Shown: in pieces, positions 1 to 64,000 of the stretch
Layout of the letters: each line of letters opens with the position of its first letter
Position numbering within the stretch: position 1 is the first letter of the stretch
DNA from: Verrucomicrobiota bacterium
GTDB lineage: Bacteria; Verrucomicrobiota; Verrucomicrobiia; Chthoniobacterales; Terrimicrobiaceae
Length of the DNA: 64,000 bases
Direction: 5' to 3'
Assembly (NCBI GenBank): GCA_017305195.1
Contig: JAFKMU010000059.1
Coordinates: 1 to 64,000, forward strand
Notes under the pieces: generated by a model
What the model was told of the DNA's origin: nothing
The model's input: only the letters and a program-made list of their open reading frames with translations
Database searches by the model: none
Translations under genes and position numbers: made by a program

Positions 1-1
1 G

Positions 2-310
2 GGAGGCGCTGGAGAGGCGCATCTTGATGTCTTGGCTCGGTTGAGCGCATCTGATTGTCAAGCATGGCTAAAAGAGGAGCATGGCCAGTCGTTAATATCT
101 GAAACTGCTAATTTTGTCGCTTCAAGCTTCCGCGGGGAAGGAGTGCATCAAAAAATTGCGTCAACGATTGCTAAAGCCGTTCTTTCAATTGAGGATGATT
201 CTGTGGAGGGTCTATTTAGAGTGACTCAATGGAAGAGAACGGCAAGGAGGCTTTCTGGGGATGTTGGGGCGCTGGAGAGCTTTCTTGCGGGAGTTATTAA
301 TGAAAGATAA
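2..310 (+). CDS. Hypothetical protein, 5' end outside the window
   Basis: The reading frame is open from the first bases of the window and ends with TAA at 308-310. The TTG at 32 is only the first in-frame start inside the window, so the true start probably lies upstream. The visible part (about 102 codons) is hydrophilic, without signal peptide, membrane segment or a motif I recognise. It converges on the next gene with a 14-bp overlap of the 3' ends. The DNA is clearly AT-richer than the rest of the window, suggesting accessory DNA. No function can be assigned. Confidence 0.5.
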   Translation, partial: GGAGEAHLDVLARLSASDCQAWLKEEHGQSLISETANFVASSFRGEGVHQKIASTIAKAVLSIEDDSVEGLFRVTQWKRTARRLSGDVGALESFLAGVINER

Positions 311-590
311 CTCCTAGCAACCCGATAAGCAGGCTTCCAATGGCCAGTATCATGAACCATAACTGCGTTTTGTTATTGCGCTTGTCCAAGTCGTGAATTA
401 ATCGCGTTAGTTGAATATGATTGATTGTGAGTGCTCTGACTACCGCTCGGTGCTGGACATAGGAGTTGATGATTTTATCGCTGTTTAGCTGACGTAGATA
501 TTCTTGCAACGTGCTTGCGTCAGCGTTCCAGACGGTATTCGTTTCAAATGCCGATTGCAGGTCAGGTTTAGAGTCAGATGGCTGGTTCAT
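297..590 (-). CDS. Small membrane protein, hypothetical
   Basis: This 97-residue protein starts at ATG (588-590). It has a hydrophilic, helix-prone N-terminal three quarters and one strong C-terminal membrane segment (about residues 76-96), which would anchor it with the bulk on one side of the membrane. No family is recognised. It overlaps the 3' end of the preceding convergent ORF by 14 bp and lies in the same AT-rich stretch, so both are probably part of accessory DNA at the left edge. Confidence 0.5.
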   Translation of the reverse strand: MNQPSDSKPDLQSAFETNTVWNADASTLQEYLRQLNSDKIINSYVQHRAVVRALTINHIQLTRLIHDLDKRNNKTQLWFMILAIGSLLIGLLGVIFH

Positions 591-688
591 GTTTAAGCGA
601 ACTTTTGGTCAATTGGTTTGCGCTTCGATTTCAAGAACAAAACTATGTTTGTTTTCGAGCCATTTCGTGCGTATTGCGCGAAGTGTTT

Positions 689-964
689 TTAGTTCTCCCC
701 ATTCCACCCCTCCACGATCCGCAGAAACTCCCCTGCTGCGCGGGTCGGCGGGCGTTGTTTGGTCCAGATGGCGGAGACGGTGCGTTGGGGGCGGGGGTGG
801 CGGAGGGAACGGTAGACGGGGCTGTCGGGGCGTTCGGCGCGGGTGGCCATGGCGGGGATGAGCGAGAGGCCGACTCCGGCGTGGACGAGGGTCTGGATGG
901 TCTCGAGTTGCGCGCCGCGAAAGCTGATGCGAGGGGGAGGTCTTATGAAAGCCTGCGCGATTGC
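689..964 (-). pseudogene. C-terminal remnant of an OxyR/LysR-type regulator
   Basis: Reading the minus strand from 940 down to the stop at 689-691 gives the typical end of a LysR effector domain: a FRGAQLETIQTLVHAG segment, then GVGLSLIPAMA, then about 45 more residues. This is the OxyR/CysB-type co-inducer domain C-terminus. Upstream the frame closes at 965-967 without a start codon, at the tandem 22-bp units. The DNA-binding helix-turn-helix and most of the effector domain are missing, leaving about 85 codons. It lies directly downstream of katG in the same orientation, the neighbour expected for an OxyR-like peroxide regulator. I infer a deleted regulator; a frameshifted 5' part was not found. 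Confidence 0.65.
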
Positions 965-1030
965 CTATGAGAGCCTGCGCGATGTCTATGAGACACGACA
1001 GGATTGGCTATGAAGCCCGGTGCGATGTGC
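944..1030. repeat. Four tandem ~22-bp imperfect repeats
   Basis: Units start at 944, 966, 987 and 1009, each beginning TATGA. The first two share TATGARAGCCTGCGCGAT almost exactly; the third and fourth are more diverged (lengths 22, 21, 22, 22). They sit exactly where the truncated LysR-type gene stops being readable, upstream in its reading direction. No coding function is apparent. Confidence 0.6.
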
Positions 1031-1113
1031 TGCGGGGCGTTCTGGTATTTTCCTTTGCTGCGCTGCGGAGATGCTCGGGGCGTCGAGTCCAGGTTTCGCG
1101 AAATCGGAAACGT

Positions 1114-1159
1114 AAAAAAAACGGCCGCGGGCACTCTTTTGGGAGTGGCTCGCGGCCGT
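1114..1159 (-). terminator. Rho-independent terminator of katG
   Basis: On the minus strand, just after the katG stop, a strong GC-rich hairpin (arms CGGCCGCGAGCCACTC and GAGTGCCCGCGGCCG, short CAAAA-type loop) is followed by eight T residues. The hairpin occupies about 1122-1159 and the T run is the A run at 1114-1121 on the plus strand. Confidence 0.9.
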
Positions 1160-1174
1160 TGGGTGATGCGGGGG

Positions 1175-3509
<2,335 letters not shown>

Positions 3510-3795
3510 TGAGAGTATTCGTCCTGCCCTCATCCCGGGTCAAGGGGCAATCGGTTCACTTTTTGTCACCGGGCAGGCGAGGGGGAGCGCCCGGGCTGTG
3601 CCAGGTCTTTCTCTCGCCGTGCGTCGGCACCCGTCAGGGCGGGGGGATTTTTTGCCCAGCGATGGGAGGGCGTGAAAAATATCGCCGGGTACGCGGGCGG
3701 CGGAGCCTGTGCTGGACAAGGTCTGCGGTCGTTTGATGGGCGGGGGGCGGTAATCGTGCTTTCAGCCCTTCCGCCCGGCGGGATATATTAGGCGG

Positions 3796-5223
3796 GTGCG
3801 GTTGCCCGATTTGTCCGACACCCTCCGGGGACCTTTGCTGGCGTGTCTGATCCTTGCGTGCGCGGGCGGGCAGACGGCCCTGGCCGACGCGCTCGTGGTG
3901 GAGGCCGAGAGCGGGGAGCTGCATGGCGGAGCGGTCAAGAGCACCGAGACCCCGGGCTTTTCCGGTGCGGGCTACGTGGGCGGCTTTGCCAAGGCGGGCG
4001 ATGCGGTCGACATCCCGGTCGATGTCCCGGAGGCGGGATTTTATACCCTGCGTGTCCGGTACCTCGCCCCCGACCCGAAGATGAATCCCGTCCTCGTCAA
4101 TGGAGCCATCCAGCGCAATGGATTTTATCCGAGGACCGAGGGCTTTCAGTGGATGACAGTCGGGCGTGTCCCTCTCCGCAAGGGAGGCAATACGGTGACG
4201 CTGGGAACCGACTGGGGATACCTCCTCGCCGATGCCATCGAGATATCGCCCGCGCCTGCGCCGGCGCCGTTTCAGCTCGCCGAGCATCCGGTCAACCCGG
4301 AGGCGTCTCCCGAGGCGAGGGCGTTGTATTCCCGCTTGCGCGCGACGTTCGGGAGATTTGTCCTCGCTGGTCAGCAGGATGAAAAAGGCCAGCGCCGCGC
4401 CTTCCTGGCGTCGCTTTCGCCGGAGTTCGTTCCGGTCGTCGTGGGGTTTGATCTGTTGAGGTCCTCCAGCGCCTACGGACGTCCCGACGGCCAGATCGAA
4501 AGGGCGCGGGACTGGGCGTTGAAGGAGGGCGGCATCGTTTCCTTTTCCTGGCATTGGTTCTCGCCCTTTGGGGCATTGAACGAAGTGTGGCGCAGCTACT
4601 CGACCAACCAGACGACCTTTGACGCCAGCAAGGTGATGGATGAAAAATCGCCGGAGTATCAGGCGATGATCAAGGACATGGATGCCATCGCCGACCAGCT
4701 CAAGGTGCTGCGCGACGCCCGCGTACCCGTCCTCTGGCGACCGCTGCATGAGGCGGAGGGCGGGTGGTTTTGGTGGGGTGCCCGTGGGCCGGAGGTCTGC
4801 AAACGCATCTACCGGCTCATGTATGAGAGGTTTACGAAGGTCCACCATCTCGACAACCTGCTGTGGGTTTGGACGAGCACGGACGCTCCCGATGCCCGCG
4901 AGTGGTACCCCGGCGACGACTGCGTGGATATCGTCGGGGCGGACCTCTATGCCCCGGCGGGCGTGCGAGGCACGTACCTCGCGGTCTTTGACAATCTGCG
5001 CCGCATTTATCAGGGGCGCAAAATGATCGCGCTCGCCGAGGTCGGGGCCATTCCCGATCCCGATGCGCTCGTCGCCGAGGATGCTGGCTGGCTCTGGTTC
5101 CTCGTCTGGGATGACTACATCACCCGCGCCGATACCAACCCGGCCGACCTCATTCGCAAAACCTACACACACCCTCGTGTGCTCCGTCTGGATGCCTATA
5201 CGAAAGGGCCGCAGGAGAATTGA
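3796..5223 (+). CDS. Secreted beta-mannanase: CBM35-type module plus GH26
   Basis: This 475-residue exported hydrolase probably cleaves beta-1,4-mannan or a related beta-glycan. It has an N-terminal signal peptide (hydrophobic core about residues 13-22, cleavage near Ala-Asp 30/31). A carbohydrate-binding module of CBM35/CBM6 type follows (about 32-150, opening VVEAESGEL and closing with a GYLLADAIEI strand), then a GH26 catalytic domain (about 165-470). The general acid is Glu319 in WRPLHEAEGGWFWWG and the nucleophile Glu415 in IALAEVGAIP. The start is a GTG at 3796; another TTG start close downstream is possible. The following MazG-like gene begins almost at its stop, so the two may be cotranscribed. 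Confidence 0.9.
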   Translation: MRLPDLSDTLRGPLLACLILACAGGQTALADALVVEAESGELHGGAVKSTETPGFSGAGYVGGFAKAGDAVDIPVDVPEAGFYTLRVRYLAPDPKMNPVLVNGAIQRNGFYPRTEGFQWMTVGRVPLRKGGNTVTLGTDWGYLLADAIEISPAPAPAPFQLAEHPVNPEASPEARALYSRLRATFGRFVLAGQQDEKGQRRAFLASLSPEFVPVVVGFDLLRSSSAYGRPDGQIERARDWALKEGGIVSFSWHWFSPFGALNEVWRSYSTNQTTFDASKVMDEKSPEYQAMIKDMDAIADQLKVLRDARVPVLWRPLHEAEGGWFWWGARGPEVCKRIYRLMYERFTKVHHLDNLLWVWTSTDAPDAREWYPGDDCVDIVGADLYAPAGVRGTYLAVFDNLRRIYQGRKMIALAEVGAIPDPDALVAEDAGWLWFLVWDDYITRADTNPADLIRKTYTHPRVLRLDAYTKGPQEN

Positions 5224-5225
5224 CT

Positions 5226-5654
5226 ATGTCCAACACCCCCATCCATGTCGGCCTGGCCCAGGCCGCAATGCAAGCCTCACGGGTTCGCCAGCTCTACCAC
5301 CAGCTCGAAGAAGTCCACCACGGCGCACGCTGGTCGAAACAGGAGGACGTGGTGGGGCTGCAAAGCGACGTGGGTGAACTCGGCAGGCTGGTCATGGGGG
5401 CCGAGGGCCGCTGGATGGCCCCCGACGACGTGCGCAAGCAGCTCGAGGTCAAGCTGGCGGAGTGCCTCTGGTGGATATTCTCCCTCTCGAATCGCCTCGG
5501 CATCGACGTGGAGCATGCCTATGTCGACAAGATGAACGAGCTGGAGCACGAGCTGACGCTGAGCGTGGCGAATTCCAAAAAGCAGAAGAAGACGGCCCGC
5601 CGCAAACCCAAGGGCGCGGCTGAAGGCGAGGGGAAAGGTAATACGAGCGCCTGA
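5226..5654 (+). CDS. MazG-like nucleotide pyrophosphohydrolase family protein
   Basis: The 142-residue protein resembles the MazG-like all-alpha NTP pyrophosphohydrolase fold. It has an acidic metal-binding pattern SDVGELGRLVMG (about 45-56) followed by a helix with LAECLWWIFSLSNRLGID and KMNELEHEL, equivalent to the ExxE...ExxD arrangement. The C-terminus is Lys/Ala-rich and probably disordered. I chose the ATG at 5226 because AGGAG sits about 9 bp upstream; a TTG at 5220 overlaps the preceding stop. It lies 2 bp after the mannanase, but a functional link is not obvious. The natural nucleotide substrate cannot be inferred. Confidence 0.65.
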   Translation: MSNTPIHVGLAQAAMQASRVRQLYHQLEEVHHGARWSKQEDVVGLQSDVGELGRLVMGAEGRWMAPDDVRKQLEVKLAECLWWIFSLSNRLGIDVEHAYVDKMNELEHELTLSVANSKKQKKTARRKPKGAAEGEGKGNTSA

Positions 5655-5676
5655 CCGGAGCGGATTAAAAGCCGCT

Positions 5677-7341
5677 CTATCGCAGTCGGCCGAGTTCGAA
5701 TTTCTTGCCCGCCAGCGCGTCTTTGACATGGACGCCCCAGAATGGAGTCGGCGTGTAGTTCCAGTCCGAAATCAAAACGGGCGTGGCCTTGGGATGCAGC
5801 GAGAAGGCTGTCCAGTTCAGGTTGTACTTCTGGACCATGGCCAGCGCATCCGGCACCCACGTGGCGGGGTCTTCCTGGTTCTTGGCGGGAATGAACCCCA
5901 TCTTTTTCACGTCCGCGCCGAATTCGCCGACCAGCACGGGATATTTCTCGGCGACCTTGAGGAAGCGATTCTCCCAGTCCCGGTGCCAGTTGTAAAAATG
6001 CGTCGCGTACATGAGGCCGTTGCCGCCCTTGTCATCGAGGGCGAAGCCATTGAGCACGCCGGTCAGGTCGTAGGCGTAATTGATGCCGCCTGCGATGATG
6101 ATGTTCTTTGCGCCAGTGGAGCGGATGGCATCGACCAGGCCCTGCATGCCGGGGGACTGGAAGGTGGTGTCGGGTGCGCCGCCTTTGCCTTTCACCACGA
6201 CGTCTCCGCCATTGCGCCAGATCTCCCAGCTGATGTTCGTGGGCTCATTGTAGATGTCGAACAACACGGCCGGGTTGTCCTTGTACCGGGCGGCGGCGTC
6301 CTTCCAGAAGTCGACCGCGCTTTCCGGTGCGGCGTGGTAGCGGTGCAGGTCCAGAATGATGTACGCGCCCCGGGCGGCTGCCAGCTTGACGGCATCATCG
6401 ACGACTTTGCGATAGGCCTCGGCGTCGTTGGGTTTGCCTTTGCCGCCCTTGCCCCGGCCAAACCAGAAATCGTCGTGAACGGGGAGCCGGACCACGTTGG
6501 CCTTCCAGTCATCGATGGCGACCTTGACGGAGAGGAGGATGCGCTCGCCCTTTTCCGACCATTCCAGGCTGGGCACGTTCACGCCCTGGAGCAGCACTTG
6601 CCTGCCGTCGGGAGTGACGAGGCGGTTGCCCTCGACCTTGAGCGGCTCGGTTTTGGAGGGAAGGGCCAGGAGGGCCGGGATGGCGGCCTCGTCTTCGGCT
6701 GCCTTCTTGACGGCGGCGGCCTGGGCGTCCTTGATCGCATTGATCTCGGCCTCCGGCGCTTCGTTTACGGTGACGCTGGAGACTTCGAGCGTGCCAGCGG
6801 TCAGCTTGTTGAGGACGACGATGACCTTGAGCTTCTTTGCCCCCTCGGGAACCATCGCCCGGCGGGTAACGTCGGTCCAGTCCTTGGCGTGCGAGTCCAG
6901 AACGAAGCCGCCGCCGGATTTGGGCACCCGGTTTCCGTCGGCATCGAGGAACTGGTAGTTAAAGTGCATGTCTTTGCTGAAGACAGGCCCGCCGGAGGAG
7001 TTGGTCCCAAACTTGAACCCCTCCACCCGGAAGCGGATTCCGAGATCGACGCCTTTGGTGGATTCCGGCAGGTCGATCGTGCGGGTCTGCTCGACCGTCA
7101 TCTCGGGTTGCGTCGCGACCAGCCGGAGGAAGCGGACGTCGCCCTCCTTTTCCCAGGTGATGGGAGCTTCCTTGTTTTGCTCCCAGTCCGCCGGCCACGT
7201 CGCGTCGGCCCCGGCATTTTGGAAGTCGCCATTGGTCAGGAGGGATTTCGCCGCCGGGGAGGACGCTGGCGTTTCGGCTCGCAGCGATGAGGCAGCAGCC
7301 AGGGCCGAGAGCAGAATCGCGAAGGAGAGAAGAGATTTCAT
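5677..7341 (-). CDS. Secreted GH5 glycoside hydrolase with N-terminal CBM-like domain
   Basis: This 554-residue exported enzyme has a signal peptide (1-22, AxA-type site before Glu23). A jelly-roll domain of CBM4/CBM11 type follows (about 35-195), then an Ala/Glu-rich helical linker (about 196-225) and a GH5 (cellulase-superfamily) barrel (about 235-545). The catalytic acid/base is Glu366 in FDIYNEPTNISWE and the nucleophile Glu473 in VLVGEFGADV; LDLHRYHA and GINYAYD are other typical GH5 strands. The likely substrate is a beta-1,4-glucan or mannan; the subfamily cannot be fixed by eye. A GH26 mannanase two genes away fits plant polysaccharide breakdown. The minus-strand upstream region has AT-rich inverted TATAGC repeats. 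Confidence 0.9.
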   Translation of the reverse strand: MKSLLSFAILLSALAAASSLRAETPASSPAAKSLLTNGDFQNAGADATWPADWEQNKEAPITWEKEGDVRFLRLVATQPEMTVEQTRTIDLPESTKGVDLGIRFRVEGFKFGTNSSGGPVFSKDMHFNYQFLDADGNRVPKSGGGFVLDSHAKDWTDVTRRAMVPEGAKKLKVIVVLNKLTAGTLEVSSVTVNEAPEAEINAIKDAQAAAVKKAAEDEAAIPALLALPSKTEPLKVEGNRLVTPDGRQVLLQGVNVPSLEWSEKGERILLSVKVAIDDWKANVVRLPVHDDFWFGRGKGGKGKPNDAEAYRKVVDDAVKLAAARGAYIILDLHRYHAAPESAVDFWKDAAARYKDNPAVLFDIYNEPTNISWEIWRNGGDVVVKGKGGAPDTTFQSPGMQGLVDAIRSTGAKNIIIAGGINYAYDLTGVLNGFALDDKGGNGLMYATHFYNWHRDWENRFLKVAEKYPVLVGEFGADVKKMGFIPAKNQEDPATWVPDALAMVQKYNLNWTAFSLHPKATPVLISDWNYTPTPFWGVHVKDALAGKKFELGRLR

Positions 7342-7367
7342 CGGGAGGGGAGGGATTGGGGAATGAA

Positions 7368-7386
7368 GCTATAGCGATAATATAGC
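7368..7386. promoter_or_regulatory. AT-rich inverted repeat upstream of the GH5 gene
   Basis: GCTATA-N7-TATAGC lies 27-45 bp upstream of the GH5 start codon, with further GCTATA/GATATA copies up to about 7430. It could be a promoter with an overlapping operator. The tetR gene that follows on the same strand ends 76 bp away. Confidence 0.3.
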
Positions 7387-7461
7387 CTATGCTTTTGCTA
7401 TATCATGTATGCACGATATGCAAGGGGGAAGTTTCGGGCATGAGCGCGAGGGCGCTGTCTT

Positions 7462-8025
7462 TCAGCCTTTCCCGCCGGACCTCGCCAGAGCCAGGACAGC
7501 CTCGCGGCCCGCATCCAGCATTCGGTCGGAGAGCGCGGGATCGGAAACCGCGCGTGAAAGCTGGAGCGTCCCGACGAGCAGGGCAAAAATAGCCTGGGCG
7601 CGATCCTCGCTGTGATCCGGCAGCAGGGAGCGTATGTGCGCAATGATCCGGGTGAGCTTCGCGGTGAAGGCCGCCCGCGTGCGCCGGGGCGACCTCACGA
7701 TCTCGGCGGCGAGGGCGGCGGCGGCGCATCCCTGCGCCCGGTTTTCCCGGTGGGCGGGCCGCAAATAAAAGGAGACCAGCGACTCGATATCAGTGGCGGC
7801 TGTCTCAAGATGATGGAGAGTGTCTTCGAGGCCTTCGCTGATGACCGCCTCGACGAGTGCCTGCTTCGAACGAAAATGACCATAGAATCCGCCATGCGTG
7901 AGGCCCGCATCCTTCATCAGCGAGGCGACTCCGACTCCCGAAAGGCCATCGCGCCGGAAGCGCTCGGAGGCTACCGACAGGACATGGCGATGGGTGCGTT
8001 CCTTATGTTCCTTGTCGTAGCGCAT
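7462..8025 (-). CDS. TetR/AcrR family transcriptional regulator
   Basis: The 187-residue protein has an N-terminal TetR helix-turn-helix (about 8-55), with recognition region SLMKDAGLTHGGFYGHFRSK, followed by an all-alpha ligand domain. A C-terminal segment AIFALLVGTLQLSRAV is typical of regulators of the AcrR/NemR-like branch. It is divergent from fabF and upstream of, in the same direction as, the GH5 gene, but 120 bp separates them. Its target could be its own promoter region or that of fabF; the ligand is unknown. Confidence 0.85.
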   Translation of the reverse strand: MRYDKEHKERTHRHVLSVASERFRRDGLSGVGVASLMKDAGLTHGGFYGHFRSKQALVEAVISEGLEDTLHHLETAATDIESLVSFYLRPAHRENRAQGCAAAALAAEIVRSPRRTRAAFTAKLTRIIAHIRSLLPDHSEDRAQAIFALLVGTLQLSRAVSDPALSDRMLDAGREAVLALARSGGKG

Positions 8026-8168
8026 GGGAGAAATTCGTTTGAATTACGGTTATCATACAATAGCCTGAATTGAGCGAAGACAAGCGCGGGAAATTCCGCG
8101 CCGAGCGCGCTGCTGCCGCCGTCAATTTTTTATACCGTGAACATTATGAATCGAAAGGATCGCACCAG

Positions 8169-9410
8169 ATGAGCAGGCGACGCATTGCAATTACCGGCCT
8201 CGGCATTCTCGCTCCCAATGGACTGAACACGGAGGAGTACTGGGCGAGCCTCATCGCGGGGCGCAGCGGGGTGCGGACGATCGAGAGCTTTGATACGTCG
8301 GAGTATCCGTGTCGCATCGGCGGCGAGATTCGCGGGTTTGACCCGGAGCCGTATTTCAAGGATTCCAAGCTGCTGCGGCGCACGGATCGTTTTGTCCATT
8401 TCGCGATGGCCGCCTCGATCATGGCGATGAAGGATTCCGGTCTGGAACTCGACAAGGAGGATCTGAACCGCATCGGCGTCATCATCGGAACGGGCGTCGG
8501 AGGGTTGGACACGCTGGAGAAGGCCGCGCGGAAACTCATCGCGCAGGGGCCGTCGCGGGTGTCGCCCTTTGTCATTCCCGGAATGATGGCCAATGCCGCC
8601 GGAGCGCTGGTGTCGATCGAGTTCGGGCTGCGCGGGCCGAACTACTGCCCGGTGAGCGCCTGTGCCACTTCCTCCCATGCCATCGGCGAGGCCAGCCGGA
8701 TGATCCGCGACGGCATCACCGATGTCTGCGTGGCCGGAGGGAGCGAGGCGACGGTGACTCCGCTGGCGATGGCGGGCTTTTCCGCCATGCGGGCGGTGAG
8801 TTTGCGCAATGACAGTCCGGAGCAGGCCTCGCGTCCCTTTGATCGCGACCGCGACGGATTTGTGATGGGCGAGGGCTCGGGCATCCTCGTGCTGGAGGAA
8901 CTCGAACATGCGAAGAAGCGCGGCGCGCGCATTTACGCCGAACTCGGCGGCTACGGGCAATCCGCAGATGCCTGGCATCTCACGCAGCCGCACCCGGAGG
9001 GGCAGGAGGTGGCCAATGCCATGCGCTTCGCCATGCAGGATGCGGGAGTCGAGACGGTGGATTACATCAACGCGCACGCAACCTCGACGCCGATCGGCGA
9101 CATTTGCGAGACCAATGGCATCAAGCGCGCCCTCGGCGAGAATGCCCGCAAGGTCGCGATCAGCTCAACCAAGTCGATGACTGGTCATTTGCTGGGCGCT
9201 GCCGGAGCCATCGAACTCGCCGCCTGTGTGCTCGCCGTGAATCGCGGGGTGATCCCGCCCACCATCAATCTCGATAACCCGGACCCCGAGTGCGATCTGG
9301 ATTACGTGCCGCACACGGCGCGGGAAACGAAGGTGCGCGCGGCTCTTAATAACTCCTTCGGCTTCGGCGGGCATAACGCCTCCATCGTCGTGAAGGAGTT
9401 TGTCGACTAA
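8169..9410 (+). CDS. fabF: 3-oxoacyl-[acyl-carrier-protein] synthase II
   Basis: This beta-ketoacyl-ACP synthase elongates fatty acids by decarboxylative condensation of malonyl-ACP with acyl-ACP in the cytoplasm. Starting at ATG 8169 gives 413 residues, the usual FabF length, with AAAGGA 9 bp upstream; the open frame extends to 8070 but only with weak starts. The catalytic Cys165 lies in CPVSACATSSH, with His303 (NAHATSTPIGD) and His340 (STKSMTGHLLGAAG), forming the Cys-His-His triad. No acpP is adjacent; fabG is about 4 kb away in the same orientation. A bidirectional terminator follows. A chain-length factor or polyketide KS role is unlikely because the triad is intact and the context is non-PKS. 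Confidence 0.93.
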   Translation: MSRRRIAITGLGILAPNGLNTEEYWASLIAGRSGVRTIESFDTSEYPCRIGGEIRGFDPEPYFKDSKLLRRTDRFVHFAMAASIMAMKDSGLELDKEDLNRIGVIIGTGVGGLDTLEKAARKLIAQGPSRVSPFVIPGMMANAAGALVSIEFGLRGPNYCPVSACATSSHAIGEASRMIRDGITDVCVAGGSEATVTPLAMAGFSAMRAVSLRNDSPEQASRPFDRDRDGFVMGEGSGILVLEELEHAKKRGARIYAELGGYGQSADAWHLTQPHPEGQEVANAMRFAMQDAGVETVDYINAHATSTPIGDICETNGIKRALGENARKVAISSTKSMTGHLLGAAGAIELAACVLAVNRGVIPPTINLDNPDPECDLDYVPHTARETKVRAALNNSFGFGGHNASIVVKEFVD

Positions 9411-9416
9411 AAGAAA

Positions 9417-9446
9417 CAGGCGGTCGCCTCACGGGACGACCGCCTG
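9417..9446. terminator. Bidirectional terminator between fabF and the PEP-CTERM gene
   Basis: Perfect 10-bp arms (CAGGCGGTCG / CGACCGCCTG) enclose a 10-nt loop. A T-rich tract (CCCTTTTCTCCTTCTTTTT) follows on the plus side and an AAAAGAAA tract precedes it, so it can serve both convergent genes. Confidence 0.85.
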
Positions 9447-9464
9447 ACCCTTTTCTCCTTCTTT

Positions 9465-11408
9465 TTAGGAAGACTTGCGGCGGCGGCGAGCCATGCCGAT
9501 GGCAAAGGCAATACCGAGACCGATGAGGCCGACCGTTCCGGGCTCAGGGACGACGTTCGTATAGGTGCCGTCGTAGCTGGCCGTGGCCGCACCGCCATTG
9601 ACGGTGGTGTTGCCGAGCAGAGTCTGGAAGTTCACGTCGGAAGTCAGGTCGCCAAGGAAGCGGAAGCTCGAGCCGCCGTTGTTGATGACGGAAAGCGTCG
9701 AGGCTCCGTTGATCGTGCCGAGAGCAGACAGCGTCAGCGCGGTGTCGCTGTTGAGATCGATCACCGAGTTGGCCGTGAGCGAAAGGCTGGCAAAGGTCTG
9801 GGTTGAATCGTCCGAAAGCTCCAGGCGGCCGCCATTGAGATTGAGCGTGCTGGAGTCGCTGAGACGACCGTCGCCATCGAGGACCAGCGTGCCGCCGGTG
9901 ACCTGGGTCGTACCCGTGTAGGCATTGGTCCCGGTGAGGGTGGTCGTGCCGGTCTTGACCTGGACGGTCGAGAAGTTGGAGAGCGATCCGGCGTAGGCAA
10001 AGGAATTGCCGCTGCCGAGGTCGATCTCGACCGTGTTGGCGCCCGTGCCGCCCGAGACATTGCCGGTGATGCTGGCGCTGCCGCCCTGGATTTTCAGCGA
10101 ATCGTTGCCGCCCTCCAGGTCAATCGCGGAGCCATTATCGCCGATGATCGCGCCTGCATTCGTTACGGTATCGCTGCCGTCACCAGTCTGGATGGCCGCG
10201 CCCGTGCCTGCGCCGCGAATCGTGCCGCCCGCATTGTTGGTGATCGTGTCGTCGTAGGAGCCGATCATCTTGATGCCAAATCCGCTGTAGCCGCGAATCG
10301 TGCCGGAGTTCGTCACCGTGGTGGCGGCATGAGCCGCACCGCCATTGGAGTCATCGACGAGAATGCCATTGCCTGCCGACGCGGTGCCGGTGTTGTTCTG
10401 GCCGTAGATTGAGGCTCCGGCATAGTTCGTGATGGTGCCGCCGCCGATGGAGACGCCCTCGGAGTTGTTGCCGACGGATGCGCCGTTGCCGATGATGTTT
10501 CCGTAGTTGGAGATATTGACTGTGCCATCCACGTCGACGCCGTCGCCGTCACCGATGTCGTATTTGGTGTTGTCGAAATTGCCGGTGATCGTGCCGCGGT
10601 TGGTGACGGTGGCGGAGCCGGGCGAGGCTGTCGCTCCATCGATGTTGATGCCCGAGCCATTTTTTCCGGTGATCGTACCGCCGAGGTTATTGGTAACGCT
10701 GACGGTAAAGCCGCTGGCGGTCTCGCCTCCGGTGATGCCATGGCGTCCGGAGATGCTGCCGCTGTTGACGACCTGCCCGCCGGAGTTTGACTGGAAGTCA
10801 ATGCCGTCACTGCCGCTGGCATCTCGATTCGGAGAGCTGCCCTCGACGATCGGGATCGCTTCGATGGTGCCGGCATTTTCGACGTAACCGTTGGCACCCG
10901 GGCGCACCGCGTCGGCGGCTGTCGTTTGAATGATGCCCGTGGCGTAGTTGTACAGCGAGTTCGTGCCCGAGGTGATGGCGCCGAAATCGATGGACTGACT
11001 GCCGCCGGCGGACGCGTTCAGCGAGATCACGCTTCCGTAATTGTAGAAAGTGATGTTGCTGCTGGCCTTGTTCATCTGGATCACGTCGGCGTCGGCGGTC
11101 TGCATCAGTGCGCCCGCGTTGTTTGTGACCGTAAGTGTGAGACCGCCTTTATTGTCCCGGATCGCCCGTCCGGATCCGGTCTGCTTGAGCTGGCCGCTGT
11201 TGGTCAGGGTGGAGCTGCCGTCGATCGTCACGGCAACGGTCGAGCCACTGACTGTGAGAGAGCCGGTCGATGTGATGGTGCCGGTCTGCCCGCTGGAAAG
11301 AGTCTGGGCCGTGGTCGAGGCCGTGCTGATGTTGAAATTTGCCGCATGAGCTGCGGAGATCGCAGCCGAGAGGGCGGCGAGGGTCGGAAGGAGAAGGCGA
11401 GCTTTCAT
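9465..11408 (-). CDS. PEP-CTERM sorted beta-helix/autotransporter-repeat surface protein
   Basis: The 647-residue exported protein has a signal peptide (1-22). A long Gly/Asn/Thr/Ser-rich repetitive region (about 25-480) follows, with recurring TVTNSGTI/GTITG turns typical of a right-handed beta-helix. Next is an autotransporter-associated beta-strand repeat (about 485-560; TGTNAYTGTTQVTGGTLVL). The C-terminal sorting signal is VPEPGTVGLIGLGIAFAIGMARRRR, that is PEP motif, membrane helix, Arg cluster. PEP-CTERM tails are recognised by an exosortase and couple export to extracellular polysaccharide or biofilm matrix; no exosortase is in this window. No outer-membrane autotransporter barrel is present, so it is not a type V secreted protein. 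Confidence 0.9.
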   Translation of the reverse strand: MKARLLLPTLAALSAAISAAHAANFNISTASTTAQTLSSGQTGTITSTGSLTVSGSTVAVTIDGSSTLTNSGQLKQTGSGRAIRDNKGGLTLTVTNNAGALMQTADADVIQMNKASSNITFYNYGSVISLNASAGGSQSIDFGAITSGTNSLYNYATGIIQTTAADAVRPGANGYVENAGTIEAIPIVEGSSPNRDASGSDGIDFQSNSGGQVVNSGSISGRHGITGGETASGFTVSVTNNLGGTITGKNGSGINIDGATASPGSATVTNRGTITGNFDNTKYDIGDGDGVDVDGTVNISNYGNIIGNGASVGNNSEGVSIGGGTITNYAGASIYGQNNTGTASAGNGILVDDSNGGAAHAATTVTNSGTIRGYSGFGIKMIGSYDDTITNNAGGTIRGAGTGAAIQTGDGSDTVTNAGAIIGDNGSAIDLEGGNDSLKIQGGSASITGNVSGGTGANTVEIDLGSGNSFAYAGSLSNFSTVQVKTGTTTLTGTNAYTGTTQVTGGTLVLDGDGRLSDSSTLNLNGGRLELSDDSTQTFASLSLTANSVIDLNSDTALTLSALGTINGASTLSVINNGGSSFRFLGDLTSDVNFQTLLGNTTVNGGAATASYDGTYTNVVPEPGTVGLIGLGIAFAIGMARRRRKSS

Positions 11409-11441
11409 CGTTTGAAAGCGCGCTGAAATACGCGGGAGGCC

Positions 11442-11514
11442 AGGAATTGCCTACCGCTGGATTGTTAAGAATCCGTTACGCTATGAGTTGCGTAACAGAT
11501 TCGTCGCAATTCCT
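11442..11514. repeat. Nested inverted repeats between the PEP-CTERM gene and thiC
   Basis: Outer arms AGGAATTGC (11442-11450) and GCAATTCCT (11506-11514) enclose inner arms GTTACGC (11475-11481) and GCGTAAC (11490-11496). They lie upstream of the PEP-CTERM gene and downstream of thiC, both minus strand. The inner pair could be an operator; the whole could fold as a cruciform or mRNA stem. There is no T tract, so it does not look like a standard terminator. Confidence 0.45.
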
Positions 11515-11534
11515 AATTTTCTTGCCTAATAGCC

Positions 11535-13594
<2,060 letters not shown>

Positions 13595-13709
13595 TTCCAG
13601 GTAGAGTAAGCGATTCCGGCGGCGCGTCAATGCAAGGGAGGGCGTCATTTTTTGCTTTTCGCTCCGCCTCGGTGTGTTGAAGTGACCGCTTCCCTTTTAA
13701 TTCGTAGCC

Positions 13710-14453
13710 ATGAGATTTCAAAACCAAGTCGCCATCGTGACCGGCGCCGGACGCGGCATCGGTGAAGCCATCGCCAAACGCCTTGCCGCCGAGGGAGCCC
13801 GCGTGGCCATCGTCAGCCGGACCGAGGCCAATTCCGTCAAGACCGCCGAGGCCATCAACGCCTCCACCCCCGACTCCGCCAAGCCCTACGCCGTGGACGT
13901 GGCCGATTTTGACGCCGTGCAGAAGGTCGGCGAGCAGATCCTGGCCGACTTCGGCCGCTGTGACATCCTCGTGAACAACGCAGGCATCACCCGCGACACG
14001 CTCGCGATGCGCATGAGTTCGGACGATTGGGATGTCGTGCTCAACACGAACCTCAAGGGCGCTTTCAACTTCACCCGTTCCGTCCTCCGCGCCATGGTCA
14101 AGCAGCGTACGGGCCGCATCATCAACATCAGCTCCGTGAGCGGACTCCTCGGCCTCGCCGGGCAGGCCAACTACGCCGCGAGCAAGGCCGGTCTTGTCGG
14201 CCTCACCAAGACGCTCGCCCGCGAGCTCGCCAGCCGTGGCATCACGGCCAACGTCGTCGCCCCCGGCTTCATCGAGACCGACATGACGGCGGTGCTCAAC
14301 GAAGAAATCCGCAAGGGCGCTCTCGCCCAGATCCCGCAGTCCCGCATGGGTGCGCCGGACGACATCGCCTCGGCGGTCGCCTTCCTCGCCAGCTCCGAGG
14401 CCGGTTACATCACCGGCCAGGTGCTCGCCGTCGACGGCGGCATGAGCATGTAA
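13710..14453 (+). CDS. fabG: 3-oxoacyl-[acyl-carrier-protein] reductase
   Basis: This NADPH-dependent short-chain dehydrogenase reduces 3-oxoacyl-ACP in fatty-acid elongation. The 247-residue length is standard. The cofactor motif is TGAGRGIGEAIA (11-22), followed by NNAGITRD (89-96) and the catalytic Ser142/Tyr155/Lys159 (YAASKAG). The C-terminus VLAVDGGMSM is characteristic of FabG rather than other SDRs. ATG 13710 is the first start of the frame. It stands alone between the thiC riboswitch and a terminator, about 4.3 kb from fabF. Confidence 0.92.
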   Translation: MRFQNQVAIVTGAGRGIGEAIAKRLAAEGARVAIVSRTEANSVKTAEAINASTPDSAKPYAVDVADFDAVQKVGEQILADFGRCDILVNNAGITRDTLAMRMSSDDWDVVLNTNLKGAFNFTRSVLRAMVKQRTGRIINISSVSGLLGLAGQANYAASKAGLVGLTKTLARELASRGITANVVAPGFIETDMTAVLNEEIRKGALAQIPQSRMGAPDDIASAVAFLASSEAGYITGQVLAVDGGMSM

Positions 14454-14480
14454 GGCTCGCAGCCATCGAGTGTTTTTCGG

Positions 14481-14509
14481 AAACGCGGATCGGGCATCGA
14501 TCCGCGTTT
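14481..14509. terminator. Terminator after fabG
   Basis: Arms AAACGCGGATCG and CGATCCGCGTTT enclose a short loop, followed by TTCTATTT on the plus strand. An A run on the other side makes it usable from the convergent WD40 gene as well. Confidence 0.8.
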
Positions 14510-14518
14510 TCTATTTGG

Positions 14519-15505
14519 CTAAACAGCCTGGAACACCACGACCAGCCCGTCGCCGTCGCCTACGGCGAGGAGGGTGCTGTCGGCATTCCATGCGAGCGAG
14601 GTAATGTTGTTCTCGCCCTGGAAAGCCGAGACCGGCTTGTCATTGGCGGAAAGCACCAGCCGACCGAGGATGTCGCCGGTCGCGAGGTATTTGCCGTCGG
14701 GCGACCACGCGATGGCCTCCACGTCTCCCTGGTGAAACTGCAACTGGCCGGGAGTTGAACCCTCGGGGCCGTTTTTCGGCGTGCAATCCCAGACCGTGAC
14801 CATCGGGCTGCCGCCGGTGGCGAGCCGCTTGCCGTCGGGCGAGAAGGCCATGGCCTTGACCTTCGTTTCGTAGCCCTGAATGTGCAGGGGATAGTCGCGG
14901 TTGAAATCGTAGAGGTGAACACTCGCGGTCTGGTCGCCGGTGACGAGCCAGCGGCCGTCCGGGCTCCAGGCCACGGAAAGGCTCGCGCCGCCCCAGTCAA
15001 ACTTTGCGAACGGTTCCGTGGCCCCGAGCCGCCACATGCGCGCGCCGCCGCCGCTGACGGAGGCAACCTCGCGGGCGTTTTTCGGGTTCCAGGCCGCATC
15101 GGTCACGGAGGTCTGGTGCTCGCCGAAGGTGGCGACGGTTTCGCCCTTGCGGTCGAGGATCAGGAGATTCTTGCCGAAGCCGACCGCGAGGTGCTGGCCG
15201 TCCGGACTCCAGACGACGCGCTCGATCACGCTGCGCCCGAGTTTCACCTCGGCGACGGCTTCACAGGCAGGGAGGGAATGAAGGCGCACCCGCCCGTCGA
15301 AGCCGCAGGTCGCCACGAGATCGGGCGTCGCGGAGGATGCTCCATTCCCGAGACCATGGTCTGGCAGGGCGCTCGTGATTTCGCCTTCCTTGCCGAGGAT
15401 CAGGATCGCTCCGGTGACCGGCGTGACGCAGAGGTGGTCTCCTGCCCATTGGACGTTCAGGATGCAGTCATCCGCCTGCACAGCGGCGTATTTTTTCAGT
15501 CCCAT
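14519..15505 (-). CDS. WD40-repeat beta-propeller protein, operonic with COG0523 GTPase
   Basis: The 328-residue protein consists of WD40-type blades, with recurring signatures VVWSPDGQHLAVG, VAWSPDGRWLVTGD, MAFSPDGKRLATGG, IAWSPDGKYLATGD and LAWNADSTLLAVGD. About seven blades fit the length. There is no signal peptide, so it is probably a cytoplasmic scaffold. It starts 6 bp after the stop of the COG0523 GTPase on the same strand, so the two are almost certainly one transcript. An interaction with the GTPase or its client metalloprotein is an inference from that arrangement only. Confidence 0.85.
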   Translation of the reverse strand: MGLKKYAAVQADDCILNVQWAGDHLCVTPVTGAILILGKEGEITSALPDHGLGNGASSATPDLVATCGFDGRVRLHSLPACEAVAEVKLGRSVIERVVWSPDGQHLAVGFGKNLLILDRKGETVATFGEHQTSVTDAAWNPKNAREVASVSGGGARMWRLGATEPFAKFDWGGASLSVAWSPDGRWLVTGDQTASVHLYDFNRDYPLHIQGYETKVKAMAFSPDGKRLATGGSPMVTVWDCTPKNGPEGSTPGQLQFHQGDVEAIAWSPDGKYLATGDILGRLVLSANDKPVSAFQGENNITSLAWNADSTLLAVGDGDGLVVVFQAV

Positions 15506-15511
15506 GGAAGA

Positions 15512-16651
15512 CTAAAGGGTGCAGGCCTGGAAGGCCTTGGTCAGCTCCGCGCGGTCGAGGTGGCGACCGATGAAAACCAGCACGCTCTTGCGTTGGCGAT
15601 CACCCCATGGCCCACCGTCCGCCGCGTTCATGATCATGTGAACGCCCTGGAAGACGATGCGCTTCGGGTTGTTACGCACGGCCACGATGCCCTTGGTGCG
15701 AAAGATATCCTGACCCTTGGTGCGGAGGAGTTCGCTGAGCCAGGTATTCAGTTTTTCCCCATCACAGTCGCCCACATGCTCCAGAGCCACGCTGGTGACG
15801 GTCTCGTCATGGTGATGATGGTGGTGATGCTCCTCGTGCTTGCACTCGCCATGCTCGTGATCGCAATCCGAGTGGTCGTGCTCATGCTCGCAATGGTCGT
15901 GCTCATGCTCGCAATGGCCGTGCTCATGCTCGCAATGGCCGTGCTCATGCTCGCAATGGCCGTGCTCGTGGTCGCAGTGGGAATGATCGTCCTCCTCTTC
16001 CTCAAGGAAGTGCGGGTCGAGCTCCATGGCGCGGTCGAGGTTGAAGCCTCCCACGTCGAGCACGTCGGCGATCGGGAGCTGGGCGTTGGTCGTGCGGTGA
16101 ATCTTCGCGAGGGCGTTCATGCCCCGGATGCGGCGTTCGAGCGAGTCGAGTTCAGCCGGGGTGACGAGGTCGCACTTGTTGAGGATGATCACGTCGGCAA
16201 AGGCGATCTGCTCCTTGGCCTCCTCGCTGTCATCGATGTGGAGCAGGATGTGCTTGGCGTCGACCAGGGTGACGACGGCGTTCACCTTGAGCTTGTCCTG
16301 CATTTCCTCGTCGGCAAAGAAGGTCTGCACGACCGGACCGGGGTCGGCGAGGCCGGTGGTCTCGATGAGGATGTGGTCAAACTTGTCGCGGCGCTTCATC
16401 AGGCTGCCGAGGATGCGGATAAGGTCGCCGCGCACGGTGCAGCAGATGCAGCCGTTGTTCATCTCAAAGAGTTCCTCGTCGGTGTTGATGACCAGCTCAT
16501 GGTCGATGCCGATCTCGCCGAACTCGTTTTCAATCACGGCAATGCGCAGCCCGTGCTCTTCGGTGAGGATGCGGTTGAGGAGAGTGGTTTTGCCCGCGCC
16601 GAGGAATCCCGTCAGGATCGTCACCGGTACGCGTGTGTCTTCTGTGGCCAT
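15512..16651 (-). CDS. COG0523 (CobW/ZNG-family) metallochaperone GTPase with His/Cys-rich linker
   Basis: The 379-residue G3E-family P-loop GTPase is probably a zinc (or other metal) chaperone. It has Walker A GFLGAGKTT (15-23), the family metal motif CICC (68-71), the Walker-B-like ETTGLADP and the base-recognition NKCD. The C-terminal CobW_C domain ends GPWGDRQRKSVLVFIGRHLD. Between the domains lies an extreme metal-binding linker with repeated HCEHEHG heptads ending in seven consecutive His. I chose ATG 16651, which begins MATEDTRVPVTILTG; the longer open frame upstream reads through the divergent promoter. It is first gene of an operon with the WD40 protein and divergent from a second COG0523 gene. 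Confidence 0.92.
   Translation of the reverse strand: MATEDTRVPVTILTGFLGAGKTTLLNRILTEEHGLRIAVIENEFGEIGIDHELVINTDEELFEMNNGCICCTVRGDLIRILGSLMKRRDKFDHILIETTGLADPGPVVQTFFADEEMQDKLKVNAVVTLVDAKHILLHIDDSEEAKEQIAFADVIILNKCDLVTPAELDSLERRIRGMNALAKIHRTTNAQLPIADVLDVGGFNLDRAMELDPHFLEEEEDDHSHCDHEHGHCEHEHGHCEHEHGHCEHEHDHCEHEHDHSDCDHEHGECKHEEHHHHHHHDETVTSVALEHVGDCDGEKLNTWLSELLRTKGQDIFRTKGIVAVRNNPKRIVFQGVHMIMNAADGGPWGDRQRKSVLVFIGRHLDRAELTKAFQACTL
15877..15981. repeat. Tandem 21-bp repeats encoding the His/Cys linker
   Basis: Units of 21 bp (CGTGCTCATGCTCGCAATGG plus C/T on the plus strand) start at 15877, 15898, 15919 and 15940 and are near identical. A diverged fifth follows at 15961. Each encodes one seven-residue metal-binding heptad on the minus strand. 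Near-identity of units implies recent expansion, so copy number may vary between strains. Confidence 0.85.
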
Positions 16652-16687
16652 GCCATACACGAACCCACGGAGGCATTTCTGGCAATT

Positions 16688-16700
16688 GCAAACCGTTTGC
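16688..16700. promoter_or_regulatory. Putative operator between divergent COG0523 genes
   Basis: GCAAACCGTTTGC is a perfect palindrome (6-bp arms around one C) in the 79-bp divergent promoter region of two metal-chaperone GTPases. A copy with one mismatch (GCAAACCGTTTGA, 19694-19706) occurs about 30 bp upstream of the EfeO-like/FTR1 genes. This suggests a shared metal-responsive regulator; it does not match the usual Fur or Zur box consensus that I know. Confidence 0.45.
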
Positions 16701-16730
16701 CGAAACGAAGTTTTCTGCCATGTTCCCCGC

Positions 16731-17699
16731 ATGACGCCTCTCGTCGTGCTCGTCGGGTTTCTGGGTTCCGGTAAGACTACGTTTCTGAAATCGCTCCTTC
16801 CCGAGCTGAAATCCCAGCGCCTCGCGCCACGGGTCATCATCAACGACTACCAGAATGCCGGGGTCGACGCGGAGCAGTTGCGGGCTTTTACCGAGGAAAT
16901 CCGCGCCATCAGCGGAGATTGCGTCTGCTGCGGATCGCGCGAAGAACTCGTGTCCTCGCTGGAGGCTTTTTCGCACACGCCCGGCTCGATTGCCGTGGTG
17001 GAGACCAACGGAACGACCGATGCCGAGCAACTGATCGAAATGCTCTCTTTGGAGCCGGGTCTCGATAAATTCACCCTCCCGATCCAGGTCTCGCTCATTG
17101 ATGGAAAACGCTGGCAGAAGCGCTTCTGGCACAACGCGCTGGAGCGCGAGCAGGCCCGTACGGCGGCGCATGTCATCATTTCCCGGCAGGATGTCGTCGA
17201 TGCGAAGCGGCTGGAGGAGGTGAAGAACTCCCTGCGAGAGCACAAAGTGCGCGGACAGATCGGGACCGTGGAGACGGTATCCGCCGAATTGGCCAAAGTT
17301 GTCGCCCGGGCCGGAATCGTCAGCGCGCGGCTGGTGGAAAAAGCGTCCTGCGGCTGCGATCACGATCACTGCGAGCATGAAGGGCATTCGCACCACCATC
17401 ATGAGGACAGCCACTTTTCCTCGATCGAGTTGGCCCTGCCGGAGCAGGTGAAGAAATCGGATTTCACCGCCTTCCTCCAAGGTCTGCCCGATGAAGTGAT
17501 CCGCGCCAAAGGACTGGTCAGTTTCGCGGAGGAGCCCGGGGAGTTCTTCGTCTTTCAGAAGGTGGATCGTTTCGAGGAGCCCCAATATTTCCCGGTGGGA
17601 AAAGAACCGAGGGTTCGAATCCCCCTGGCGCTCTTCATCGGGCCGGAAATTCCCGAGGATCGCCTGCGCGACGGGATCGCCCGATTTTCACAGAGTTGA
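16731..17699 (+). CDS. Second COG0523 (CobW/ZNG-family) GTPase
   Basis: The 322-residue paralogue is shorter and more diverged. It has Walker A GFLGSGKTT (9-17), metal motif CVCC (64-67) and a switch region ETNGTTDAEQL. A short His/Cys cluster CGCDHDHCEHEGHSHHHH (about 204-221) stands where the neighbour has its long repeat, and a CobW_C-like C-terminus follows. The usual NKxD motif is replaced by SRQDVVD, so nucleotide specificity may differ. ATG 16731 was chosen because everything upstream in the frame is antisense to the divergent gene. It shares a promoter region with that gene, suggesting common metal-dependent control. DUF423 follows after 32 bp. Confidence 0.88.
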   Translation: MTPLVVLVGFLGSGKTTFLKSLLPELKSQRLAPRVIINDYQNAGVDAEQLRAFTEEIRAISGDCVCCGSREELVSSLEAFSHTPGSIAVVETNGTTDAEQLIEMLSLEPGLDKFTLPIQVSLIDGKRWQKRFWHNALEREQARTAAHVIISRQDVVDAKRLEEVKNSLREHKVRGQIGTVETVSAELAKVVARAGIVSARLVEKASCGCDHDHCEHEGHSHHHHEDSHFSSIELALPEQVKKSDFTAFLQGLPDEVIRAKGLVSFAEEPGEFFVFQKVDRFEEPQYFPVGKEPRVRIPLALFIGPEIPEDRLRDGIARFSQS

Positions 17700-17731
17700 T
17701 TTTAGGCGGGAACTCGCCAAAGTTTCGGGCC

Positions 17732-18070
17732 ATGTCTCTCGCCATTCAAGTCGCCGCTGTCTTGGGATTTCTCGGAGTCGCTCTCGGAGCTTTTGGGGCC
17801 CACGGGCTCAAGGCCACCCTCACGGCCAATGACACTCTCGCCATCTGGCAGACGGCGGTGCTGTATCACCTGCTCCATGCCGTGGCGTCGCTCTGGGCGG
17901 CGGAACGTCAGCCGATGGTGGTCTGGTTCTGGGCGGCGGGCATCCTGATTTTCTCCGGCTCCCTCTACATCCTGGCGGTCACCAACATCAAATGGCTGGG
18001 TGCGATCACGCCGATCGGCGGCCTGTTTTTTCTCGCTGGGTGGCTGACGCTGGTGATCAAGCCGCGCTGA
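17732..18070 (+). CDS. DUF423 (YgdD-type) small membrane protein
   Basis: The 112-residue protein has four hydrophobic membrane segments and the family pattern LGAFGAHGLK near the N-terminus (about 17-26), then WQTAVLYHLLHA, FSGSLYIL and ITPIGGLFFLAGW. The biochemical role of DUF423 is unknown. ATG 17732 begins directly with the first membrane helix; the longer frame adds a polar stretch overlapping the upstream gene. It may be cotranscribed with the COG0523 gene 32 bp upstream. Its stop abuts the convergent YjbQ gene. Confidence 0.88.
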   Translation: MSLAIQVAAVLGFLGVALGAFGAHGLKATLTANDTLAIWQTAVLYHLLHAVASLWAAERQPMVVWFWAAGILIFSGSLYILAVTNIKWLGAITPIGGLFFLAGWLTLVIKPR

Positions 18071-18490
18071 TCACTCGCCGACCACGCTGACGACGAGCCG
18101 ACGCCGATGAGGGGCGCGGCGATGCTCGAAGACAAAGATGCCCTGCCAGGTGCCGAGCTGCATGCGGCCCTGGGCGAGGGGGATCACCTCGCTCGACCGG
18201 GTCAGCACCATGCGAATGTGGGAGGTCATGTCGTCCGGCCCCTCCAGGGTATGGACGAAGCCCTTGGAATCCTCCGGCACGAGGCGCTCAAAGAACGTCT
18301 TCAGGTCGGTCTGCGCCGAGGGATCGGCGTTTTCAAAGATGATGAGGCTCGCGCTGGTGTGCTGAATGAAAACCGTCACCGTGCCCGTGCGAATGCCGCT
18401 GGCGCGGACGATGCGCTCGACCTCGTCGGTGATCTCGTAGGTTCCCTTGCCGCGCGTCGCGACCTCGAAGGTGTCAGTGTGCGCTGCCAT
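18071..18490 (-). CDS. YjbQ/UPF0047 family protein
   Basis: The 139-residue protein belongs to the YjbQ (secondary thiamine-phosphate synthase-like) family. It shows VTVFIQHTSASLIIFENADP (about 38-57), a family-specific metal/phosphate site with conserved His and Asn, then a C-terminal GTWQGIFVFEHR. The physiological reaction is not settled; weak thiamine-phosphate synthase activity is reported for the family. The ATG at 18490 overlaps the end of the upstream lactonase gene by 17 bp, suggesting translational coupling; an alternative ATG at 18511 adds seven basic residues. Confidence 0.88.
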   Translation of the reverse strand: MAAHTDTFEVATRGKGTYEITDEVERIVRASGIRTGTVTVFIQHTSASLIIFENADPSAQTDLKTFFERLVPEDSKGFVHTLEGPDDMTSHIRMVLTRSSEVIPLAQGRMQLGTWQGIFVFEHRRAPHRRRLVVSVVGE

Positions 18491-19610
18491 TTTGCGGGAT
18501 CGGATTTTCAAACGTCACGCACGAGGGATTAACCACATCCGCACGATGATCCGTCGGGGTGAGGCGGCCGGTTGCCGGGTCGATCTTCAAAACGGCCAGC
18601 TTTCCGTCTTTCTGCCCGGCAGTGATGAGCCATTTGCCCGAGGGGTCGATGCCGAACGCTCGCGGAACCAGGACGAGGGCGGGGACATTTTCCACGAAGG
18701 TGACTTTTCCATCCGCGCCAACGGCGAAGACCGAGATCGAATCGTGGACGCGGTTGGAGACATAAATCCATTTGCCCGAGGGGTGCATCTGAATGCCGGA
18801 GCTCGTGAACGTCGCCGTATCGGTGCCCACTGGCAGGAGCGGCTCGGTTTGAATGAGCGTCAGGGTTCCCTTGGCGGGATCACGGGAGAAGACATTGAGG
18901 GTGAGATCCAGTTCGCCATTCACGTAGAGGTACTTGCCGTCCGCCGACATGACGGAATGACGAGGACCGGCTCCCGCCTGGGGACGACCGCTCGGCGGAT
19001 CGGTCGGAGTCATGGTGCCGGTGGATCGGTCAAACTGGTAGCTCCAGACATTGTCCGACCCGAGATCGCAGACGTAGGCGAATTTCAACTCGGGGTCCGT
19101 GATGACGGAATGCCCAAAGGGGCGCTGCTGCCGCTTGGGGTTCGGCCCGGACCCGGTAAAGGTGACGAGCGAGGTCCGCTCGCCCAGGGCCCCATCGGGA
19201 TTCGTGACAAAGCAGGCCGCGCTGCCCCCGCCGTAATTGGCCACAAAAACATAGCCCGGCGCGAGCCAGACATGGCACGTTCCGCTTCCGCCGGAGGGCT
19301 GCTGGTTGATCAGCGCGAGCTTGCCATCATTCTCGACTTTGTAGGCGGCAGTCATCGAGGCGTCGCCGCTCTCCACCGCGGCGTAAAGATACTCGTTATC
19401 CGGGGTGATGGCGACGAACCCCGAGTTGTCCGCGGCGGCGGCGAGCACGGGTTTGCTCAGTTTTCCGGTCTTGGTGTCCAGCGTGGAGCGCCAGATTCCC
19501 TGGTTGTCCGAGGCTTTCCCATACGTTCCAATGTAGAAGGGTTCGGTCTGACTTTGTGCGGCTGAGATCATGATGAGAGAGGTGATGAGGGACAGGAGGA
19601 CGTGTCTCAC
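18474..19610 (-). CDS. Secreted lactonase-type seven-bladed beta-propeller
   Basis: The 378-residue protein of the YbhE/6-phosphogluconolactonase-like propeller family has a signal peptide (1-20, cleavage around AQSQ). Family segments include FYIGTYG, HVWLAPGYVFVANYGGGSA, FGHSVITDPELKFAYVCDLGSDNVW, GAGPRHSVMSADGKYLYVNGEL and FGIDPSGKWLITAGQ. The family includes cytosolic 6-phosphogluconolactonases, but the exported location argues for hydrolysis of another lactone or a structural role. It is first of a two-gene unit with yjbQ, overlapping by 17 bp. The substrate is not inferable. Confidence 0.85.
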   Translation of the reverse strand: MRHVLLSLITSLIMISAAQSQTEPFYIGTYGKASDNQGIWRSTLDTKTGKLSKPVLAAAADNSGFVAITPDNEYLYAAVESGDASMTAAYKVENDGKLALINQQPSGGSGTCHVWLAPGYVFVANYGGGSAACFVTNPDGALGERTSLVTFTGSGPNPKRQQRPFGHSVITDPELKFAYVCDLGSDNVWSYQFDRSTGTMTPTDPPSGRPQAGAGPRHSVMSADGKYLYVNGELDLTLNVFSRDPAKGTLTLIQTEPLLPVGTDTATFTSSGIQMHPSGKWIYVSNRVHDSISVFAVGADGKVTFVENVPALVLVPRAFGIDPSGKWLITAGQKDGKLAVLKIDPATGRLTPTDHRADVVNPSCVTFENPIPQNGSAH

Positions 19611-19693
19611 GCGGTCAGTTTCTCCGCGGGAAATGCGATCTCAAGCGCAAATCCGGGTCTTTTTGTCGCAATTCCCCGCCAAATTTTTCCCTC

Positions 19694-19706
19694 GCAAACC
19701 GTTTGA
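19694..19706. promoter_or_regulatory. Second copy of the GCAAACCGTTTG motif, upstream of iron-uptake genes
   Basis: GCAAACCGTTTGA matches the palindrome between the COG0523 genes in 12 of 13 positions. It ends 30 bp before the ATG of the EfeO-like gene, a position compatible with promoter occlusion by a repressor. Confidence 0.4.
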
Positions 19707-19736
19707 GACTGGTTAAGAGTGCGACTCAATCTCAAT

Positions 19737-20753
19737 ATGAAGTTCTCGTCTTTCCTTCGAGTTGGTGTGCTGACCCTGGCAATTTGCGGCGCAGTTCAGG
19801 CGCAGGATGCGCCTGCCACGGCCGCCAGCGTGAAGAAATATCTCCTTGAGCGCCTTGAGCGCATGAACAACGCCTCCGAGGATTTCGTCAAAAACAGCGA
19901 TGCTTACGCGGCTTTGGTCGCGGCAAATGGCAATTCCGTCGAGGCGGCCTACAAGGCGGACTCCAAGAAGATGGACGCTCTCGTCGGGAAGATGCAGGAG
20001 AATTACAAGGCGATGGACAGTTTTGGCTACGAGACCGTCGAGGGCATCGTGGCGGGCGTGGAGTCGATGGCGGATTATGACATCTACCTCGACGCTGGTG
20101 TTCCGGCCTCGGAAGGTCCGGACGGAGTCGCACCGGTCGTGCTGGATCTCGGCAATGGCAAGAAGATCGACAAACAAGGCTCCCTCTTCACCTACATCAT
20201 CGAGCCCGCCCTGTGGGGTGGCGACAAGCGCTGGGTGGTCTCGGTCGGTGACAACAAGACCATGCCGAAGCCCGAGGTGCTCGCCGCCGCGGCCAAGGAC
20301 GCGAACAAGAAAATCGGCGAACTCGTGGCCGACGCCAAGGCCTGGAATGCCTCGGTGAATGACTGCTTCGGCGCGATGGTCGTGATGACGCCGACGCTCT
20401 CCGACTACTTTGAAGACTGGAAGGAATCCCGCTACTCCTCGAGCAAGTCGGGCCGGTTCCAGGCCGTGAGCCGTATTTCCGACATGCGCGGAATCATGAG
20501 CAGCTGCGAAGTCATGTACGATGCCGTGAAGTCCGGTGTCGCCGCCAAGGACAAGGCTCTCGCCAAGTCCGTCGTCTCCGGTTTTGACGAAATCCAGCAC
20601 TTCCTCGATCTCATCGAGAAGCGCGAGAAGCAGGGGGAAATTTCCGCCGCTGAGATCGACGAACTCGCCACCCAGGCGAAGGAAAAAACCGACAAGCTCG
20701 TGCCTCAGATCGAGCAGAGCGCCGCGGTTTCGGGCGTCAAGGTCCAGAGCTAA
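19737..20753 (+). CDS. EfeO-like (imelysin/M75-related) periplasmic protein
   Basis: The 338-residue exported protein has a signal peptide (1-22, VQAQD). The all-helical rest resembles EfeO/M75 proteins, especially GYETVEGIVAGVESMADYDIYLDAG (about 98-122). In Efe systems such a protein binds and delivers iron to the FTR1-type permease. Sequence assignment is weaker than the context: the FTR1 permease gene begins 15 bp after its stop. I see no classical HxxE metal motif and no cupredoxin domain. ATG 19737 opens on the signal peptide; a GTG at 19719 is possible. A candidate operator precedes it. Confidence 0.65.
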   Translation: MKFSSFLRVGVLTLAICGAVQAQDAPATAASVKKYLLERLERMNNASEDFVKNSDAYAALVAANGNSVEAAYKADSKKMDALVGKMQENYKAMDSFGYETVEGIVAGVESMADYDIYLDAGVPASEGPDGVAPVVLDLGNGKKIDKQGSLFTYIIEPALWGGDKRWVVSVGDNKTMPKPEVLAAAAKDANKKIGELVADAKAWNASVNDCFGAMVVMTPTLSDYFEDWKESRYSSSKSGRFQAVSRISDMRGIMSSCEVMYDAVKSGVAAKDKALAKSVVSGFDEIQHFLDLIEKREKQGEISAAEIDELATQAKEKTDKLVPQIEQSAAVSGVKVQS

Positions 20754-20768
20754 AATATAGTTCCTGCC

Positions 20769-23081
20769 ATGCGTACCCTTGCAAAAGCCGTCCTCCTCGC
20801 GGGCGTCTTGGGCCTGACGGTCCTCTCGTCCCGGGCTGACGTGATCGACGACGTCGGCTCCCTGCAAGGGGTGATCGATGAAAGCCTGCTCGACCTGCAT
20901 GGAAATCGCTGGTCGAGCGAGAACGCAGCCCGCATCCAGGCGGCGCGGGCTGCGTTCCAGCCCAATCTGACTGATCCCGCCGCCAAGGCGATCTGGGACA
21001 AGCCGGAGGATTTTTCCCCGGCCAATGCCGCGCAGTCGCTCGGCAACGTGCAGGCGCGGCTCCAGCACGTCGCGGCGCTTCAGATGCTGGCTGCGCTGTC
21101 GGCAGGCGACATCGAGAAGGCTCGCGAGTGGCGAGCCATCATCAAACTGCCAAAATACGTGAGCGCCGTGGAGGGCGCTCTCGCCCTGCAACGACTGGGC
21201 GGTGAGGGGATTCATCGCGAGCAGGTGGCTCAGCTTTTGGCCAAGGAGTACATCCTCTGGCAAATCACGCGCGCACGGGAGAAGAGCGATGCGCTGTATC
21301 GACTGGTTCTCGACGGGCGGGCTACGCCGCAACTGATCGCCTCCCGCTCGGCGGAGATCGAGCAGCTTTCTTTGATTCCTGCATCCATCCTCGCCCTCGT
21401 CGGGGCCAAGCCTCCGGAGCAGGCTCCCGAGGTGAACTCGGCCAAGCTCGTCGCCGCGGCCAGCGAAGGAAGCGCCGATCTGCCCAAGCTGATTTCGGAA
21501 TGGCGGCTCGCCCTGGAGGCAGGCTATCCGAATCTGCTCTCCGCCGAGGACGTCCAGCGCCGCGAACGCATTGTCCTGAAGCTGCTGCGTCTGATCCCCA
21601 TGGAATACCAGTCGGGGGTCAGGAATGGAGAGATCATCATCCCTCTCGAATATCGCGAGGCGAAGACCTTCACGATTCAGGCCGGGCAGATCGTCAACGA
21701 GCTGATGCCCGTGTGGCGTCAGACCAAGGCGGAGGCGCTGACTCAATACGGCAGCACGCTGCTCGCGGGCTTTGAGAAGCTGGAGTCGGGCATCAACCGC
21801 AAGGTGGCTCTTTCCGAGATCGAATCCGACGTGAAGGAAATCTCCTCGCTGCTGCAAAAGGAGTTTGGCCTCGCCTTGAAAAAGGCCGGTACGGGCGCGG
21901 ATGTCGTAACCGAGACCGTGCTGGAGATTCGTTCCCTCCTGGGTCAGTCCCTCGCCGCGGCCATGGACGGACAGTGGCGCAAGGCGGAGCAACTGCGCGT
22001 GGATGCCTACGCGAGCTTTGACCTGGAAATCGAATCCCGAGCCTTGCCTCGCGATCCGCAGCTCGCGATCAAGGCCGAGAAGACTTTCCTCGATGGCACG
22101 CCGGGACGGCCCGGCATCAAGGCCGCGCTCGACAGCCGAGCCAAGGGCGAGACGTTGAGCGGCGCCTACGATCATGCGCTCGATGCGCTCGATGAATGCG
22201 CCGCGCTGGTCAAGGTCGGCCTCTCGCCGATGGCTGCGACGATCAGTACGATTCTCATCGTTTCTCGCGAAGGCTTGGAGGCGGTCGTGATTCTTGCCGC
22301 CCTGCTGGCAGGTTTGCGCGGACCGGAGAATGCCGGAATCCGCCGTCGCATCGGCCTGGGCGCGTGGCTGGCTCTCGGAGCGAGCGCGGGATTGTTCGCG
22401 GTATCGAAGACCTTGCTGCAAGGCCTGTCCCGCTATGGAGAAACGCTGGAGGCGGTGATCTCCGTGATCGCTGTGGTCATCCTGCTCATGGTGACGAACT
22501 GGGTCTTCCACAAATACTACTGGACGGGATGGAACGCCCGGCTGCGTGACCTGAGCAAGGCGGCTCAACGCAAACGCGCCACCCGCTGGGAAAACCTGGC
22601 TCTCATGGGCGTCGGGTTCATGACGATCTTCCGCGAGGGCTTTGAGACGACGCTTTTCATGCAGTCGCTCATTCTGGAGGCCGGGATGAAAGCCGTGTCT
22701 CTTGGCTTGCTCATCGGTTTCCTGCTCATCGGCACGCTCGGCGTGGCCGTCTTCGCCATCGGGGCCAAGCTCCCTTACCGCAAGATGCTCGTCGTCACCG
22801 GCGTGCTGGTGATCTTCGTGCTCTTCACTTTCCTCGGCTCGACCACCCGGCTCTTCCAGACGGTCGGCTGGCTGCCGGTGCATCCGATCCCGGGGCTGGA
22901 GCTTCCCTCCTGGATGGGCGTCTGGCTGGGCCTTTATCCCACGTGGGAAGGCATCCTGATCCCCTTCGCGACGTTCGCCTACGTGGGGGGAATGTGGCTC
23001 TTTGTGAAGATCACCGCCCGTCGAGCCCAGGCTCAGGCGGAGGAGGCGGGGCCCGATTTTCAGGCCGCCGCCTCGCATTGA
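20769..23081 (+). CDS. FTR1-family high-affinity iron permease with large periplasmic domain
   Basis: The 770-residue protein has a signal peptide (1-23), a helical periplasmic region (about 24-480) and a seven-helix FTR1/EfeU permease domain (about 485-755). Both iron-translocating motifs are present: REGLE (500-504) and REGFE (622-626). The family imports ferric or ferrous iron across the cytoplasmic membrane, usually with an EfeO-type partner, here encoded just upstream. Fusion of a long periplasmic helical domain to FTR1 is common in bacteria. The two genes form a short operon whose promoter shares a palindrome with the COG0523 pair. It ends 7 bp before a convergent SDR gene with no obvious terminator. 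Confidence 0.93.
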   Translation: MRTLAKAVLLAGVLGLTVLSSRADVIDDVGSLQGVIDESLLDLHGNRWSSENAARIQAARAAFQPNLTDPAAKAIWDKPEDFSPANAAQSLGNVQARLQHVAALQMLAALSAGDIEKAREWRAIIKLPKYVSAVEGALALQRLGGEGIHREQVAQLLAKEYILWQITRAREKSDALYRLVLDGRATPQLIASRSAEIEQLSLIPASILALVGAKPPEQAPEVNSAKLVAAASEGSADLPKLISEWRLALEAGYPNLLSAEDVQRRERIVLKLLRLIPMEYQSGVRNGEIIIPLEYREAKTFTIQAGQIVNELMPVWRQTKAEALTQYGSTLLAGFEKLESGINRKVALSEIESDVKEISSLLQKEFGLALKKAGTGADVVTETVLEIRSLLGQSLAAAMDGQWRKAEQLRVDAYASFDLEIESRALPRDPQLAIKAEKTFLDGTPGRPGIKAALDSRAKGETLSGAYDHALDALDECAALVKVGLSPMAATISTILIVSREGLEAVVILAALLAGLRGPENAGIRRRIGLGAWLALGASAGLFAVSKTLLQGLSRYGETLEAVISVIAVVILLMVTNWVFHKYYWTGWNARLRDLSKAAQRKRATRWENLALMGVGFMTIFREGFETTLFMQSLILEAGMKAVSLGLLIGFLLIGTLGVAVFAIGAKLPYRKMLVVTGVLVIFVLFTFLGSTTRLFQTVGWLPVHPIPGLELPSWMGVWLGLYPTWEGILIPFATFAYVGGMWLFVKITARRAQAQAEEAGPDFQAAASH

Positions 23082-23088
23082 GTGTTTC

Positions 23089-23856
23089 CTACTGCTCGGA
23101 GTAATCCCAGAGCAGACCGCCATCGACGACGATGGTCGTGCCGGTGATATAGTCGGCATCCTCGGAGGCGAGGAACGCGGCCACGCCTGCGACATCGCCG
23201 GGCTTGCCGAGGCGATTGAGCGGGATGTTGCTCAACAACGCCTTCATCAGGTCGGGGCTGTTGAGGAGCTTGGTGTTGATTGGAGTCTCGATCGCGCCCG
23301 GAGCGATGTTGTTGATCGTGATGCCGAGGGGAGCCAGCTCGATCGCCAGATCGCGGCAGAGCATCTTCAGCGCACCCTTGCTCGCGCAGTAGGTCGAGAA
23401 GTGCGGGAAGGGAAGCTCCTCGTGCACGGAGCTGATGTTGATGATCTTGCCGGTACGCTTCGTGTCGCGGAGATGGTTCACGAAATCCTGGGTGAGGAAA
23501 TACGTGCCCTTGAGGTTGATGTTGAGGACGAAGTCGTAATCCGCCTCGGTGACATTCCAGAAGTCCGCGCCCTTTTCGACTCCGGCGTTGTTGACCAGGA
23601 TGTCGATCTGGCCAAAGTTCGAAACGCCCTCGGTGATGAGGCGGCGATTGTCGGCGAGGTTGGCAAGATCGCCACCGACCACGATGGAGCGGCGGCCCAG
23701 GGCCTCGATCTCCTTGCAGGTTTCCTGCGCGCCGGTGTTGCCGAGGCGGTCGTCGATGATGATGTCTGCGCCTTCCTTGGCGAGACGGATTGCGATGGCC
23801 TGGCCGATGCCTTGGGCGCTGCCGGTGACGAGGGCTACTTTTCCTTCGAGTTTCAT
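23089..23856 (-). CDS. Short-chain dehydrogenase, glucose 1-dehydrogenase-like
   Basis: The 255-residue classical SDR has TGSAQGIGQAIA (11-22), NNAG (about 90-93) and the catalytic Ser/Tyr/Lys with YCASKGAL. The C-terminus TGTTIVVDGGLLWDYSEQ, ending W-x-Y-x-x-Q, resembles bacterial NAD(P)-dependent glucose 1-dehydrogenases. That substrate is plausible because it is the last gene of an operon with a GH63 glucosidase (19 bp gap), but many SDRs look alike and a different sugar or polyol is possible. It is cytoplasmic, with no export signal. Confidence 0.8.
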   Translation of the reverse strand: MKLEGKVALVTGSAQGIGQAIAIRLAKEGADIIIDDRLGNTGAQETCKEIEALGRRSIVVGGDLANLADNRRLITEGVSNFGQIDILVNNAGVEKGADFWNVTEADYDFVLNINLKGTYFLTQDFVNHLRDTKRTGKIINISSVHEELPFPHFSTYCASKGALKMLCRDLAIELAPLGITINNIAPGAIETPINTKLLNSPDLMKALLSNIPLNRLGKPGDVAGVAAFLASEDADYITGTTIVVDGGLLWDYSEQ

Positions 23857-23875
23857 AGATGTGGAGTGGGTTGGG

Positions 23876-26515
23876 TTAATCGGCTTGGAAAGTGTGAATC
23901 TGGCGGATCATCTTGGCCACGAGAGCGGTCCAGCCGGTTTGGTGGCTGGCGCCGACTCCGGCCCCGGTGTCGCCGTTGAAGTATTCGTTGAATATCAGCA
24001 GGTCTTTCCAATGAGGATCGTTCTGGAAGAGTTCGACTTCGCCGTTGAAGGCGCGTTTGCCATTTTCATCCTCCTGGAAAATCGAGACGAGGCGCTTCTG
24101 CAACTCCAGCGAGATGTCCCAGAGGTTCATCTCGTTGCCGCTGCCGGTGGGGAATTCCACCTTGAAGGTGTCTCCAAAGTAGAAGCCGAATTTTTGCAGG
24201 GCCTCGATGAGCAGGTAATTCATGGGAATCCAGACCGGCCCGCGCCAGTTGGAATTTCCGCCGAACATCCCGACCGGGCTGTCCGCCGGGCTGTAGCTCA
24301 GGGTCTCGGTCTCCGTGCCCTCCGTGAACGTATACGGATGGTCGAGGTAATACCGCGAGAGCGCCCGGATGCCATGCGGCGAGAGAAATTCGTTTTCATC
24401 AAAGAGCCTCTCGCAGATGCGGCGCAGACGCTCTGGCGGCACGAGGGAGACGAGACGGCGACCGTCGATTTCCCTGCCGATGTGGTGGAGTTCATCGAGG
24501 AGGTGAGGCCGATGTTTTTGGAAGTACTCGATGCGCTTGCGCATGAGCGGAAACAGATCCGCAACCTCCGAGCCGAAGCTCTCCACCGCAAAGAGCGGAG
24601 TGAGTCCGGCGATGGATCGCGTGCGCAGGTACTCGACTGAGCCGTCCGGGCGGCGGAGGACGTCGTAATAAAAGCCGTCCTCGTCATCCCAGAGGCTGAA
24701 CCCATGCGTGCCCTTGGCGTTCACCGAGGCCGCGAGATAGATGAAGTCGTTGAGGAACTTGTCGGCGATATCCTCGTAGACCGGGTCTTCGCGCGCCAAC
24801 TCCAGGGCGATGTTGAGCATGTTGAGCGAATACGTCGCCATCCATGACGTGCCATCACTTTGCTCGATGCGGCTGCCGTCGGGCAGGGGATACCGGCGGT
24901 CAAAGACGCCGATGTTGTCCAACCCAAGAAAGCCGCCCTCGAAGACATTGTCGCCCGTCTGGTCGACGCGGTTCGCCCACCACGAGTAGCCCATGAGGAG
25001 CTTGTTGAAGGCGCGCTTGAGATACTCACGGTCGCCCGTGCCCTTGATGCCGCGCTCGATGGAGTAGATGCGCCACGCCGCCCAGCCGCCGATCGGCGGG
25101 TTGGCGTCGGAGAGCGCCCATTCGTAGGCGGGCATCTGCGAGCTTGGCGAGGTATACCGCTCGCCGCGCAGCAGCAGGTTTTGCTTCTTCGCTGTCTGCG
25201 AGTCGATGAGTGAAAAGGCGACGGACTGGAACATCAGATCCCAGGCGCAGAAATACGGGTACTCCCAGCAGTCCGGCATCGAGATGACGTCGTGGGCGTG
25301 CATTTCCTTCCAGAAGGCATTGGGCAGTTTCCAACGCTCCGCCGGGGGCTTGGGCATGGTGGGGTCGCCCTCCAGCCAGAGGAGGACGGGGAAGAAATAG
25401 AACTTCTTGCACCACAGGAGTCCGGACAGCGCGGTTTTTTGGATACGGAGATCCTCTTCCGATGCGCCGGGCGCGATGGCTTGGTAAAACTCCGTGCTTT
25501 CGTCCTCCCGCAGCTTGAAAAGCGCGTCAAACTCCAGAGCGAACGGCGCGGGCTGGGGATGCTCGGTGAGGCGGAGATTGACCACCGTGGTCTGTCCGGC
25601 CTCCACCGTGCGGCGAAAGACCATGGCGCTCTTCGTCCCGCTGTTGGCGGGGTTCACCACGTCTTTTTTTCCATTCACGATGTACTCGTGGAAGGCGTCC
25701 TTTACGTATTGGGTCGCATTCTTGGCGTTGAAGAGCCGCTGGTTGTTCGTCTCATTCTCGGTGAAGAGGACTTCATCCGGCTTGTCTCCGTAAAGCTGAT
25801 GGACGGGCAGCCCCCAGGGCGTGGCGCGCACCGATCCATCGGGGGTGAGATGCATCTCGGGCGCGGTGACGCCTTCCTCACCCCAGGACCACGTGTTGCG
25901 AAACCACAGGGTGGGCAGAATCGTCAGCGGCGCCGCGTCCGGTCCCCGGTTGGTCGCGATGATGCGGATGGCAATGTCGGTCGGCGAAAACTTCGCATAC
26001 TCGATCACGATGTCGAAATACCGTCCCTCGTTGAAGATGCCCGTGTCGACCAGCTCATACTCCGGCTCCTGTTTGGAGCGTTGCGCGTTGGCCTCGCGCA
26101 GCTGCTGGTAGGGAAACTCCGCCTGCGGGTATTTGTACAGCCCGCGCATGAAGCTGTGCGTGGGCGTGTTGTCGAGATGGTAAAAGTAGTCCTTGATGTC
26201 CTCGCCGTGGTTGCCCTCGGGGTTGGACAGCCCGAACGGGCGCTCCTTGAGGATATGGTCCTTTCCGTTCCAGAAGGCGACGGAGAAACACAGGCGGCAG
26301 TCGCTGTCGCAGATGCCCAGCAGTCCATCCTCGCCCCATCGATAGGCGCGGGAGCGGGCATGGTCGTGGGGGAAGTACGTCCAGGCGTCGCCGTTGGCCG
26401 AGTAATCCTCGCGAACCGTACCCCATTGGCGTTCCGGGAGATAAGGACCCCACAGGTCCCAGTTTTCCCGGCCCTGGTCGCGAGCTAGAATGCGTTCAGA
26501 TTCCGCTTCAGGCAT
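23876..26515 (-). CDS. GH63-family glucosidase/mannosylglycerate hydrolase-type enzyme
   Basis: The protein of about 879 residues belongs to the bacterial GH63 group (alpha-glucosidase superfamily with an (alpha/alpha)6 barrel). Typical N-terminal text is GPYLPERQWGTVREDYSANG and FPHDHARSRAYRWGEDGLLGI. Barrel signatures include CWEYPYFCAWDLMFQSVAF, GGWAAWRIY, GGFLGLDNIGVFDR and NWRGPVWIPMNYLLIEAL. No signal peptide is visible, so it should act in the cytoplasm on an imported or internal glucoside. I chose ATG 26515, which matches the family N-terminus (ESERILARDQGRENWDLWG); ATGs at 26587 or 26599 overlap the upstream MFS gene. Exact substrate is unknown. Confidence 0.88.
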   Translation of the reverse strand: MPEAESERILARDQGRENWDLWGPYLPERQWGTVREDYSANGDAWTYFPHDHARSRAYRWGEDGLLGICDSDCRLCFSVAFWNGKDHILKERPFGLSNPEGNHGEDIKDYFYHLDNTPTHSFMRGLYKYPQAEFPYQQLREANAQRSKQEPEYELVDTGIFNEGRYFDIVIEYAKFSPTDIAIRIIATNRGPDAAPLTILPTLWFRNTWSWGEEGVTAPEMHLTPDGSVRATPWGLPVHQLYGDKPDEVLFTENETNNQRLFNAKNATQYVKDAFHEYIVNGKKDVVNPANSGTKSAMVFRRTVEAGQTTVVNLRLTEHPQPAPFALEFDALFKLREDESTEFYQAIAPGASEEDLRIQKTALSGLLWCKKFYFFPVLLWLEGDPTMPKPPAERWKLPNAFWKEMHAHDVISMPDCWEYPYFCAWDLMFQSVAFSLIDSQTAKKQNLLLRGERYTSPSSQMPAYEWALSDANPPIGGWAAWRIYSIERGIKGTGDREYLKRAFNKLLMGYSWWANRVDQTGDNVFEGGFLGLDNIGVFDRRYPLPDGSRIEQSDGTSWMATYSLNMLNIALELAREDPVYEDIADKFLNDFIYLAASVNAKGTHGFSLWDDEDGFYYDVLRRPDGSVEYLRTRSIAGLTPLFAVESFGSEVADLFPLMRKRIEYFQKHRPHLLDELHHIGREIDGRRLVSLVPPERLRRICERLFDENEFLSPHGIRALSRYYLDHPYTFTEGTETETLSYSPADSPVGMFGGNSNWRGPVWIPMNYLLIEALQKFGFYFGDTFKVEFPTGSGNEMNLWDISLELQKRLVSIFQEDENGKRAFNGEVELFQNDPHWKDLLIFNEYFNGDTGAGVGASHQTGWTALVAKMIRQIHTFQAD

Positions 26516-26567
26516 TGGGCCATGCCAGTCGCAGAAATTCCGGGCAATGTCACTCGTTTTCCGGAAA

Positions 26568-28133
26568 TCAATGCCCGATTGGGGCATTGCTACGCCCATG
26601 GCTCTGGCGGAGCAGGAAGGCGAGAGGCAGGACGAGGAGAGTCAAAACGCCCATCAGCCAGAATGCGTCGATGTACGAGAGCATGCCCGCCTGGCGCTGG
26701 ACCTCGCCGTAAATGTAGCGAAGCGGCTGGAGGGAGGACGGGTCATGCGGAAACATGGCCTTCAGATGGGCGAGTGCGTTTTGCGTTTCCGTGTCAAAGG
26801 CCGAGACATGCTCGACGAGGCGACTCTGGTGAAACTGCCCGCGTCTCGCGATGATCGTGCTGCACACGGCGATGCCGATGCTGCCGCCGAGGTTGCGGGC
26901 GAGATTGATCAGGGCCGAGGCGTTGTTGTTCTTGCCCGGAGGGAGACCGTTGTAAGCCGCCTGCGTGATGGGTGCAAAAATCAGCGCGATGCCTGCCACC
27001 TGGAAAACGCGCGCCTGGACAGCCATGTCGAAGCTGATCCCGAGGTTGAAGCGGGTCATGTTGAAGAGCGAGGCGGCCAGGATCACCAGCCCCACGGCGA
27101 CCAGGTACTTGGCCGGGAACTTGGGGATGAGCACTCCGCCGACCAGCGGCATCATGAACATGAGGAAAATACCGCCCGCCGTGAGGGCCAGGCCCGCCTG
27201 CTGGGCGGTATAGCCGAGGAGTTGCTCCAGGAACTGAGGCAGCAGGGCGGTCGTGCCAAAGAGGATGAAGCCCATGAAGAACATGGTGACGAACGAGGCG
27301 AGAAACGAAGGGAGCTTGAGCAGCGGGATGTCGACGATGGGCTCCTTTTGCCGGATCTCCCAGAAGACCAGGGTCAGCAGGCTGATGCCGGAGATAATGG
27401 CCGCGGTGAGAATCGCCGGGGAGGAGAACCAGTCGCTGCGTTCGCCGCGATCGACAAACAGCTCCAGGCATCCGATGCCGACGACGGCGAGAAAGAACCC
27501 GATCCAGTCAATGCGCAGACCATTGCGAAACACCCGGGCGCGCTCCACCTTGGCCGCCTCCGGTTCGCTCACCAGCACCGCCGTGAGCATGAGCGAGATG
27601 ATTCCCACCGGCACGTTGATGAGAAAGATCCAGTGCCAGCTGTAGTTGTCGGTGATCCATCCGCCGAGGGTGGGGCCGATGGCCGGGGCAAAGACGACGG
27701 AAAGCCCGTAGACGGAAAATGCCATCCCTCGTTTCTCGGGAGGGAAGATGTCTGCGAGCATCGCCTGCACGACCGGGGCCATGCCTGCTCCGCCGATGCC
27801 CTGGATCAGCCGGAAGGCGATCAGCCAGTTCAGAGAGGGGGCCATGCCGCAGAGCAGGGAGCTCGCCGTGAATACCGCCACGCACGTCATGTAAAATCGC
27901 TTCGTCCCAAAGATGGTGCTGAGCCATCCGCTGATGGGCATCATCACGGCATTGGCGACGAGATAGGTGGTCAGCACCCAGGTGCTCTCGTCGAGTCCCG
28001 CAGCGAGTCCGCCCGCGATGTGGCTGAGCGACACGTTGGCGATGCTGGTATCCAGCACCTCCATGAACGTGGCCAGGGAGATGACGACCGTCACCACCCA
28101 GGGATTCACCTTGTCTCCCGACGGGGTATTCAA
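26568..28133 (-). CDS. DHA2-family (EmrB-like) MFS drug/proton antiporter
   Basis: The 521-residue, 14-helix major facilitator transporter has DHA2 motifs: LDTSIANVSLSHIAGGL in helix 1 and an antiporter-type motif C region GLSVVFAPAIGPTLGGW in helix 5. NYSWHWIFLINVPVG is also family-typical. With the HlyD-type adaptor encoded 4 bp upstream it should form an EmrAB-like tripartite efflux system with an outer-membrane channel encoded elsewhere. The TetR gene heading the operon is a probable substrate-responsive repressor. Its 3' end is close to or overlaps the GH63 gene. Confidence 0.92.
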   Translation of the reverse strand: MNTPSGDKVNPWVVTVVISLATFMEVLDTSIANVSLSHIAGGLAAGLDESTWVLTTYLVANAVMMPISGWLSTIFGTKRFYMTCVAVFTASSLLCGMAPSLNWLIAFRLIQGIGGAGMAPVVQAMLADIFPPEKRGMAFSVYGLSVVFAPAIGPTLGGWITDNYSWHWIFLINVPVGIISLMLTAVLVSEPEAAKVERARVFRNGLRIDWIGFFLAVVGIGCLELFVDRGERSDWFSSPAILTAAIISGISLLTLVFWEIRQKEPIVDIPLLKLPSFLASFVTMFFMGFILFGTTALLPQFLEQLLGYTAQQAGLALTAGGIFLMFMMPLVGGVLIPKFPAKYLVAVGLVILAASLFNMTRFNLGISFDMAVQARVFQVAGIALIFAPITQAAYNGLPPGKNNNASALINLARNLGGSIGIAVCSTIIARRGQFHQSRLVEHVSAFDTETQNALAHLKAMFPHDPSSLQPLRYIYGEVQRQAGMLSYIDAFWLMGVLTLLVLPLAFLLRQSHGRSNAPIGH

Positions 28134-28137
28134 GCGG

Positions 28138-29193
28138 TTAGCGAGTATTGACTACAGGAATGACCGACATGCCGGGCGCGAGGATCGGGGTATCCGTCGG
28201 CAGCTTGTCGAAGACGATCTTCACCGGCACGCGCTGCACGACCTTCACGTAGTTGCCCGTGGCATTCTCGGAAGGCAGGAGGCTGAAGCGCGCTCCCGTG
28301 CCTTTCTGGATGCTCTCCACGCGCCCGGTGAGATGCAGCGACGGATAGGCATCGACCTTGATGTCAACGGGCTGTCCGTTGCGCATGTGATTGAGCTGGG
28401 TCTCCTTGTAGTTTGCCACCACCCAGACATCGTGCGGGACGACCGCCATCAGGGCGCTGCCGGTTTGCACATAGTTGCCCGGCTCGACGTTCTTGCGGGT
28501 CACCCGTCCGTCCTGCGGCGCGTAGATTTTGTTGTAGGAAAGCCGCAGCCGGGCGGTTTCCAGCATGGCCTTGGCGAGTTCCACCTGGGCCTGGCCCGAC
28601 TTGACGGCGGCCTGACTCATTGTGACCTCGGCATCGGCGGCTATGACCCGTTTGTTTCGTCCGTCGAGGGTTGCCTTGGAGGTCCTTTGCGCGGTATCGG
28701 CATTGTCGAGATCCTGCTGGGAGATGACGCCGCGAGTGCGGAGTTCCTGGCTGCGCTTGAGTTCCTTGTCGGTGTTGTCGGCATTGGCCTGGGCGTTCTC
28801 GACTTCAAACTTCGCCTGCTGCTGCGCCGCTTCGGAAATATTCAGTTGGGCTTGCGCCTGGGCGTACTTCGCTTCCGCCGAAGCGAGATTCGCGGCGGCG
28901 GAGTCGTAGATTGCCTGGTTGTCCCGAGGGTCGATCTCGACGAGGAGGTCGCCAGCTTTCACCTCCTGGTTGTCGTCGACATAGACTTTGCTGACCAGCC
29001 CGGCGATTTGCGGGCTGACCTGGAGGACATGCGCCTCCACGAACGCATCGTCCGTGGATTCCAGCCCATGGTTGAGAAGGTACGCGACGACCGCAACCAC
29101 AGCGATGATGGCAAAGATCGCGATGAAGTAACGGCGTTGCAGCCGACGTCTGGGTTTCGGCTCGGGATTGTCGGCAGGAGAGGGTGTGCTCAT
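28138..29193 (-). CDS. HlyD/EmrA-family membrane-fusion protein
   Basis: The roughly 351-residue periplasmic adaptor has one N-terminal membrane anchor (about 20-40). A biotinyl-lipoyl half-motif VSPQIAGLVSKVYVDDNQEVKAGDLLVEIDPRDN comes next, then a long Ala/Gln-rich coiled-coil hairpin (about 90-200). The second lipoyl half is IYAPQDGRVTRKNVEPGNYVQTG, followed by a beta-barrel segment. The start ATG at 29193 overlaps the tetR stop (ATGA), indicating translational coupling; an ATG three codons upstream is also possible. It pairs with the MFS transporter 4 bp downstream. Confidence 0.92.
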   Translation of the reverse strand: MSTPSPADNPEPKPRRRLQRRYFIAIFAIIAVVAVVAYLLNHGLESTDDAFVEAHVLQVSPQIAGLVSKVYVDDNQEVKAGDLLVEIDPRDNQAIYDSAAANLASAEAKYAQAQAQLNISEAAQQQAKFEVENAQANADNTDKELKRSQELRTRGVISQQDLDNADTAQRTSKATLDGRNKRVIAADAEVTMSQAAVKSGQAQVELAKAMLETARLRLSYNKIYAPQDGRVTRKNVEPGNYVQTGSALMAVVPHDVWVVANYKETQLNHMRNGQPVDIKVDAYPSLHLTGRVESIQKGTGARFSLLPSENATGNYVKVVQRVPVKIVFDKLPTDTPILAPGMSVIPVVNTR

Positions 29194-29834
29194 TTGGGAC
29201 ATTTTTTGGACGCGACCTGGGCGGCGATTCCGGCGAGGGAAAATTGCGTGATGTGAGCGGCGATATGATCGAGGTAATCCGGTGCCTCAAGGATCTCCGG
29301 GGAGAGGCGCTCCGAGACCGCGCGGCAGTTCCGGTAGTAGAGGCACTGCCCGATCACGCTGGCGCCGATCAGGGAGAGATGTGTTTCCGAGAGTTTGCCG
29401 CCGGCGGCACCTTGGATGATCATGTGCAAGGTATCCCGGTGCGGGCGGATGAAAGTCTCCACGAGGACATTCAGGAGTCGCGAGGGCGAGGTAAGCTCAC
29501 GGGCCAGGAGCTTTCCATGCCAGCCGGGGCGGGCGGGATTCAGTATCCGCTGGAGCAGTCCCGATATATAGGCGAGCAATTGCTCTTCTGGCGTTGCGCC
29601 GAGATCTTCGGGCTGGGTCCGTAGGAAAATGGTGCGCATCGCATGATTGAGCGTCTCGAGGTAAAGCTCCTCCTTGTCCCGGAAGTAGTAATTGATCGCG
29701 GCGAGATTCACTTTCGCTCGGCGAGTGATTTCCCGGACCGTGGCTCCTTCGTAGCCATGATCTCCGAAAATCTCTCCTGCTGCCTCGATCAGCCGGTCTC
29801 GTGCAGGAATGGGAGCCGCTGAAAGTGTTGCCAT
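29190..29834 (-). CDS. TetR-family regulator (CecR/DUF1956 type), first gene of the efflux operon
   Basis: The protein of about 214 residues has a TetR helix-turn-helix (EIFGDHGYEGATVREITRRAKVNLAAINYYFRDKEELY, about residues 17-55 from this start). Its C-terminal domain resembles the CecR/DUF1956 group, where efflux genes are usual neighbours. ATG 29834 (MATLSAAPIPARDRL) is preferred; ATG 29852 would add six residues. It is translationally coupled to hlyD by an ATGA overlap and probably autorepresses through the operator cluster just upstream. Confidence 0.88.
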   Translation of the reverse strand: MATLSAAPIPARDRLIEAAGEIFGDHGYEGATVREITRRAKVNLAAINYYFRDKEELYLETLNHAMRTIFLRTQPEDLGATPEEQLLAYISGLLQRILNPARPGWHGKLLARELTSPSRLLNVLVETFIRPHRDTLHMIIQGAAGGKLSETHLSLIGASVIGQCLYYRNCRAVSERLSPEILEAPDYLDHIAAHITQFSLAGIAAQVASKKCPK

Positions 29835-29856
29835 GCCTGGCACTATCCGCATTTAT

Positions 29857-29890
29857 ACAAGCGTTTCAAACACTTGTTTTAAACAAGTGT
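29857..29890. promoter_or_regulatory. Overlapping TetR-type operator palindromes
   Basis: Two overlapping 21-bp dyads lie 23-56 bp upstream of the tetR start. The dyad at 29857-29877 has arms ACAAGCGTTT/AAACACTTGT with one mismatch. The dyad at 29870-29890 has arms ACACTTGTTT/AAACAAGTGT and is perfect around one T. A further half-site ACAAGTGTAT extends to 29893. The arrangement suits cooperative binding by the TetR regulator encoded next to it, and the region also faces the divergent adenylate cyclase gene. Confidence 0.6.
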
Positions 29891-29926
29891 ATAAACTGTT
29901 GAGCGAGAGGAGCAAAGGGGGGTGAA

Positions 29927-31309
29927 GTGTTCCGGGGTCTCGTATTGCGCTTGCGGAAAGGGAAGGGGAGCCGATTGTATCTCGCCATGCATCTCAGTCG
30001 TCCTCTTGAACGCGCCGGTGGCGCAGAAGACTCGCTGGACAGTTCGCTGGCCTTTGGCGTGGTAAAAAGCGAGCGGCAACGCGTAGGGGTGCTCGCCATC
30101 CTGATCGTGCTGCTGATCGGGGCCTTGCTATGGTCGGTGTTTGGCCCGGAGCTGATTCAGCCGGAGTTGCGAGCCAAGGTCCGCGAGAGCCTTCCGTTTG
30201 GCATCGGGATGTTGTCGATCATGTTCGTTTACGAATGTGTGGCCTTCGGATGGTTGACCACGTTGATCCGCAAGGGATTCGAGCCGGTCTTCTGGGTGCG
30301 CGTCGTGAGCGCCATCGTGGAGCCGCTCTTCATTACCGCAGTGCTGGGGTTCATGATGGTCTTTGTCGGACCGCTTAACGGCATGGCGGGGCCGGCTCCA
30401 TACATCTATTTCCCTTACCTGGCCCTGTCGGCCCTGGGACTCAGCCTGCGGTTGAGTTTCGTCAGCGGCGCCACGGCTGCAATCGGATTCAACATCGCCG
30501 CCTTTTTTGCGGTGCGAGGCCTGGAGGCCACCCCGAGCATGGCGGTGCTCGTATCGTTCCCGCACTATGCGATGAAGGGGGTGCTGATCGTGCTCACGGG
30601 CCTTGCCGCGGGGTACGTCGGTCATCGGCTGCGCAAGCAGCTGGGGGAGTCTCTGAAGGTGGCGCGGGAGCGTGATCGCGCGGTGAGCATCTTCGGCCAG
30701 CACGTATCGCCGAGCGTGGCCGACCGTCTCCTGCACCAGTCCGTGGAGCTGACGGGCGAGGAGCGCCAGGTGTGCGTGATGTTCGTGGATATCCGGGATT
30801 TCAGTAATCTGGCCGCCGCGAAGCTCCCGGGCGAAATCGTGGAGTATTTGAATGAGCTGTTCGGGCCCATGATCCATATCGTCAACGAACATGGGGGCAT
30901 CGTGAACAAATTCCTCGGCGATGGGTTTATGGCCGTGTTTGGCGCGCCGAGTGAAGACCCCAAGCTGGCCCGCAACGCCGTGGCATGTGCGCGTGCGATT
31001 CTTTCTTCAACTGATCGACTGGTCGCGGCTGGCGAAATCCCGCCGACCCGCCTCGGCATCGGTCTGCACGTCGGCGTCGCGGTCACGGGCAACGTTGGTT
31101 CCGAGCAGCGCAAGGAATACACGGTCATCGGCGACACCGTGAATGTCGCCGCGCGGATCGAGCAGGCCACGAAGCAGTTCCGCGCCCAGCTCTTGGTTTC
31201 CGACGCGGTGGCCGAACAATGCGGCTCAGACCTGACGGGCGCGGTCGATCTCGGCATGGTCGAGCTCAAGGGCCAGCCCAAGCCGGTTCATCTCTTCCAA
31301 CTAGTGTAG
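29927..31309 (+). CDS. Membrane-bound class III adenylate/guanylate cyclase
   Basis: The 460-residue protein has an N-terminal integral-membrane domain of five to six helices (about 52-240), then a short coiled linker and a class III cyclase domain (about 270-460). The two metal-binding aspartates are in MFVDIRDF and KFLGDGFMAVFG. The KEYTVIGDTVNVAARIE segment supplies the substrate-specifying Lys and Asp, which favours ATP, and the transition-state Asn/Arg. The GTG at 29927 has a GGGGGTG-type ribosome binding site; ATG 29987 is an alternative. The membrane domain type is not recognised with certainty and may sense a lipid or small molecule. It is divergent from the TetR efflux operon. Confidence 0.88.
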   Translation: MFRGLVLRLRKGKGSRLYLAMHLSRPLERAGGAEDSLDSSLAFGVVKSERQRVGVLAILIVLLIGALLWSVFGPELIQPELRAKVRESLPFGIGMLSIMFVYECVAFGWLTTLIRKGFEPVFWVRVVSAIVEPLFITAVLGFMMVFVGPLNGMAGPAPYIYFPYLALSALGLSLRLSFVSGATAAIGFNIAAFFAVRGLEATPSMAVLVSFPHYAMKGVLIVLTGLAAGYVGHRLRKQLGESLKVARERDRAVSIFGQHVSPSVADRLLHQSVELTGEERQVCVMFVDIRDFSNLAAAKLPGEIVEYLNELFGPMIHIVNEHGGIVNKFLGDGFMAVFGAPSEDPKLARNAVACARAILSSTDRLVAAGEIPPTRLGIGLHVGVAVTGNVGSEQRKEYTVIGDTVNVAARIEQATKQFRAQLLVSDAVAEQCGSDLTGAVDLGMVELKGQPKPVHLFQLV

Positions 31310-31314
31310 TTTCG

Positions 31315-31713
31315 CTATTTCAGGAGCGAGAGGAAGGCCTTGCGCTCCACCCAGAGGAGGAAGGCCGCACTCGCCACGATGAGGACCAGCATTGGATCGA
31401 GGAGCCCGGCTCCATTTTCGATAAAAACGTGGTAGGCGAGGATGTTCACCAGGATCGGGCCGAGGATGAGGAGGCCGAAGTTGCGGGTCTTGGGGATGAG
31501 AACGAGAAGGCCGCCGACCAACTCAAGAACCTTGACGAACTTCAGGTAGCCCGTCGGTCCAAATGCCGCCATGAAGGCTGCGGCCGGTGAGCCCTCCGGC
31601 GGAACGGGGCCGTCCTTCACAAGATTAAGCAAGACGACCACAGCCGCCATGATGAATAAGCCGCCGAGAATAACCCCTGCGATTGCCGCTGCGATATTGA
31701 TGATCCTGGACAT
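31315..31713 (-). CDS. DoxX-like small membrane protein
   Basis: The 132-residue protein has four predicted membrane helices, with a DoxX-type centre GPTGYLKFVKVLELVGGLLVLIPKTRNFGLLILGPILVNILAYHVF. Members of the DoxX/DUF4870-like group are membrane proteins of poorly defined function; some act with thiosulfate or redox systems. It converges on the cyclase gene with 5 bp between stops and is divergent from the following esterase. No further role can be read from context. Confidence 0.75.
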   Translation of the reverse strand: MSRIINIAAAIAGVILGGLFIMAAVVVLLNLVKDGPVPPEGSPAAAFMAAFGPTGYLKFVKVLELVGGLLVLIPKTRNFGLLILGPILVNILAYHVFIENGAGLLDPMLVLIVASAAFLLWVERKAFLSLLK

Positions 31714-31820
31714 GGGCAGGTAATACTCCCCGTGCTTTCAAGTTCGCAATCTTGAATTCGCTCGCTTTTCCGATATTTGGTTGGGTGCGACAGGATGTTT
31801 TGATAAATAGTTTCCTCTCG

Positions 31821-32678
31821 ATGAGGACCCTCCTTTATTTCTCCCTGACTTTGTTCGCAATCCACGGCGGTTTGTGTGAGGAGCAATCCCGCACCGCGTC
31901 TCGCTCGGAGCCCGCATTGTCGTACTATGCGCCTGCCCGGCTGGAAAAAGCGGATGCCTACCAGAAGGAGACCTGCGTCCTGGATCTCGTTTACCCCGCC
32001 GACAAGCCCGGTTTTGCGACCGTGATCTGGTTTCACGGTGGAGGCCTCACTGGCGGCGATCGTGAGGTTCCCAAGCTTCTTCAGGAAAAGGGCTTCGCGA
32101 CGGCGGCGGTGGGTTATCGGCTTTCTCCCAAGGCGACTCCGGATGAAATCCTCCAGGATGCCGCTGCGGCCACGGCCTGGGTCTTGAAAAACATCGCGTC
32201 CAAGGGAGGCGATCCGAAGAAGGTCTTCATCGCCGGGCATTCCGCAGGAGGTTATCTGGCCGCGATGATCGGCATGGACCCGCGCTGGCTCGCAGCCGAG
32301 GGAGTTTCCAATAAGCAACTGGCCGGCATCATTCCTGTGAGCGGTCAGGTCACGACGCATTTCCTCGTCAAAAAGGTCCGGGGTGATACCCAACCGGAAC
32401 TGCGTCCGATCATCGACGATTACGCCCCGCTTTATTACGCATCCAAAGACCTGCCCCCGATCTGCCTCATCCTTGGCGACCGCAGGATCGAATACAAAAA
32501 CAGGGTGGAGGAAAATGATCTCATGGCAGTGTGCCTTCGCAACCTTGGGCACCCTTTCGTCGAGTTTTACGAAATGGGTGGCCTCGATCACGGGAGCGTC
32601 ATCAATGGAGCCTGTTTGCTTATTCCGGGATTCATCAAGAGAGTGCAGGATAATACTCCCGCCAGGCAGACGCCTTGA
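31821..32678 (+). CDS. Secreted alpha/beta-hydrolase (esterase/lipase type)
   Basis: The 285-residue exported hydrolase has a short signal peptide (1-18). The oxyanion motif HGGG (72-75) identifies a hormone-sensitive-lipase/BD-FAE-like carboxylesterase. The nucleophile is Ser141 in GHSAGGYL, an Asp lies in the LGDRRIEYKNR strand and the catalytic His in GLDHGS. It probably hydrolyses short-chain or carbohydrate esters; in a glycan-degrading organism a side-chain acetyl- or feruloyl-type esterase is plausible but unproven. I chose ATG 31821 because it opens on the signal peptide; the frame extends to 31752. Confidence 0.85.
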   Translation: MRTLLYFSLTLFAIHGGLCEEQSRTASRSEPALSYYAPARLEKADAYQKETCVLDLVYPADKPGFATVIWFHGGGLTGGDREVPKLLQEKGFATAAVGYRLSPKATPDEILQDAAAATAWVLKNIASKGGDPKKVFIAGHSAGGYLAAMIGMDPRWLAAEGVSNKQLAGIIPVSGQVTTHFLVKKVRGDTQPELRPIIDDYAPLYYASKDLPPICLILGDRRIEYKNRVEENDLMAVCLRNLGHPFVEFYEMGGLDHGSVINGACLLIPGFIKRVQDNTPARQTP

Positions 32679-33054
32679 TTTGCCGCGCCTCTTTCCGCCA
32701 GGCGAGTTCAGGCGGAGGTGCTCCCTTGGAGAAAAGGCCTGATGGGGGTTGCATTTCTTAAAAGAGAGACGATTCTGAAAAGAGTCACCATGAGCACGAA
32801 ACTTCTCTCTTCCTTGTTCTCGTTCGGGGGAGAGGTGTGCCTGGATGCTGCGATGAGCCATCCCAAACGCTCGCGAGGTTTTCTCGGTCTCGTCTTCATG
32901 TCGTAGGCGGGCGTCCGGCAGACCTCTCTTTGTGAGGTTCTTGCCCCAGGATCAGCCCGCTCCCTTTCATGCTCGAAGGGTTCCTTAGGGAACTTCGCCC
33001 CCCTGCGCATGCCTGTATGCGCTTCGCGTCCGTTTCATCCCACCGGTATTGAAA
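32679..33054. other. Intergenic stretch without a supported gene
   Basis: About 375 bp between the esterase and the phosphoesterase-like gene. Short ORFs on both strands lack start signals and plausible composition. Two small dyads are visible: GTTCCTTAGGGAAC near 32977-32990 and GCGCAT/ATGCGC near 33005-33022. Neither has the features of a terminator. Confidence 0.4.
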
Positions 33055-33759
33055 ATGACTTTGCTCCTGACCAGCGATTTGCTGGGAAAACAACATTGGT
33101 ACGAATGGCTTGTTCGTTGTGCTCCGCGCGTCGATGCGATCTGTGTCGCGGGCGACCTCGTGGACCCGTTTCTCGGTGACATCGACGCTCAACGCGAAGC
33201 TGCCGAGTTCGCCGCATGGCGCATCGGTCGCGACCGTGCCGGTTTTCATGCCTGCGAGGGAGAGCAGGATCTCCTGGGGGCAAGATGGTATTGGCTCAAG
33301 TCCCAGACTGGCACGCGGTGCCATGGCGATGTGGCCATCACCGCGCTGCCGTGGAGGAGTCAAAACAAACGCTGGTTTGAAAAGCCCGACCAGTGGCGGC
33401 GGCAGACCGGGTGTGCCTGGCTGGTCATGGAGCATGAACCCCCGGCGGGCGCGGCGGTCGGAGCGGGAGCCGGAGCGAGTTTGCAGGAGGCTTCCCCGGC
33501 GCTTTCCTATCAGCCGGATTTCCTCCTGACCGGCCATATGCGGAGCGCTCCATGGGAGCCGGGCGGCTGCTGGTGGGACCGGCGGGGCGACACCGTGATC
33601 TTCAATGCCGGGTTCGATCCTGATGGCGAATTCCCGTGCCACATCCTGCTCAACACGACGAAACGCGAGGCCGTCTGGAGACATCCCCATGGCCACGAGT
33701 GCATCCGCCTCGATGCCTTCTCACGCCCATTTCCCTCAACCACAGCACAACAACCATGA
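33055..33759 (+). CDS. Degenerate calcineurin-like phosphoesterase family protein
   Basis: The 234-residue protein follows the order of metallophosphoesterase motifs but with several metal ligands altered. LLTSDLLG stands in place of SDxHG, AGDLVD (GDxxD) is kept, EGEQD replaces GNHE/D, MEHEPP is kept as HxPP-like, and TGHMR replaces GHxH. This suggests a fold-conserved protein with weakened or lost phosphatase activity, or an unusual metal site. Its stop overlaps the start of the Rnk-like gene (ATGA), so the two are translationally coupled. ATG 33055 was preferred to the TTG two codons earlier. Confidence 0.6.
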   Translation: MTLLLTSDLLGKQHWYEWLVRCAPRVDAICVAGDLVDPFLGDIDAQREAAEFAAWRIGRDRAGFHACEGEQDLLGARWYWLKSQTGTRCHGDVAITALPWRSQNKRWFEKPDQWRRQTGCAWLVMEHEPPAGAAVGAGAGASLQEASPALSYQPDFLLTGHMRSAPWEPGGCWWDRRGDTVIFNAGFDPDGEFPCHILLNTTKREAVWRHPHGHECIRLDAFSRPFPSTTAQQP

Positions 33760-34139
33760 ACACGATCCAAGTCACTCAAAACGACTACAACACCCTGATG
33801 GAACTCCTCGCCCGCAACCCTGGTGCGACGGAGGATGAAAAGACCCGGCAGGGCGCTTTGCTCAGCGAGTTGCTCCGGGCAGACATCCTGCCGGAGGCGG
33901 AGATCGCGCCCGATGTCATCACGCTGCGGCGCCGGGCGCACCTGGTGGAGCTGGAGTCGGGCGATGTGCTCGACTACACACTCGTCCTGCCGGAGGAAGC
34001 CGACGTGAACGAGGGCCGCATCTCGATCCTCGCCCCACTCGGTACAGCGATGCTGGGATTTCGCCGAGGCGATGTCTTTGAGTGGACCATGCCCGGAGGC
34101 GCCATGAAACTGAAAGTCGAGAACGTCCTGCGCGGCTAG
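33756..34139 (+). CDS. Rnk/GreA-GreB C-terminal domain protein
   Basis: The 127-residue protein has a short N-terminal helical hairpin (about 1-45). An FKBP-like GreA/B C-terminal domain follows, with VELESGDVLDYTLVLPEEADVNEGRISILAPLGTAMLGFRRGDVFEWTMPGG. This matches Rnk (regulator of nucleoside diphosphate kinase), which binds RNA polymerase in the secondary channel. The shortened coiled coil lacks an obvious acidic cleavage tip, so it would be anti-Gre-like rather than a transcript-cleavage factor. The start ATG overlaps the upstream stop. Confidence 0.85.
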   Translation: MNTIQVTQNDYNTLMELLARNPGATEDEKTRQGALLSELLRADILPEAEIAPDVITLRRRAHLVELESGDVLDYTLVLPEEADVNEGRISILAPLGTAMLGFRRGDVFEWTMPGGAMKLKVENVLRG

Positions 34140-34357
34140 AGCGGCTGGGAAAGTCGGTCGAGACGCGGTGGATGGCGGGGCGTAAGTGCGTGACAGGGGC
34201 CGGAGTGCCAAAGTCCGCGCTTCGTCGCCCTGCCAGATACCGCGTACCGTCTTTCCCTCGCGATCGTGCTGGCTCGCAGCGCTTCCCGGCGGCCTTCGTT
34301 GACAGAATGACGGAAAATCGGTAATGGGGCGCAGCTCCTTTGCGAGTCATTCCAGCT

Positions 34358-35275
34358 ATGATCGATACAGGTAAAACCCTCGCCCTCGGCATGTTGACCC
34401 TTTGCGTCAACATCGTCCTGATGGCGGTTAAAATATCCGTCGGCATCATCGGAAATTCCTACGCCATGATCGCCGATGGCATTGAGTCAGCCGGAGACAT
34501 CCTGTCCTCGATCATCACCTGGGCGGGGTTCCAGCTCTCTCTGCGTCCGGCCGATGAGGATCACCCTTACGGGCATGGCAAGATCGAGTCCCTTGCCGGA
34601 TTTTTTTCCGGTGCGGCTCTTTTTATCGCAGCAGTGGTGATCGGATGGCATTCCGTGCTGGAGATTTTGACGCCGCATCACGCCCCCGCATGGTTCACCC
34701 TGCCGGTTCTTTTCGGCGTGGTCATCGCGAAATGGACTCTCTCCCGGGTCATTCAGAACGTGAACAAGCAGGTGGACAGCCGCGCGCTGGAGGGCGACGC
34801 CTGGCATCATCTCTCCGACGCCATCACCTCTGGCGCCGCCGCGATCGGTATCGCCATCGCCCTGATCGGCGGCCCGGGCTGGGAGGCGGCCGATGATTAT
34901 GCGGCCCTTCTCGCCTGCGGCATCATCATCGTCAATGGCACTCTCATCGCAAAGAATGCCCTCCACGAAGTGCTGGATGGCAATGTCTCCGAGGACCTGA
35001 TCCACGAAATGCGCGACATCGCCGCCCAGGTCGAGGGAGTTCGCAAAATCGAGAAATGCCGCATCCGCAAAAGCGGCATCGGCATGTTTATCGAGCTTCA
35101 CGTCTGGATCGATGGAGACCTCAGCGTGAGGGAGGGCCACAGCATCGGGCATCTCGTGAAAAAACGCGTCCAGAACGAGGTTCCCCGGGTGATCGACACC
35201 GTCGTGCACATCGAACCTGCCTCCGACGATATGGAGAGCGCCGCCGATACCGCCGCCCCGGCGAAGGTGTACTGA
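34358..35275 (+). CDS. Cation diffusion facilitator (FieF/CzcD-type) transporter
   Basis: The 305-residue six-helix CDF metal/proton antiporter has the helix-2 signature MIADGIESAGDILSS (Asp ligands), HPYGHGKIE in the first loop, and the helix-5 HxxxD ligand pair in DAWHHLSDAI. A C-terminal cytoplasmic metal-sensing domain (about 205-290) contains GIGMFIELHVWIDGDLSVREGHSIGHLVKK. It should export Zn(II), Fe(II) or related cations from the cytoplasm. The ATG at 34358 was chosen; a TTG at 34340 is possible. It stands alone after a 200-bp gap. Confidence 0.92.
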   Translation: MIDTGKTLALGMLTLCVNIVLMAVKISVGIIGNSYAMIADGIESAGDILSSIITWAGFQLSLRPADEDHPYGHGKIESLAGFFSGAALFIAAVVIGWHSVLEILTPHHAPAWFTLPVLFGVVIAKWTLSRVIQNVNKQVDSRALEGDAWHHLSDAITSGAAAIGIAIALIGGPGWEAADDYAALLACGIIIVNGTLIAKNALHEVLDGNVSEDLIHEMRDIAAQVEGVRKIEKCRIRKSGIGMFIELHVWIDGDLSVREGHSIGHLVKKRVQNEVPRVIDTVVHIEPASDDMESAADTAAPAKVY

Positions 35276-35292
35276 CAAGAGACGCGACGGGC

Positions 35293-35922
35293 TTATTTCA
35301 GACCCGGAACCTTGCGGTTTTCCGGGCGTAGCCGCCGAGCCATCGAGCGCATCCAGCGTTTCCACCAGACCTGCTCGGCTTCCAGTTGTGCTTCCCGCTG
35401 CCGGACCAGCGTAGGGTCTTCGTAACCGGCGCGGAGGAAGGCCTTCTGGCGATGGATTTCCGCCATGCGATGGAGAGCCCCACCGGTATTCAGCACTTCA
35501 TCGGACAAACGCAACATGCGCCGATTGGGCAGCATTTCCGGCTGCACCCGGCGCACGAGGCCAAATGCGGTTTGCGGGCGATAGCCTGCCGCAGTGAGAA
35601 TGATAATGGCCGCCGCCGGAGAGCGGCTGATCCCGGCCTCGCAGTTTAAAAGCAGCCCCCATTCCGAGAGATCGCTCATCTCACGTCCAAAGCCCACAAG
35701 CTCCTCGATATGCTCCTTCTCCGGTGGCTTGTAGCTCTTGAATCTCGGCAATGTGACCTCAATGTCATCGAGATCGCTGAATGCCAGTGACAAGTCCCTT
35801 TCCACCGAAGGCGGCGGAATCGACTGGTCTTTTTCGCCCGGATCGATCAGACTGACGAAGTGGGATACGGGATGACCATGGTAGTTCTCCACACTCTCAC
35901 GAGAACAAACCATCAAGCGCAT
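35293..35922 (-). CDS. Dual-specificity/tyrosine phosphatase-like protein
   Basis: The 209-residue cytoplasmic protein has the CX5R phosphatase loop NCEAGISRSPAAA (Cys94, Arg100), followed by the alpha-helical HTAAGYRPQ/VRRVQPEMLPN-like region of DSP-type phosphatases. The N-terminal strand HFVSLIDPGE and the acidic stretch ERDLSLAFSDLDDIE precede it. The C-terminus (about 165-209) is a basic, Trp/Arg-rich tail that could contact membrane or nucleic acid. The substrate is unknown: protein phosphotyrosine, phosphoinositide or RNA 5'-triphosphate are possible. It is divergent from the large unknown secreted protein. Confidence 0.8.
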   Translation of the reverse strand: MRLMVCSRESVENYHGHPVSHFVSLIDPGEKDQSIPPPSVERDLSLAFSDLDDIEVTLPRFKSYKPPEKEHIEELVGFGREMSDLSEWGLLLNCEAGISRSPAAAIIILTAAGYRPQTAFGLVRRVQPEMLPNRRMLRLSDEVLNTGGALHRMAEIHRQKAFLRAGYEDPTLVRQREAQLEAEQVWWKRWMRSMARRLRPENRKVPGLK

Positions 35923-36029
35923 GATCCGCTTCTACTCCGACTCCGGAATTGAACTCAATTTCAAATTTCACGACCGGCCATGCGTTTTGCTTTTGGCACC
36001 GGGAAGCCTGTCGAATACTCTTCCGATTC

Positions 36030-38138
36030 ATGCGAGGTTCCTTCCCTTCGTCTGCGCTTGGTTGCGTGGCGGCCTTTGGCGTTTTTATTTCCTGTCCTCC
36101 CGTTTGGGCTGGAGAGAAGGTCGATCTGGAAAGACTCCAAAACGAGCTGTTGGAAAAAGATGGCGCTGACAGAACGGCTGAGGTCATAGCGGCGCTCCGG
36201 GACAGTTCGCCTACGGAGAGTCAGGGTTTTACCTACGCCATCCTCTTTGAAATGGCCTGCTCTCAGGCTGACAGGCAGATGCTTCCGGCGCTGATCGATA
36301 TTTTCGAAAAGGTACCGGAGAGATATGAAAAGACCCTGATGTTTGAGGCTCTCGCGATGGCGTGGCTCAAGCTGCATACGCCGGACACCCTGGCAAAGCC
36401 GGTGCAAAGCCGGCCTCCTGCCGAACCTGTCTTCACGCAGAAAGAAAAAACGATAAGCTTTCAGCAAAATGAGGGCAGGTATTGGCGATTGATGTGCGAC
36501 CTCCTGCGCGGTGACCATGTGACTGAATCCGTGAAATTGGTGGATCGCTTTGCCTGGGGCGGATGGTGTGGCACTGGCTCTGAGGAGTTTGGCATCCCTC
36601 AGGCTTATGCCCGGGTCATTTGCGATGTGCTGGAGAAGCGGTGGGGCGACATGGCTGACGAGGTTCTTGAGCAGGCGGGCAATCTGGATCCCGCTCTGTC
36701 CGCCCGGTTGCTGGCTGCCGTCCTGGCTGACCCTCATGATACGGTGAGACAATGGGCCGAGTACGCCCGCGCTCATGAAGACGAAAACTTTTACTGGGAG
36801 GAAAGATACCAAAGCCTGCTGGCGATCTCGATCTGCCTCGCAGATGAGCGACGGCTGGATTTCTTGGAATCGTTACTGGAGCAGGTGAGAGAAAAAACCA
36901 GTGTTTTCAAGGCAATAGGGAAGTTCATCCCGACCGCCCAGCGGAACTCGGTTGGCTGGGGGATTCCCGACGGATGGCCGTGCCATGGTCTTGAGCTGGT
37001 TCAAAGCATCCCGACAACCTCGAGCGAGCAAAAACGTGCGATGGAGCTTCTCAACCGGGAGGCTTTTGCGGAACTGCGGGTGAAGGATGCGACGAAACTC
37101 GCGTGGATCCTTGCGCAGAAGCAACGGAAGGAGTCGATTCCCGCCTTGCGACAGTTGCTCAATCACCCTTCTGAGACTGTTGCGAAACAGGCGGCGGAGG
37201 GCCTCATTGCGATGGGGGAAAAGGCGGAGATTCCCGAAAAGCTCGGCGATGTGCGATGTGTCATTGCGCTCAATGGGAAACCGTTTTCCGTATGGTCGGT
37301 CAGAAGCATCGTTACGGGAGAGAAATCGCATAACGCTTCCAATGCTCCGACCAGTGAAGACGGGGTTCTTTTGCTGCCAAGAGACTGGTTCCTGGATCCA
37401 GGTGAACCGGTGAAGAGGATTGTATTGACTAATGTGGAATCTTCGTCGCTGATCACTCCGCGATTCGTCGTGGAAATCCCGCCGCCAGCCGCCGACTCGC
37501 GAGAACCCATCCCGGTGAATATCGAGGCGAAGGTGCTGGCTTTGAGGTTGGTATTGCCTCATCCCATGGAAGAGTATCATGGCCGGGAAATGGCGGTGAC
37601 GCTCAGGTCGACCAGGGCAGCGGAGTTGCCGGTATATTCGGGGAGGGATGTCATCAATCTGCCCGTGACCGATCGGGTTGAATTCCCCGCACTTGCTCCC
37701 GGCGCCTATCAGATCGAGCTCCGCATTCCGGGATCAGCGACATGGAAAGGTGAGTTTGTCGTGGGAGAGAAGGATGTGCAGGAGGTTGCGTTGTCCAGAG
37801 GCTCGGATGTTCACTTTGCCCTCCAGCCCATTGAGGCCTGGCAACTTGGAGTGGTTCTACCACAGCTCTGGAGAGATGGCCGGGAATTTCCTGCCGAATT
37901 TGATTACGCTACCAAGACGTTTCGTGGAGTTCCTCCCGGGGCATACACGTTCAGGATTCCCTCCAGCGCCGAGTTGCAAAAGAGACAGGGAGCGGATTCC
38001 TTCGACGGCCCGATGTTTAGTGGAGCGGAAAGGAGCTTTGAGATCAAAGCGGATTCTCCGATTGAGATCGACCTTGGGGAGATCCCTTTGGCCGCACTTC
38101 CCGCGAAACAGGAAAAGAAAAAAACGAGTCGCGAGTGA
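36030..38138 (+). CDS. Large secreted protein of unknown function with HEAT-like helices
   Basis: The 702-residue protein begins with a signal peptide from ATG 36030 (MRGSFPSSALGCVAAFGVF..., cleavage near VWAGE at about 27). The N-terminal half (about 30-400) is helical, with weak HEAT-like repeats (RQLLNHPSETVAKQAAEGLIAMGEKAEIP). The C-terminal half (about 405-690) is beta-rich, with Pro-rich turns that could be two or three Ig-like or carboxypeptidase-regulatory-like domains (FPALAPGAYQIELRIPGSATWKGEFVV; FRGVPPGAYTFRIP). It ends in a Lys-rich tail. No catalytic motif was recognised. It lies just outside the tRNA-fragment boundary. Confidence 0.6.
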   Translation: MRGSFPSSALGCVAAFGVFISCPPVWAGEKVDLERLQNELLEKDGADRTAEVIAALRDSSPTESQGFTYAILFEMACSQADRQMLPALIDIFEKVPERYEKTLMFEALAMAWLKLHTPDTLAKPVQSRPPAEPVFTQKEKTISFQQNEGRYWRLMCDLLRGDHVTESVKLVDRFAWGGWCGTGSEEFGIPQAYARVICDVLEKRWGDMADEVLEQAGNLDPALSARLLAAVLADPHDTVRQWAEYARAHEDENFYWEERYQSLLAISICLADERRLDFLESLLEQVREKTSVFKAIGKFIPTAQRNSVGWGIPDGWPCHGLELVQSIPTTSSEQKRAMELLNREAFAELRVKDATKLAWILAQKQRKESIPALRQLLNHPSETVAKQAAEGLIAMGEKAEIPEKLGDVRCVIALNGKPFSVWSVRSIVTGEKSHNASNAPTSEDGVLLLPRDWFLDPGEPVKRIVLTNVESSSLITPRFVVEIPPPAADSREPIPVNIEAKVLALRLVLPHPMEEYHGREMAVTLRSTRAAELPVYSGRDVINLPVTDRVEFPALAPGAYQIELRIPGSATWKGEFVVGEKDVQEVALSRGSDVHFALQPIEAWQLGVVLPQLWRDGREFPAEFDYATKTFRGVPPGAYTFRIPSSAELQKRQGADSFDGPMFSGAERSFEIKADSPIEIDLGEIPLAALPAKQEKKKTSRE

Positions 38139-38634
38139 TTTTTCGATCCAGAGCTTTCTGAGAATGGGGAGAAACTGCACCGGGTGGGGGGGCGAACCCA
38201 CAACCTTCGGCGCGGGAGGCCTCGATCTTTCGAGGAGATGGGCGCTGTAATCTGGAATAGTGTCCAAATCGCAATTTCTCGGGGAGCGTCGTACCTCGAA
38301 TGGAAGGGACCCGTAATGCTTGGGAGACTAGAGGCAGGGAAATGAGCTGGAAGGAAGCGAAATCGAAGAGACTCTTTCGGGGATATACCATGACTGTCGC
38401 GGAGCCCTTGGCTCTGGTCGAGTCAGCCCGGGCCGAAAGGGAGATCGATTCCCAGACCGGGAGGTTCAAAATACTATCCGTTGCAAGTTCACCCGCCCGG
38501 CAGTAGCGTACCGGTGCACTGGAGGCAGTTCACCATACTGGCGGATGAGCCGGACCTCGGAATTCTACCAATTCGCCGGTATGGACAACGTCTGTACTCA
38601 GATCCTGGGGGCGATCGTTGGCCTGATACGCACT
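38139..38634. other. Gene-free stretch containing the tRNA-Arg fragment
   Basis: About 500 bp between the unknown secreted protein and the flavin monooxygenase-type gene. It holds the duplicated tRNA 3' half (38156-38221). The remainder has no supported ORF, though the reading frame of the downstream gene is open from 38545. Confidence 0.5.
38156..38221 (-). repeat. Duplicated 3' half of tRNA-Arg (candidate att site)
   Basis: On the minus strand 38176-38221 reads as the anticodon-loop-to-acceptor half of the tRNA-Arg at 47336-47409: GCCGAAGGTTGTGGGTTCG is identical and the acceptor CCGGTGCA is kept. The similarity continues about 20 bp past the tRNA 3' end (TTCTGAGA-TGG...GAAAC). The 5' half is absent. 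Orientation is the same as the intact tRNA, giving direct repeats about 9.1 kb apart, as expected for integration into a tRNA 3' end. Confidence 0.7.
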
Positions 38635-40047
38635 ATGAAGTATCCCACGATTATTCAGGGGGGAATGGGAGTTGCTGTCTCCGGATGGCTTTTGGCCCGG
38701 ACGGTTTCAAAACTCGGGCAACTGGGCGTCGTCTCCGCCACCGCGCTCGACGTGGTCCTGGCGCGCAAACTGCAAAACGGCGACCCGGATGGCCATCTGC
38801 GACGCGCCATCGCGGCCTTTCCGGTCGAGGAAATCCGCGGGCAGGTGCTGGAGGACTACTTTTCCCCGCACGGCAAGGCGCCGGGCGAACCTTTCCGCAA
38901 CGTGCCTCTGCTCGGGCCGGATTCGCCACGCAGCCGGGTGGCCTTGGTCGTCCTGGCAAATTTCGTGGAGGTTTTCCTCGCCAAGGAGGGACACGCTGGA
39001 GTGGTGGGGGTCAACCTGATGGAGAAAATCCAGCTCCCGACCTTGCCCGCCCTCTATGGCGCGATGCTGGCCGGGGTCGACTATGTGCTCATGGGCGCGG
39101 GTATTCCTCGCGCCATCCCGCAATGTCTGGACCGCCTCGCCGAGGGTAGCGATGCCACCTTGAGGCTGGACGTCCTGGGCGCTCTGAAAGGCGAGGAATT
39201 CACTAGCCACTTCAGCCCGGCGGAATTTTGCGGAGGGGCTGCCCCCGTGCTCAGGCGGCCGTTCTTTCTGCCGATCGTCTCGTCGGCCACCCTGGCCATC
39301 ACGCTGGCGCGGAAATCCAATGGCGTCGTGGATGGTTTTGTCGTCGAGGGATCGAGCGCGGGCGGGCACAATGCTCCGCCGCGCGGCCAGATGCAGTTGA
39401 ATGAAAAAGGCGAGCCTGTCTATGGAGTTCGCGACCTCCCGGAGATCGAAAAGATTCGCGACCTCGGCCTGCCCTTCTGGCTGGCTGGCGCGTACGGATC
39501 GCCGGAACGACTGGCCGAGGCGAGGCAGCTCGGCGCCCAAGGCGTTCAACTCGGCACTCCCTTTGCGTATTGCAGCGAATCCGGCATGACCGACGAACTC
39601 AAGACTCGCGTGGTGCGCGAAAGCATCGGTGCGCGGGTGGATGTATTCACTGATCCCAAGGCCTCGCCCACGGGATTTCCGTTCAAGGTGGTGCAGGTGG
39701 CGGGAAGCGTCTCCGAGCAGGAGGTGCGGCAGGCGAGGAGACCGGTCTGCGACCTTGGCGTCCTCCGGCGGGCCTACCGTCGGGATGACGGCACAGTGGG
39801 CTTCCGCTGCCCGAGCGAACCACGGGATGCGTTTTTGCGCAAAGGCGGGGAGGCTGTGGAATCCGAGGGCCGGACGTGCATCTGCAACGGCCTCCTGGCC
39901 ACGATCGGCCTGGGACAAATGCACGACACAGGCACCGAGCCGCCACTGCTGACTGCCGGAGAAGGCGTCAATGAACTCCGCCGTTTCATCCGGGATGGAG
40001 AAACGTCCTACTCTGCTGCCGACGTGCTCCAGCATATGCTTTCCTGA
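38635..40047 (+). CDS. Nitronate monooxygenase/FMN-dependent enoyl-reductase family protein
   Basis: The roughly 470-residue TIM-barrel flavoprotein opens with MKYPTIIQGGMGVAVSGW, the FMN phosphate loop of the NMO (2-nitropropane dioxygenase)/FabK superfamily. GVNLMEKIQLPTLP, YVLMGAGIPRAIP, GFVVEGSSAGGHNAPPRG and FWLAGAYGSPERLAEARQLGAQGVQLGTPF follow in family order. The C-terminal extension (about 370-470) with CX..C residues is longer than in classical NMO, resembling the group often annotated as nitronate monooxygenase next to polyketide/lipid genes. ATG 38635 was chosen over 38545 because it matches the conserved N-terminus. It is followed by a small unknown gene after 10 bp. Confidence 0.8.
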   Translation: MKYPTIIQGGMGVAVSGWLLARTVSKLGQLGVVSATALDVVLARKLQNGDPDGHLRRAIAAFPVEEIRGQVLEDYFSPHGKAPGEPFRNVPLLGPDSPRSRVALVVLANFVEVFLAKEGHAGVVGVNLMEKIQLPTLPALYGAMLAGVDYVLMGAGIPRAIPQCLDRLAEGSDATLRLDVLGALKGEEFTSHFSPAEFCGGAAPVLRRPFFLPIVSSATLAITLARKSNGVVDGFVVEGSSAGGHNAPPRGQMQLNEKGEPVYGVRDLPEIEKIRDLGLPFWLAGAYGSPERLAEARQLGAQGVQLGTPFAYCSESGMTDELKTRVVRESIGARVDVFTDPKASPTGFPFKVVQVAGSVSEQEVRQARRPVCDLGVLRRAYRRDDGTVGFRCPSEPRDAFLRKGGEAVESEGRTCICNGLLATIGLGQMHDTGTEPPLLTAGEGVNELRRFIRDGETSYSAADVLQHMLS

Positions 40048-40057
40048 AAGGACACTC

Positions 40058-40426
40058 ATGCCCGAACTTGATCAAATCCTGGCCTGCTTCCCCTCCGTTC
40101 CCGACTGGAAGGAAGTCTACCTGGATGACGGTCGCCAGAGAATCCTGGGAGATGCCGGGAGGTTTTCGGTGGAAATCATCCTCGGGAGCTCACTCGACCA
40201 TGTTTGCATTTTTTCCGATGATAAGGAACTGGAGGAAATGCTCTCGGTCATGGAGCTGTTTCTTGAGAGTCGGGACTCCGCACTCATCATACAGGATAGA
40301 GTAAGGATTTCCTTCACCCAAAATCCAGACACCCCATTTCATTCCATCCTGGGCACACACACATTGACCATTTTTCGCATCAACGGCTACACGCACTTCC
40401 GGATATCGCCTTCCATTGAGCCTTGA
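40058..40426 (+). CDS. Hypothetical protein, operonic with the flavoprotein
   Basis: The 122-residue soluble protein starts at ATG 40058 with AAAGGA about 8 bp upstream, so it is very likely expressed with the preceding gene (10 bp gap). It is mixed alpha/beta, with the distinctive segments DWKEVYLDDGRQRILGDAGRFSVEI and HTLTIFRINGYTHFRISP. I recognise no family. Confidence 0.65.
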   Translation: MPELDQILACFPSVPDWKEVYLDDGRQRILGDAGRFSVEIILGSSLDHVCIFSDDKELEEMLSVMELFLESRDSALIIQDRVRISFTQNPDTPFHSILGTHTLTIFRINGYTHFRISPSIEP

Positions 40427-40442
40427 GAACAGGGAGGGGGAT

Positions 40443-40476
40443 CCGACGGGTTTCTGCCTCGTCGGGCTGCGTTTTT
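40443..40476 (+). terminator. Possible terminator between convergent genes
   Basis: Arms CCGACG (40443-40448) and CGTCGG (40460-40465) are followed by GCTGCGTTTTT. The stem is short with an 11-nt loop, so it is a weak call. Confidence 0.4.
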
Positions 40477-40478
40477 CG

Positions 40479-41714
40479 CTAGCGCAGCGGCGGCTCCAGG
40501 AGCTTCCGTAGGGCGAGCACATTCAGAACGGCCTTGGGCAAAAAGGACGCCGTCTCCACATATTCCTGCTCCTTGCCCGCCGCTGGGTCGTGGGTGGAGC
40601 AGTGGGCGTGGTCGCCCTCGGGGCCGAGCCCGTCGAGAGTGGGAGCCAGATCCCATAGCACGTTCCCATCGCTCAATCCGCCGCGCGATTCCGCCTTTAC
40701 CCGGAGGGACATTGCGCGGGCCGCCTCCTGCCAGAGAGCGAGGAGGGTTTCCGAACCCGCGTTCTTCGGCCATGGCGGCGTTTCATCGAGCTGGGTCACG
40801 CGAATCCGGCAGCGATGCGGGTGGGCGTCGCGGCTGGTCAGGTCGCCATCGCCATTCAGAGCGAGCAGGAACCGCTTTTCCTCCTCAAAGACATCCGTCG
40901 AGGACGCGCGCATCTCCAGCGCGGCGCTGGCGGATTCCGGCACGCGGTTGAGCACTTGTCCGCCGGAGATCGTGCCCACATTCACCGTCAGCGCCTTCTC
41001 ATAGCACGTGCGGGCCTCCACCTTCTCAATGACGCGGCAGAGTTGCACGATCGCACTGGCTCCGCGGTCGTGCCTGCTCCCGGCGTGGGAGCTTCGTCCC
41101 TCCACGTCGATCCGGAAGGTGGCGCGGCCCTTGCGCGCCGTCACCAGGGAGAATTCATCGGTATTGCCTCCATCCGGCTCAAAGATCAGGCAGGCTCTCG
41201 TCTGAGGGGGCAGGACCTCCCTGCACCGGATGCCAAAGTCCTCCGAGTCCACCTCCTCGCACGCATTGCACAGGATGACCCAGTTCGTCGCTTCAAAGAG
41301 CCGCGGAGCCTCGCTGCGCAGGACGGAGAGCACGAGATGGATCATGGCGATGCCGCCCTTGATGTCATTCGTGCCCGGCCCATGAATCCGCGTTCCCTCC
41401 TCGCGCCAGTGGAAGGCGTTTCGCTCCTCCTCCTCTGCGGGAAAGACGGTGTCGAGGTGGGCGATCAGGGCGACCGTGGGGCCTGGGACGGCGGGACTCC
41501 GGAGGATGAGGTGATCGCCGTAAGCCGCCAGCCGGTGCGACACGGTGGAGGCCGTGAACCCCAGCGGCTGAAACTGCGCCGCAACCCGGCGCCCGACCGC
41601 GTTGACCCCGGCCGGATTGGTGGAAAAGCTGTTGATGCAGACCATCTCGCGGAGAAATTTCTTCGTTTCCGGCCAGAAGGATTCGCAAGCGCGATAGAGA
41701 AGTGATATGGTCAT
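40479..41714 (-). CDS. M20-family metallopeptidase (carboxypeptidase/deacylase)
   Basis: The roughly 411-residue zinc amidohydrolase of the ArgE/DapE/CPG2 superfamily has the metal site HLDTVF (His86, Asp88) and bridging Asp in GPGTNDIKGG (Asp117). The catalytic/metal glutamates are in NACEEVDSEDFG (Glu153/Glu154), and a dimerisation domain includes GRSSHAGSRHDRGASAI. It lacks a signal peptide. The substrate is probably an N-acyl amino acid or small peptide; CPG2-like enzymes cleave C-terminal glutamate. ATG 41714 fits the family N-terminus. It is divergent from, and its upstream region overlaps, the transglutaminase-like gene. Confidence 0.87.
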   Translation of the reverse strand: MTISLLYRACESFWPETKKFLREMVCINSFSTNPAGVNAVGRRVAAQFQPLGFTASTVSHRLAAYGDHLILRSPAVPGPTVALIAHLDTVFPAEEEERNAFHWREEGTRIHGPGTNDIKGGIAMIHLVLSVLRSEAPRLFEATNWVILCNACEEVDSEDFGIRCREVLPPQTRACLIFEPDGGNTDEFSLVTARKGRATFRIDVEGRSSHAGSRHDRGASAIVQLCRVIEKVEARTCYEKALTVNVGTISGGQVLNRVPESASAALEMRASSTDVFEEEKRFLLALNGDGDLTSRDAHPHRCRIRVTQLDETPPWPKNAGSETLLALWQEAARAMSLRVKAESRGGLSDGNVLWDLAPTLDGLGPEGDHAHCSTHDPAAGKEQEYVETASFLPKAVLNVLALRKLLEPPLR

Positions 41715-41782
41715 CGGATTATTATGAAAACATCCGCCACTCTTCACCTTGGAGTGGCCGGGCTATCAAGCTCGCACGCCGC

Positions 41783-42736
41783 ATGGAAATGAACAGGCAA
41801 ACCTTTCCCGAGGCTCCTCCGCTGGATCTCACCGTGCGCGTCGGCTGCAAGGTGGATTACGAAACCAGCGTCGAAACGCCCGTGCTGGTCGTCTTCAAGC
41901 CGAGGCAGGATGAGTTTCAGTCCATCCGCCAGGAGAGCATGCGCTTCGATCCCGATCTCTCCGCCACGGAGTTTGAGGATGATCACCAGAATATCGTGTA
42001 TCGACTAACCCTTCGCCCCGGGCTCAACACCATCCAGTACGACGCGATCGTGAAGGTGCCGGGGGTGGCGGAGGATTTCTACTGGCTGGACGAGCCCGTG
42101 CCGCCGTATCTGCTGCCCGCCTCCGTCCTGCGCTACACGCTGCCCTCGCGCTATTGCGACTCGGACAAGCTCCTCGACTTTGCCTGGGATCACTTTGGCC
42201 ACCTCGAGCACGGCCTGCCCCGCGTGCTGGGGATTTGCCAATGGCTGCACGACCACATCGAGTACCGCACCTTTTCCGGGGACTCCAGCCTGTCGGCCTT
42301 TGGCGTCATCCAGCGTGGATACGGTGTCTGCCGGGATCTCGCCCATGCTGTCGTCGCTCTCTGCCGCACCTTCAATCTCCCGGCGCGCTATGTGAGCGGA
42401 TTTGTGCCCGACATCGGATTCCAGGACCCCGGTTCGCCGAACGATTTTCACGCGTACTGCGAGGTTTTCCTCGGCGGACGCTGGCAGATCTTTGACGCGC
42501 GATATAATACGCCGCGCATCGGTCGCATCCGCATCGCATCAGGTTACGATGCGGTGAACTGCGCGTTCACCACCCTTTACGGGCAGGCGGATCTCAAGCA
42601 ATTCGATGTCTGGGCGTATCAGGTCGATCCCGCCGAGGTCCGCACCGGAGATCCGGTCGATCTTTCAAAACGGCTGTGCGGCACCTCCCGGGTCATCCAC
42701 CCGCCGCATCGTCCGGCCCAGGCGGCCACTATTTGA
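41783..42736 (+). CDS. Transglutaminase-like cysteine peptidase family protein
   Basis: The roughly 317-residue protein has an N-terminal beta domain (about 12-115; LDLTVRVGCKVDYE...), followed by a transglutaminase core. The triad is Cys183 in RGYGVCRDLAHAVVALCR, His223 in DFHAYCEVFLGGRW and Asp238 in FDARYN. Bacterial members of this COG1305 group are thiol peptidases or amidases. There is no export signal. ATG 41783 is used, and ATG 41789 is equally possible. Confidence 0.88.
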   Translation: MEMNRQTFPEAPPLDLTVRVGCKVDYETSVETPVLVVFKPRQDEFQSIRQESMRFDPDLSATEFEDDHQNIVYRLTLRPGLNTIQYDAIVKVPGVAEDFYWLDEPVPPYLLPASVLRYTLPSRYCDSDKLLDFAWDHFGHLEHGLPRVLGICQWLHDHIEYRTFSGDSSLSAFGVIQRGYGVCRDLAHAVVALCRTFNLPARYVSGFVPDIGFQDPGSPNDFHAYCEVFLGGRWQIFDARYNTPRIGRIRIASGYDAVNCAFTTLYGQADLKQFDVWAYQVDPAEVRTGDPVDLSKRLCGTSRVIHPPHRPAQAATI

Positions 42737-42755
42737 AGAAAAACCGCGAATCCTC

Positions 42756-43145
42756 TCAAGCCTCGGGAGGCTTTCCGTTGTCGCGGATCGGAACCGGCTC
42801 GGGGATCTGCCAGCGGTCGCCGATCGCCTCGAGCCATTCCTTGGTCTTTTCCGCCATCTCATCGGGCAGGGGACGCGGGATCAGTCGGAGCTCCCGCGCG
42901 ATCGTGTCGAGATACGCGCCGCCGATCCAGATGCATCCATCCGCCTGGCGCGAGACCAGCACGGGGACGCGTTCCTTCGCGAGCTGGACGTAGCAGATCG
43001 CATCCAGCTCGGCCTGCTTGTCCGGCCACGCGACCAGGTGACTCGGGTAATGCCGCGCGGGCATCCGGCTGTCGTGCCGGGCATAATAGACCGGCTCCGT
43101 GCAGGAAATCGTCTGCGTGCCGCTGATCAAGGTGATTCTTTCCAT
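42756..43145 (-). CDS. Hypothetical protein
   Basis: The 129-residue soluble protein starts at ATG 43145 and converges on the transglutaminase-like gene. It has segments SHLVAWPDKQAELDAICYVQLAKERVPVLVSRQADGCIWIGGAYLD that look like an alpha/beta domain, and a Pro-rich C-terminus. No family is recognised and there is no membrane segment. Confidence 0.5.
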   Translation of the reverse strand: MERITLISGTQTISCTEPVYYARHDSRMPARHYPSHLVAWPDKQAELDAICYVQLAKERVPVLVSRQADGCIWIGGAYLDTIARELRLIPRPLPDEMAEKTKEWLEAIGDRWQIPEPVPIRDNGKPPEA

Positions 43146-43550
43146 CGTGTCGTCATGAGCCTCCGGTCACGGAGACAGGTTCGCACCATACACGATTGAC
43201 GCCATTTTGTAGAGGCGATATGAGCGCTTCCTCGGGTGTTTGTTCTGAGTGATCACTCCGTTCCAATATTCGGCGCTACGATATGTTGATTTTCGGCTTC
43301 TCCCAAGGATATCGAGCTAATGCCTTGGGAGTCCTCAAAAGTTGGCCCGTTGCTAATAAAAAACGGGGTGCCGCAGGTAATATTTCCGAAGCAAAGAGGA
43401 AGTGTATCCGATGAAGTCCCACCAGCCAAAAAAGGCCCGGTGATCTGAGCGTCGCGGCAGAGCAGGCGTTTTGCGCGAGTATCTGCGCCGTAGTGCCCGT
43501 AAGCGGATGCCTGAAAGTCCGGGTGAAATCAGCAGGCTGCATGCGTCGTC
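43146..43550. other. Gene-free, partly AT-rich stretch before the GH130 fragment
   Basis: About 400 bp without a supported gene. I looked for the missing GH130 5' part here in all plus frames and did not see it. The run around 43340-43400 is noticeably AT-rich. Confidence 0.4.
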
Positions 43551-43910
43551 ATGCGGTCGACCGAGGCCTGGGAGTTTGTGCAGCTTGGCAACTGCGGATC
43601 GCCCATCGAAACCGAGGCGGGCTGGCTCGTGCTGACCCATGGGGTGGGGCCGATGAGGAAGTATTGCATCTCCGCCATCCTGCTCGATCGCAACGATCCG
43701 GCGCGGATCATCGGTCGCCTCCGGGAGCCGCTCATCAAGCCCTCTCCCGAGGAACGCGAGGGCTGCGTGCCCAACGTCGTGTATACCTGCGGCGAGATCG
43801 TCCACCACGGACATCTCATCATACCCTATGCGGTATCGGACTCCTCCACCGCCTTCGCCACCGTCCCGCTGGATGCCCTCATCGAGGCAATGCGGAAAAA
43901 CCCCGCCTGA
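43551..43910 (+). pseudogene. 5'-truncated GH130 (mannooligosaccharide phosphorylase-type) fragment
   Basis: The 119 codons match the C-terminal third of GH130 phosphorylases/hydrolases. WEFVQLGNCGSPIETEAGWLVLTHGVGPMRKYCISAILLD is the active-site and phosphate-binding region, followed by REPLIKPSPEEREGCVPNVVYTCG and FATVPLDALIEAM. Family members are normally over 300 residues and begin far upstream of this block, so two thirds of the barrel, including the catalytic Asp blade, are missing. No upstream frame contains it. It is therefore a gene remnant, although an ATG happens to open the frame. Mannan utilisation genes elsewhere in the window make a former functional role plausible. Confidence 0.75.
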
Positions 43911-43980
43911 CCACCAGAGCAACGGCTCCGGCCCCTTCGGAATCCCTCATCCGAATAAAAACTTCCTGATAGATATCTCG

Positions 43981-44017
43981 TCTCAGGCAGATGGACTTTG
44001 GGCCCGCCTGCCTGAGA
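43981..44017. repeat. Inverted repeat downstream of the RRM gene
   Basis: Perfect 10-bp arms TCTCAGGCAG and CTGCCTGAGA are separated by 17 nt, just past the stop of the RRM gene and 70 bp after the GH130 fragment. There is no T tract on either side; it may still act as an mRNA 3' stem. Confidence 0.45.
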
Positions 44018-44030
44018 GAGACAAATATGC

Positions 44031-44327
44031 TTAGAACCGACGGTGAGTCGCCGGGCGCGAATGACTATTGCCGGACCCGGCTTCCTCCCGCGGGCGAGCC
44101 TCGTTCACCGTAAGATTGCGGCCGCCGACTTGCTGACCGTCCAAGGCGTTGATGGCGCTCGTTCCCTCGTCCGGGGTGGACATGGTGACAAAGCCAAAGC
44201 CACGCGAGCGGCTCGACATCTTGTCCGTAACGACCAGGGCGTCCATGACGCGGCCATGCGCCGAGAAAAGATCCTGAAGGTCGTTGCGGGTGGTTTCGAA
44301 CGAAATATTTCCTACGTAAAGTTTCAT
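44031..44327 (-). CDS. RNA-recognition-motif (RRM) protein
   Basis: The 98-residue single-RRM protein resembles bacterial/cyanobacterial cold-induced Rbp proteins. RNP2 is KLYVGNI (2-8) and RNP1 is RGFGFVTM (42-49), with the aromatic residues needed for RNA stacking. A short Arg/Gly/Ser tail (RPREEAGSGNSHSRPATHRRF) follows. It probably binds single-stranded RNA as a chaperone or cold-shock factor. It has a long, untranslated-looking upstream region (about 220 bp), as often seen for cold-regulated genes. Confidence 0.92.
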   Translation of the reverse strand: MKLYVGNISFETTRNDLQDLFSAHGRVMDALVVTDKMSSRSRGFGFVTMSTPDEGTSAINALDGQQVGGRNLTVNEARPREEAGSGNSHSRPATHRRF

Positions 44328-44553
44328 AATGGTGAATGATCTAGAGCTAGACTGACAATCTCATAGCCGTTCCCGAACATCGGGTTTCGATCATCACCGG
44401 GGACTCCCACCTGACAACTACCGTGCAACGAACCTGAACAATATACTCGGGACCTAGGCTCGTCTGCTTTTTCAGATACGCAATCTATTTCTCAATATTC
44501 CGCATTGCGCGCCTTGATTGGGACGGCAAACCGGGAGCAGTCAAGCGCCTCAA

Positions 44554-45684
44554 TCAGGCCGGCCTGGATATCGTTTTCTCGTAAATGGCGTAACTCTTCG
44601 AATGGGTTGCTCCCATGAGTTCGATCAGCTTGATCACCTGCGTGTTATTGGCCTCGATCCAGGACAGCTCGGCGGAATGCGCCAGTTTCTGCGTTCGCAG
44701 GACCATGTCATGACACAGAAGCGCGACAAGCCCCGTGTCCCGGTACTCGGGCGCCACGCCCAGTATCACCTGCCGAACGGTGCGAATCCGGCGCGTCTTC
44801 ATCATCCACAGGATGCAGGGGAGGCGCAGCCAATACGGGATGCGTTTCGTCCGGATCAGGAGCTCGTTGAAGTTTGGCAGCGTGAGCATGAAACCCACCG
44901 CCTTGCCATCGACCTCGGCGAATACGAGAAAGTCGGGATTTGCGAGCGCTTTCAGGTCATCGGCAGAGGCAAGCAAATCCTCGAGCGAAATCGGGACAAA
45001 ACCCCAGTTCCGATCCAGCGTTACATTATACAACTGGTGCGCCAGGCGGAGGTCTTCATTCAGCCGCTTCATGTTAAGCGAGCGGATGGTCACATTCTTG
45101 GCACGCTCCTCGAGCCTGCGGGATATCTTCTCTATGCGAGAGGGGACGCCGATATGAAGCGGGAGATGAAATCCATAAAGATTTCGCACGACCTGATGGG
45201 AAGCGCTTTCCATCAGGCTGGCATAGTAGGCAGGATTCCAGGGCATGGAGATGCTCGGCGGCTCCTGGTGCCCCATGGTCAAGAGCCCGCATTCCTCATT
45301 GATCGAGGGATTGTACGGCCCGCGGATCGTATCGCAGTTTAGCTTCCAGAGAGTTTTTTCGACCTGGGCAAGGAGAGCCTGTGCGGTTTCGGCATTTTCC
45401 TCGCAAGCGAAGAATCCGAAAAATCCCACCCGATCGTTCCAATAGGCGTTGTGCGAGCGATTACGAATGGCCGCGATGCGCCCGACCGGTTTCCCATCGC
45501 GACGAGCGATGAACCCGGTGATGGAGCCGTCCTGGCGATTGAAAAGACAATCCGGACGCAGAAACTTGGCGATACTCCCGGGAACTGGCGGAACAAAGCT
45601 CGCGTCTCTGCCATGCAACATCTCCGGGAGCCTTTCGAAAAGAGTGCGGTCGGAAGATGTGCGACAGGCGGATATTGATAGCAT
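44554..45684 (-). CDS. GNAT-fold acyltransferase-like protein
   Basis: The 376-residue cytoplasmic protein has hallmark segments FGFFACEENAETAQALLAQVEKTL, IRGPYNPSINEECGLL and MPWNPAYYASLMESA. A C-terminal GNAT-like half follows (AVGFMLTLPNFNELL; VILGVAPEYRDTGLVALLCHDMVL; WIEANNTQVIKLIELMGA, about 245-370). This pattern defines a widespread uncharacterised family annotated as N-acetyltransferase-like. The pyrophosphate-binding loop (VAPEYRDTGLVALL) is recognisable but not canonical. No substrate can be proposed. Confidence 0.7.
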   Translation of the reverse strand: MLSISACRTSSDRTLFERLPEMLHGRDASFVPPVPGSIAKFLRPDCLFNRQDGSITGFIARRDGKPVGRIAAIRNRSHNAYWNDRVGFFGFFACEENAETAQALLAQVEKTLWKLNCDTIRGPYNPSINEECGLLTMGHQEPPSISMPWNPAYYASLMESASHQVVRNLYGFHLPLHIGVPSRIEKISRRLEERAKNVTIRSLNMKRLNEDLRLAHQLYNVTLDRNWGFVPISLEDLLASADDLKALANPDFLVFAEVDGKAVGFMLTLPNFNELLIRTKRIPYWLRLPCILWMMKTRRIRTVRQVILGVAPEYRDTGLVALLCHDMVLRTQKLAHSAELSWIEANNTQVIKLIELMGATHSKSYAIYEKTISRPA

Positions 45685-46107
45685 GAGCGTATTCTTTTCC
45701 TGATCTGCCTAAGCAGGCGTGGGGTGGCCGGGCATCGGCGGCGCGGGTCGCCGAGGCGGTGAGTTTTCTGGAGCTTTTGAAAAGTGACGTGAGACCCCGG
45801 CATTCTCGGTGGATTGCCGCGAGTTCAATGTTTCGCGGATTCCCAATTGAGTGGCCGGCGCGAAGACCGTTGTGTATCGGCCAGGACCGGTGCGTCAACG
45901 TTGGCCGAGACCGTGATTTGCGAGCGACACGAGCGGGAAACAGGCTCTGCGTGAGATGGAATCAAAAGATGGCATTCGACGCATGATAGAAGCCCCGAAC
46001 TGGAGCAAGAGAGTCGGAGGAAAGGTCCGGGGTGTCAAACCCCATCGCCACAATCCAGCCCGAGCATCTGCTTTAGCCACGATGCATCGTCCCGGGTTGC
46101 GGCGTCA
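45685..46107. other. Gene-free stretch between the GNAT-like gene and the IS remnant
   Basis: About 420 bp. Short ORFs on both strands lack recognisable content. It lies inside the presumed decayed mobile region. Confidence 0.4.
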
Positions 46108-46143
46108 GTGATCTGCCCCCAACAGGTGATCTGCTCCCAAAAG
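46108..46143. repeat. Tandem 18-bp repeats resembling an IS3-family end
   Basis: GTGATCTGCCCCCAACAG (46108-46125) is followed immediately by GTGATCTGCTCCCAAAAG (46126-46143), two mismatches apart. TGATCTGCC/TCCC-type sequences are common at IS3-family termini. The C-terminal end of an IS3-type transposase is read 120 bp further on, at the expected distance. Confidence 0.5.
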
Positions 46144-46520
46144 ATCGGACCGGATAAAACGAAAAAGTTTCTGGTTTGACCTCAACCTGCGAACTGGACC
46201 GCAAAAGCTCAAGAGTCGGCTAGAGTGTGACGCTGTTCCGAAGTTTGGACAGAGGGCAGCATTAGTTCGTGGCAGGTAGAAGCCCCTGAGTTTTTCTGTT
46301 TCCGTTTGTTTTGCCTAGAGTCCGCAAGGTCTGCGCTGCGAACGCAGCTTGAGGCAAGTTCGGCAGCGCACCATGTGGACGATAGTCGTTGTATTCTTCG
46401 TGACACAGCTGGAGTTTGTCACGCGCCTCTTCCAACGAGGCGAAGAGATGTGTGTTCAGGCACTCGTCGCGGAGCTGGCCATTAAAGCTTTCGATGAAGC
46501 CGGAAGTTCTTGTCGTTCCA
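46108..46520 (-). mobile_element. IS3-family insertion sequence remnant (3' end only)
   Basis: The minus strand from about 46520 to 46262 encodes the C-terminal integrase-core segment of an IS3 OrfB transposase: FIESFNGQLRDECLNTHLFASLEEA and YNDYRPHGALPNLPQAAFA, which includes the final catalytic Glu of the DDE triad. The upstream two thirds of orfB and orfA are absent. The terminal-repeat-like sequences at 46108-46143 mark the likely right end. The fragment is fused in frame to a recombinase gene. Confidence 0.75.
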
Positions 46521-47218
46521 CGGCCGGATCGCCCCTTTCCCGGCCAGTGGCGGAGGATTGCATCAGCCGTCGGCAGAAGCTCGATGTACCGTTCCCGGAG
46601 CCCGCCGCGGGTCTTCTTCGGAATCACGTGGAGTTCTTTGCCCTTCCAATCGAAATCCTCCCAGGTAGCCCGAAGAATCTCGGACGTTCGGAGCCCGCAA
46701 TATCCGCCGAGCGCTGCCCATGCGAGCAGAGGAGGGGAGTTGATCTCTTCTGCCTTCTCGAGAACGAGCTTCATCTCCGCGGGGGTGAGGATGCCTTTCT
46801 TGCCCTCCGGCTTCTCGATCCCGATCTTGGCCGCCGGGTTCCTGGGGATGATTTCCAGCCAGTCCCGGCAGTGTTCGAAGAAACGCCTGACGATTCTGAA
46901 GCAGTTGTATTGATGGCATTCGGACCCGCCAACCGCATTCAACCACTGATCAATGTCATGGTGAGTGATGCTTGAAAGGGCGTGAGCGCCATACTTCTCT
47001 TTGAAGAGCTTCCCAATGTAGCGGTAGTGCGCCTTCGTGCGGGCAGCGAGTTTATCGATTCGGTCGAGCCACAGCGCCCAAACCTCCCGGACAGTGGCAC
47101 CAGATTGGGCACTGGGATCGGGATTTACGTAACCCTGAGATGCAATGGCCTCGGCCGCTCCCAGTCCATTCTCCCGGTAGTAGACGATGAACTTCAAGGC
47201 CTCTGGCTTCAGAGGCAA
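46262..47218 (-). pseudogene. Tyrosine recombinase truncated and fused in frame to an IS3 transposase tail
   Basis: Residues up to the junction near 46520 form a phage-type integrase: an N-terminal SAM-like core-binding domain (VREVWALWLDRIDKLAARTKAHYRYIGKLF; ITHHDIDQWLNAVG). The start of the catalytic domain has the first Arg (ALGGYCGLRTSEIL) and the beta-hairpin Lys (IPKKTRGG). The HxxR and nucleophile Tyr boxes are missing; after KGRSGRG the frame continues as IS3 OrfB (see the mobile element). Recombination activity is therefore not expected. The frame is open to 47362; I take a TTG at 47218 with an AGAGG site as a likely start. It lies directly 3' of tRNA-Arg, the usual place for the integrase of a tRNA-inserted element. 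Confidence 0.8.
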
Positions 47219-47314
47219 AAAAGAACCTCTGGCGATGAGTGCCGGTCTCTTTTGCCGAGAGATCGACCTTCCAAGGAAGCTTTCGTCCCTCGATGTAATC
47301 GGCCTCTCAGGGCG

Positions 47315-47380
47315 TTCTGAGAGTGGAAAAGAAACTGCACCGGGCGGGGGTCGAACCCACAACCTTCGGCTCCGGAGGCC
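47315..47380 (-). repeat. Direct-repeat partner overlapping the tRNA-Arg 3' half (candidate att site)
   Basis: The segment matches 38156-38221 across the tRNA T arm, acceptor stem and about 20 bp beyond. It is the intact, probably functional copy. Confidence 0.65.
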
Positions 47381-47409
47381 GACGCTCTATCCGATTGAGC
47401 TACCGGTGC
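47336..47409 (-). tRNA. tRNA-Arg (anticodon CCG)
   Basis: A full cloverleaf reads on the minus strand. Acceptor arms are GCACCGG/CCGGTGC with discriminator A, the D arm is GCTC/GAGC, and the anticodon stem TCGGC/GCCGA encloses loop CTCCGGA (anticodon CCG, codon CGG). The T arm is GTGGG/CCCGC with a TTCGACC loop. CCA is not encoded. The recombinase remnant lies immediately downstream. Confidence 0.93.
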
Positions 47410-47495
47410 GTAGGGTGCGAAGCATCCAGCATTTCGGACGGAGAATCAAGCGTGAGAGCTTGATTTTGTACGATTTCGGGAGTGGACTACAATTC

Positions 47496-48197
47496 ATGCC
47501 CCTGCTTCTCGTGCTCCTCCTGGCTTTTGGCTCCTCCGCTTTGGCCCAATCGAACGTAGAGAATCGTTCCGCCTTTACCTCGGAGCCCGGCGTGCAGGGC
47601 GAGGTGAATGCCATCGTCATCCAGCCGGATGGCAAGGTGATCATCGGCGGTCACTTCACTTCGGTGAACGGACAGCCGCGAGGCAATCTGGCCCGGCTGA
47701 ATCCCGATGGCACGCTGGATTCCACCTTTGCCAACACTTTCGAGGCAGGTGTGAGCGGGCAGGTCCTGGCGCTCGCCCTTCAGGCCGATGGCAGTGTGAT
47801 CGTGGGCGGTTCGTTTAATCAGGCGAATTCCTTCCAAATCTACAATATTGCGCGCTATAAGGCCGATGGCAGCATTGACAAGGGATTTGCCTCGGGGGAT
47901 GGCACGGGCAGCCCGGGAACGGATGGGCCGGTCTTTGCGTTAACCGTTCAGCCGGACGGAAAGATCATCCTGGGCGGCAGCTTCAGCCAGGTGATTGGTC
48001 AGCCTCGCCGCAGTGTGGCCCGGCTCAATGCGGACGGTTCGCTTGATGCCCCGGTGCTTTCCAATCCCCAAGCGGCTTCCGGTACCGTCAAATCCGTCGT
48101 GCTCGATGCCCGTGGCGCTCTCGTTGCAGGAGGACGGTTTTCTGTACAGAATCAGACGGCTCAGAATTTGCTTAAGGCTTCTCCCTCAGGGAACTAG
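47496..48197 (+). CDS. Secreted delta-60 repeat (beta-propeller-like) protein
   Basis: The 233-residue protein has a signal peptide (1-17, ALAQS). Four delta-60 repeats follow, each of the form AIVIQPDGKVIIGGHFTSVNG ... NLARLNPDGTLDSTF; the others include ALALQADGSVIVGGSF, ALTVQPDGKIILGGSF and SVVLDARGALVAGGRF. In larger proteins these repeats form surface propellers; here only four are present, so it is short for the family and may be a fragment of a longer ancestor. It is encoded just past the tRNA and upstream of the cellulose operon in the same direction, 219 bp away. Confidence 0.8.
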   Translation: MPLLLVLLLAFGSSALAQSNVENRSAFTSEPGVQGEVNAIVIQPDGKVIIGGHFTSVNGQPRGNLARLNPDGTLDSTFANTFEAGVSGQVLALALQADGSVIVGGSFNQANSFQIYNIARYKADGSIDKGFASGDGTGSPGTDGPVFALTVQPDGKIILGGSFSQVIGQPRRSVARLNADGSLDAPVLSNPQAASGTVKSVVLDARGALVAGGRFSVQNQTAQNLLKASPSGN

Positions 48198-48252
48198 CTT
48201 CCTCTCATTCCCCAGGGGAAGGGGAAAAGCTGTAAAAACTTCATGCAATCGG

Positions 48253-48281
48253 TTGCAATGAGTGCGCCGATGTGGTTTACT
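48253..48281 (+). promoter_or_regulatory. Possible sigma-70-type promoter for the cellulose operon
   Basis: TTGCAA (48253-48258) and TTTACT (48276-48281) are separated by 17 bp, 135 bp upstream of the first operon gene. A GCAATCGGTTGC dyad (48245-48256) overlaps the -35 element. Confidence 0.3.
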
Positions 48282-48415
48282 TTGCCCCCGTATTGGCTGC
48301 GATATGGAGGGAGATACCCCTGAAAATGTAATTAACCTTGTCGGAGGTGGCTTTCTTCGTGAAGCTACACGGCTTACCTTATCGCAGTCATCCGGAGGTC
48401 TGCTTCGAACTCACT

Positions 48416-49207
48416 ATGCCTGGTAGCGCTCAAATCATCCGCCGAATCATTGTCAGTGCCACATGCAAGGGAGGTGTGGGCCGTACTTTTTTCCTGGTGA
48501 ATCTCGCGGATTGGTATGCAGAGATTGAGCAGGATTTCGCCTTTTTCGATTCGGATATCTATAATGGCACCTTGACCCGTTTCCTGCCTGATTCCCGCTT
48601 CCTGCCTCTGGATAACCCTGAGGAGGCCGTGCGCGAGTTGAGCGAGGTGCTCGACGAGAGCGAGGTCATTGGGTGGGACGCGCTCGGGGCGTTGAAAGGG
48701 TACTATCCCGATTTCCTCGACGAGACCTTTGTGCAAAACAAGGATCGTTTCACCGAGCATCGAGTGACGATGATCCTCATGATCGAGGAGGACAAGGACA
48801 CGGTTTTCCAAGCAGGAGAGCTGGCCAAGCGCCTGGGTGATCAGGTGGACTGGCTGGTGGTAAAAAATCACAAGACCTGCTCGACGTCAGAGATTTACGA
48901 TAATAGCAAGGCTCGCCAGGAGTTGCTGCGCCTCGGTGCGGTGGAGATCACCATGGAGCGCGTTCCGTGGAGCCTGCTGGCAACGATTCAGAAGACCAGC
49001 CGGGGGCTTTCCTCGCTGGTGCTGGATGAATCGCTGCCGTTCCTCGAGAGACAGCGTCTCCGGACCTTTCAGAAGAGGTTTTTCGAGCAGTTGGAATCTG
49101 CTCGCGCCCTCTTGGTGCCGACCCGCCTCGCCATGACAGCCCCTGTGCACAAGTCGGGCAAGCCGACATCGTCCGCGCGGCCGCGAGTAGCTCCCGAGGA
49201 GGTTTGA
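48416..49207 (+). CDS. MinD/ParA-like ATPase paralogue with altered Walker A, cellulose operon
   Basis: The 263-residue protein has the SIMIBI ATPase fold of BcsQ/ParA. Its P-loop reads SATCKGGVGRTFFLVNLADW (about 14-33): the deviant-Walker signature Lys is kept but the invariant Lys before Thr is replaced by Arg (codon CGT at about 48494), so ATP hydrolysis may be lost. FFDSDIYNGTLTRFLP aligns with the Switch I region of the next gene, and VDWLVVKNHK is the adenine-pocket segment. The downstream paralogue has an intact motif and begins at its stop (TGATG overlap). In cellulose operons such proteins (BcsQ) help to localise the synthase. ATG 48416 was chosen; a TTG start at 48338 would add 26 residues. 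Confidence 0.75.
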   Translation: MPGSAQIIRRIIVSATCKGGVGRTFFLVNLADWYAEIEQDFAFFDSDIYNGTLTRFLPDSRFLPLDNPEEAVRELSEVLDESEVIGWDALGALKGYYPDFLDETFVQNKDRFTEHRVTMILMIEEDKDTVFQAGELAKRLGDQVDWLVVKNHKTCSTSEIYDNSKARQELLRLGAVEITMERVPWSLLATIQKTSRGLSSLVLDESLPFLERQRLRTFQKRFFEQLESARALLVPTRLAMTAPVHKSGKPTSSARPRVAPEEV

Positions 49208-49935
49208 TGAGCAAATCCCGGGCGCTATCCAAGATACCCACCCGCACCCACACCAAGCGTTTGGTGATGGTGGCCATTGACAAGGGAGGAGTCGGCAAGT
49301 CGTTCTTCTGCGTGCGGCTGGTCGAGTGGCTCGGCATGCACGGTGTGAATTTCTCGGCTTTCGATCCCGACTACAGCAACAGCACGCTGACACGGTTTTA
49401 TCCGGGTGCGAAGTTTCTCGACATCCGGCATAGCGAAAATCTCGACCAGATCGTGGAGTCCTTTGACAACAGCGACCTGATCATCGTTGACGGGGTGGGG
49501 GCGCACCAGAGCATCTTCCTGGATTGGATGGAGGAGACCGACCTGCTCAATGTGAAGCAGCAACTGGGGCTTTCCGTGACGCTCGTTCTCATCATTGAAT
49601 CCGACAAAGACACCGTGCATCAGGCGGGAGAAGCCGCCAAGCGCGCGGGTGGTCTTGTCGACTGGCTGGTCGTAAAGAACCAGAAGATGTCGCACACGAT
49701 GCGCATCTACGACAACAGCCAGGCACGCCAGACGCTGCTGGCCAACGGGGCCATCGAGGTCGAGATGCCCAAGCTCCAGCCGCATCTTGCGGAAGTGCTG
49801 CAAGCCCGCTCGCTGACCATCGACAAGGCGCTGGAAAGCCCCGAGGTGAATCTCCTGGACCGCCAGCGGCTCATTGACTTTTCCAGACAGTGGTTCGCGC
49901 AACTCGATAACGCCAAACAAATCCTTTTGCCATGA
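49207..49935 (+). CDS. MinD/ParA-like ATPase (BcsQ-like), cellulose operon
   Basis: The 242-residue paralogue of the preceding gene has a canonical deviant Walker A, AIDKGGVGKSFFCVRLVEW (about 23-41). Switch I is FDPDYSNSTLTRFYPGAKF, Walker B is LIIVDGVGAH, and VDWLVVKNQK follows. It likely dimerises with itself or with the upstream Arg-variant. No membrane-targeting helix is obvious at the C-terminus. Starts overlap the flanking genes (TGATG upstream, ATGATAG downstream), so all three small proteins are translationally coupled and should be produced in proportion. The family assignment is secure; a role in polar or patch localisation of cellulose synthase is inferred from BcsQ. Confidence 0.82.
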   Translation: MSKSRALSKIPTRTHTKRLVMVAIDKGGVGKSFFCVRLVEWLGMHGVNFSAFDPDYSNSTLTRFYPGAKFLDIRHSENLDQIVESFDNSDLIIVDGVGAHQSIFLDWMEETDLLNVKQQLGLSVTLVLIIESDKDTVHQAGEAAKRAGGLVDWLVVKNQKMSHTMRIYDNSQARQTLLANGAIEVEMPKLQPHLAEVLQARSLTIDKALESPEVNLLDRQRLIDFSRQWFAQLDNAKQILLP

Positions 49936-50447
49936 TAGAAAATCCGGAAATCCGCGCCAAGATCCTCGACTGGCAGAAACGCTACAACATCCAGGATGGC
50001 GACCCAGCCATTGCTCTGCTGGAGCTTATCGAATTCATCGGCCCGATGCGTTCATCCGGCGCTGCGGAGCCAGGTGAATACCGCGCCCCAGCCCAGGTGG
50101 CACCGATCTCCGCCCAGGTCGACGTATCCAGCGAGTCGCTTGCCGAGGCGATGAAGACTGCGCTGCTGCCCGTGATCGAGCGCATGTCCTACCAGGCGCA
50201 GGAGATGCAGCAGAAGCTCGAGCACATCGACTTCGACAAGTTCGTCAAGCAGATCGAGACCTACCATGAGGGGATCGACTACTGCACAAAGAAGCTCGAT
50301 GTGGTGAAGAAGGAGACCGACGCCCTCGTCATCCGGGTGGACAAGGTTGGCTCGCAGATCAAGCCCATTACTCGTGGAGCGGTGATCACCCTGTGCCTTT
50401 TCTTTGCAGTGCTTGGCGCGATCGTTTCGCGCCTCCTGGGCCTGTAG
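49932..50447 (+). CDS. Coiled-coil membrane-anchored protein of the cellulose operon, unknown
   Basis: The 171-residue protein has an N-terminal soluble helical part (about 1-40) and a Pro/Ala linker. A long coiled coil spans about 65-140 (ERMSYQAQEMQQKLEHIDFDKFVKQIETYHEGIDYCTKKLDVVKKETDALV in part), and one C-terminal membrane helix about 149-170. It would be tail-anchored, with the coiled coil in the cytoplasm. It is coupled to the ATPase gene by a 4-bp overlap and precedes bcsA by 23 bp. It matches no bcs accessory protein I know. A link between the two ATPases and the membrane synthase is a reasonable inference. Confidence 0.7.
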   Translation: MIENPEIRAKILDWQKRYNIQDGDPAIALLELIEFIGPMRSSGAAEPGEYRAPAQVAPISAQVDVSSESLAEAMKTALLPVIERMSYQAQEMQQKLEHIDFDKFVKQIETYHEGIDYCTKKLDVVKKETDALVIRVDKVGSQIKPITRGAVITLCLFFAVLGAIVSRLLGL

Positions 50448-50470
50448 GCGGATAGAGTTCAGACGACCGG

Positions 50471-52738
50471 ATGGCGAAAAAGAAATCCAAACACAGCGGG
50501 ATGGAGAGCTTGGGATACAAGCTCCTGGCCCGCATCGAAAAGAGCCCGCTGACCCAGCTCATACTGGCAGCCCTTTTCGTCGCCGGGATCATCGCCTGCG
50601 CCGCGAGCATCACCACGAAGACCCAGATCGCCGTGGCGGTCTCCGCCATCGTCGTCTTCCTCGCTCTCAAGAAGTTCAACAACATCGAGACCATCCGCGT
50701 TCTCTATCTCATCCTCGCGGCATTTCTCTCGGTCGACTACTTCTACTGGCGTACTTTTACGACTCTCGGCTTCAACGATCTGCTCAGCTTTTCCTGCGCG
50801 ATCATCCTGTATCTGGCCGAGCTCTACGGTTTCGTCGTCTACATCCTGAGTATCTTCGTCAACATCGACCCGCTGGATCGCAAGCCGATCCCCCTGCACA
50901 AGGACGAGCTGGACAAGGTGCCAACGGTCGACGTGATGATCCCTTCGTACAACGAGGAGTCGGAGCTGCTTGAGGTCACGCTGCTTTCCGCCCTCCAGAT
51001 GGATTATCCGAAGGATCGCTTCGACGTCTACCTGCTGGACGATGGCGGCACCGACCAGCGCTGCAACTCTCCTGATCCCGTCCTGGCGGCCAAGTCCAAG
51101 AAACGCCGGGAGGAGCTGAAGGCCCTCTGCGCCAAGGTGGGAGCCAGGTACCTCACCCGCGAAAAGAACGTCCACGCCAAGGCCGGCAACATCAACAGCG
51201 CCCTCCAGCAGACCGAGGGCGATCTCATCATGATCCTTGATGCGGATCATGCTCCGACGGCGGACTTCCTGCAAAACACGGTTGGCTGGTTCATCAAGGA
51301 CCCAAAGATGTTTCTGGTTCAGACGCCGCACTTCTTCATCAATCCCGATCCGATCGAGAAGAATCTCCAGACCTTCACCCAGATGCCGAGTGAGAACGAA
51401 ATGTTCTACCGCGTCATCCAGCGGGGGCTGGATTACTGGAATGCCGCCTTTTTCTGCGGTTCGGCCGCCGTCCTGCGCCGCAAGTACATCATGGAGATCG
51501 GTGGCATCAGCGGTGACACCATCACCGAGGATGCCGAGACCGCGCTGACCATGCACGCCCGCGGGTACAACAGCGCCTACATTGCCAAGCCCATGATCTC
51601 GGGCCTCCAGCCGGAAACGCTCGGCGGGTTCATCGGCCAGCGTGTGCGTTGGGCTCAGGGCATGTTGCAGATTTTCCTGCTGAAGAATCCGCTCGTCCTG
51701 CCGGGACTCACGCTGCCCCAGCGGCTATGCTACTTCAGCAGCGGCTTCTTCTGGTTCTTCGCTTACGCTCGACTTGTCTTCCTGCTCGCCCCGATGTGCT
51801 TCCTTTTCTTCGGGTTGAAGATTTACAACGCAAATTTCGTCGACTTTGCCGCGTACTGTTTGCCGCATCTTTTTGCGGTCTTCATGGTCTCCGATTTCCT
51901 CTTTGGCCATGTCCGGTGGTCTTTTGTCTCCGAGCTTTATGAGCTCATGCAGTCGGTCTACACCTTCCCGGCCATGCTCAAGGTGTTGATGAACCCCCGG
52001 GCTCCGAAATTTAACGTGACGGCCAAGGGCGAGACGCTGACCCAGGATTTTATCAGTCCGCTGGCCAAGCCGTTTTACCTTTTCCTGCTGCTCAATCTGG
52101 TGGCCATCGGTTTTGGTGCAGGGCGTCTGGTCTGGGGCAATATCGGCGACCGCTTCCCAACGACCATCACGATGTGCTGGGCGGGATTCAATGTCTTCAT
52201 CCTGCTTGCCGCCATGGGTGCGCTGCTGGAACGAAGGCAGCGCCGTGCCACGCCCCGCATGCCTGCCCAGATCCCGGCCCGCGTGCGGGTGGGAGACAAG
52301 TCCTATGTCGCGACGATCACCGATCTCTCGATCAGCGGTGCGAGCATTCAGATCGACGCGGCCTACGAGACCATTTTCCGCACCGACACCAAGGCCGACT
52401 TCATCGTGCAGGGCAATAATGCCGTCGCCGGAGAACCTTTCCATTTCGTCGTGCGCAATGCACGCAGCGAAGGGTCGCTGACGAATCTCGGCGTGCAGTT
52501 CCAACACAAGGATCTGGAGGAGCTGAAACGCAAGGTGCTCCTCGTCAATGGCAGCAGCGACCGCTGGATCAGCTTCCAGACGAATCGCGAGAAACGGCTC
52601 GGCGTCACACGCAGCGCGTTCTTCCTCATGAGCTGCGGCATCCGCTTCTCGATCGAGCATTTCGCCCACCTGATGATTGAATCCAACGTGCGCCAACCAT
52701 CGCCCGCTTATCACGTGGGAGGCCGATCTTCGAACTAG
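50471..52738 (+). CDS. bcsA: Cellulose synthase catalytic subunit with PilZ domain
   Basis: The 755-residue GT2 processive synthase polymerises UDP-glucose into beta-1,4-glucan and extrudes it through its own membrane channel. There are four N-terminal helices (about 28-130). The GT2 motifs are DDG (190-192), DAD (257-259), FFCGS (327-331), TED (352-354) and QRVRW (390-394). C-terminal helices follow (about 410-585), then a PilZ domain with RRQRR (588-592) and DLSISGAS (618-625). These match the RxxxR and D/NxSxxG c-di-GMP-binding motifs, so activation by c-di-GMP is expected. bcsB follows after 7 bp. Confidence 0.96.
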   Translation: MAKKKSKHSGMESLGYKLLARIEKSPLTQLILAALFVAGIIACAASITTKTQIAVAVSAIVVFLALKKFNNIETIRVLYLILAAFLSVDYFYWRTFTTLGFNDLLSFSCAIILYLAELYGFVVYILSIFVNIDPLDRKPIPLHKDELDKVPTVDVMIPSYNEESELLEVTLLSALQMDYPKDRFDVYLLDDGGTDQRCNSPDPVLAAKSKKRREELKALCAKVGARYLTREKNVHAKAGNINSALQQTEGDLIMILDADHAPTADFLQNTVGWFIKDPKMFLVQTPHFFINPDPIEKNLQTFTQMPSENEMFYRVIQRGLDYWNAAFFCGSAAVLRRKYIMEIGGISGDTITEDAETALTMHARGYNSAYIAKPMISGLQPETLGGFIGQRVRWAQGMLQIFLLKNPLVLPGLTLPQRLCYFSSGFFWFFAYARLVFLLAPMCFLFFGLKIYNANFVDFAAYCLPHLFAVFMVSDFLFGHVRWSFVSELYELMQSVYTFPAMLKVLMNPRAPKFNVTAKGETLTQDFISPLAKPFYLFLLLNLVAIGFGAGRLVWGNIGDRFPTTITMCWAGFNVFILLAAMGALLERRQRRATPRMPAQIPARVRVGDKSYVATITDLSISGASIQIDAAYETIFRTDTKADFIVQGNNAVAGEPFHFVVRNARSEGSLTNLGVQFQHKDLEELKRKVLLVNGSSDRWISFQTNREKRLGVTRSAFFLMSCGIRFSIEHFAHLMIESNVRQPSPAYHVGGRSSN

Positions 52739-52745
52739 CTGCCCT

Positions 52746-55115
52746 ATGAATAATATGATGCGCCAACTCCACCTGCCGCAGAGCCTGATCCTCGTGCTCG
52801 CCGTGATGGCCGGTTCGCTTGCGCCGCTGTCCGCCCAGCAGCAAGCCGCCCCCCCCATGGTTGCTCCGGCCGCGCTGGCCCTGCCGACACCTGGCACCAC
52901 GTTTTCCCAGCGCGTCGTGCCGGCAGGAGCTGCCAAGCTGCCCTTGCCCGAGCGCACCACGCCCCGTGAAGAGACGCTGCGTCTGCCCATTCGCAAGCTC
53001 ATCGCCCTCGATTCCCCCATGCTCCTGCGCAATGCCTCGAGCATTTACACGATCTTCGTCCCGATCAGCGCACGGTTGAAGTTCAAGACGTGCTCGCTGA
53101 ACCTGGATTTCACCAACTCCATCGCTCTGCTCACCGAGCGTTCCGTCCTCCGCGTCGTGGTCAACGATGTGATCGTCGCTCAATACCGGCTGGACCGGAA
53201 CCGCCCCTTCAACTCGGTGGAGATGGGCATTCCGCTGGAGCTCCTCAAGCCAGGCTTCAACCGCCTGCAATTCATCGTTGCCCAGCACTACACCAACCAG
53301 TGTGAGGACCCGAGTGCGCCGGAGCTTTTCACCGAGATCAACCCCGATACCTCGTATCTCTCCGCGGTGGCCGAGTGGCGCGATGTCCCGCAGCGCCTGT
53401 CCTTTCTGCGCTGGTGGGTGGATGAAAAGCTCTGGAATCCTTATCAGTTCAACGTCTGCTTCCCCGGATCGAGCCAGATGACCGACCTCCAGCTTGCCTG
53501 GGGCGGCATCGTCACCCAGGGGGTGGCGCTGGCCCTGAACTACCAGCCGTTCCGGGTGACCGCAGCCAACGCTCTGCGTGCCGGCATGGACAATATCGTC
53601 GTGGGAACGATGACCGAGCTTTCCGGCTATCTCACGGCCACGGAGATCGGGTCCGTGAATGGCAGCTTCCTGGCAATCAAATCCCTGCCGGGCGATCCGG
53701 CCCACTGCATGATCATCATCAGCGGTCGCGATGAGCGCGAGGTGAGCCAGACCGCGCTCGCATTCGGGCTGGTGAATTACCCGCTCCCGGATTCCCAGTA
53801 CGCCATCGTCGACCAGCTCACGCTGCCGCAGGAACCTGCCTTCGTTCGCAACGCCCCCCTCCAGATGCCGGGCATCTACAGCTTCCGGCAACTCGGGTAC
53901 AAGCAGCAGACGATCCGGGGATGGAATTCCGGAAGTTATTCGATTCCGATCTACATGCCGGGCGACATTTCCAAGGATGATGGCGCCAACGCCGAACTCC
54001 GCCTGCATTTCACCTATGGCGCGGCGTTTCGCGAGGACTCGGTTTTCAATGTGTTCGTCAACGGCCAGTTCCAGAAGGCCATCCGTCTGCGCGATCAGAA
54101 CGGGTCGATGCACTCCGATCACAGGCTGTATCTGCCCATGATTTCGTTCCAGCCCGGGCGCAACGTCGTGGACCTTACGCCGGCGATGGTTCCTCTGGTC
54201 ACGGGCAAATGCCAGATGATCCAGGAGGAGAACCTGGTGTTCACCCTCTACGACGATTCCCAGTTTGTGTTTCCGCGGGCCATGCGCAAATGCCGTCTGC
54301 CCAGCCTGGGACTTTTTTCCCAGACAGCCTTTCCGTACTCCGGATCACCGGATGGCGCCGAGACGGCGCTCTTTGTCGCGGGCCGCGATCTGGAGACTGT
54401 GACGGCGGCATGGACCCTTCTCGGCAAGATGGCGCAGATTTCAGGCGCTCTACTTCACCGCCTGGAGGTCGGCTTCAAGCCGCCGGGTCGCAACATCCGC
54501 AAAAGCCTCCTTGTTGTCGGCGCGCGCGACCAGATCCCGGAGGAAATCGTGGCCCGAGCCCCGGTCTCGCCGTTGCAGGTCGGCAAGATGCGCTATCTGG
54601 TGAGCGTAAGCCCCAAGCCGGAGCGCCTCGCGACCTCGCCGATCGAGGAATTCCTCGAGAAGATTCGCGGAACTCCGGCGGAGAAGGCGGAGCCCGAACC
54701 GCCCAAGACGGCGGAAATGACGATGGCCGCGGATATGATCGACGACACGGTGGCCGTGCAGTTCGAGTCTCCGACAGCCATCGGCTATCCGGTCACCATT
54801 GTCACCGCCGGAAGCTCGGCCAATCTCCTGGCCGGTATGAACGCCCTGCAGGATCGCAGCATCTGGGACAACCTTGCCGGTGACCTTGCTGTCTGGAACA
54901 CCCAGCCGGATTCGCTGGCCGTGGCCAAGGTCGGTCCCGACTTTATCTACAAGTCGACCTCCGTCGTGACCCGCGTCGGCACCAACATGCAGCAGAGCCC
55001 GTGGCTGTTTGCCCCGATCCTCATCGTACTCATCCTCCTTATCGCCCTGGGTGTCCGCGCCGTGCTGCGCCGCCGTGGCGAGAAGCTCGGTGACGACAAC
55101 GAATCCGATGCCTGA
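52746..55115 (+). CDS. bcsB: Cellulose synthase regulatory/periplasmic subunit BcsB
   Basis: The 789-residue exported protein has a signal peptide (about 1-30, LSAQQ). A periplasmic part of alternating carbohydrate-binding-like and flavodoxin-like domains follows (about 75-700; LRNASSIYTIFVPIS, DFTNSIALLTERSVLRVVVND, RLQFIVAQHYTNQCEDPSAPELFTEI). A C-terminal membrane anchor (about 757-777) packs on BcsA. The N-terminal region is Ala/Pro-rich. The CE of QCEDP with the surrounding NxxxLFTE pattern is characteristic of BcsB. Start ATG 52746 lies 7 bp after bcsA, and its stop overlaps bcsZ (TGATG). Confidence 0.93.
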   Translation: MNNMMRQLHLPQSLILVLAVMAGSLAPLSAQQQAAPPMVAPAALALPTPGTTFSQRVVPAGAAKLPLPERTTPREETLRLPIRKLIALDSPMLLRNASSIYTIFVPISARLKFKTCSLNLDFTNSIALLTERSVLRVVVNDVIVAQYRLDRNRPFNSVEMGIPLELLKPGFNRLQFIVAQHYTNQCEDPSAPELFTEINPDTSYLSAVAEWRDVPQRLSFLRWWVDEKLWNPYQFNVCFPGSSQMTDLQLAWGGIVTQGVALALNYQPFRVTAANALRAGMDNIVVGTMTELSGYLTATEIGSVNGSFLAIKSLPGDPAHCMIIISGRDEREVSQTALAFGLVNYPLPDSQYAIVDQLTLPQEPAFVRNAPLQMPGIYSFRQLGYKQQTIRGWNSGSYSIPIYMPGDISKDDGANAELRLHFTYGAAFREDSVFNVFVNGQFQKAIRLRDQNGSMHSDHRLYLPMISFQPGRNVVDLTPAMVPLVTGKCQMIQEENLVFTLYDDSQFVFPRAMRKCRLPSLGLFSQTAFPYSGSPDGAETALFVAGRDLETVTAAWTLLGKMAQISGALLHRLEVGFKPPGRNIRKSLLVVGARDQIPEEIVARAPVSPLQVGKMRYLVSVSPKPERLATSPIEEFLEKIRGTPAEKAEPEPPKTAEMTMAADMIDDTVAVQFESPTAIGYPVTIVTAGSSANLLAGMNALQDRSIWDNLAGDLAVWNTQPDSLAVAKVGPDFIYKSTSVVTRVGTNMQQSPWLFAPILIVLILLIALGVRAVLRRRGEKLGDDNESDA

Positions 55116-56236
55116 TGAGGGGGAAGTGGGCAGTCATACTCGGGCTTAGTGCGATTTTTGCGCTCGTCTTCGGCTTCAAACTGGTCGGTTTCGTGCTCGA
55201 TTTCCTCAATCCCTACGGACTGCGCCAAAGCGATTGGACGATCTATCAGAAGAACTTCATCAACGCCGCAGGCCGGGTCATTGATACCGGGAACGGCGAC
55301 GTCAGCCATAGCGAGGGACAGGGGTACGGACTGGTTATCGCGCTCGCCTACGGCGATCATGCGGCGTTTGACCGCATCTGGGCCTGGACGCAGCAAAACC
55401 TCCAGGTCCGGCCCTCCGACAAACTGCTCGCCTGGCAATGGAAGCCGGGAGCCAAACCGATCGAGGACGAGAACGGGACGCCGCTTCCCGGTTCGGACCG
55501 AACCGGTGCGGTAACGGACACCAACAACGCCAGCGACGGCGATATCCTTGTCGCTTGGGCGCTCATTCGCGCCTCCAAGCTCTGGAACGACTATCGGTAT
55601 CAGCAGGCTGCTGCGCAGATCCTCGTCGATCTCGCCCGTCTCGATCTCCGCGAGTATGAGAGCAAAACGGTGCTGCTGCCGGGTACCGACGGGTTCTGGA
55701 CCGACGACGGCGCCACGCTGAACCCGTCGTACTACATCTTCCCGGCTTTGGACGAGATCGCCCTCGCATTTCCCGGCACCCCTTGGACCAAGGTCGCCAG
55801 CGACGGCCGGACGCTTATCGAAAAAGGCGCTTTCGGAAAATGGAAGCTCTGCCCCGACTGGATTTTTGCCACCGGGAGCGAACTGCAAATCTCGCCCAAA
55901 TTTCCTCCAGACTTCGGTTACAACGCCGTTCGCGTACCTCTCCATATCGCCTGGGCGCAAAAGGATTCGCCATTGCTTGTGCCGTTCGCCGATTTTTGGA
56001 AGCCTTTGCTCCCGGACCATATGCCCGCCACGGTGAATTTGAAGGACGATTCTTTTGGGCCTTATCCGGCATTGCCCGGGATGAAGGCAATAGCCGCCTA
56101 CACGATAGCCTGCGCATCCAAAGGAAGCTTGACAGTCCGGGCGCTTCCTGCGGTAACGAAGGAGGAGCCGTATTTCTCCGCCAGCCTTTCCATCCTGACC
56201 AAGATCGCCGTACGTGAGTCCTTTGCGACCAAATAG
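55115..56236 (+). CDS. bcsZ: GH8 endo-beta-1,4-glucanase of the cellulose operon
   Basis: The 373-residue periplasmic cellulase trims nascent glucan and is needed for normal cellulose output. An N-terminal hydrophobic segment (about 6-30) serves as signal or anchor. The GH8 acid is Glu67 in SHSEGQGYGLVIAL, and Asp141 in NNASDGDILVAWAL is the other conserved acidic position. NPSYYIFPAL and PDFGYNAVRVPLHIAW are also family-typical. The ATG overlaps the bcsB stop. The gene for the BcsC-like protein starts within 35 bp of its end. Confidence 0.93.
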   Translation: MRGKWAVILGLSAIFALVFGFKLVGFVLDFLNPYGLRQSDWTIYQKNFINAAGRVIDTGNGDVSHSEGQGYGLVIALAYGDHAAFDRIWAWTQQNLQVRPSDKLLAWQWKPGAKPIEDENGTPLPGSDRTGAVTDTNNASDGDILVAWALIRASKLWNDYRYQQAAAQILVDLARLDLREYESKTVLLPGTDGFWTDDGATLNPSYYIFPALDEIALAFPGTPWTKVASDGRTLIEKGAFGKWKLCPDWIFATGSELQISPKFPPDFGYNAVRVPLHIAWAQKDSPLLVPFADFWKPLLPDHMPATVNLKDDSFGPYPALPGMKAIAAYTIACASKGSLTVRALPAVTKEEPYFSASLSILTKIAVRESFATK

Positions 56237-56267
56237 ATACAACAAAAGAATTATTGCGTCCGGCGCC

Positions 56268-58382
56268 ATGCGTCTGGTTGCATTATTGATCTCCTTTCTC
56301 GCTTTTGAGAGGGTGGTCGCGCAGCCATTTTTCGGAGAGCAGCCTCCTCCGGATATCGGCGCGGCTCCGGCCAGCACGCCTTCGCTTTTCGTTCCGGTCA
56401 AGCCGGGAGCTCCGACTCCTACACCCGCGCCGACTCCGGCCCCGGCGGCGACGCCGACGATGTTCATTCCCAGCGATCTGCCGCCTCCGGCGGTACAGGC
56501 CACGGGGGAGACATTGGATCTCGTGCCGGAGGCGGTGCCGGTGGCAACTCCGATCCCCAGGGCAAAGGCGACTCCCACTCCGGTGAAGCGCTCTGCCCCG
56601 GTCCCGCAGGTCCTTTCGCAGGCTCAGATCAGCCAGCTCGCAAACCAGGCGACAACGACCCGGAGTTCCGCCACGGCGACACAGCTAGGCTGGGCGTACT
56701 TCAATCGCAACGAATACTCCTCGGCTGGCATGTGGTTCAACCAGGCCTTGGAGTGGAACTCCAGCTCCGGCGAGGCCGCCTACGGCCTGGCGCTTTCCAA
56801 GTTCCGTGAAGGTGATCTCTCCTCAGCCGAGGCCATCGCAAATTTCCGCGTGAACAGTTACCCGAAGATGAAAACCCTGCTGGGCGACATCTATTCCCGA
56901 CGCGGCACCGAGGCCTACGAAAACAAGCAATACGACGAGAGCCTCCAGTACTTCAACAAGGCGGGTTCCATGCGCTCCCTCAGCCGCAACGAGCAGATCA
57001 TCGTGGCTTGGGATCTTTACTACACCAAGCAGTACGAGCAGTCGGCGGAGCTTTTCCAGAAGCTCTATCGCAACTCACCCGATCGCGTCGCCGCCCAGGG
57101 AGCCTACGCTGCGTACTCCAAGACCAAGTCTTACGACAAGCTCGACTCGCTCTCCGGCTCGGGCGGTCCGCTCCGCGACATGTACTACACCTACGACGCG
57201 AAGAGCTATATGTCGGCCAACCTCTTCCGCGCCGCTGCGGACTCGGGTGGTGCGAAGGTTTATCCCGTCCTGCAGAATCTGAACAAGCCGAGCGTCGCGG
57301 CAGGATTTGGATATCGGACAAAGTCGGGTTCCGCCGGCGAAGGCCAGTTGCAGGTCATCACTTTCCCGGTCATCCAGGCTCAGGTCTTTCCTGCCAACAA
57401 ATTCATGCTGAGCGCCGCGCTCACGCACCTGAGCCTCGATAGCGGCGACCTCCCCAATGGCGCACAGGTCGGCACTCCTCCAGCGGTTTACACGCCCTAC
57501 AACTATCAGCCCACCACGAGCGAGGATGACCTGTGGGAGTTCAATGTCCGGCTCGAGTATCAAGACTGGATCAGCTGGTACATTCAGCTGGGCACCACGC
57601 CGATCAATGGTCCGCTCCAGAGCCGTCCGACCGGCAGCGCGGGCCTCATCTGGCGTAGCAACAGCGGTTACGTCCAGGGTGAAATTTACTCCAAGTCGAT
57701 CAAGGAAAGCATGCTCTCCTGGGTCGGCATCGTTGATCCCTACACCGGCAACCAGTGGGGTCGTGTGCAGGAGACGGGCGGCAACCTCCAGTTCTTCCAC
57801 TCCGTCGGCGAGGACAATACGATCTACCTCAAGGGTGGCTATGGCACGATCGACGGTACAAATGTCGAGGACAATACCCACCTCTACGGTACGGCGGCCT
57901 TTGCCCACCTGCTCGACATGCCGGGCTACGAGTACTTCACCATCGGCTTCGCGCTCTCCTACGAGCAGTTCGATAACAACCAGAACCACTTCACTTACGG
58001 CAACGGCGGCTACTTCAGTCCGCAGTACCTTCTGCAGGGTATCGTCCAGGCCCAGTTCCTCACCGAAGAGGGGCGTCGCTGGCTAGCGGCAGGCAGCGTC
58101 GGAGCGGGTGTGCAGAATAACAAGCAGGACGCCTCTCCGTATTTCCCGCTGGATGACGACGGCCAGGAGTTTGACTCGCAGGAGTCGACCACCGGCATCG
58201 GCCTCATCCAGCTTCAGGGCGGCTACCTCATCGACCCGAACTGGATGATCGGCGGCAGCCTGAACTACAACATCACGGCGGATTACAATGAAGGCGGCAT
58301 CTACATCTGGGGCCGGTATTTCTTCGACCGCCGCAAGGGTCTCCTCCGCACCGACCTGATCGGGTTCGATCTCTTCCAGTAG
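56268..58382 (+). CDS. Short BcsC-like outer-membrane cellulose export protein
   Basis: The 704-residue protein has a signal peptide (1-18, VVAQP), a Pro/Thr/Ala-rich linker (about 25-130) and only about four to five TPR-like units (about 140-320; ATQLGWAYFNRNEYSSAGMWFNQALEWNSSSGEAAYGLA). A C-terminal beta-barrel domain of the BCSC_C type (about 345-704) ends in aromatic strands WGRYFFDRR ... GFDLFQ with a terminal-region Phe as expected for an outer-membrane barrel. Canonical BcsC is over 1,100 residues with many TPRs, so the periplasmic scaffold is much reduced. The GTG at 56214 would overlap bcsZ; ATG 56268 starts directly on the signal peptide. It is last gene of the operon. Confidence 0.82.
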   Translation: MRLVALLISFLAFERVVAQPFFGEQPPPDIGAAPASTPSLFVPVKPGAPTPTPAPTPAPAATPTMFIPSDLPPPAVQATGETLDLVPEAVPVATPIPRAKATPTPVKRSAPVPQVLSQAQISQLANQATTTRSSATATQLGWAYFNRNEYSSAGMWFNQALEWNSSSGEAAYGLALSKFREGDLSSAEAIANFRVNSYPKMKTLLGDIYSRRGTEAYENKQYDESLQYFNKAGSMRSLSRNEQIIVAWDLYYTKQYEQSAELFQKLYRNSPDRVAAQGAYAAYSKTKSYDKLDSLSGSGGPLRDMYYTYDAKSYMSANLFRAAADSGGAKVYPVLQNLNKPSVAAGFGYRTKSGSAGEGQLQVITFPVIQAQVFPANKFMLSAALTHLSLDSGDLPNGAQVGTPPAVYTPYNYQPTTSEDDLWEFNVRLEYQDWISWYIQLGTTPINGPLQSRPTGSAGLIWRSNSGYVQGEIYSKSIKESMLSWVGIVDPYTGNQWGRVQETGGNLQFFHSVGEDNTIYLKGGYGTIDGTNVEDNTHLYGTAAFAHLLDMPGYEYFTIGFALSYEQFDNNQNHFTYGNGGYFSPQYLLQGIVQAQFLTEEGRRWLAAGSVGAGVQNNKQDASPYFPLDDDGQEFDSQESTTGIGLIQLQGGYLIDPNWMIGGSLNYNITADYNEGGIYIWGRYFFDRRKGLLRTDLIGFDLFQ

Positions 58383-58389
58383 CCCTGGG

Positions 58390-58707
58390 TTAATGGGGCG
58401 CGAGCTTCAGCCCGATCACGCCGAGAAGGATCAGCGAGATGCAGGCCAGCTTGAGGGGGGACAGCGTGTCCCCGAGCAGCAGCGAACCGCAGAGAAATGT
58501 CCCGGCTGCGCCGAGACCTGTCCAGATCGCGTAGGCGGTGCCGATGGGCAGGGAGCGCGATGCCATGCCGAGGAGCGAAATGCTCAATAGCAGGCAGGCC
58601 AGCGTGATGGTGGAGGCCAGCGGACGCCGGAATCCGTCGCTATATTTGAGGCCCACGGCCCAGCCGATCTCAAAAAACGCCGCGAGTGTAAGGTAGACCC
58701 AGTTCAT
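58390..58707 (-). CDS. SMR-family guanidinium exporter (Gdx/SugE type)
   Basis: The 105-residue four-helix small multidrug resistance protein has the essential Glu13 in AAFFEIGWAVGLKYSDGF. SMASRSLPIGTAYAIWTGLGAAGT-type helix 3 features of SugE/Gdx are present, with the family helix 4 ending. Gdx proteins export guanidinium in exchange for two protons. The assignment is strengthened by a guanidine-II riboswitch immediately upstream. It converges on bcsC with 7 bp between the stops. Confidence 0.93.
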   Translation of the reverse strand: MNWVYLTLAAFFEIGWAVGLKYSDGFRRPLASTITLACLLLSISLLGMASRSLPIGTAYAIWTGLGAAGTFLCGSLLLGDTLSPLKLACISLILLGVIGLKLAPH

Positions 58708-58720
58708 ACGATGGATGATC

Positions 58721-58760
58721 CGGGCCGTCCCGAGCGAGGTTCAGGAGAGGTCGTCCTCTC
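58721..58760 (-). promoter_or_regulatory. Guanidine-II (mini-ykkC) riboswitch
   Basis: The minus strand contains two consecutive perfect hairpins with ACGR tetraloops, the class hallmark. The first is GAGAGG-ACGA-CCTCTC (58745-58760) and the second CGGG-ACGG-CCCG (58721-58732), joined by a 12-nt linker. The second ends 13 nt before the ATG of the SMR gene, where ligand binding can free or block the ribosome site. Guanidine-II elements typically control SMR exporters. Confidence 0.9.
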
Positions 58761-58817
58761 GATGGGGAAGGTAGCTTTATCCCGGAATCGGGTCAAATCG
58801 ATTCCCTCGCGCGAGTC

Positions 58818-60053
58818 TCACGGCTCCCTGCCCGGAAGGAGCAGCGTGGCAGCCTTGTCGAGCGTCTCCTGCCATTCCGCCTCGGGGAGGGAATCCGCCA
58901 CGATGCCCGCGCCAGCATGGAAACTGCCCCGGCCGCCCTCGAACACGGCGGTGCGAATCGCGATGGAGAATTGACTTTCCCCATTGTATCCAAAATAGCC
59001 GATGGCCCCGGTGTAGACACCGCGCGGGTGGGCTTCGAGCTCCGCGATGATTTCCAGGGCGCGTTTCTTGGGGGCGCCGGAGATCGAGCCGCCGGGAAAG
59101 CACGCACGCAGCGCGGCGGGCTGGCTGACATCGTCGCGGAGGGTGCCGTGGACGGTCGACACAAGGTGATGCACGTGCTGGTAGCTTTCGAGCTTGAGCA
59201 GTTCCGGCACGCTCACGCTGCCAAAGTCGCAGACCATGCCGAGATCATTGCGCTCGAGGTCGGTGATCATGACCAGCTCCGCGATCTCCTTGGGAGAAGT
59301 CAGCAGATCATAGGCATTGCGCTGGTCGAGCTGCTGATCCATGCGGCGGGGCCGCGTCCCCTTGATCGGGCGGGTGATGATGCGGCGGCCATTCATGCGC
59401 AGGAAACACTCGGGTGAAGCTGAGACGACCTGGCATCCGGCGAGATCGAGAAAGGCGGAGTAGGGGGCGGGGGAGTGATGGCGGAGAGCCTCGTAGTATC
59501 CCCAAGGGTCGCCCGGAAAGTCCGACTCGAACGCATGCGCCAGGCAGACCTGGTAAATGTCTCCCGCAGCGATGTACTCCTTTGCGCGAGCCACCATCGA
59601 GACAAACTCCTCCCGGCTGATTCGCAGATGCCACTCGGGCCGGGCAAAGACGGTCGGCCCGGGATTTCCTGTCGAGGGAGGATTGGCCAGCCAGACGCCG
59701 CGACCGTGATGATAGATCGAGGGCTGGTCGTAAAAACCGAAGCGATATCGGCCGTCGAATCCGACCCAACCGATGGCTGCGCCGGTGGGGATGCCGAGAT
59801 CCGCGGAGGGCGATGCCCTGCGGGCGAGCTCCTCCTCAAAGGACCGCCAGCCGGAGATATCTCCCGTCATCACGAGATCGGGCTCGGCCGCCAAAAGAGA
59901 GAAGGACTGGGGGCCGGGCAACCCATCCTCGAGACATACAAATCCGGGCTTCGAGCGCAGCGCGCGCGCCGCATCGATCAGCTCCAAGGTCTCGATTTTG
60001 GGGTTTTCGACAGCCACACGAAGAAAATCTCCCAAAGAGACGCCTGCGTCCAT
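58818..60053 (-). CDS. pabB: Aminodeoxychorismate synthase component I
   Basis: The 411-residue chorismate-binding enzyme forms 4-amino-4-deoxychorismate for folate biosynthesis. Typical segments are GAAIGWVGFDGRYRFGFYD, GDIYQVCLAHAFE, SPECFLRMNGRRIITRPIKGTRPR, ELVMITDLERNDLG, CFPGGSISGAPKKRALEII and GIVADSLPEAEW. The PIKGTRPR form (Lys in PIKGT) is the PabB signature; anthranilate synthase TrpE has PIAGTRPR. No PabA or PabC is adjacent, and the C-terminus has no fused lyase. The ATG at 60053 is 53 bp from the divergent Ala/Pro-rich gene. Confidence 0.9.
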   Translation of the reverse strand: MDAGVSLGDFLRVAVENPKIETLELIDAARALRSKPGFVCLEDGLPGPQSFSLLAAEPDLVMTGDISGWRSFEEELARRASPSADLGIPTGAAIGWVGFDGRYRFGFYDQPSIYHHGRGVWLANPPSTGNPGPTVFARPEWHLRISREEFVSMVARAKEYIAAGDIYQVCLAHAFESDFPGDPWGYYEALRHHSPAPYSAFLDLAGCQVVSASPECFLRMNGRRIITRPIKGTRPRRMDQQLDQRNAYDLLTSPKEIAELVMITDLERNDLGMVCDFGSVSVPELLKLESYQHVHHLVSTVHGTLRDDVSQPAALRACFPGGSISGAPKKRALEIIAELEAHPRGVYTGAIGYFGYNGESQFSIAIRTAVFEGGRGSFHAGAGIVADSLPEAEWQETLDKAATLLLPGREP

Positions 60054-60106
60054 GTTCTTCTGCTTGAGTATCGGCTTGTACGCAGATTAAGCTCCGGGTT
60101 TTCCCG

Positions 60107-60952
60107 ATGTCGTCCATGCTCCGCATCCTTTTTGTGCTGCTGCTTTCCTGTGCCGCGGCGATCTGCCAGGAAGCCACGCCTCCGTCGGCTGCGCCCGAGG
60201 CATCCGCCACCCCGGCCGAGCAACCGGCATCCACTCCAGCGCCTGAGGCCGCGACGGCGGCAGCTACTCCCGAGGCTTCGCCTGCGGCCACTCCGGAAGC
60301 CGCTGCCATGCCGGAAGCTTCTCCCGCAGCGAGTCCGGAGGCTGCCCCTGCTGCAAGCCCGGAAGCCACCCCATCATCCTCTCCCGAAGCAACGCCGACC
60401 CCGGAGGCGTCACCGGCTCCCGAGTCTTCGCCTGCGGCGGAGGCGTCGCCTTCACCGGCGGCGGCGACCGACACCATTCCTCTGGAAGGCCAGACGGCCG
60501 CCCCGTCGGGCGGAGCACCCCTCGATACCCAGGATCTCGCGCCGCCGCTGCCGACCGCGCCGATGCCGGATGCCGCTTTTACCGATCCCAACGCCATCAT
60601 TCCCGACTCCGGCCCCGTGCCTCCGGGCATGCCCAAGGTGGCCGAGAACCTTCAGGCCAAGGCCCGCGAAACCATCGTGCGCTATCGCGATGTCCGAGTG
60701 CAGGCCGACAAGGACCCCCAGGTGCTCGCCATGTTCAAAAAGTCGACCGTCGCCAAGACCGACGAAGACAAGCGCGCCGCTCTCCGGGAATATTACCGAC
60801 TCCTTTTCCAGAAGATGATCGATATCGACAACTCCCTGACCGCCCGGTGCAAGGCGATGGAAGCCGCCTATCTCAGGCGGCTCGCTCAGGAGAGGTTGGA
60901 GCCGACCATCCCGCTCAACCCTCCGCCGACGCCGGAACCTCTTTCCCGCTAA
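60107..60952 (+). CDS. Secreted Ala/Pro/Ser/Glu-repeat protein, unknown
   Basis: The 281-residue protein has a signal peptide (about 1-20, AICQE). A roughly 100-residue low-complexity stretch of imperfect ATPEASPA-type units (about 22-125) is probably disordered and cell-wall or envelope spanning. A helical C-terminal domain (about 180-265; AKARETIVRYRDVRVQADKDPQVLAMFKKS ... CKAMEAAYLRRLAQERL) and a Pro-rich end follow. The unit resembles spacer regions of envelope proteins. No family is recognised. ATG 60116 is an alternative start. It precedes prs by about 30 bp. Confidence 0.65.
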   Translation: MSSMLRILFVLLLSCAAAICQEATPPSAAPEASATPAEQPASTPAPEAATAAATPEASPAATPEAAAMPEASPAASPEAAPAASPEATPSSSPEATPTPEASPAPESSPAAEASPSPAAATDTIPLEGQTAAPSGGAPLDTQDLAPPLPTAPMPDAAFTDPNAIIPDSGPVPPGMPKVAENLQAKARETIVRYRDVRVQADKDPQVLAMFKKSTVAKTDEDKRAALREYYRLLFQKMIDIDNSLTARCKAMEAAYLRRLAQERLEPTIPLNPPPTPEPLSR

Positions 60953-60985
60953 ACAGTAGAAAGCCAGGCCGTGTTCTCCGAATTT

Positions 60986-61951
60986 ATGTTAGATCGCACT
61001 CCCGAGATGAAAATCTTCACTGGCACGGCCCATCCCCGCCTTGCCCAGGATATCTGCAACTACCTCGGGGTGCCGCTCTGCGACGCGACCGTCAGCACCT
61101 TTCCGGATGGCGAGACCTTCGTAAAGATCAACGAAAACATCCGCGGCCGCGACGTTTTCATCGTCCAGCCGACCTGTCCGCCGACGAACCAGAACCTGAT
61201 GGAACTCCTCATCATGGTCGATGCCGCCCGTCGCGCCAGCGCCGCCCGCATCACGGTGGTCATCCCGTTTTTCGGCTACGCCCGCCAGGATCGCAAGGAC
61301 CAGCCCCGCGTTCCGATCACCGCCAAGCTCGTCGCCAATCTCATCGCCGCCGCCGGCGTGCACCGCGTCCTGACCATGGATCTGCACGCCCAGCAGCTCC
61401 AGGGTTTCTTCGATATCCCGGTGGACCATCTCTACGCTTTGCCGGTGATGATGAACTACTTGCAGGAACTCGGCCTCACCGATCTGGTCGTTGTTTCACC
61501 CGACGTCGGGGGAGTGAAGATGGCCTCGGCCTACGCCCAGACTCTCGGCGCGGGTCTCGCCATCGTCGTCAAACGTCGCAAGAGCGCCTCGGAGACCGAA
61601 GCCATCACCGTCATCGGTGAGGTGGAGGGAAAGAACGTCATGATCGTCGACGATCTCACTGAAACGGCGGGAACTTTGATCGGCGCGGCAAAAATCCTGC
61701 AGAGTTACGGTGCACGCAATATTTATGCTGGTGTTTCGCACGCAGTCTTGACAGATTTGGCGGTTGAGCGATTGAAGAGCTCAGAAATCAAGGAGTTGAT
61801 CACCACCGACAGCGTGCCTGTGCGAGCGGATTCAGACGCCCGCGTCAAGGTCCTGTCGGTAGCTGCGTTGCTCGGTGAGGGCATTCGACGCATTCACGAT
61901 GATGAATCGGTGAGCTCGCTCTTTGAGATTAAACACCCGAAGAACCCTTAG
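60986..61951 (+). CDS. prs: Ribose-phosphate pyrophosphokinase
   Basis: The roughly 321-residue class I PRPP synthase forms PRPP from ribose 5-phosphate and ATP for nucleotide, His and Trp synthesis. Family segments are FPDGETFVKINENIRGRDVFIVQP, FFGYARQDRKDQPRVPITAKLVANL, VVVSPDVGGVKMA and the PRPP-binding loop VMIVDDLTETAGTL. The start is uncertain: ATG 60986, ATG 61007 (MKIFTG, which aligns with the family) and GTG 60971 are all in frame, none with a strong ribosome site. It is first of the tight cluster prs - L25 - pth - rpsF - ssb, with 5 bp before the L25 gene. Confidence 0.95.
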   Translation: MLDRTPEMKIFTGTAHPRLAQDICNYLGVPLCDATVSTFPDGETFVKINENIRGRDVFIVQPTCPPTNQNLMELLIMVDAARRASAARITVVIPFFGYARQDRKDQPRVPITAKLVANLIAAAGVHRVLTMDLHAQQLQGFFDIPVDHLYALPVMMNYLQELGLTDLVVVSPDVGGVKMASAYAQTLGAGLAIVVKRRKSASETEAITVIGEVEGKNVMIVDDLTETAGTLIGAAKILQSYGARNIYAGVSHAVLTDLAVERLKSSEIKELITTDSVPVRADSDARVKVLSVAALLGEGIRRIHDDESVSSLFEIKHPKNP

Positions 61952-61956
61952 TAAAC

Positions 61957-62625
61957 ATGGCCAAACAAGTAAAACTCTCCGCCCGTCCGCGCGTCGAAGC
62001 CGGTCGTAATGCGGTCAAACAGGTCCGCGCCCGCGGCTCCGTGCCCGCCGTCATCTATGGCGCCAAGGACGAACCCGCGAACCTCGAGGTCTCGCTGAAG
62101 GACATCAAGCAGCTCCTCGCTCATGCGGTCGGTGAGAACATCCTGGTCGATCTTGAGATCGAGGAAAACGGCAAGACGACGAATCGTCTGTCGCTCATCC
62201 AGGAAATCCAGCATCACCCGGTGAAGGGTGAAGTCATCCACGTCGATTTCCACGCCGTCTCCGCGACGGAAGAGATCGAGGCGGAAGTCGTCCTCGAGCC
62301 GGTCGGCGAATCCATCGGCGTCAAAACCTTCGGCGGTCTGCTCCAGCAGAACCTCCGAGCGCTCGCCATCTCCTGCCTCCCGCAGAATCTTCCCGAGCTG
62401 ATCACGGTGGACGTGTCCGATCTCAATGTCGGCGGCTCTCTCCATATCCGCGACATCAAGCTCCCGGCTGGCGTTACCGCGACCGGCGATCCCGAGCTGA
62501 CGGTCTTCCTCGTTTCCGAACCGACCGTTGCGGATGAATCCGCAGCTTCCGCGGAAGCCCCGACGGCTCCCGAGGTCATCAAGGAGAAGAAGGCTGACGC
62601 TGCCGAGGGCGGCGACAAGAAATAA
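61957..62625 (+). CDS. rplY: 50S ribosomal protein L25 (CTC/TL5 form)
   Basis: The 222-residue two-domain L25/general stress protein Ctc binds 5S rRNA through its N-terminal beta-barrel domain (about 1-95; VPAVIYGAKDEPANLEVS, HVDFHAV). A TL5-type second domain (about 96-190) follows, then an acidic/Lys-rich tail (190-222). It follows prs closely, and pth starts 15 bp after its stop, the arrangement common in many bacteria. Confidence 0.95.
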   Translation: MAKQVKLSARPRVEAGRNAVKQVRARGSVPAVIYGAKDEPANLEVSLKDIKQLLAHAVGENILVDLEIEENGKTTNRLSLIQEIQHHPVKGEVIHVDFHAVSATEEIEAEVVLEPVGESIGVKTFGGLLQQNLRALAISCLPQNLPELITVDVSDLNVGGSLHIRDIKLPAGVTATGDPELTVFLVSEPTVADESAASAEAPTAPEVIKEKKADAAEGGDKK

Positions 62626-62640
62626 CCCGCCTGTCTCCGC

Positions 62641-63216
62641 GTGGAGCATGCCGCTGTATTCCGCCTTATCGTCGGCTTGGGTAATCCCGGCCGACAATAC
62701 GCGGGGACGCGCCACAACGCGGGATTTGCCGTCGTCGACGAGCTGGCCCGCCGGTGTGCCTCGGATTTTCGGTTCGAACCGAAATGGAATGCCGAGGTGG
62801 CGTCATGCGGAGGCCGCCTGTTCATGAAACCTCAAACCTTCATGAACCTGAGCGGCGAGGCTGTCGGCAACTATGCCCGGTATTATCGTCTTGAGCCTGG
62901 GGAAGTGCTGATCGTCATAGACGACGTCGCACTTCCTTTCGGCGATCTGAGATTGCGAAAAACGGGCAGCCCTGGCGGACACAACGGACTGGAGTCGGTG
63001 CTTATGCATCTCGGCACGGAAGCGGTGCCCCGCCTGCGGGTGGGGATCGGCGCGGCCTCCGGGGCGCTCCACTCCCACGTGCTCGGCCAGTTCACTCCCG
63101 ATGAAAAAGCGCAGCTCGAAGATCTTTACAGCCGGGCCGCAGATGCCGTCGAATACGCCAATGCCCATGGCGTCGAGGCGGCAATGAACATTTACAACAA
63201 GAAAACCACCGTATGA
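62641..63216 (+). CDS. pth: Peptidyl-tRNA hydrolase
   Basis: The 191-residue enzyme releases stalled peptides from tRNA. Conserved residues are Asn15 in VGLGNPG, the catalytic His25 in GTRHNAGF, MKPQTFMNLSGEAV with its Asn, and DDVALPFGDLRLRKTGSPGGHNGL. The start is GTG at 62641. The last bases overlap the rpsF start (ATGA), so pth and rpsF are translationally coupled. Confidence 0.95.
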   Translation: MEHAAVFRLIVGLGNPGRQYAGTRHNAGFAVVDELARRCASDFRFEPKWNAEVASCGGRLFMKPQTFMNLSGEAVGNYARYYRLEPGEVLIVIDDVALPFGDLRLRKTGSPGGHNGLESVLMHLGTEAVPRLRVGIGAASGALHSHVLGQFTPDEKAQLEDLYSRAADAVEYANAHGVEAAMNIYNKKTTV

Positions 63217-63521
63217 ACAAACGCTATGAAGCTCTCCTCGCGCTGAAGACGCAGGAGGAATCCGCCAAAGACATCGTCGATCGCATCGAGAAGCTCTTCA
63301 AGAGCGAAGGCGCCGAAGTTGAACAAGTCCAGCGCCTCGAGCGCCGCGAACTCTCCTACGAGCACGACCACCAGAAGAGCGCCTACTTCGTCAACATCAT
63401 CTTCTCGGCCGAGCCCGCCCTCATCGAAAAGCTCCGCTCCAAGTTGAAGCTCGACGACGACGTCGCTTTCCAGAACTATCTCGTTCTGTCTCAGAAAAAG
63501 GCCGCTGCTCCCGCAGCCTAA
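63213..63521 (+). CDS. rpsF: 30S ribosomal protein S6
   Basis: The 102-residue S6 opens MNKRYEALLALKTQE with the ferredoxin-like fold. LERRELSYEHDHQKSAYFVNIIFSAEPALIEKLRSKLKLDDDVAFQNYLVL is the typical C-terminal half, with a short Ala-rich tail. The ATG overlaps the pth stop, and ssb begins 12 bp downstream. Confidence 0.95.
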   Translation: MNKRYEALLALKTQEESAKDIVDRIEKLFKSEGAEVEQVQRLERRELSYEHDHQKSAYFVNIIFSAEPALIEKLRSKLKLDDDVAFQNYLVLSQKKAAAPAA

Positions 63522-63533
63522 TTCCCACACCCT

Positions 63534-64000
63534 ATGGCCAGTCTCAATAAAGTCATGCTGATCGGGAACGTCACCCGTGATCCCGAGATCAAGTACACCC
63601 CGAAAGGCAGCGCAGTCGCCGATCTGGGGCTGGCCATCAATCGCTCCTACACCAACCAGGGTGGTGAAAAGGTGGAGGAGACGACCTACGTCGATGTCGA
63701 GCTCTGGGGTCGCCTTGCAGAAATCGCGGGCGAGTACGCCAAGAAGGGACGGCCCATCTTTATCGAGGGCCGTCTGCGCATCGACTCATGGGAGGATAAG
63801 CAATCCGGCCAGAAGCGCAGCCGTCTCAAGGTGGTCGGCGAAGGATTGCAACTGCTCGGCTCCGGCACGCGTCTGGGTGGCCAGGGCGGTGGAGGCGGGG
63901 AGTACGAGATGGATGCCCCTCCGACGCCGCAACGCCGCCCGGCCGCTCCGCCGCCGCAGCGCCAGGGCCCGCCCAAGCCCGCTCCGCTCGACGCGGAGGA
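63534..64000 (+). CDS. ssb: Single-stranded DNA-binding protein, 3' end outside the window
   Basis: The frame opens at ATG 63534 and is still open at the window end (155 codons visible). The OB-fold is complete: MASLNKVMLIGNVTRDPEIKYTPKGSAVADLGLAINR, TTYVDVELWGRLAEIAGEYAKKGRPIFIEGRLRIDSWEDK. It is followed by the Gly/Pro/Gln-rich flexible linker of SSB. The acidic C-terminal tip that recruits partner proteins lies beyond the window. rpsR is the gene expected next. Confidence 0.95.
   Translation, partial: MASLNKVMLIGNVTRDPEIKYTPKGSAVADLGLAINRSYTNQGGEKVEETTYVDVELWGRLAEIAGEYAKKGRPIFIEGRLRIDSWEDKQSGQKRSRLKVVGEGLQLLGSGTRLGGQGGGGGEYEMDAPPTPQRRPAAPPPQRQGPPKPAPLDAE

Follow-up and report, generated by a model that had tools for sequence, protein, structure and literature searches.

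Tandem StbB/TraL-type ATPases and a StbC-like protein ahead of bcsA in Verrucomicrobiota: a conjugation module possibly co-opted for cellulose synthesis

Why would a verrucomicrobial cellulose operon open with two ParA-type ATPase genes and a gene for a protein with a single hydrophobic segment, and where did these genes come from? Reading gene order on the DNA across our window (the whole 64,000-nucleotide stretch analysed), we recovered the seven tightly packed genes of the preliminary description, all on the forward strand, as Q1-Q2-CC-bcsA-bcsB-bcsZ-bcsC. Q1 (48416..49207, ATG start) encodes a StbB/TraL-type ATPase paralogue with a KGGVGRT P-loop, a WDA Walker B and a C-terminal region reading ...ARPRVAPEEV; a longer frame from a TTG at 48338 is possible. 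Q2 (49207..49935) encodes an ATPase of the same StbB/TraL type in which the KGGVGKS and VDG motifs are intact, and CC (49932..50447) a StbC-like protein with conserved N-terminal and central segments and one C-terminal hydrophobic segment. Behind this trio come bcsA (50471..52738), for the cellulose synthase catalytic subunit with a PilZ domain (TIGR03030, 891 bits), bcsB (listed as 52677..55115), bcsZ (55115..56236), a GH8 endoglucanase gene by model match, and a bcsC (56214..58382) for a protein of 722 aa with few TPRs and an outer-membrane barrel domain (BCSC_C, E 5e-55). Family models (Pfam/NCBIfam) confirmed bcsA, bcsB, bcsZ and the BCSC_C barrel, such that the reported absence of the usual long BcsC stands only for the long form, a short one being present, while none of the seven operon genes is bcsD, E, F or G, a type III bcs system being one without BcsD, BcsE and BcsG. 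As listed, four of the six junctions overlap and a gap of 23 bases separates CC from bcsA; bcsB is listed from a TTG at 52677, its true start is probably the in-frame ATG at 52746, ahead of a signal-peptide-like stretch, and the bcsA-bcsB overlap depends on which start is chosen.

The two ATPases had been named BcsQ/MinD-type paralogues, and of that name only the paralogy survived our analyses (41% identity over 227 residues). Neither Q1 nor Q2 matched the BcsQ models PF06564, TIGR03371 or PRK10037 at E up to 1, whereas E. coli BcsQ, run as a control against the same libraries, scored 381, 295 and 541 bits, respectively; by BLASTP, Q2 reached E 2.1 against BcsQ and E 2e-12 against IncP TraL. 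These model scans with their positive control, together with BLASTP, rule out BcsQ membership for both proteins. The TraL model NF010461 matched Q2 over residues 20-239 (E 3e-9, 36.6 bits against a cut-off of 360 bits that was set for IncP TraL) and Q1 over 39 residues only (E 3e-4), and models, BLASTP and trees taken together place the pair in the StbB/TraL family by full-length kinship. Q2 also passed the Pfam cut-off of the MipZ model PF09140 (27.3 bits, cut-off 20.7), with an alignment confined to 47 residues near the P-loop in a profile of 262 positions; Q1 did not match this model. A PDB search with the Q2 alignment returned six matches, all of them weak and partial (to MipZ, quinolinate synthase and PF-32), the best at E 0.002, a value that MipZ reached over residues 17-94. 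In the tree, Q1 and Q2 formed a single group (support 97/89, or 100/99 with five rows omitted) within which Q1 sequences grouped at 100/98-99; a single old duplication is shown to have given rise to both.

Gene neighbourhoods separate this pair from its conjugative kin. As had been proposed, the three-gene block is conserved ahead of bcsA, in all 11 genomes with the tandem pair, spanning two families, and none of these 11 trio-bcsA stretches contains a StbA, TrwB or TrwC match, so we read the ATPases as kin of StbB rather than as a StbB encoded, next to StbA/TraK, by the leading region of an element that is conjugative or mobilisable. Left out of the count were the operon of G033 (L141), which begins at a contig edge before bcsA in a genome without a Q1 or CC match, and the contig of G034 (L142), which is cut inside bcsA; weak BcsB matches in genus g2 (three stretches fetched) and family f12 (two) came without a BcsA match. 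Among the order's 16 closest single-ATPase loci, TrwB was found in every one and TrwC in 15, most matches sharing 50-78% identity with a single reference, and elsewhere in the phylum both were found in 6 of 10 loci fetched, the related ATPases of L202, L203, L205 and L206 being without TrwB or TrwC matches. Both the family kinship of the trio to conjugation modules and its linkage to bcsA are well supported. That the trio is simply the leftover of an integrated conjugative element, lying beside bcsA by chance, we consider highly improbable: an integrase/transposase-like frame and a tRNA-Arg do lie 1-2 kb upstream of it (tRNA alone matched Rfam at gathering scores across 44000-62000), and the same genome carries two further StbB-like ATPases (L055, L056) with full-length TrwC matches nearby, but three findings speak against a remnant: 11 genomes from two families retain the block ahead of bcsA, purifying selection acts strongly within the genus, and none of the 11 stretches has a StbA, TrwB or TrwC match.

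The third protein extends this kinship beyond the ATPases. Besides the putative long coiled coil of the preliminary description, CC carries an N-terminal conserved segment, WQKRYNIQDGDPAIALLEL, a central conserved motif, YHEGIDYCTKKLDVVKK, and the single C-terminal hydrophobic stretch described earlier (Kyte-Doolittle mean 2.4, residues 151-169), which would serve as a tail anchor. Against Pfam and NCBIfam it matched nothing better than E 0.012, in keeping with the earlier statement that it resembles no known bcs accessory protein, and a PDB search with its alignment gave no match at E up to 1. In hhalign, its profile did align with that of 13 StbC-like proteins at 98.6% and E 7e-16, a score that none of 100 column shuffles reached, and it shares with them an N-terminal W..K..I.D.DP, a C-terminal hydrophobic segment and a gene position after the ATPase, so that profile comparison identifies CC as a homologue of the StbC-like protein whose gene follows the ATPase gene in Verrucomicrobiota conjugation modules and which likewise has a membrane segment at its C-terminus. 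Comparisons with IncP TraM (PF11657), which had just three TraM rows, were not significant for CC (2.3%, 1 of 100 shuffles as high) and reached 14% for the StbC-like proteins (0 of 100), while the DUF6753 profile gave 36% with CC (0 of 100) and 31% with the StbC-like proteins (1 of 100). A plasmid search using one StbC-like protein returned no match.

The nearest relatives of the ATPases and CC lie in verrucomicrobial stbA-stbB-stbC-trwB modules accompanied by trwC (L042-L054, L057-L059, L197-L201, L204), in which the StbC gene directly precedes the coupling-protein gene as CC precedes bcsA, and which differ in having a single ATPase and conjugation genes. StbABC of R388 and TraK-TraL-TraM of RP4-like plasmids likewise pair a ParA-type ATPase with a small protein encoded after it, and the TraM we read has a C-terminal hydrophobic segment as CC does; in contrast, the trio adjoins bcsA rather than oriT and a relaxase, its ATPase is duplicated, it lacks a DNA-binding StbA, and CC is longer and has a conserved central motif of its own. 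R388 StbB is reported to be required both for transfer and for the formation of polar foci close to the membrane, deletion of stbC to have no phenotype, StbC being termed an orphan there, and deletion of the whole stb operon to leave conjugation normal (PMC3098194), which implies that the need for StbB exists only in the presence of StbA.

To explain these patterns, we favour, at a probability of roughly 55%, the co-option of a positioning module from conjugation, which would now place, assemble or activate the synthase; the positioning or assembly role first suggested for the trio fits what the module's relatives do, and sequence does not tell positioning, assembly and activation apart. The direction from conjugation to cellulose is our inference, and because the tree is unrooted, it is distribution that speaks for a conjugation module as the ancestor. 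Under such co-option, a StbB and the protein in the StbC position (the TraL-TraM position of RP4) would have entered a cellulose operon at some point in the ancestry of these Verrucomicrobiota, with duplication of the StbB gene into Q1 and Q2. Q2 would bind ATP and form sandwich dimers, whether Q2:Q2 or Q1:Q2, the N-terminal conserved segment of CC would hold the ATPase dimer at the inner membrane, and the cargo, no longer DNA, would be the BcsA-BcsB synthase, placed, assembled or held active.

Another reading, which we judge somewhat unlikely, makes the trio a functional equivalent of E. coli BcsR2Q2, with a Q1/Q2 dimer binding the PilZ side of BcsA and stabilising the active synthase without cell-scale positioning. 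In E. coli, a SIMIBI NTPase gene also precedes bcsA, in a bcsR-bcsQ-bcsA order that resembles that of the trio and bcsA; cellulose secretion there is reported to require the NTPase (PMC7439463), and BcsR2Q2 is described as an ATP-bound sandwich dimer on the BcsA PilZ module that activates the synthase (PMC11470070), a module that BcsA possesses here as well. However, Q1 and Q2 belong to another ATPase family, no protein of the trio matches a BcsR model, and the product of the third gene is StbC-like and has a membrane segment.

Returning to co-option of a conjugation module, two features of Q1 suggest how the duplicated ATPase may have diverged. First, the Q1 gene occupies the StbA gene slot, no StbA DNA-binding part was found, and all 11 Q1 tails carry RPR[VI], as all 16 StbA-like ends read carry GP[RK][IVL]; the end pattern used fits 2 of 812 other ORFs and PR[IV] occurs at the end of none of four proteobacterial TraK proteins, and the likeness, which is short and was spotted before being tested, could be convergent. 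If genuine, the tail would take the role of the StbA tail, docking the cargo side onto either the ATPase or CC. Second, the P-loops read as first described, CKGGVGRT in Q1 and DKGGVGKS in Q2. The deviant Walker A KGGxxGK[ST] of ParA-type proteins is present in 11 of 11 Q2 and 8 of 11 Q1 proteins, the remaining three having Arg; the substitution thus extends beyond one strain, to all three genomes of the genus seen, without being general (Lys in 8/8 other Q1), making any pseudo-ATPase a feature of the genus and not of the system. The same three genomes also change DG to DA, preceded by Trp, in the Walker B of Q1. In ParA/MinD proteins, the signature (first) lysine acts across the dimer and the P-loop lysine in its own site. 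Q1 retains the former, so that with the latter replaced in this genus a Q1:Q2 dimer would have one working site, making an asymmetric pair plausible from sequence. Within the genus, selection on Q1 is strongly purifying, with dN/dS of 0.020-0.025 (ratios that are rough in two of three comparisons because dS is ~1.1, against 0.34 in the third) and a dN below that of each of the other four genes compared; a decaying Q1 is ruled out by these ratios.

An Arg-bearing Q1 might instead keep its nucleotide-binding or ATPase activity, leaving both copies active and no asymmetric pair, which would be compatible with a co-opted module and with a BcsR2Q2 equivalent alike. The P-loop of E. coli BcsQ reads RGGVGTT and the protein is reported as an ATP-bound dimer (PMC11470070), so an altered P-loop is no proof of lost nucleotide binding, and the restriction of Arg to 3 of 11 Q1 proteins and the lowest dN point the same way; we nonetheless regard this as unlikely given the second active-site change in those three genomes. 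More tentatively than co-option itself, we propose that StbB duplicated and one copy took the role of StbA through a StbA-type docking tail, in one genus becoming the catalytically silent half of a heterodimer with a single site, seated on a StbC-like protein that is anchored in the membrane, turning a DNA-transfer positioner into a polysaccharide synthase positioner.

Were co-option correct, cellulose operons would have recruited a ParA/MinD-type ATPase for a second time and independently, the source being the line of plasmid transfer and not that of BcsQ. It would also point to the StbB-StbC/TraL-TraM pair, which is poorly understood, as a membrane-docking device of general use. For the StbC gene position, CC and the StbC-like proteins of Verrucomicrobiota offer a testable conserved segment, and in the cellulose setting a module whose study has otherwise relied on conjugation gains simple readouts in dye binding and synthase localisation. 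We found no earlier description of the trio in the paper listings searched, preprints and most subscription papers lying outside them.

Tandem TraL-like ATPases also occur at cyanobacterial plasmid loci (L064, L188, L190, L192, L194), where they are followed by a DUF6753-type protein with an N-terminal DP segment and both B copies read are without the signature Lys. Unlike the trio, these are plasmid-borne and stem from an independent duplication: two tests went against a common origin with that of Q1 and Q2, with p under 1e-37 against grouping the A copy with either. A tandem with one degenerate partner would have arisen separately on cyanobacterial plasmids.

Gene calls and a reading of the DNA bore out the seven-gene cellulose operon of the preliminary description (window 48416-58382, plus strand), in which two ATPases, Q1 (48416-49207) and Q2 (49207-49935), and a third-gene protein, CC (49932-50447), precede bcsA, bcsB, bcsZ and bcsC. 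Pfam and NCBIfam scans confirmed bcsA (TIGR03030, 891 bits, PilZ domain present), bcsB and bcsZ (GH8), and while the long form of BcsC is indeed missing, a short bcsC carrying the BCSC_C barrel is there. The paralogy of Q1 and Q2 likewise stood (41% identity over 227 residues), but their assignment to the BcsQ type did not. Neither matched PF06564, TIGR03371 or PRK10037 in the Pfam and NCBIfam scans (E up to 1), despite scores of 381, 295 and 541 bits, respectively, for E. coli BcsQ as positive control against the same libraries, and BLASTP placed Q2 far nearer IncP TraL (E 2e-12) than E. coli BcsQ (E 2.1), so we reject BcsQ identity for both. The top NCBIfam match of Q2 was TraL, full length at E 3e-9 though far under the model's cut-off, and Q2 passed the Pfam cut-off of MipZ, albeit over 47 residues. 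No report of StbB/TraL-type proteins in a cellulose operon was found among the titles, abstract openings and passages covered, the last from PMC3098194, PMC7439463, PMC11470070 and PMC7112194; both terms, TraL and cellulose synthase, co-occur in a Salmonella paper (PMC12654831).

Across the order, a Q1 search gave matches in 33 of 147 genomes, 11 of which possess the tandem pair. In all 11 the pair is followed by CC and then bcsA, such that the three-gene block beside bcsA is kept in every genome found with the pair, and bcsB-bcsZ-bcsC is also visible in the nine stretches long enough (L040 and L041 are short contigs ending in bcsA). Thirteen more genomes held 16 single-ATPase loci (E 1e-21 or better). 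The 13 proteins encoded next to the ATPase that were aligned have 115-120 residues, and the fetched stretches of the 16 loci encode the coupling protein TrwB in 16/16 and match the relaxase TrwC in 15/16, the sixteenth (L058) being a 4.2 kb contig. This common arrangement is the stbABC plan beside trw genes described for plasmid R388 in passages of PMC3098194; StbA, TrwB and TrwC had no match in the window or in the ten other bcs stretches (L032-L041). The remaining 9 of the 33 genomes gave weak Q1 matches only, and among such loci L060 has a TrwC match over 870 residues and L061 has none in the stretch searched. The window's own genome encodes two further, more distant StbB-like ATPases (L055 11838-12569, contig C61; L056 8175-8840, contig C25), each with a TrwC match nearby (about 875 residues, 34-36% identity), which are possibly conjugative elements or remnants; a StbB-like ATPase of genome G041 (L062) also has a TrwC match nearby. 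Ten loci fetched from the phylum outside the order included six, from four genomes, with StbA-StbB-StbC-TrwB and TrwC (L197-L201, L204), and four with an ATPase and no TrwB or TrwC match (L202, L203, L205, L206). At L203 (7201-8744), a TraL-like ATPase with a GNVGKS P-loop precedes a protein whose C-terminus is hydrophobic, and no conjugation gene was matched.

A Q2-profile scan of genome contigs, which relied on two peptide patterns and hence was not exhaustive, found eight close relatives, which all belong to Verrucomicrobia records (L065-L072) and are the same loci as 8 of the 11, and beyond those one Planctomycetota record (35% over about 50 residues). Genomes G042 and G048 carry one and the same genus label, and the three G048 proteins are identical in sequence to those of L065. 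Five further bcsA-B-Z-C operons from this phylum (L145, L149-L152) had no Q1, Q2 or CC match in the fetched stretch. Separately, weak BcsB-family proteins of genus g2 and family f12 (L143, L146-L148) lie in a cluster that recurs and includes a large membrane-type protein and a frame starting like a nucleotide-sugar epimerase, with no BcsA match; this is perhaps another polysaccharide system.

In a 61-row tree Q1 and Q2 formed one group (97/89) made up of Q1 (100/98) and Q2 (94/81), and leaving out five rows gave 100/99, 100/99 and 88/63, respectively; both trees are unrooted and carry long-branch warnings. Because each half of the 61-row tree repeats the split between two host families, we infer that the duplication is older than that split. 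Cyanobacterial plasmids (L064, L188, L190, L192, L194) have their own pair of tandem TraL-like ATPases, with a DUF6753-type protein encoded next, but placing the A copy of that pair together with Q1 or Q2 was rejected (p under 1e-37), making that tandem a separate one; the two B copies read (Anabaena, Chroococcidiopsis) have the P-loop GDARVGKS, without the signature Lys.

CC is related by sequence to the protein in the StbC position: its profile of 10 rows (the partial frame of G089 left out) matched that of 13 StbC-like proteins at 98.6% (E 7e-16), with 0/100 column shuffles near the real score. Links to DUF6753 of cyanobacteria and to TraM of IncP are no more than suggestive. In CC the N-terminal segment is conserved, the linker after it varies, a central motif is again conserved, and a single hydrophobic segment, preceded by Lys/Arg, lies at the C-terminus; this layout suggests a tail-anchored, cytosol-facing protein. 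StbA-like proteins are encoded immediately before StbB, and Q1 occupies that slot with a StbA-like end and without the StbA DNA-binding part. Q1 ends in RPR[VI][AP]P..V in 11/11, and all 16 StbA-like ends read (10 from the order, 6 from further phylum loci; 22 loci in total) have GP[RK][IVL][AV] plus a few residues. The end pattern PR[IV][AVP], chosen after the likeness had been noticed, fits 20 ORFs in a set of 830 distinct ones drawn from the window and some of the fetched loci; 18 of the 20 are Q1 or StbA-like, hence 2/812 others; PR[IV] is absent from 4/4 proteobacterial TraK ends. The likeness may reflect common descent, convergence or chance.

The arginine that led the preliminary description to propose a pseudo-ATPase is not local to the strain, as all three genomes of the window's genus have KGGVGRT and a Walker B of WDA in Q1, whereas the other eight Q1 have KGGVGK[ST] and DG. 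Since Lys occurs in those eight and in all Q2, the Arg is probably derived. Within-genus dN/dS was 0.020-0.025 for Q1, 0.031-0.046 for Q2, 0.049-0.069 for CC, 0.042-0.074 for BcsA and 0.059-0.068 for BcsZ. The Q1 values rule out decay and, with the genus-wide Arg and WDA, mark a change that is fixed and maintained under constraint. Arg-bearing Q1 may still bind ATP, by analogy with E. coli BcsQ, whose P-loop reads RGGVGTT and which passages of PMC11470070 describe as an ATP-bound sandwich dimer. The same passages report that BcsR2Q2 activates BcsA directly, and comparable activation of BcsA here is the main rival to a role in positioning. For R388, passages of PMC3098194 describe StbB as required both for transfer in the presence of StbA and for the plasmid foci seen close to the membrane at the cell poles; they add that StbA antagonizes StbB and that transfer is normal once all three stb genes are deleted. 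On that model, CC would anchor Q2, the Q1 tail would provide coupling, and Q2 would bring BcsA-BcsB to a site, or hold them there or in an assembled state.

Immediately upstream of the operon lies a DUF5122 beta-propeller frame (window 47187-48197, plus strand). Near the operon, on the minus strand, a tRNA-Arg (CCG; 47336-47409) and an adjoining frame joining phage-integrase and rve_3 (transposase) matches (46262-47362) look like what remains of an integrated element. In L032 and L033, too, a tRNA-Arg (CCG) precedes the operon.
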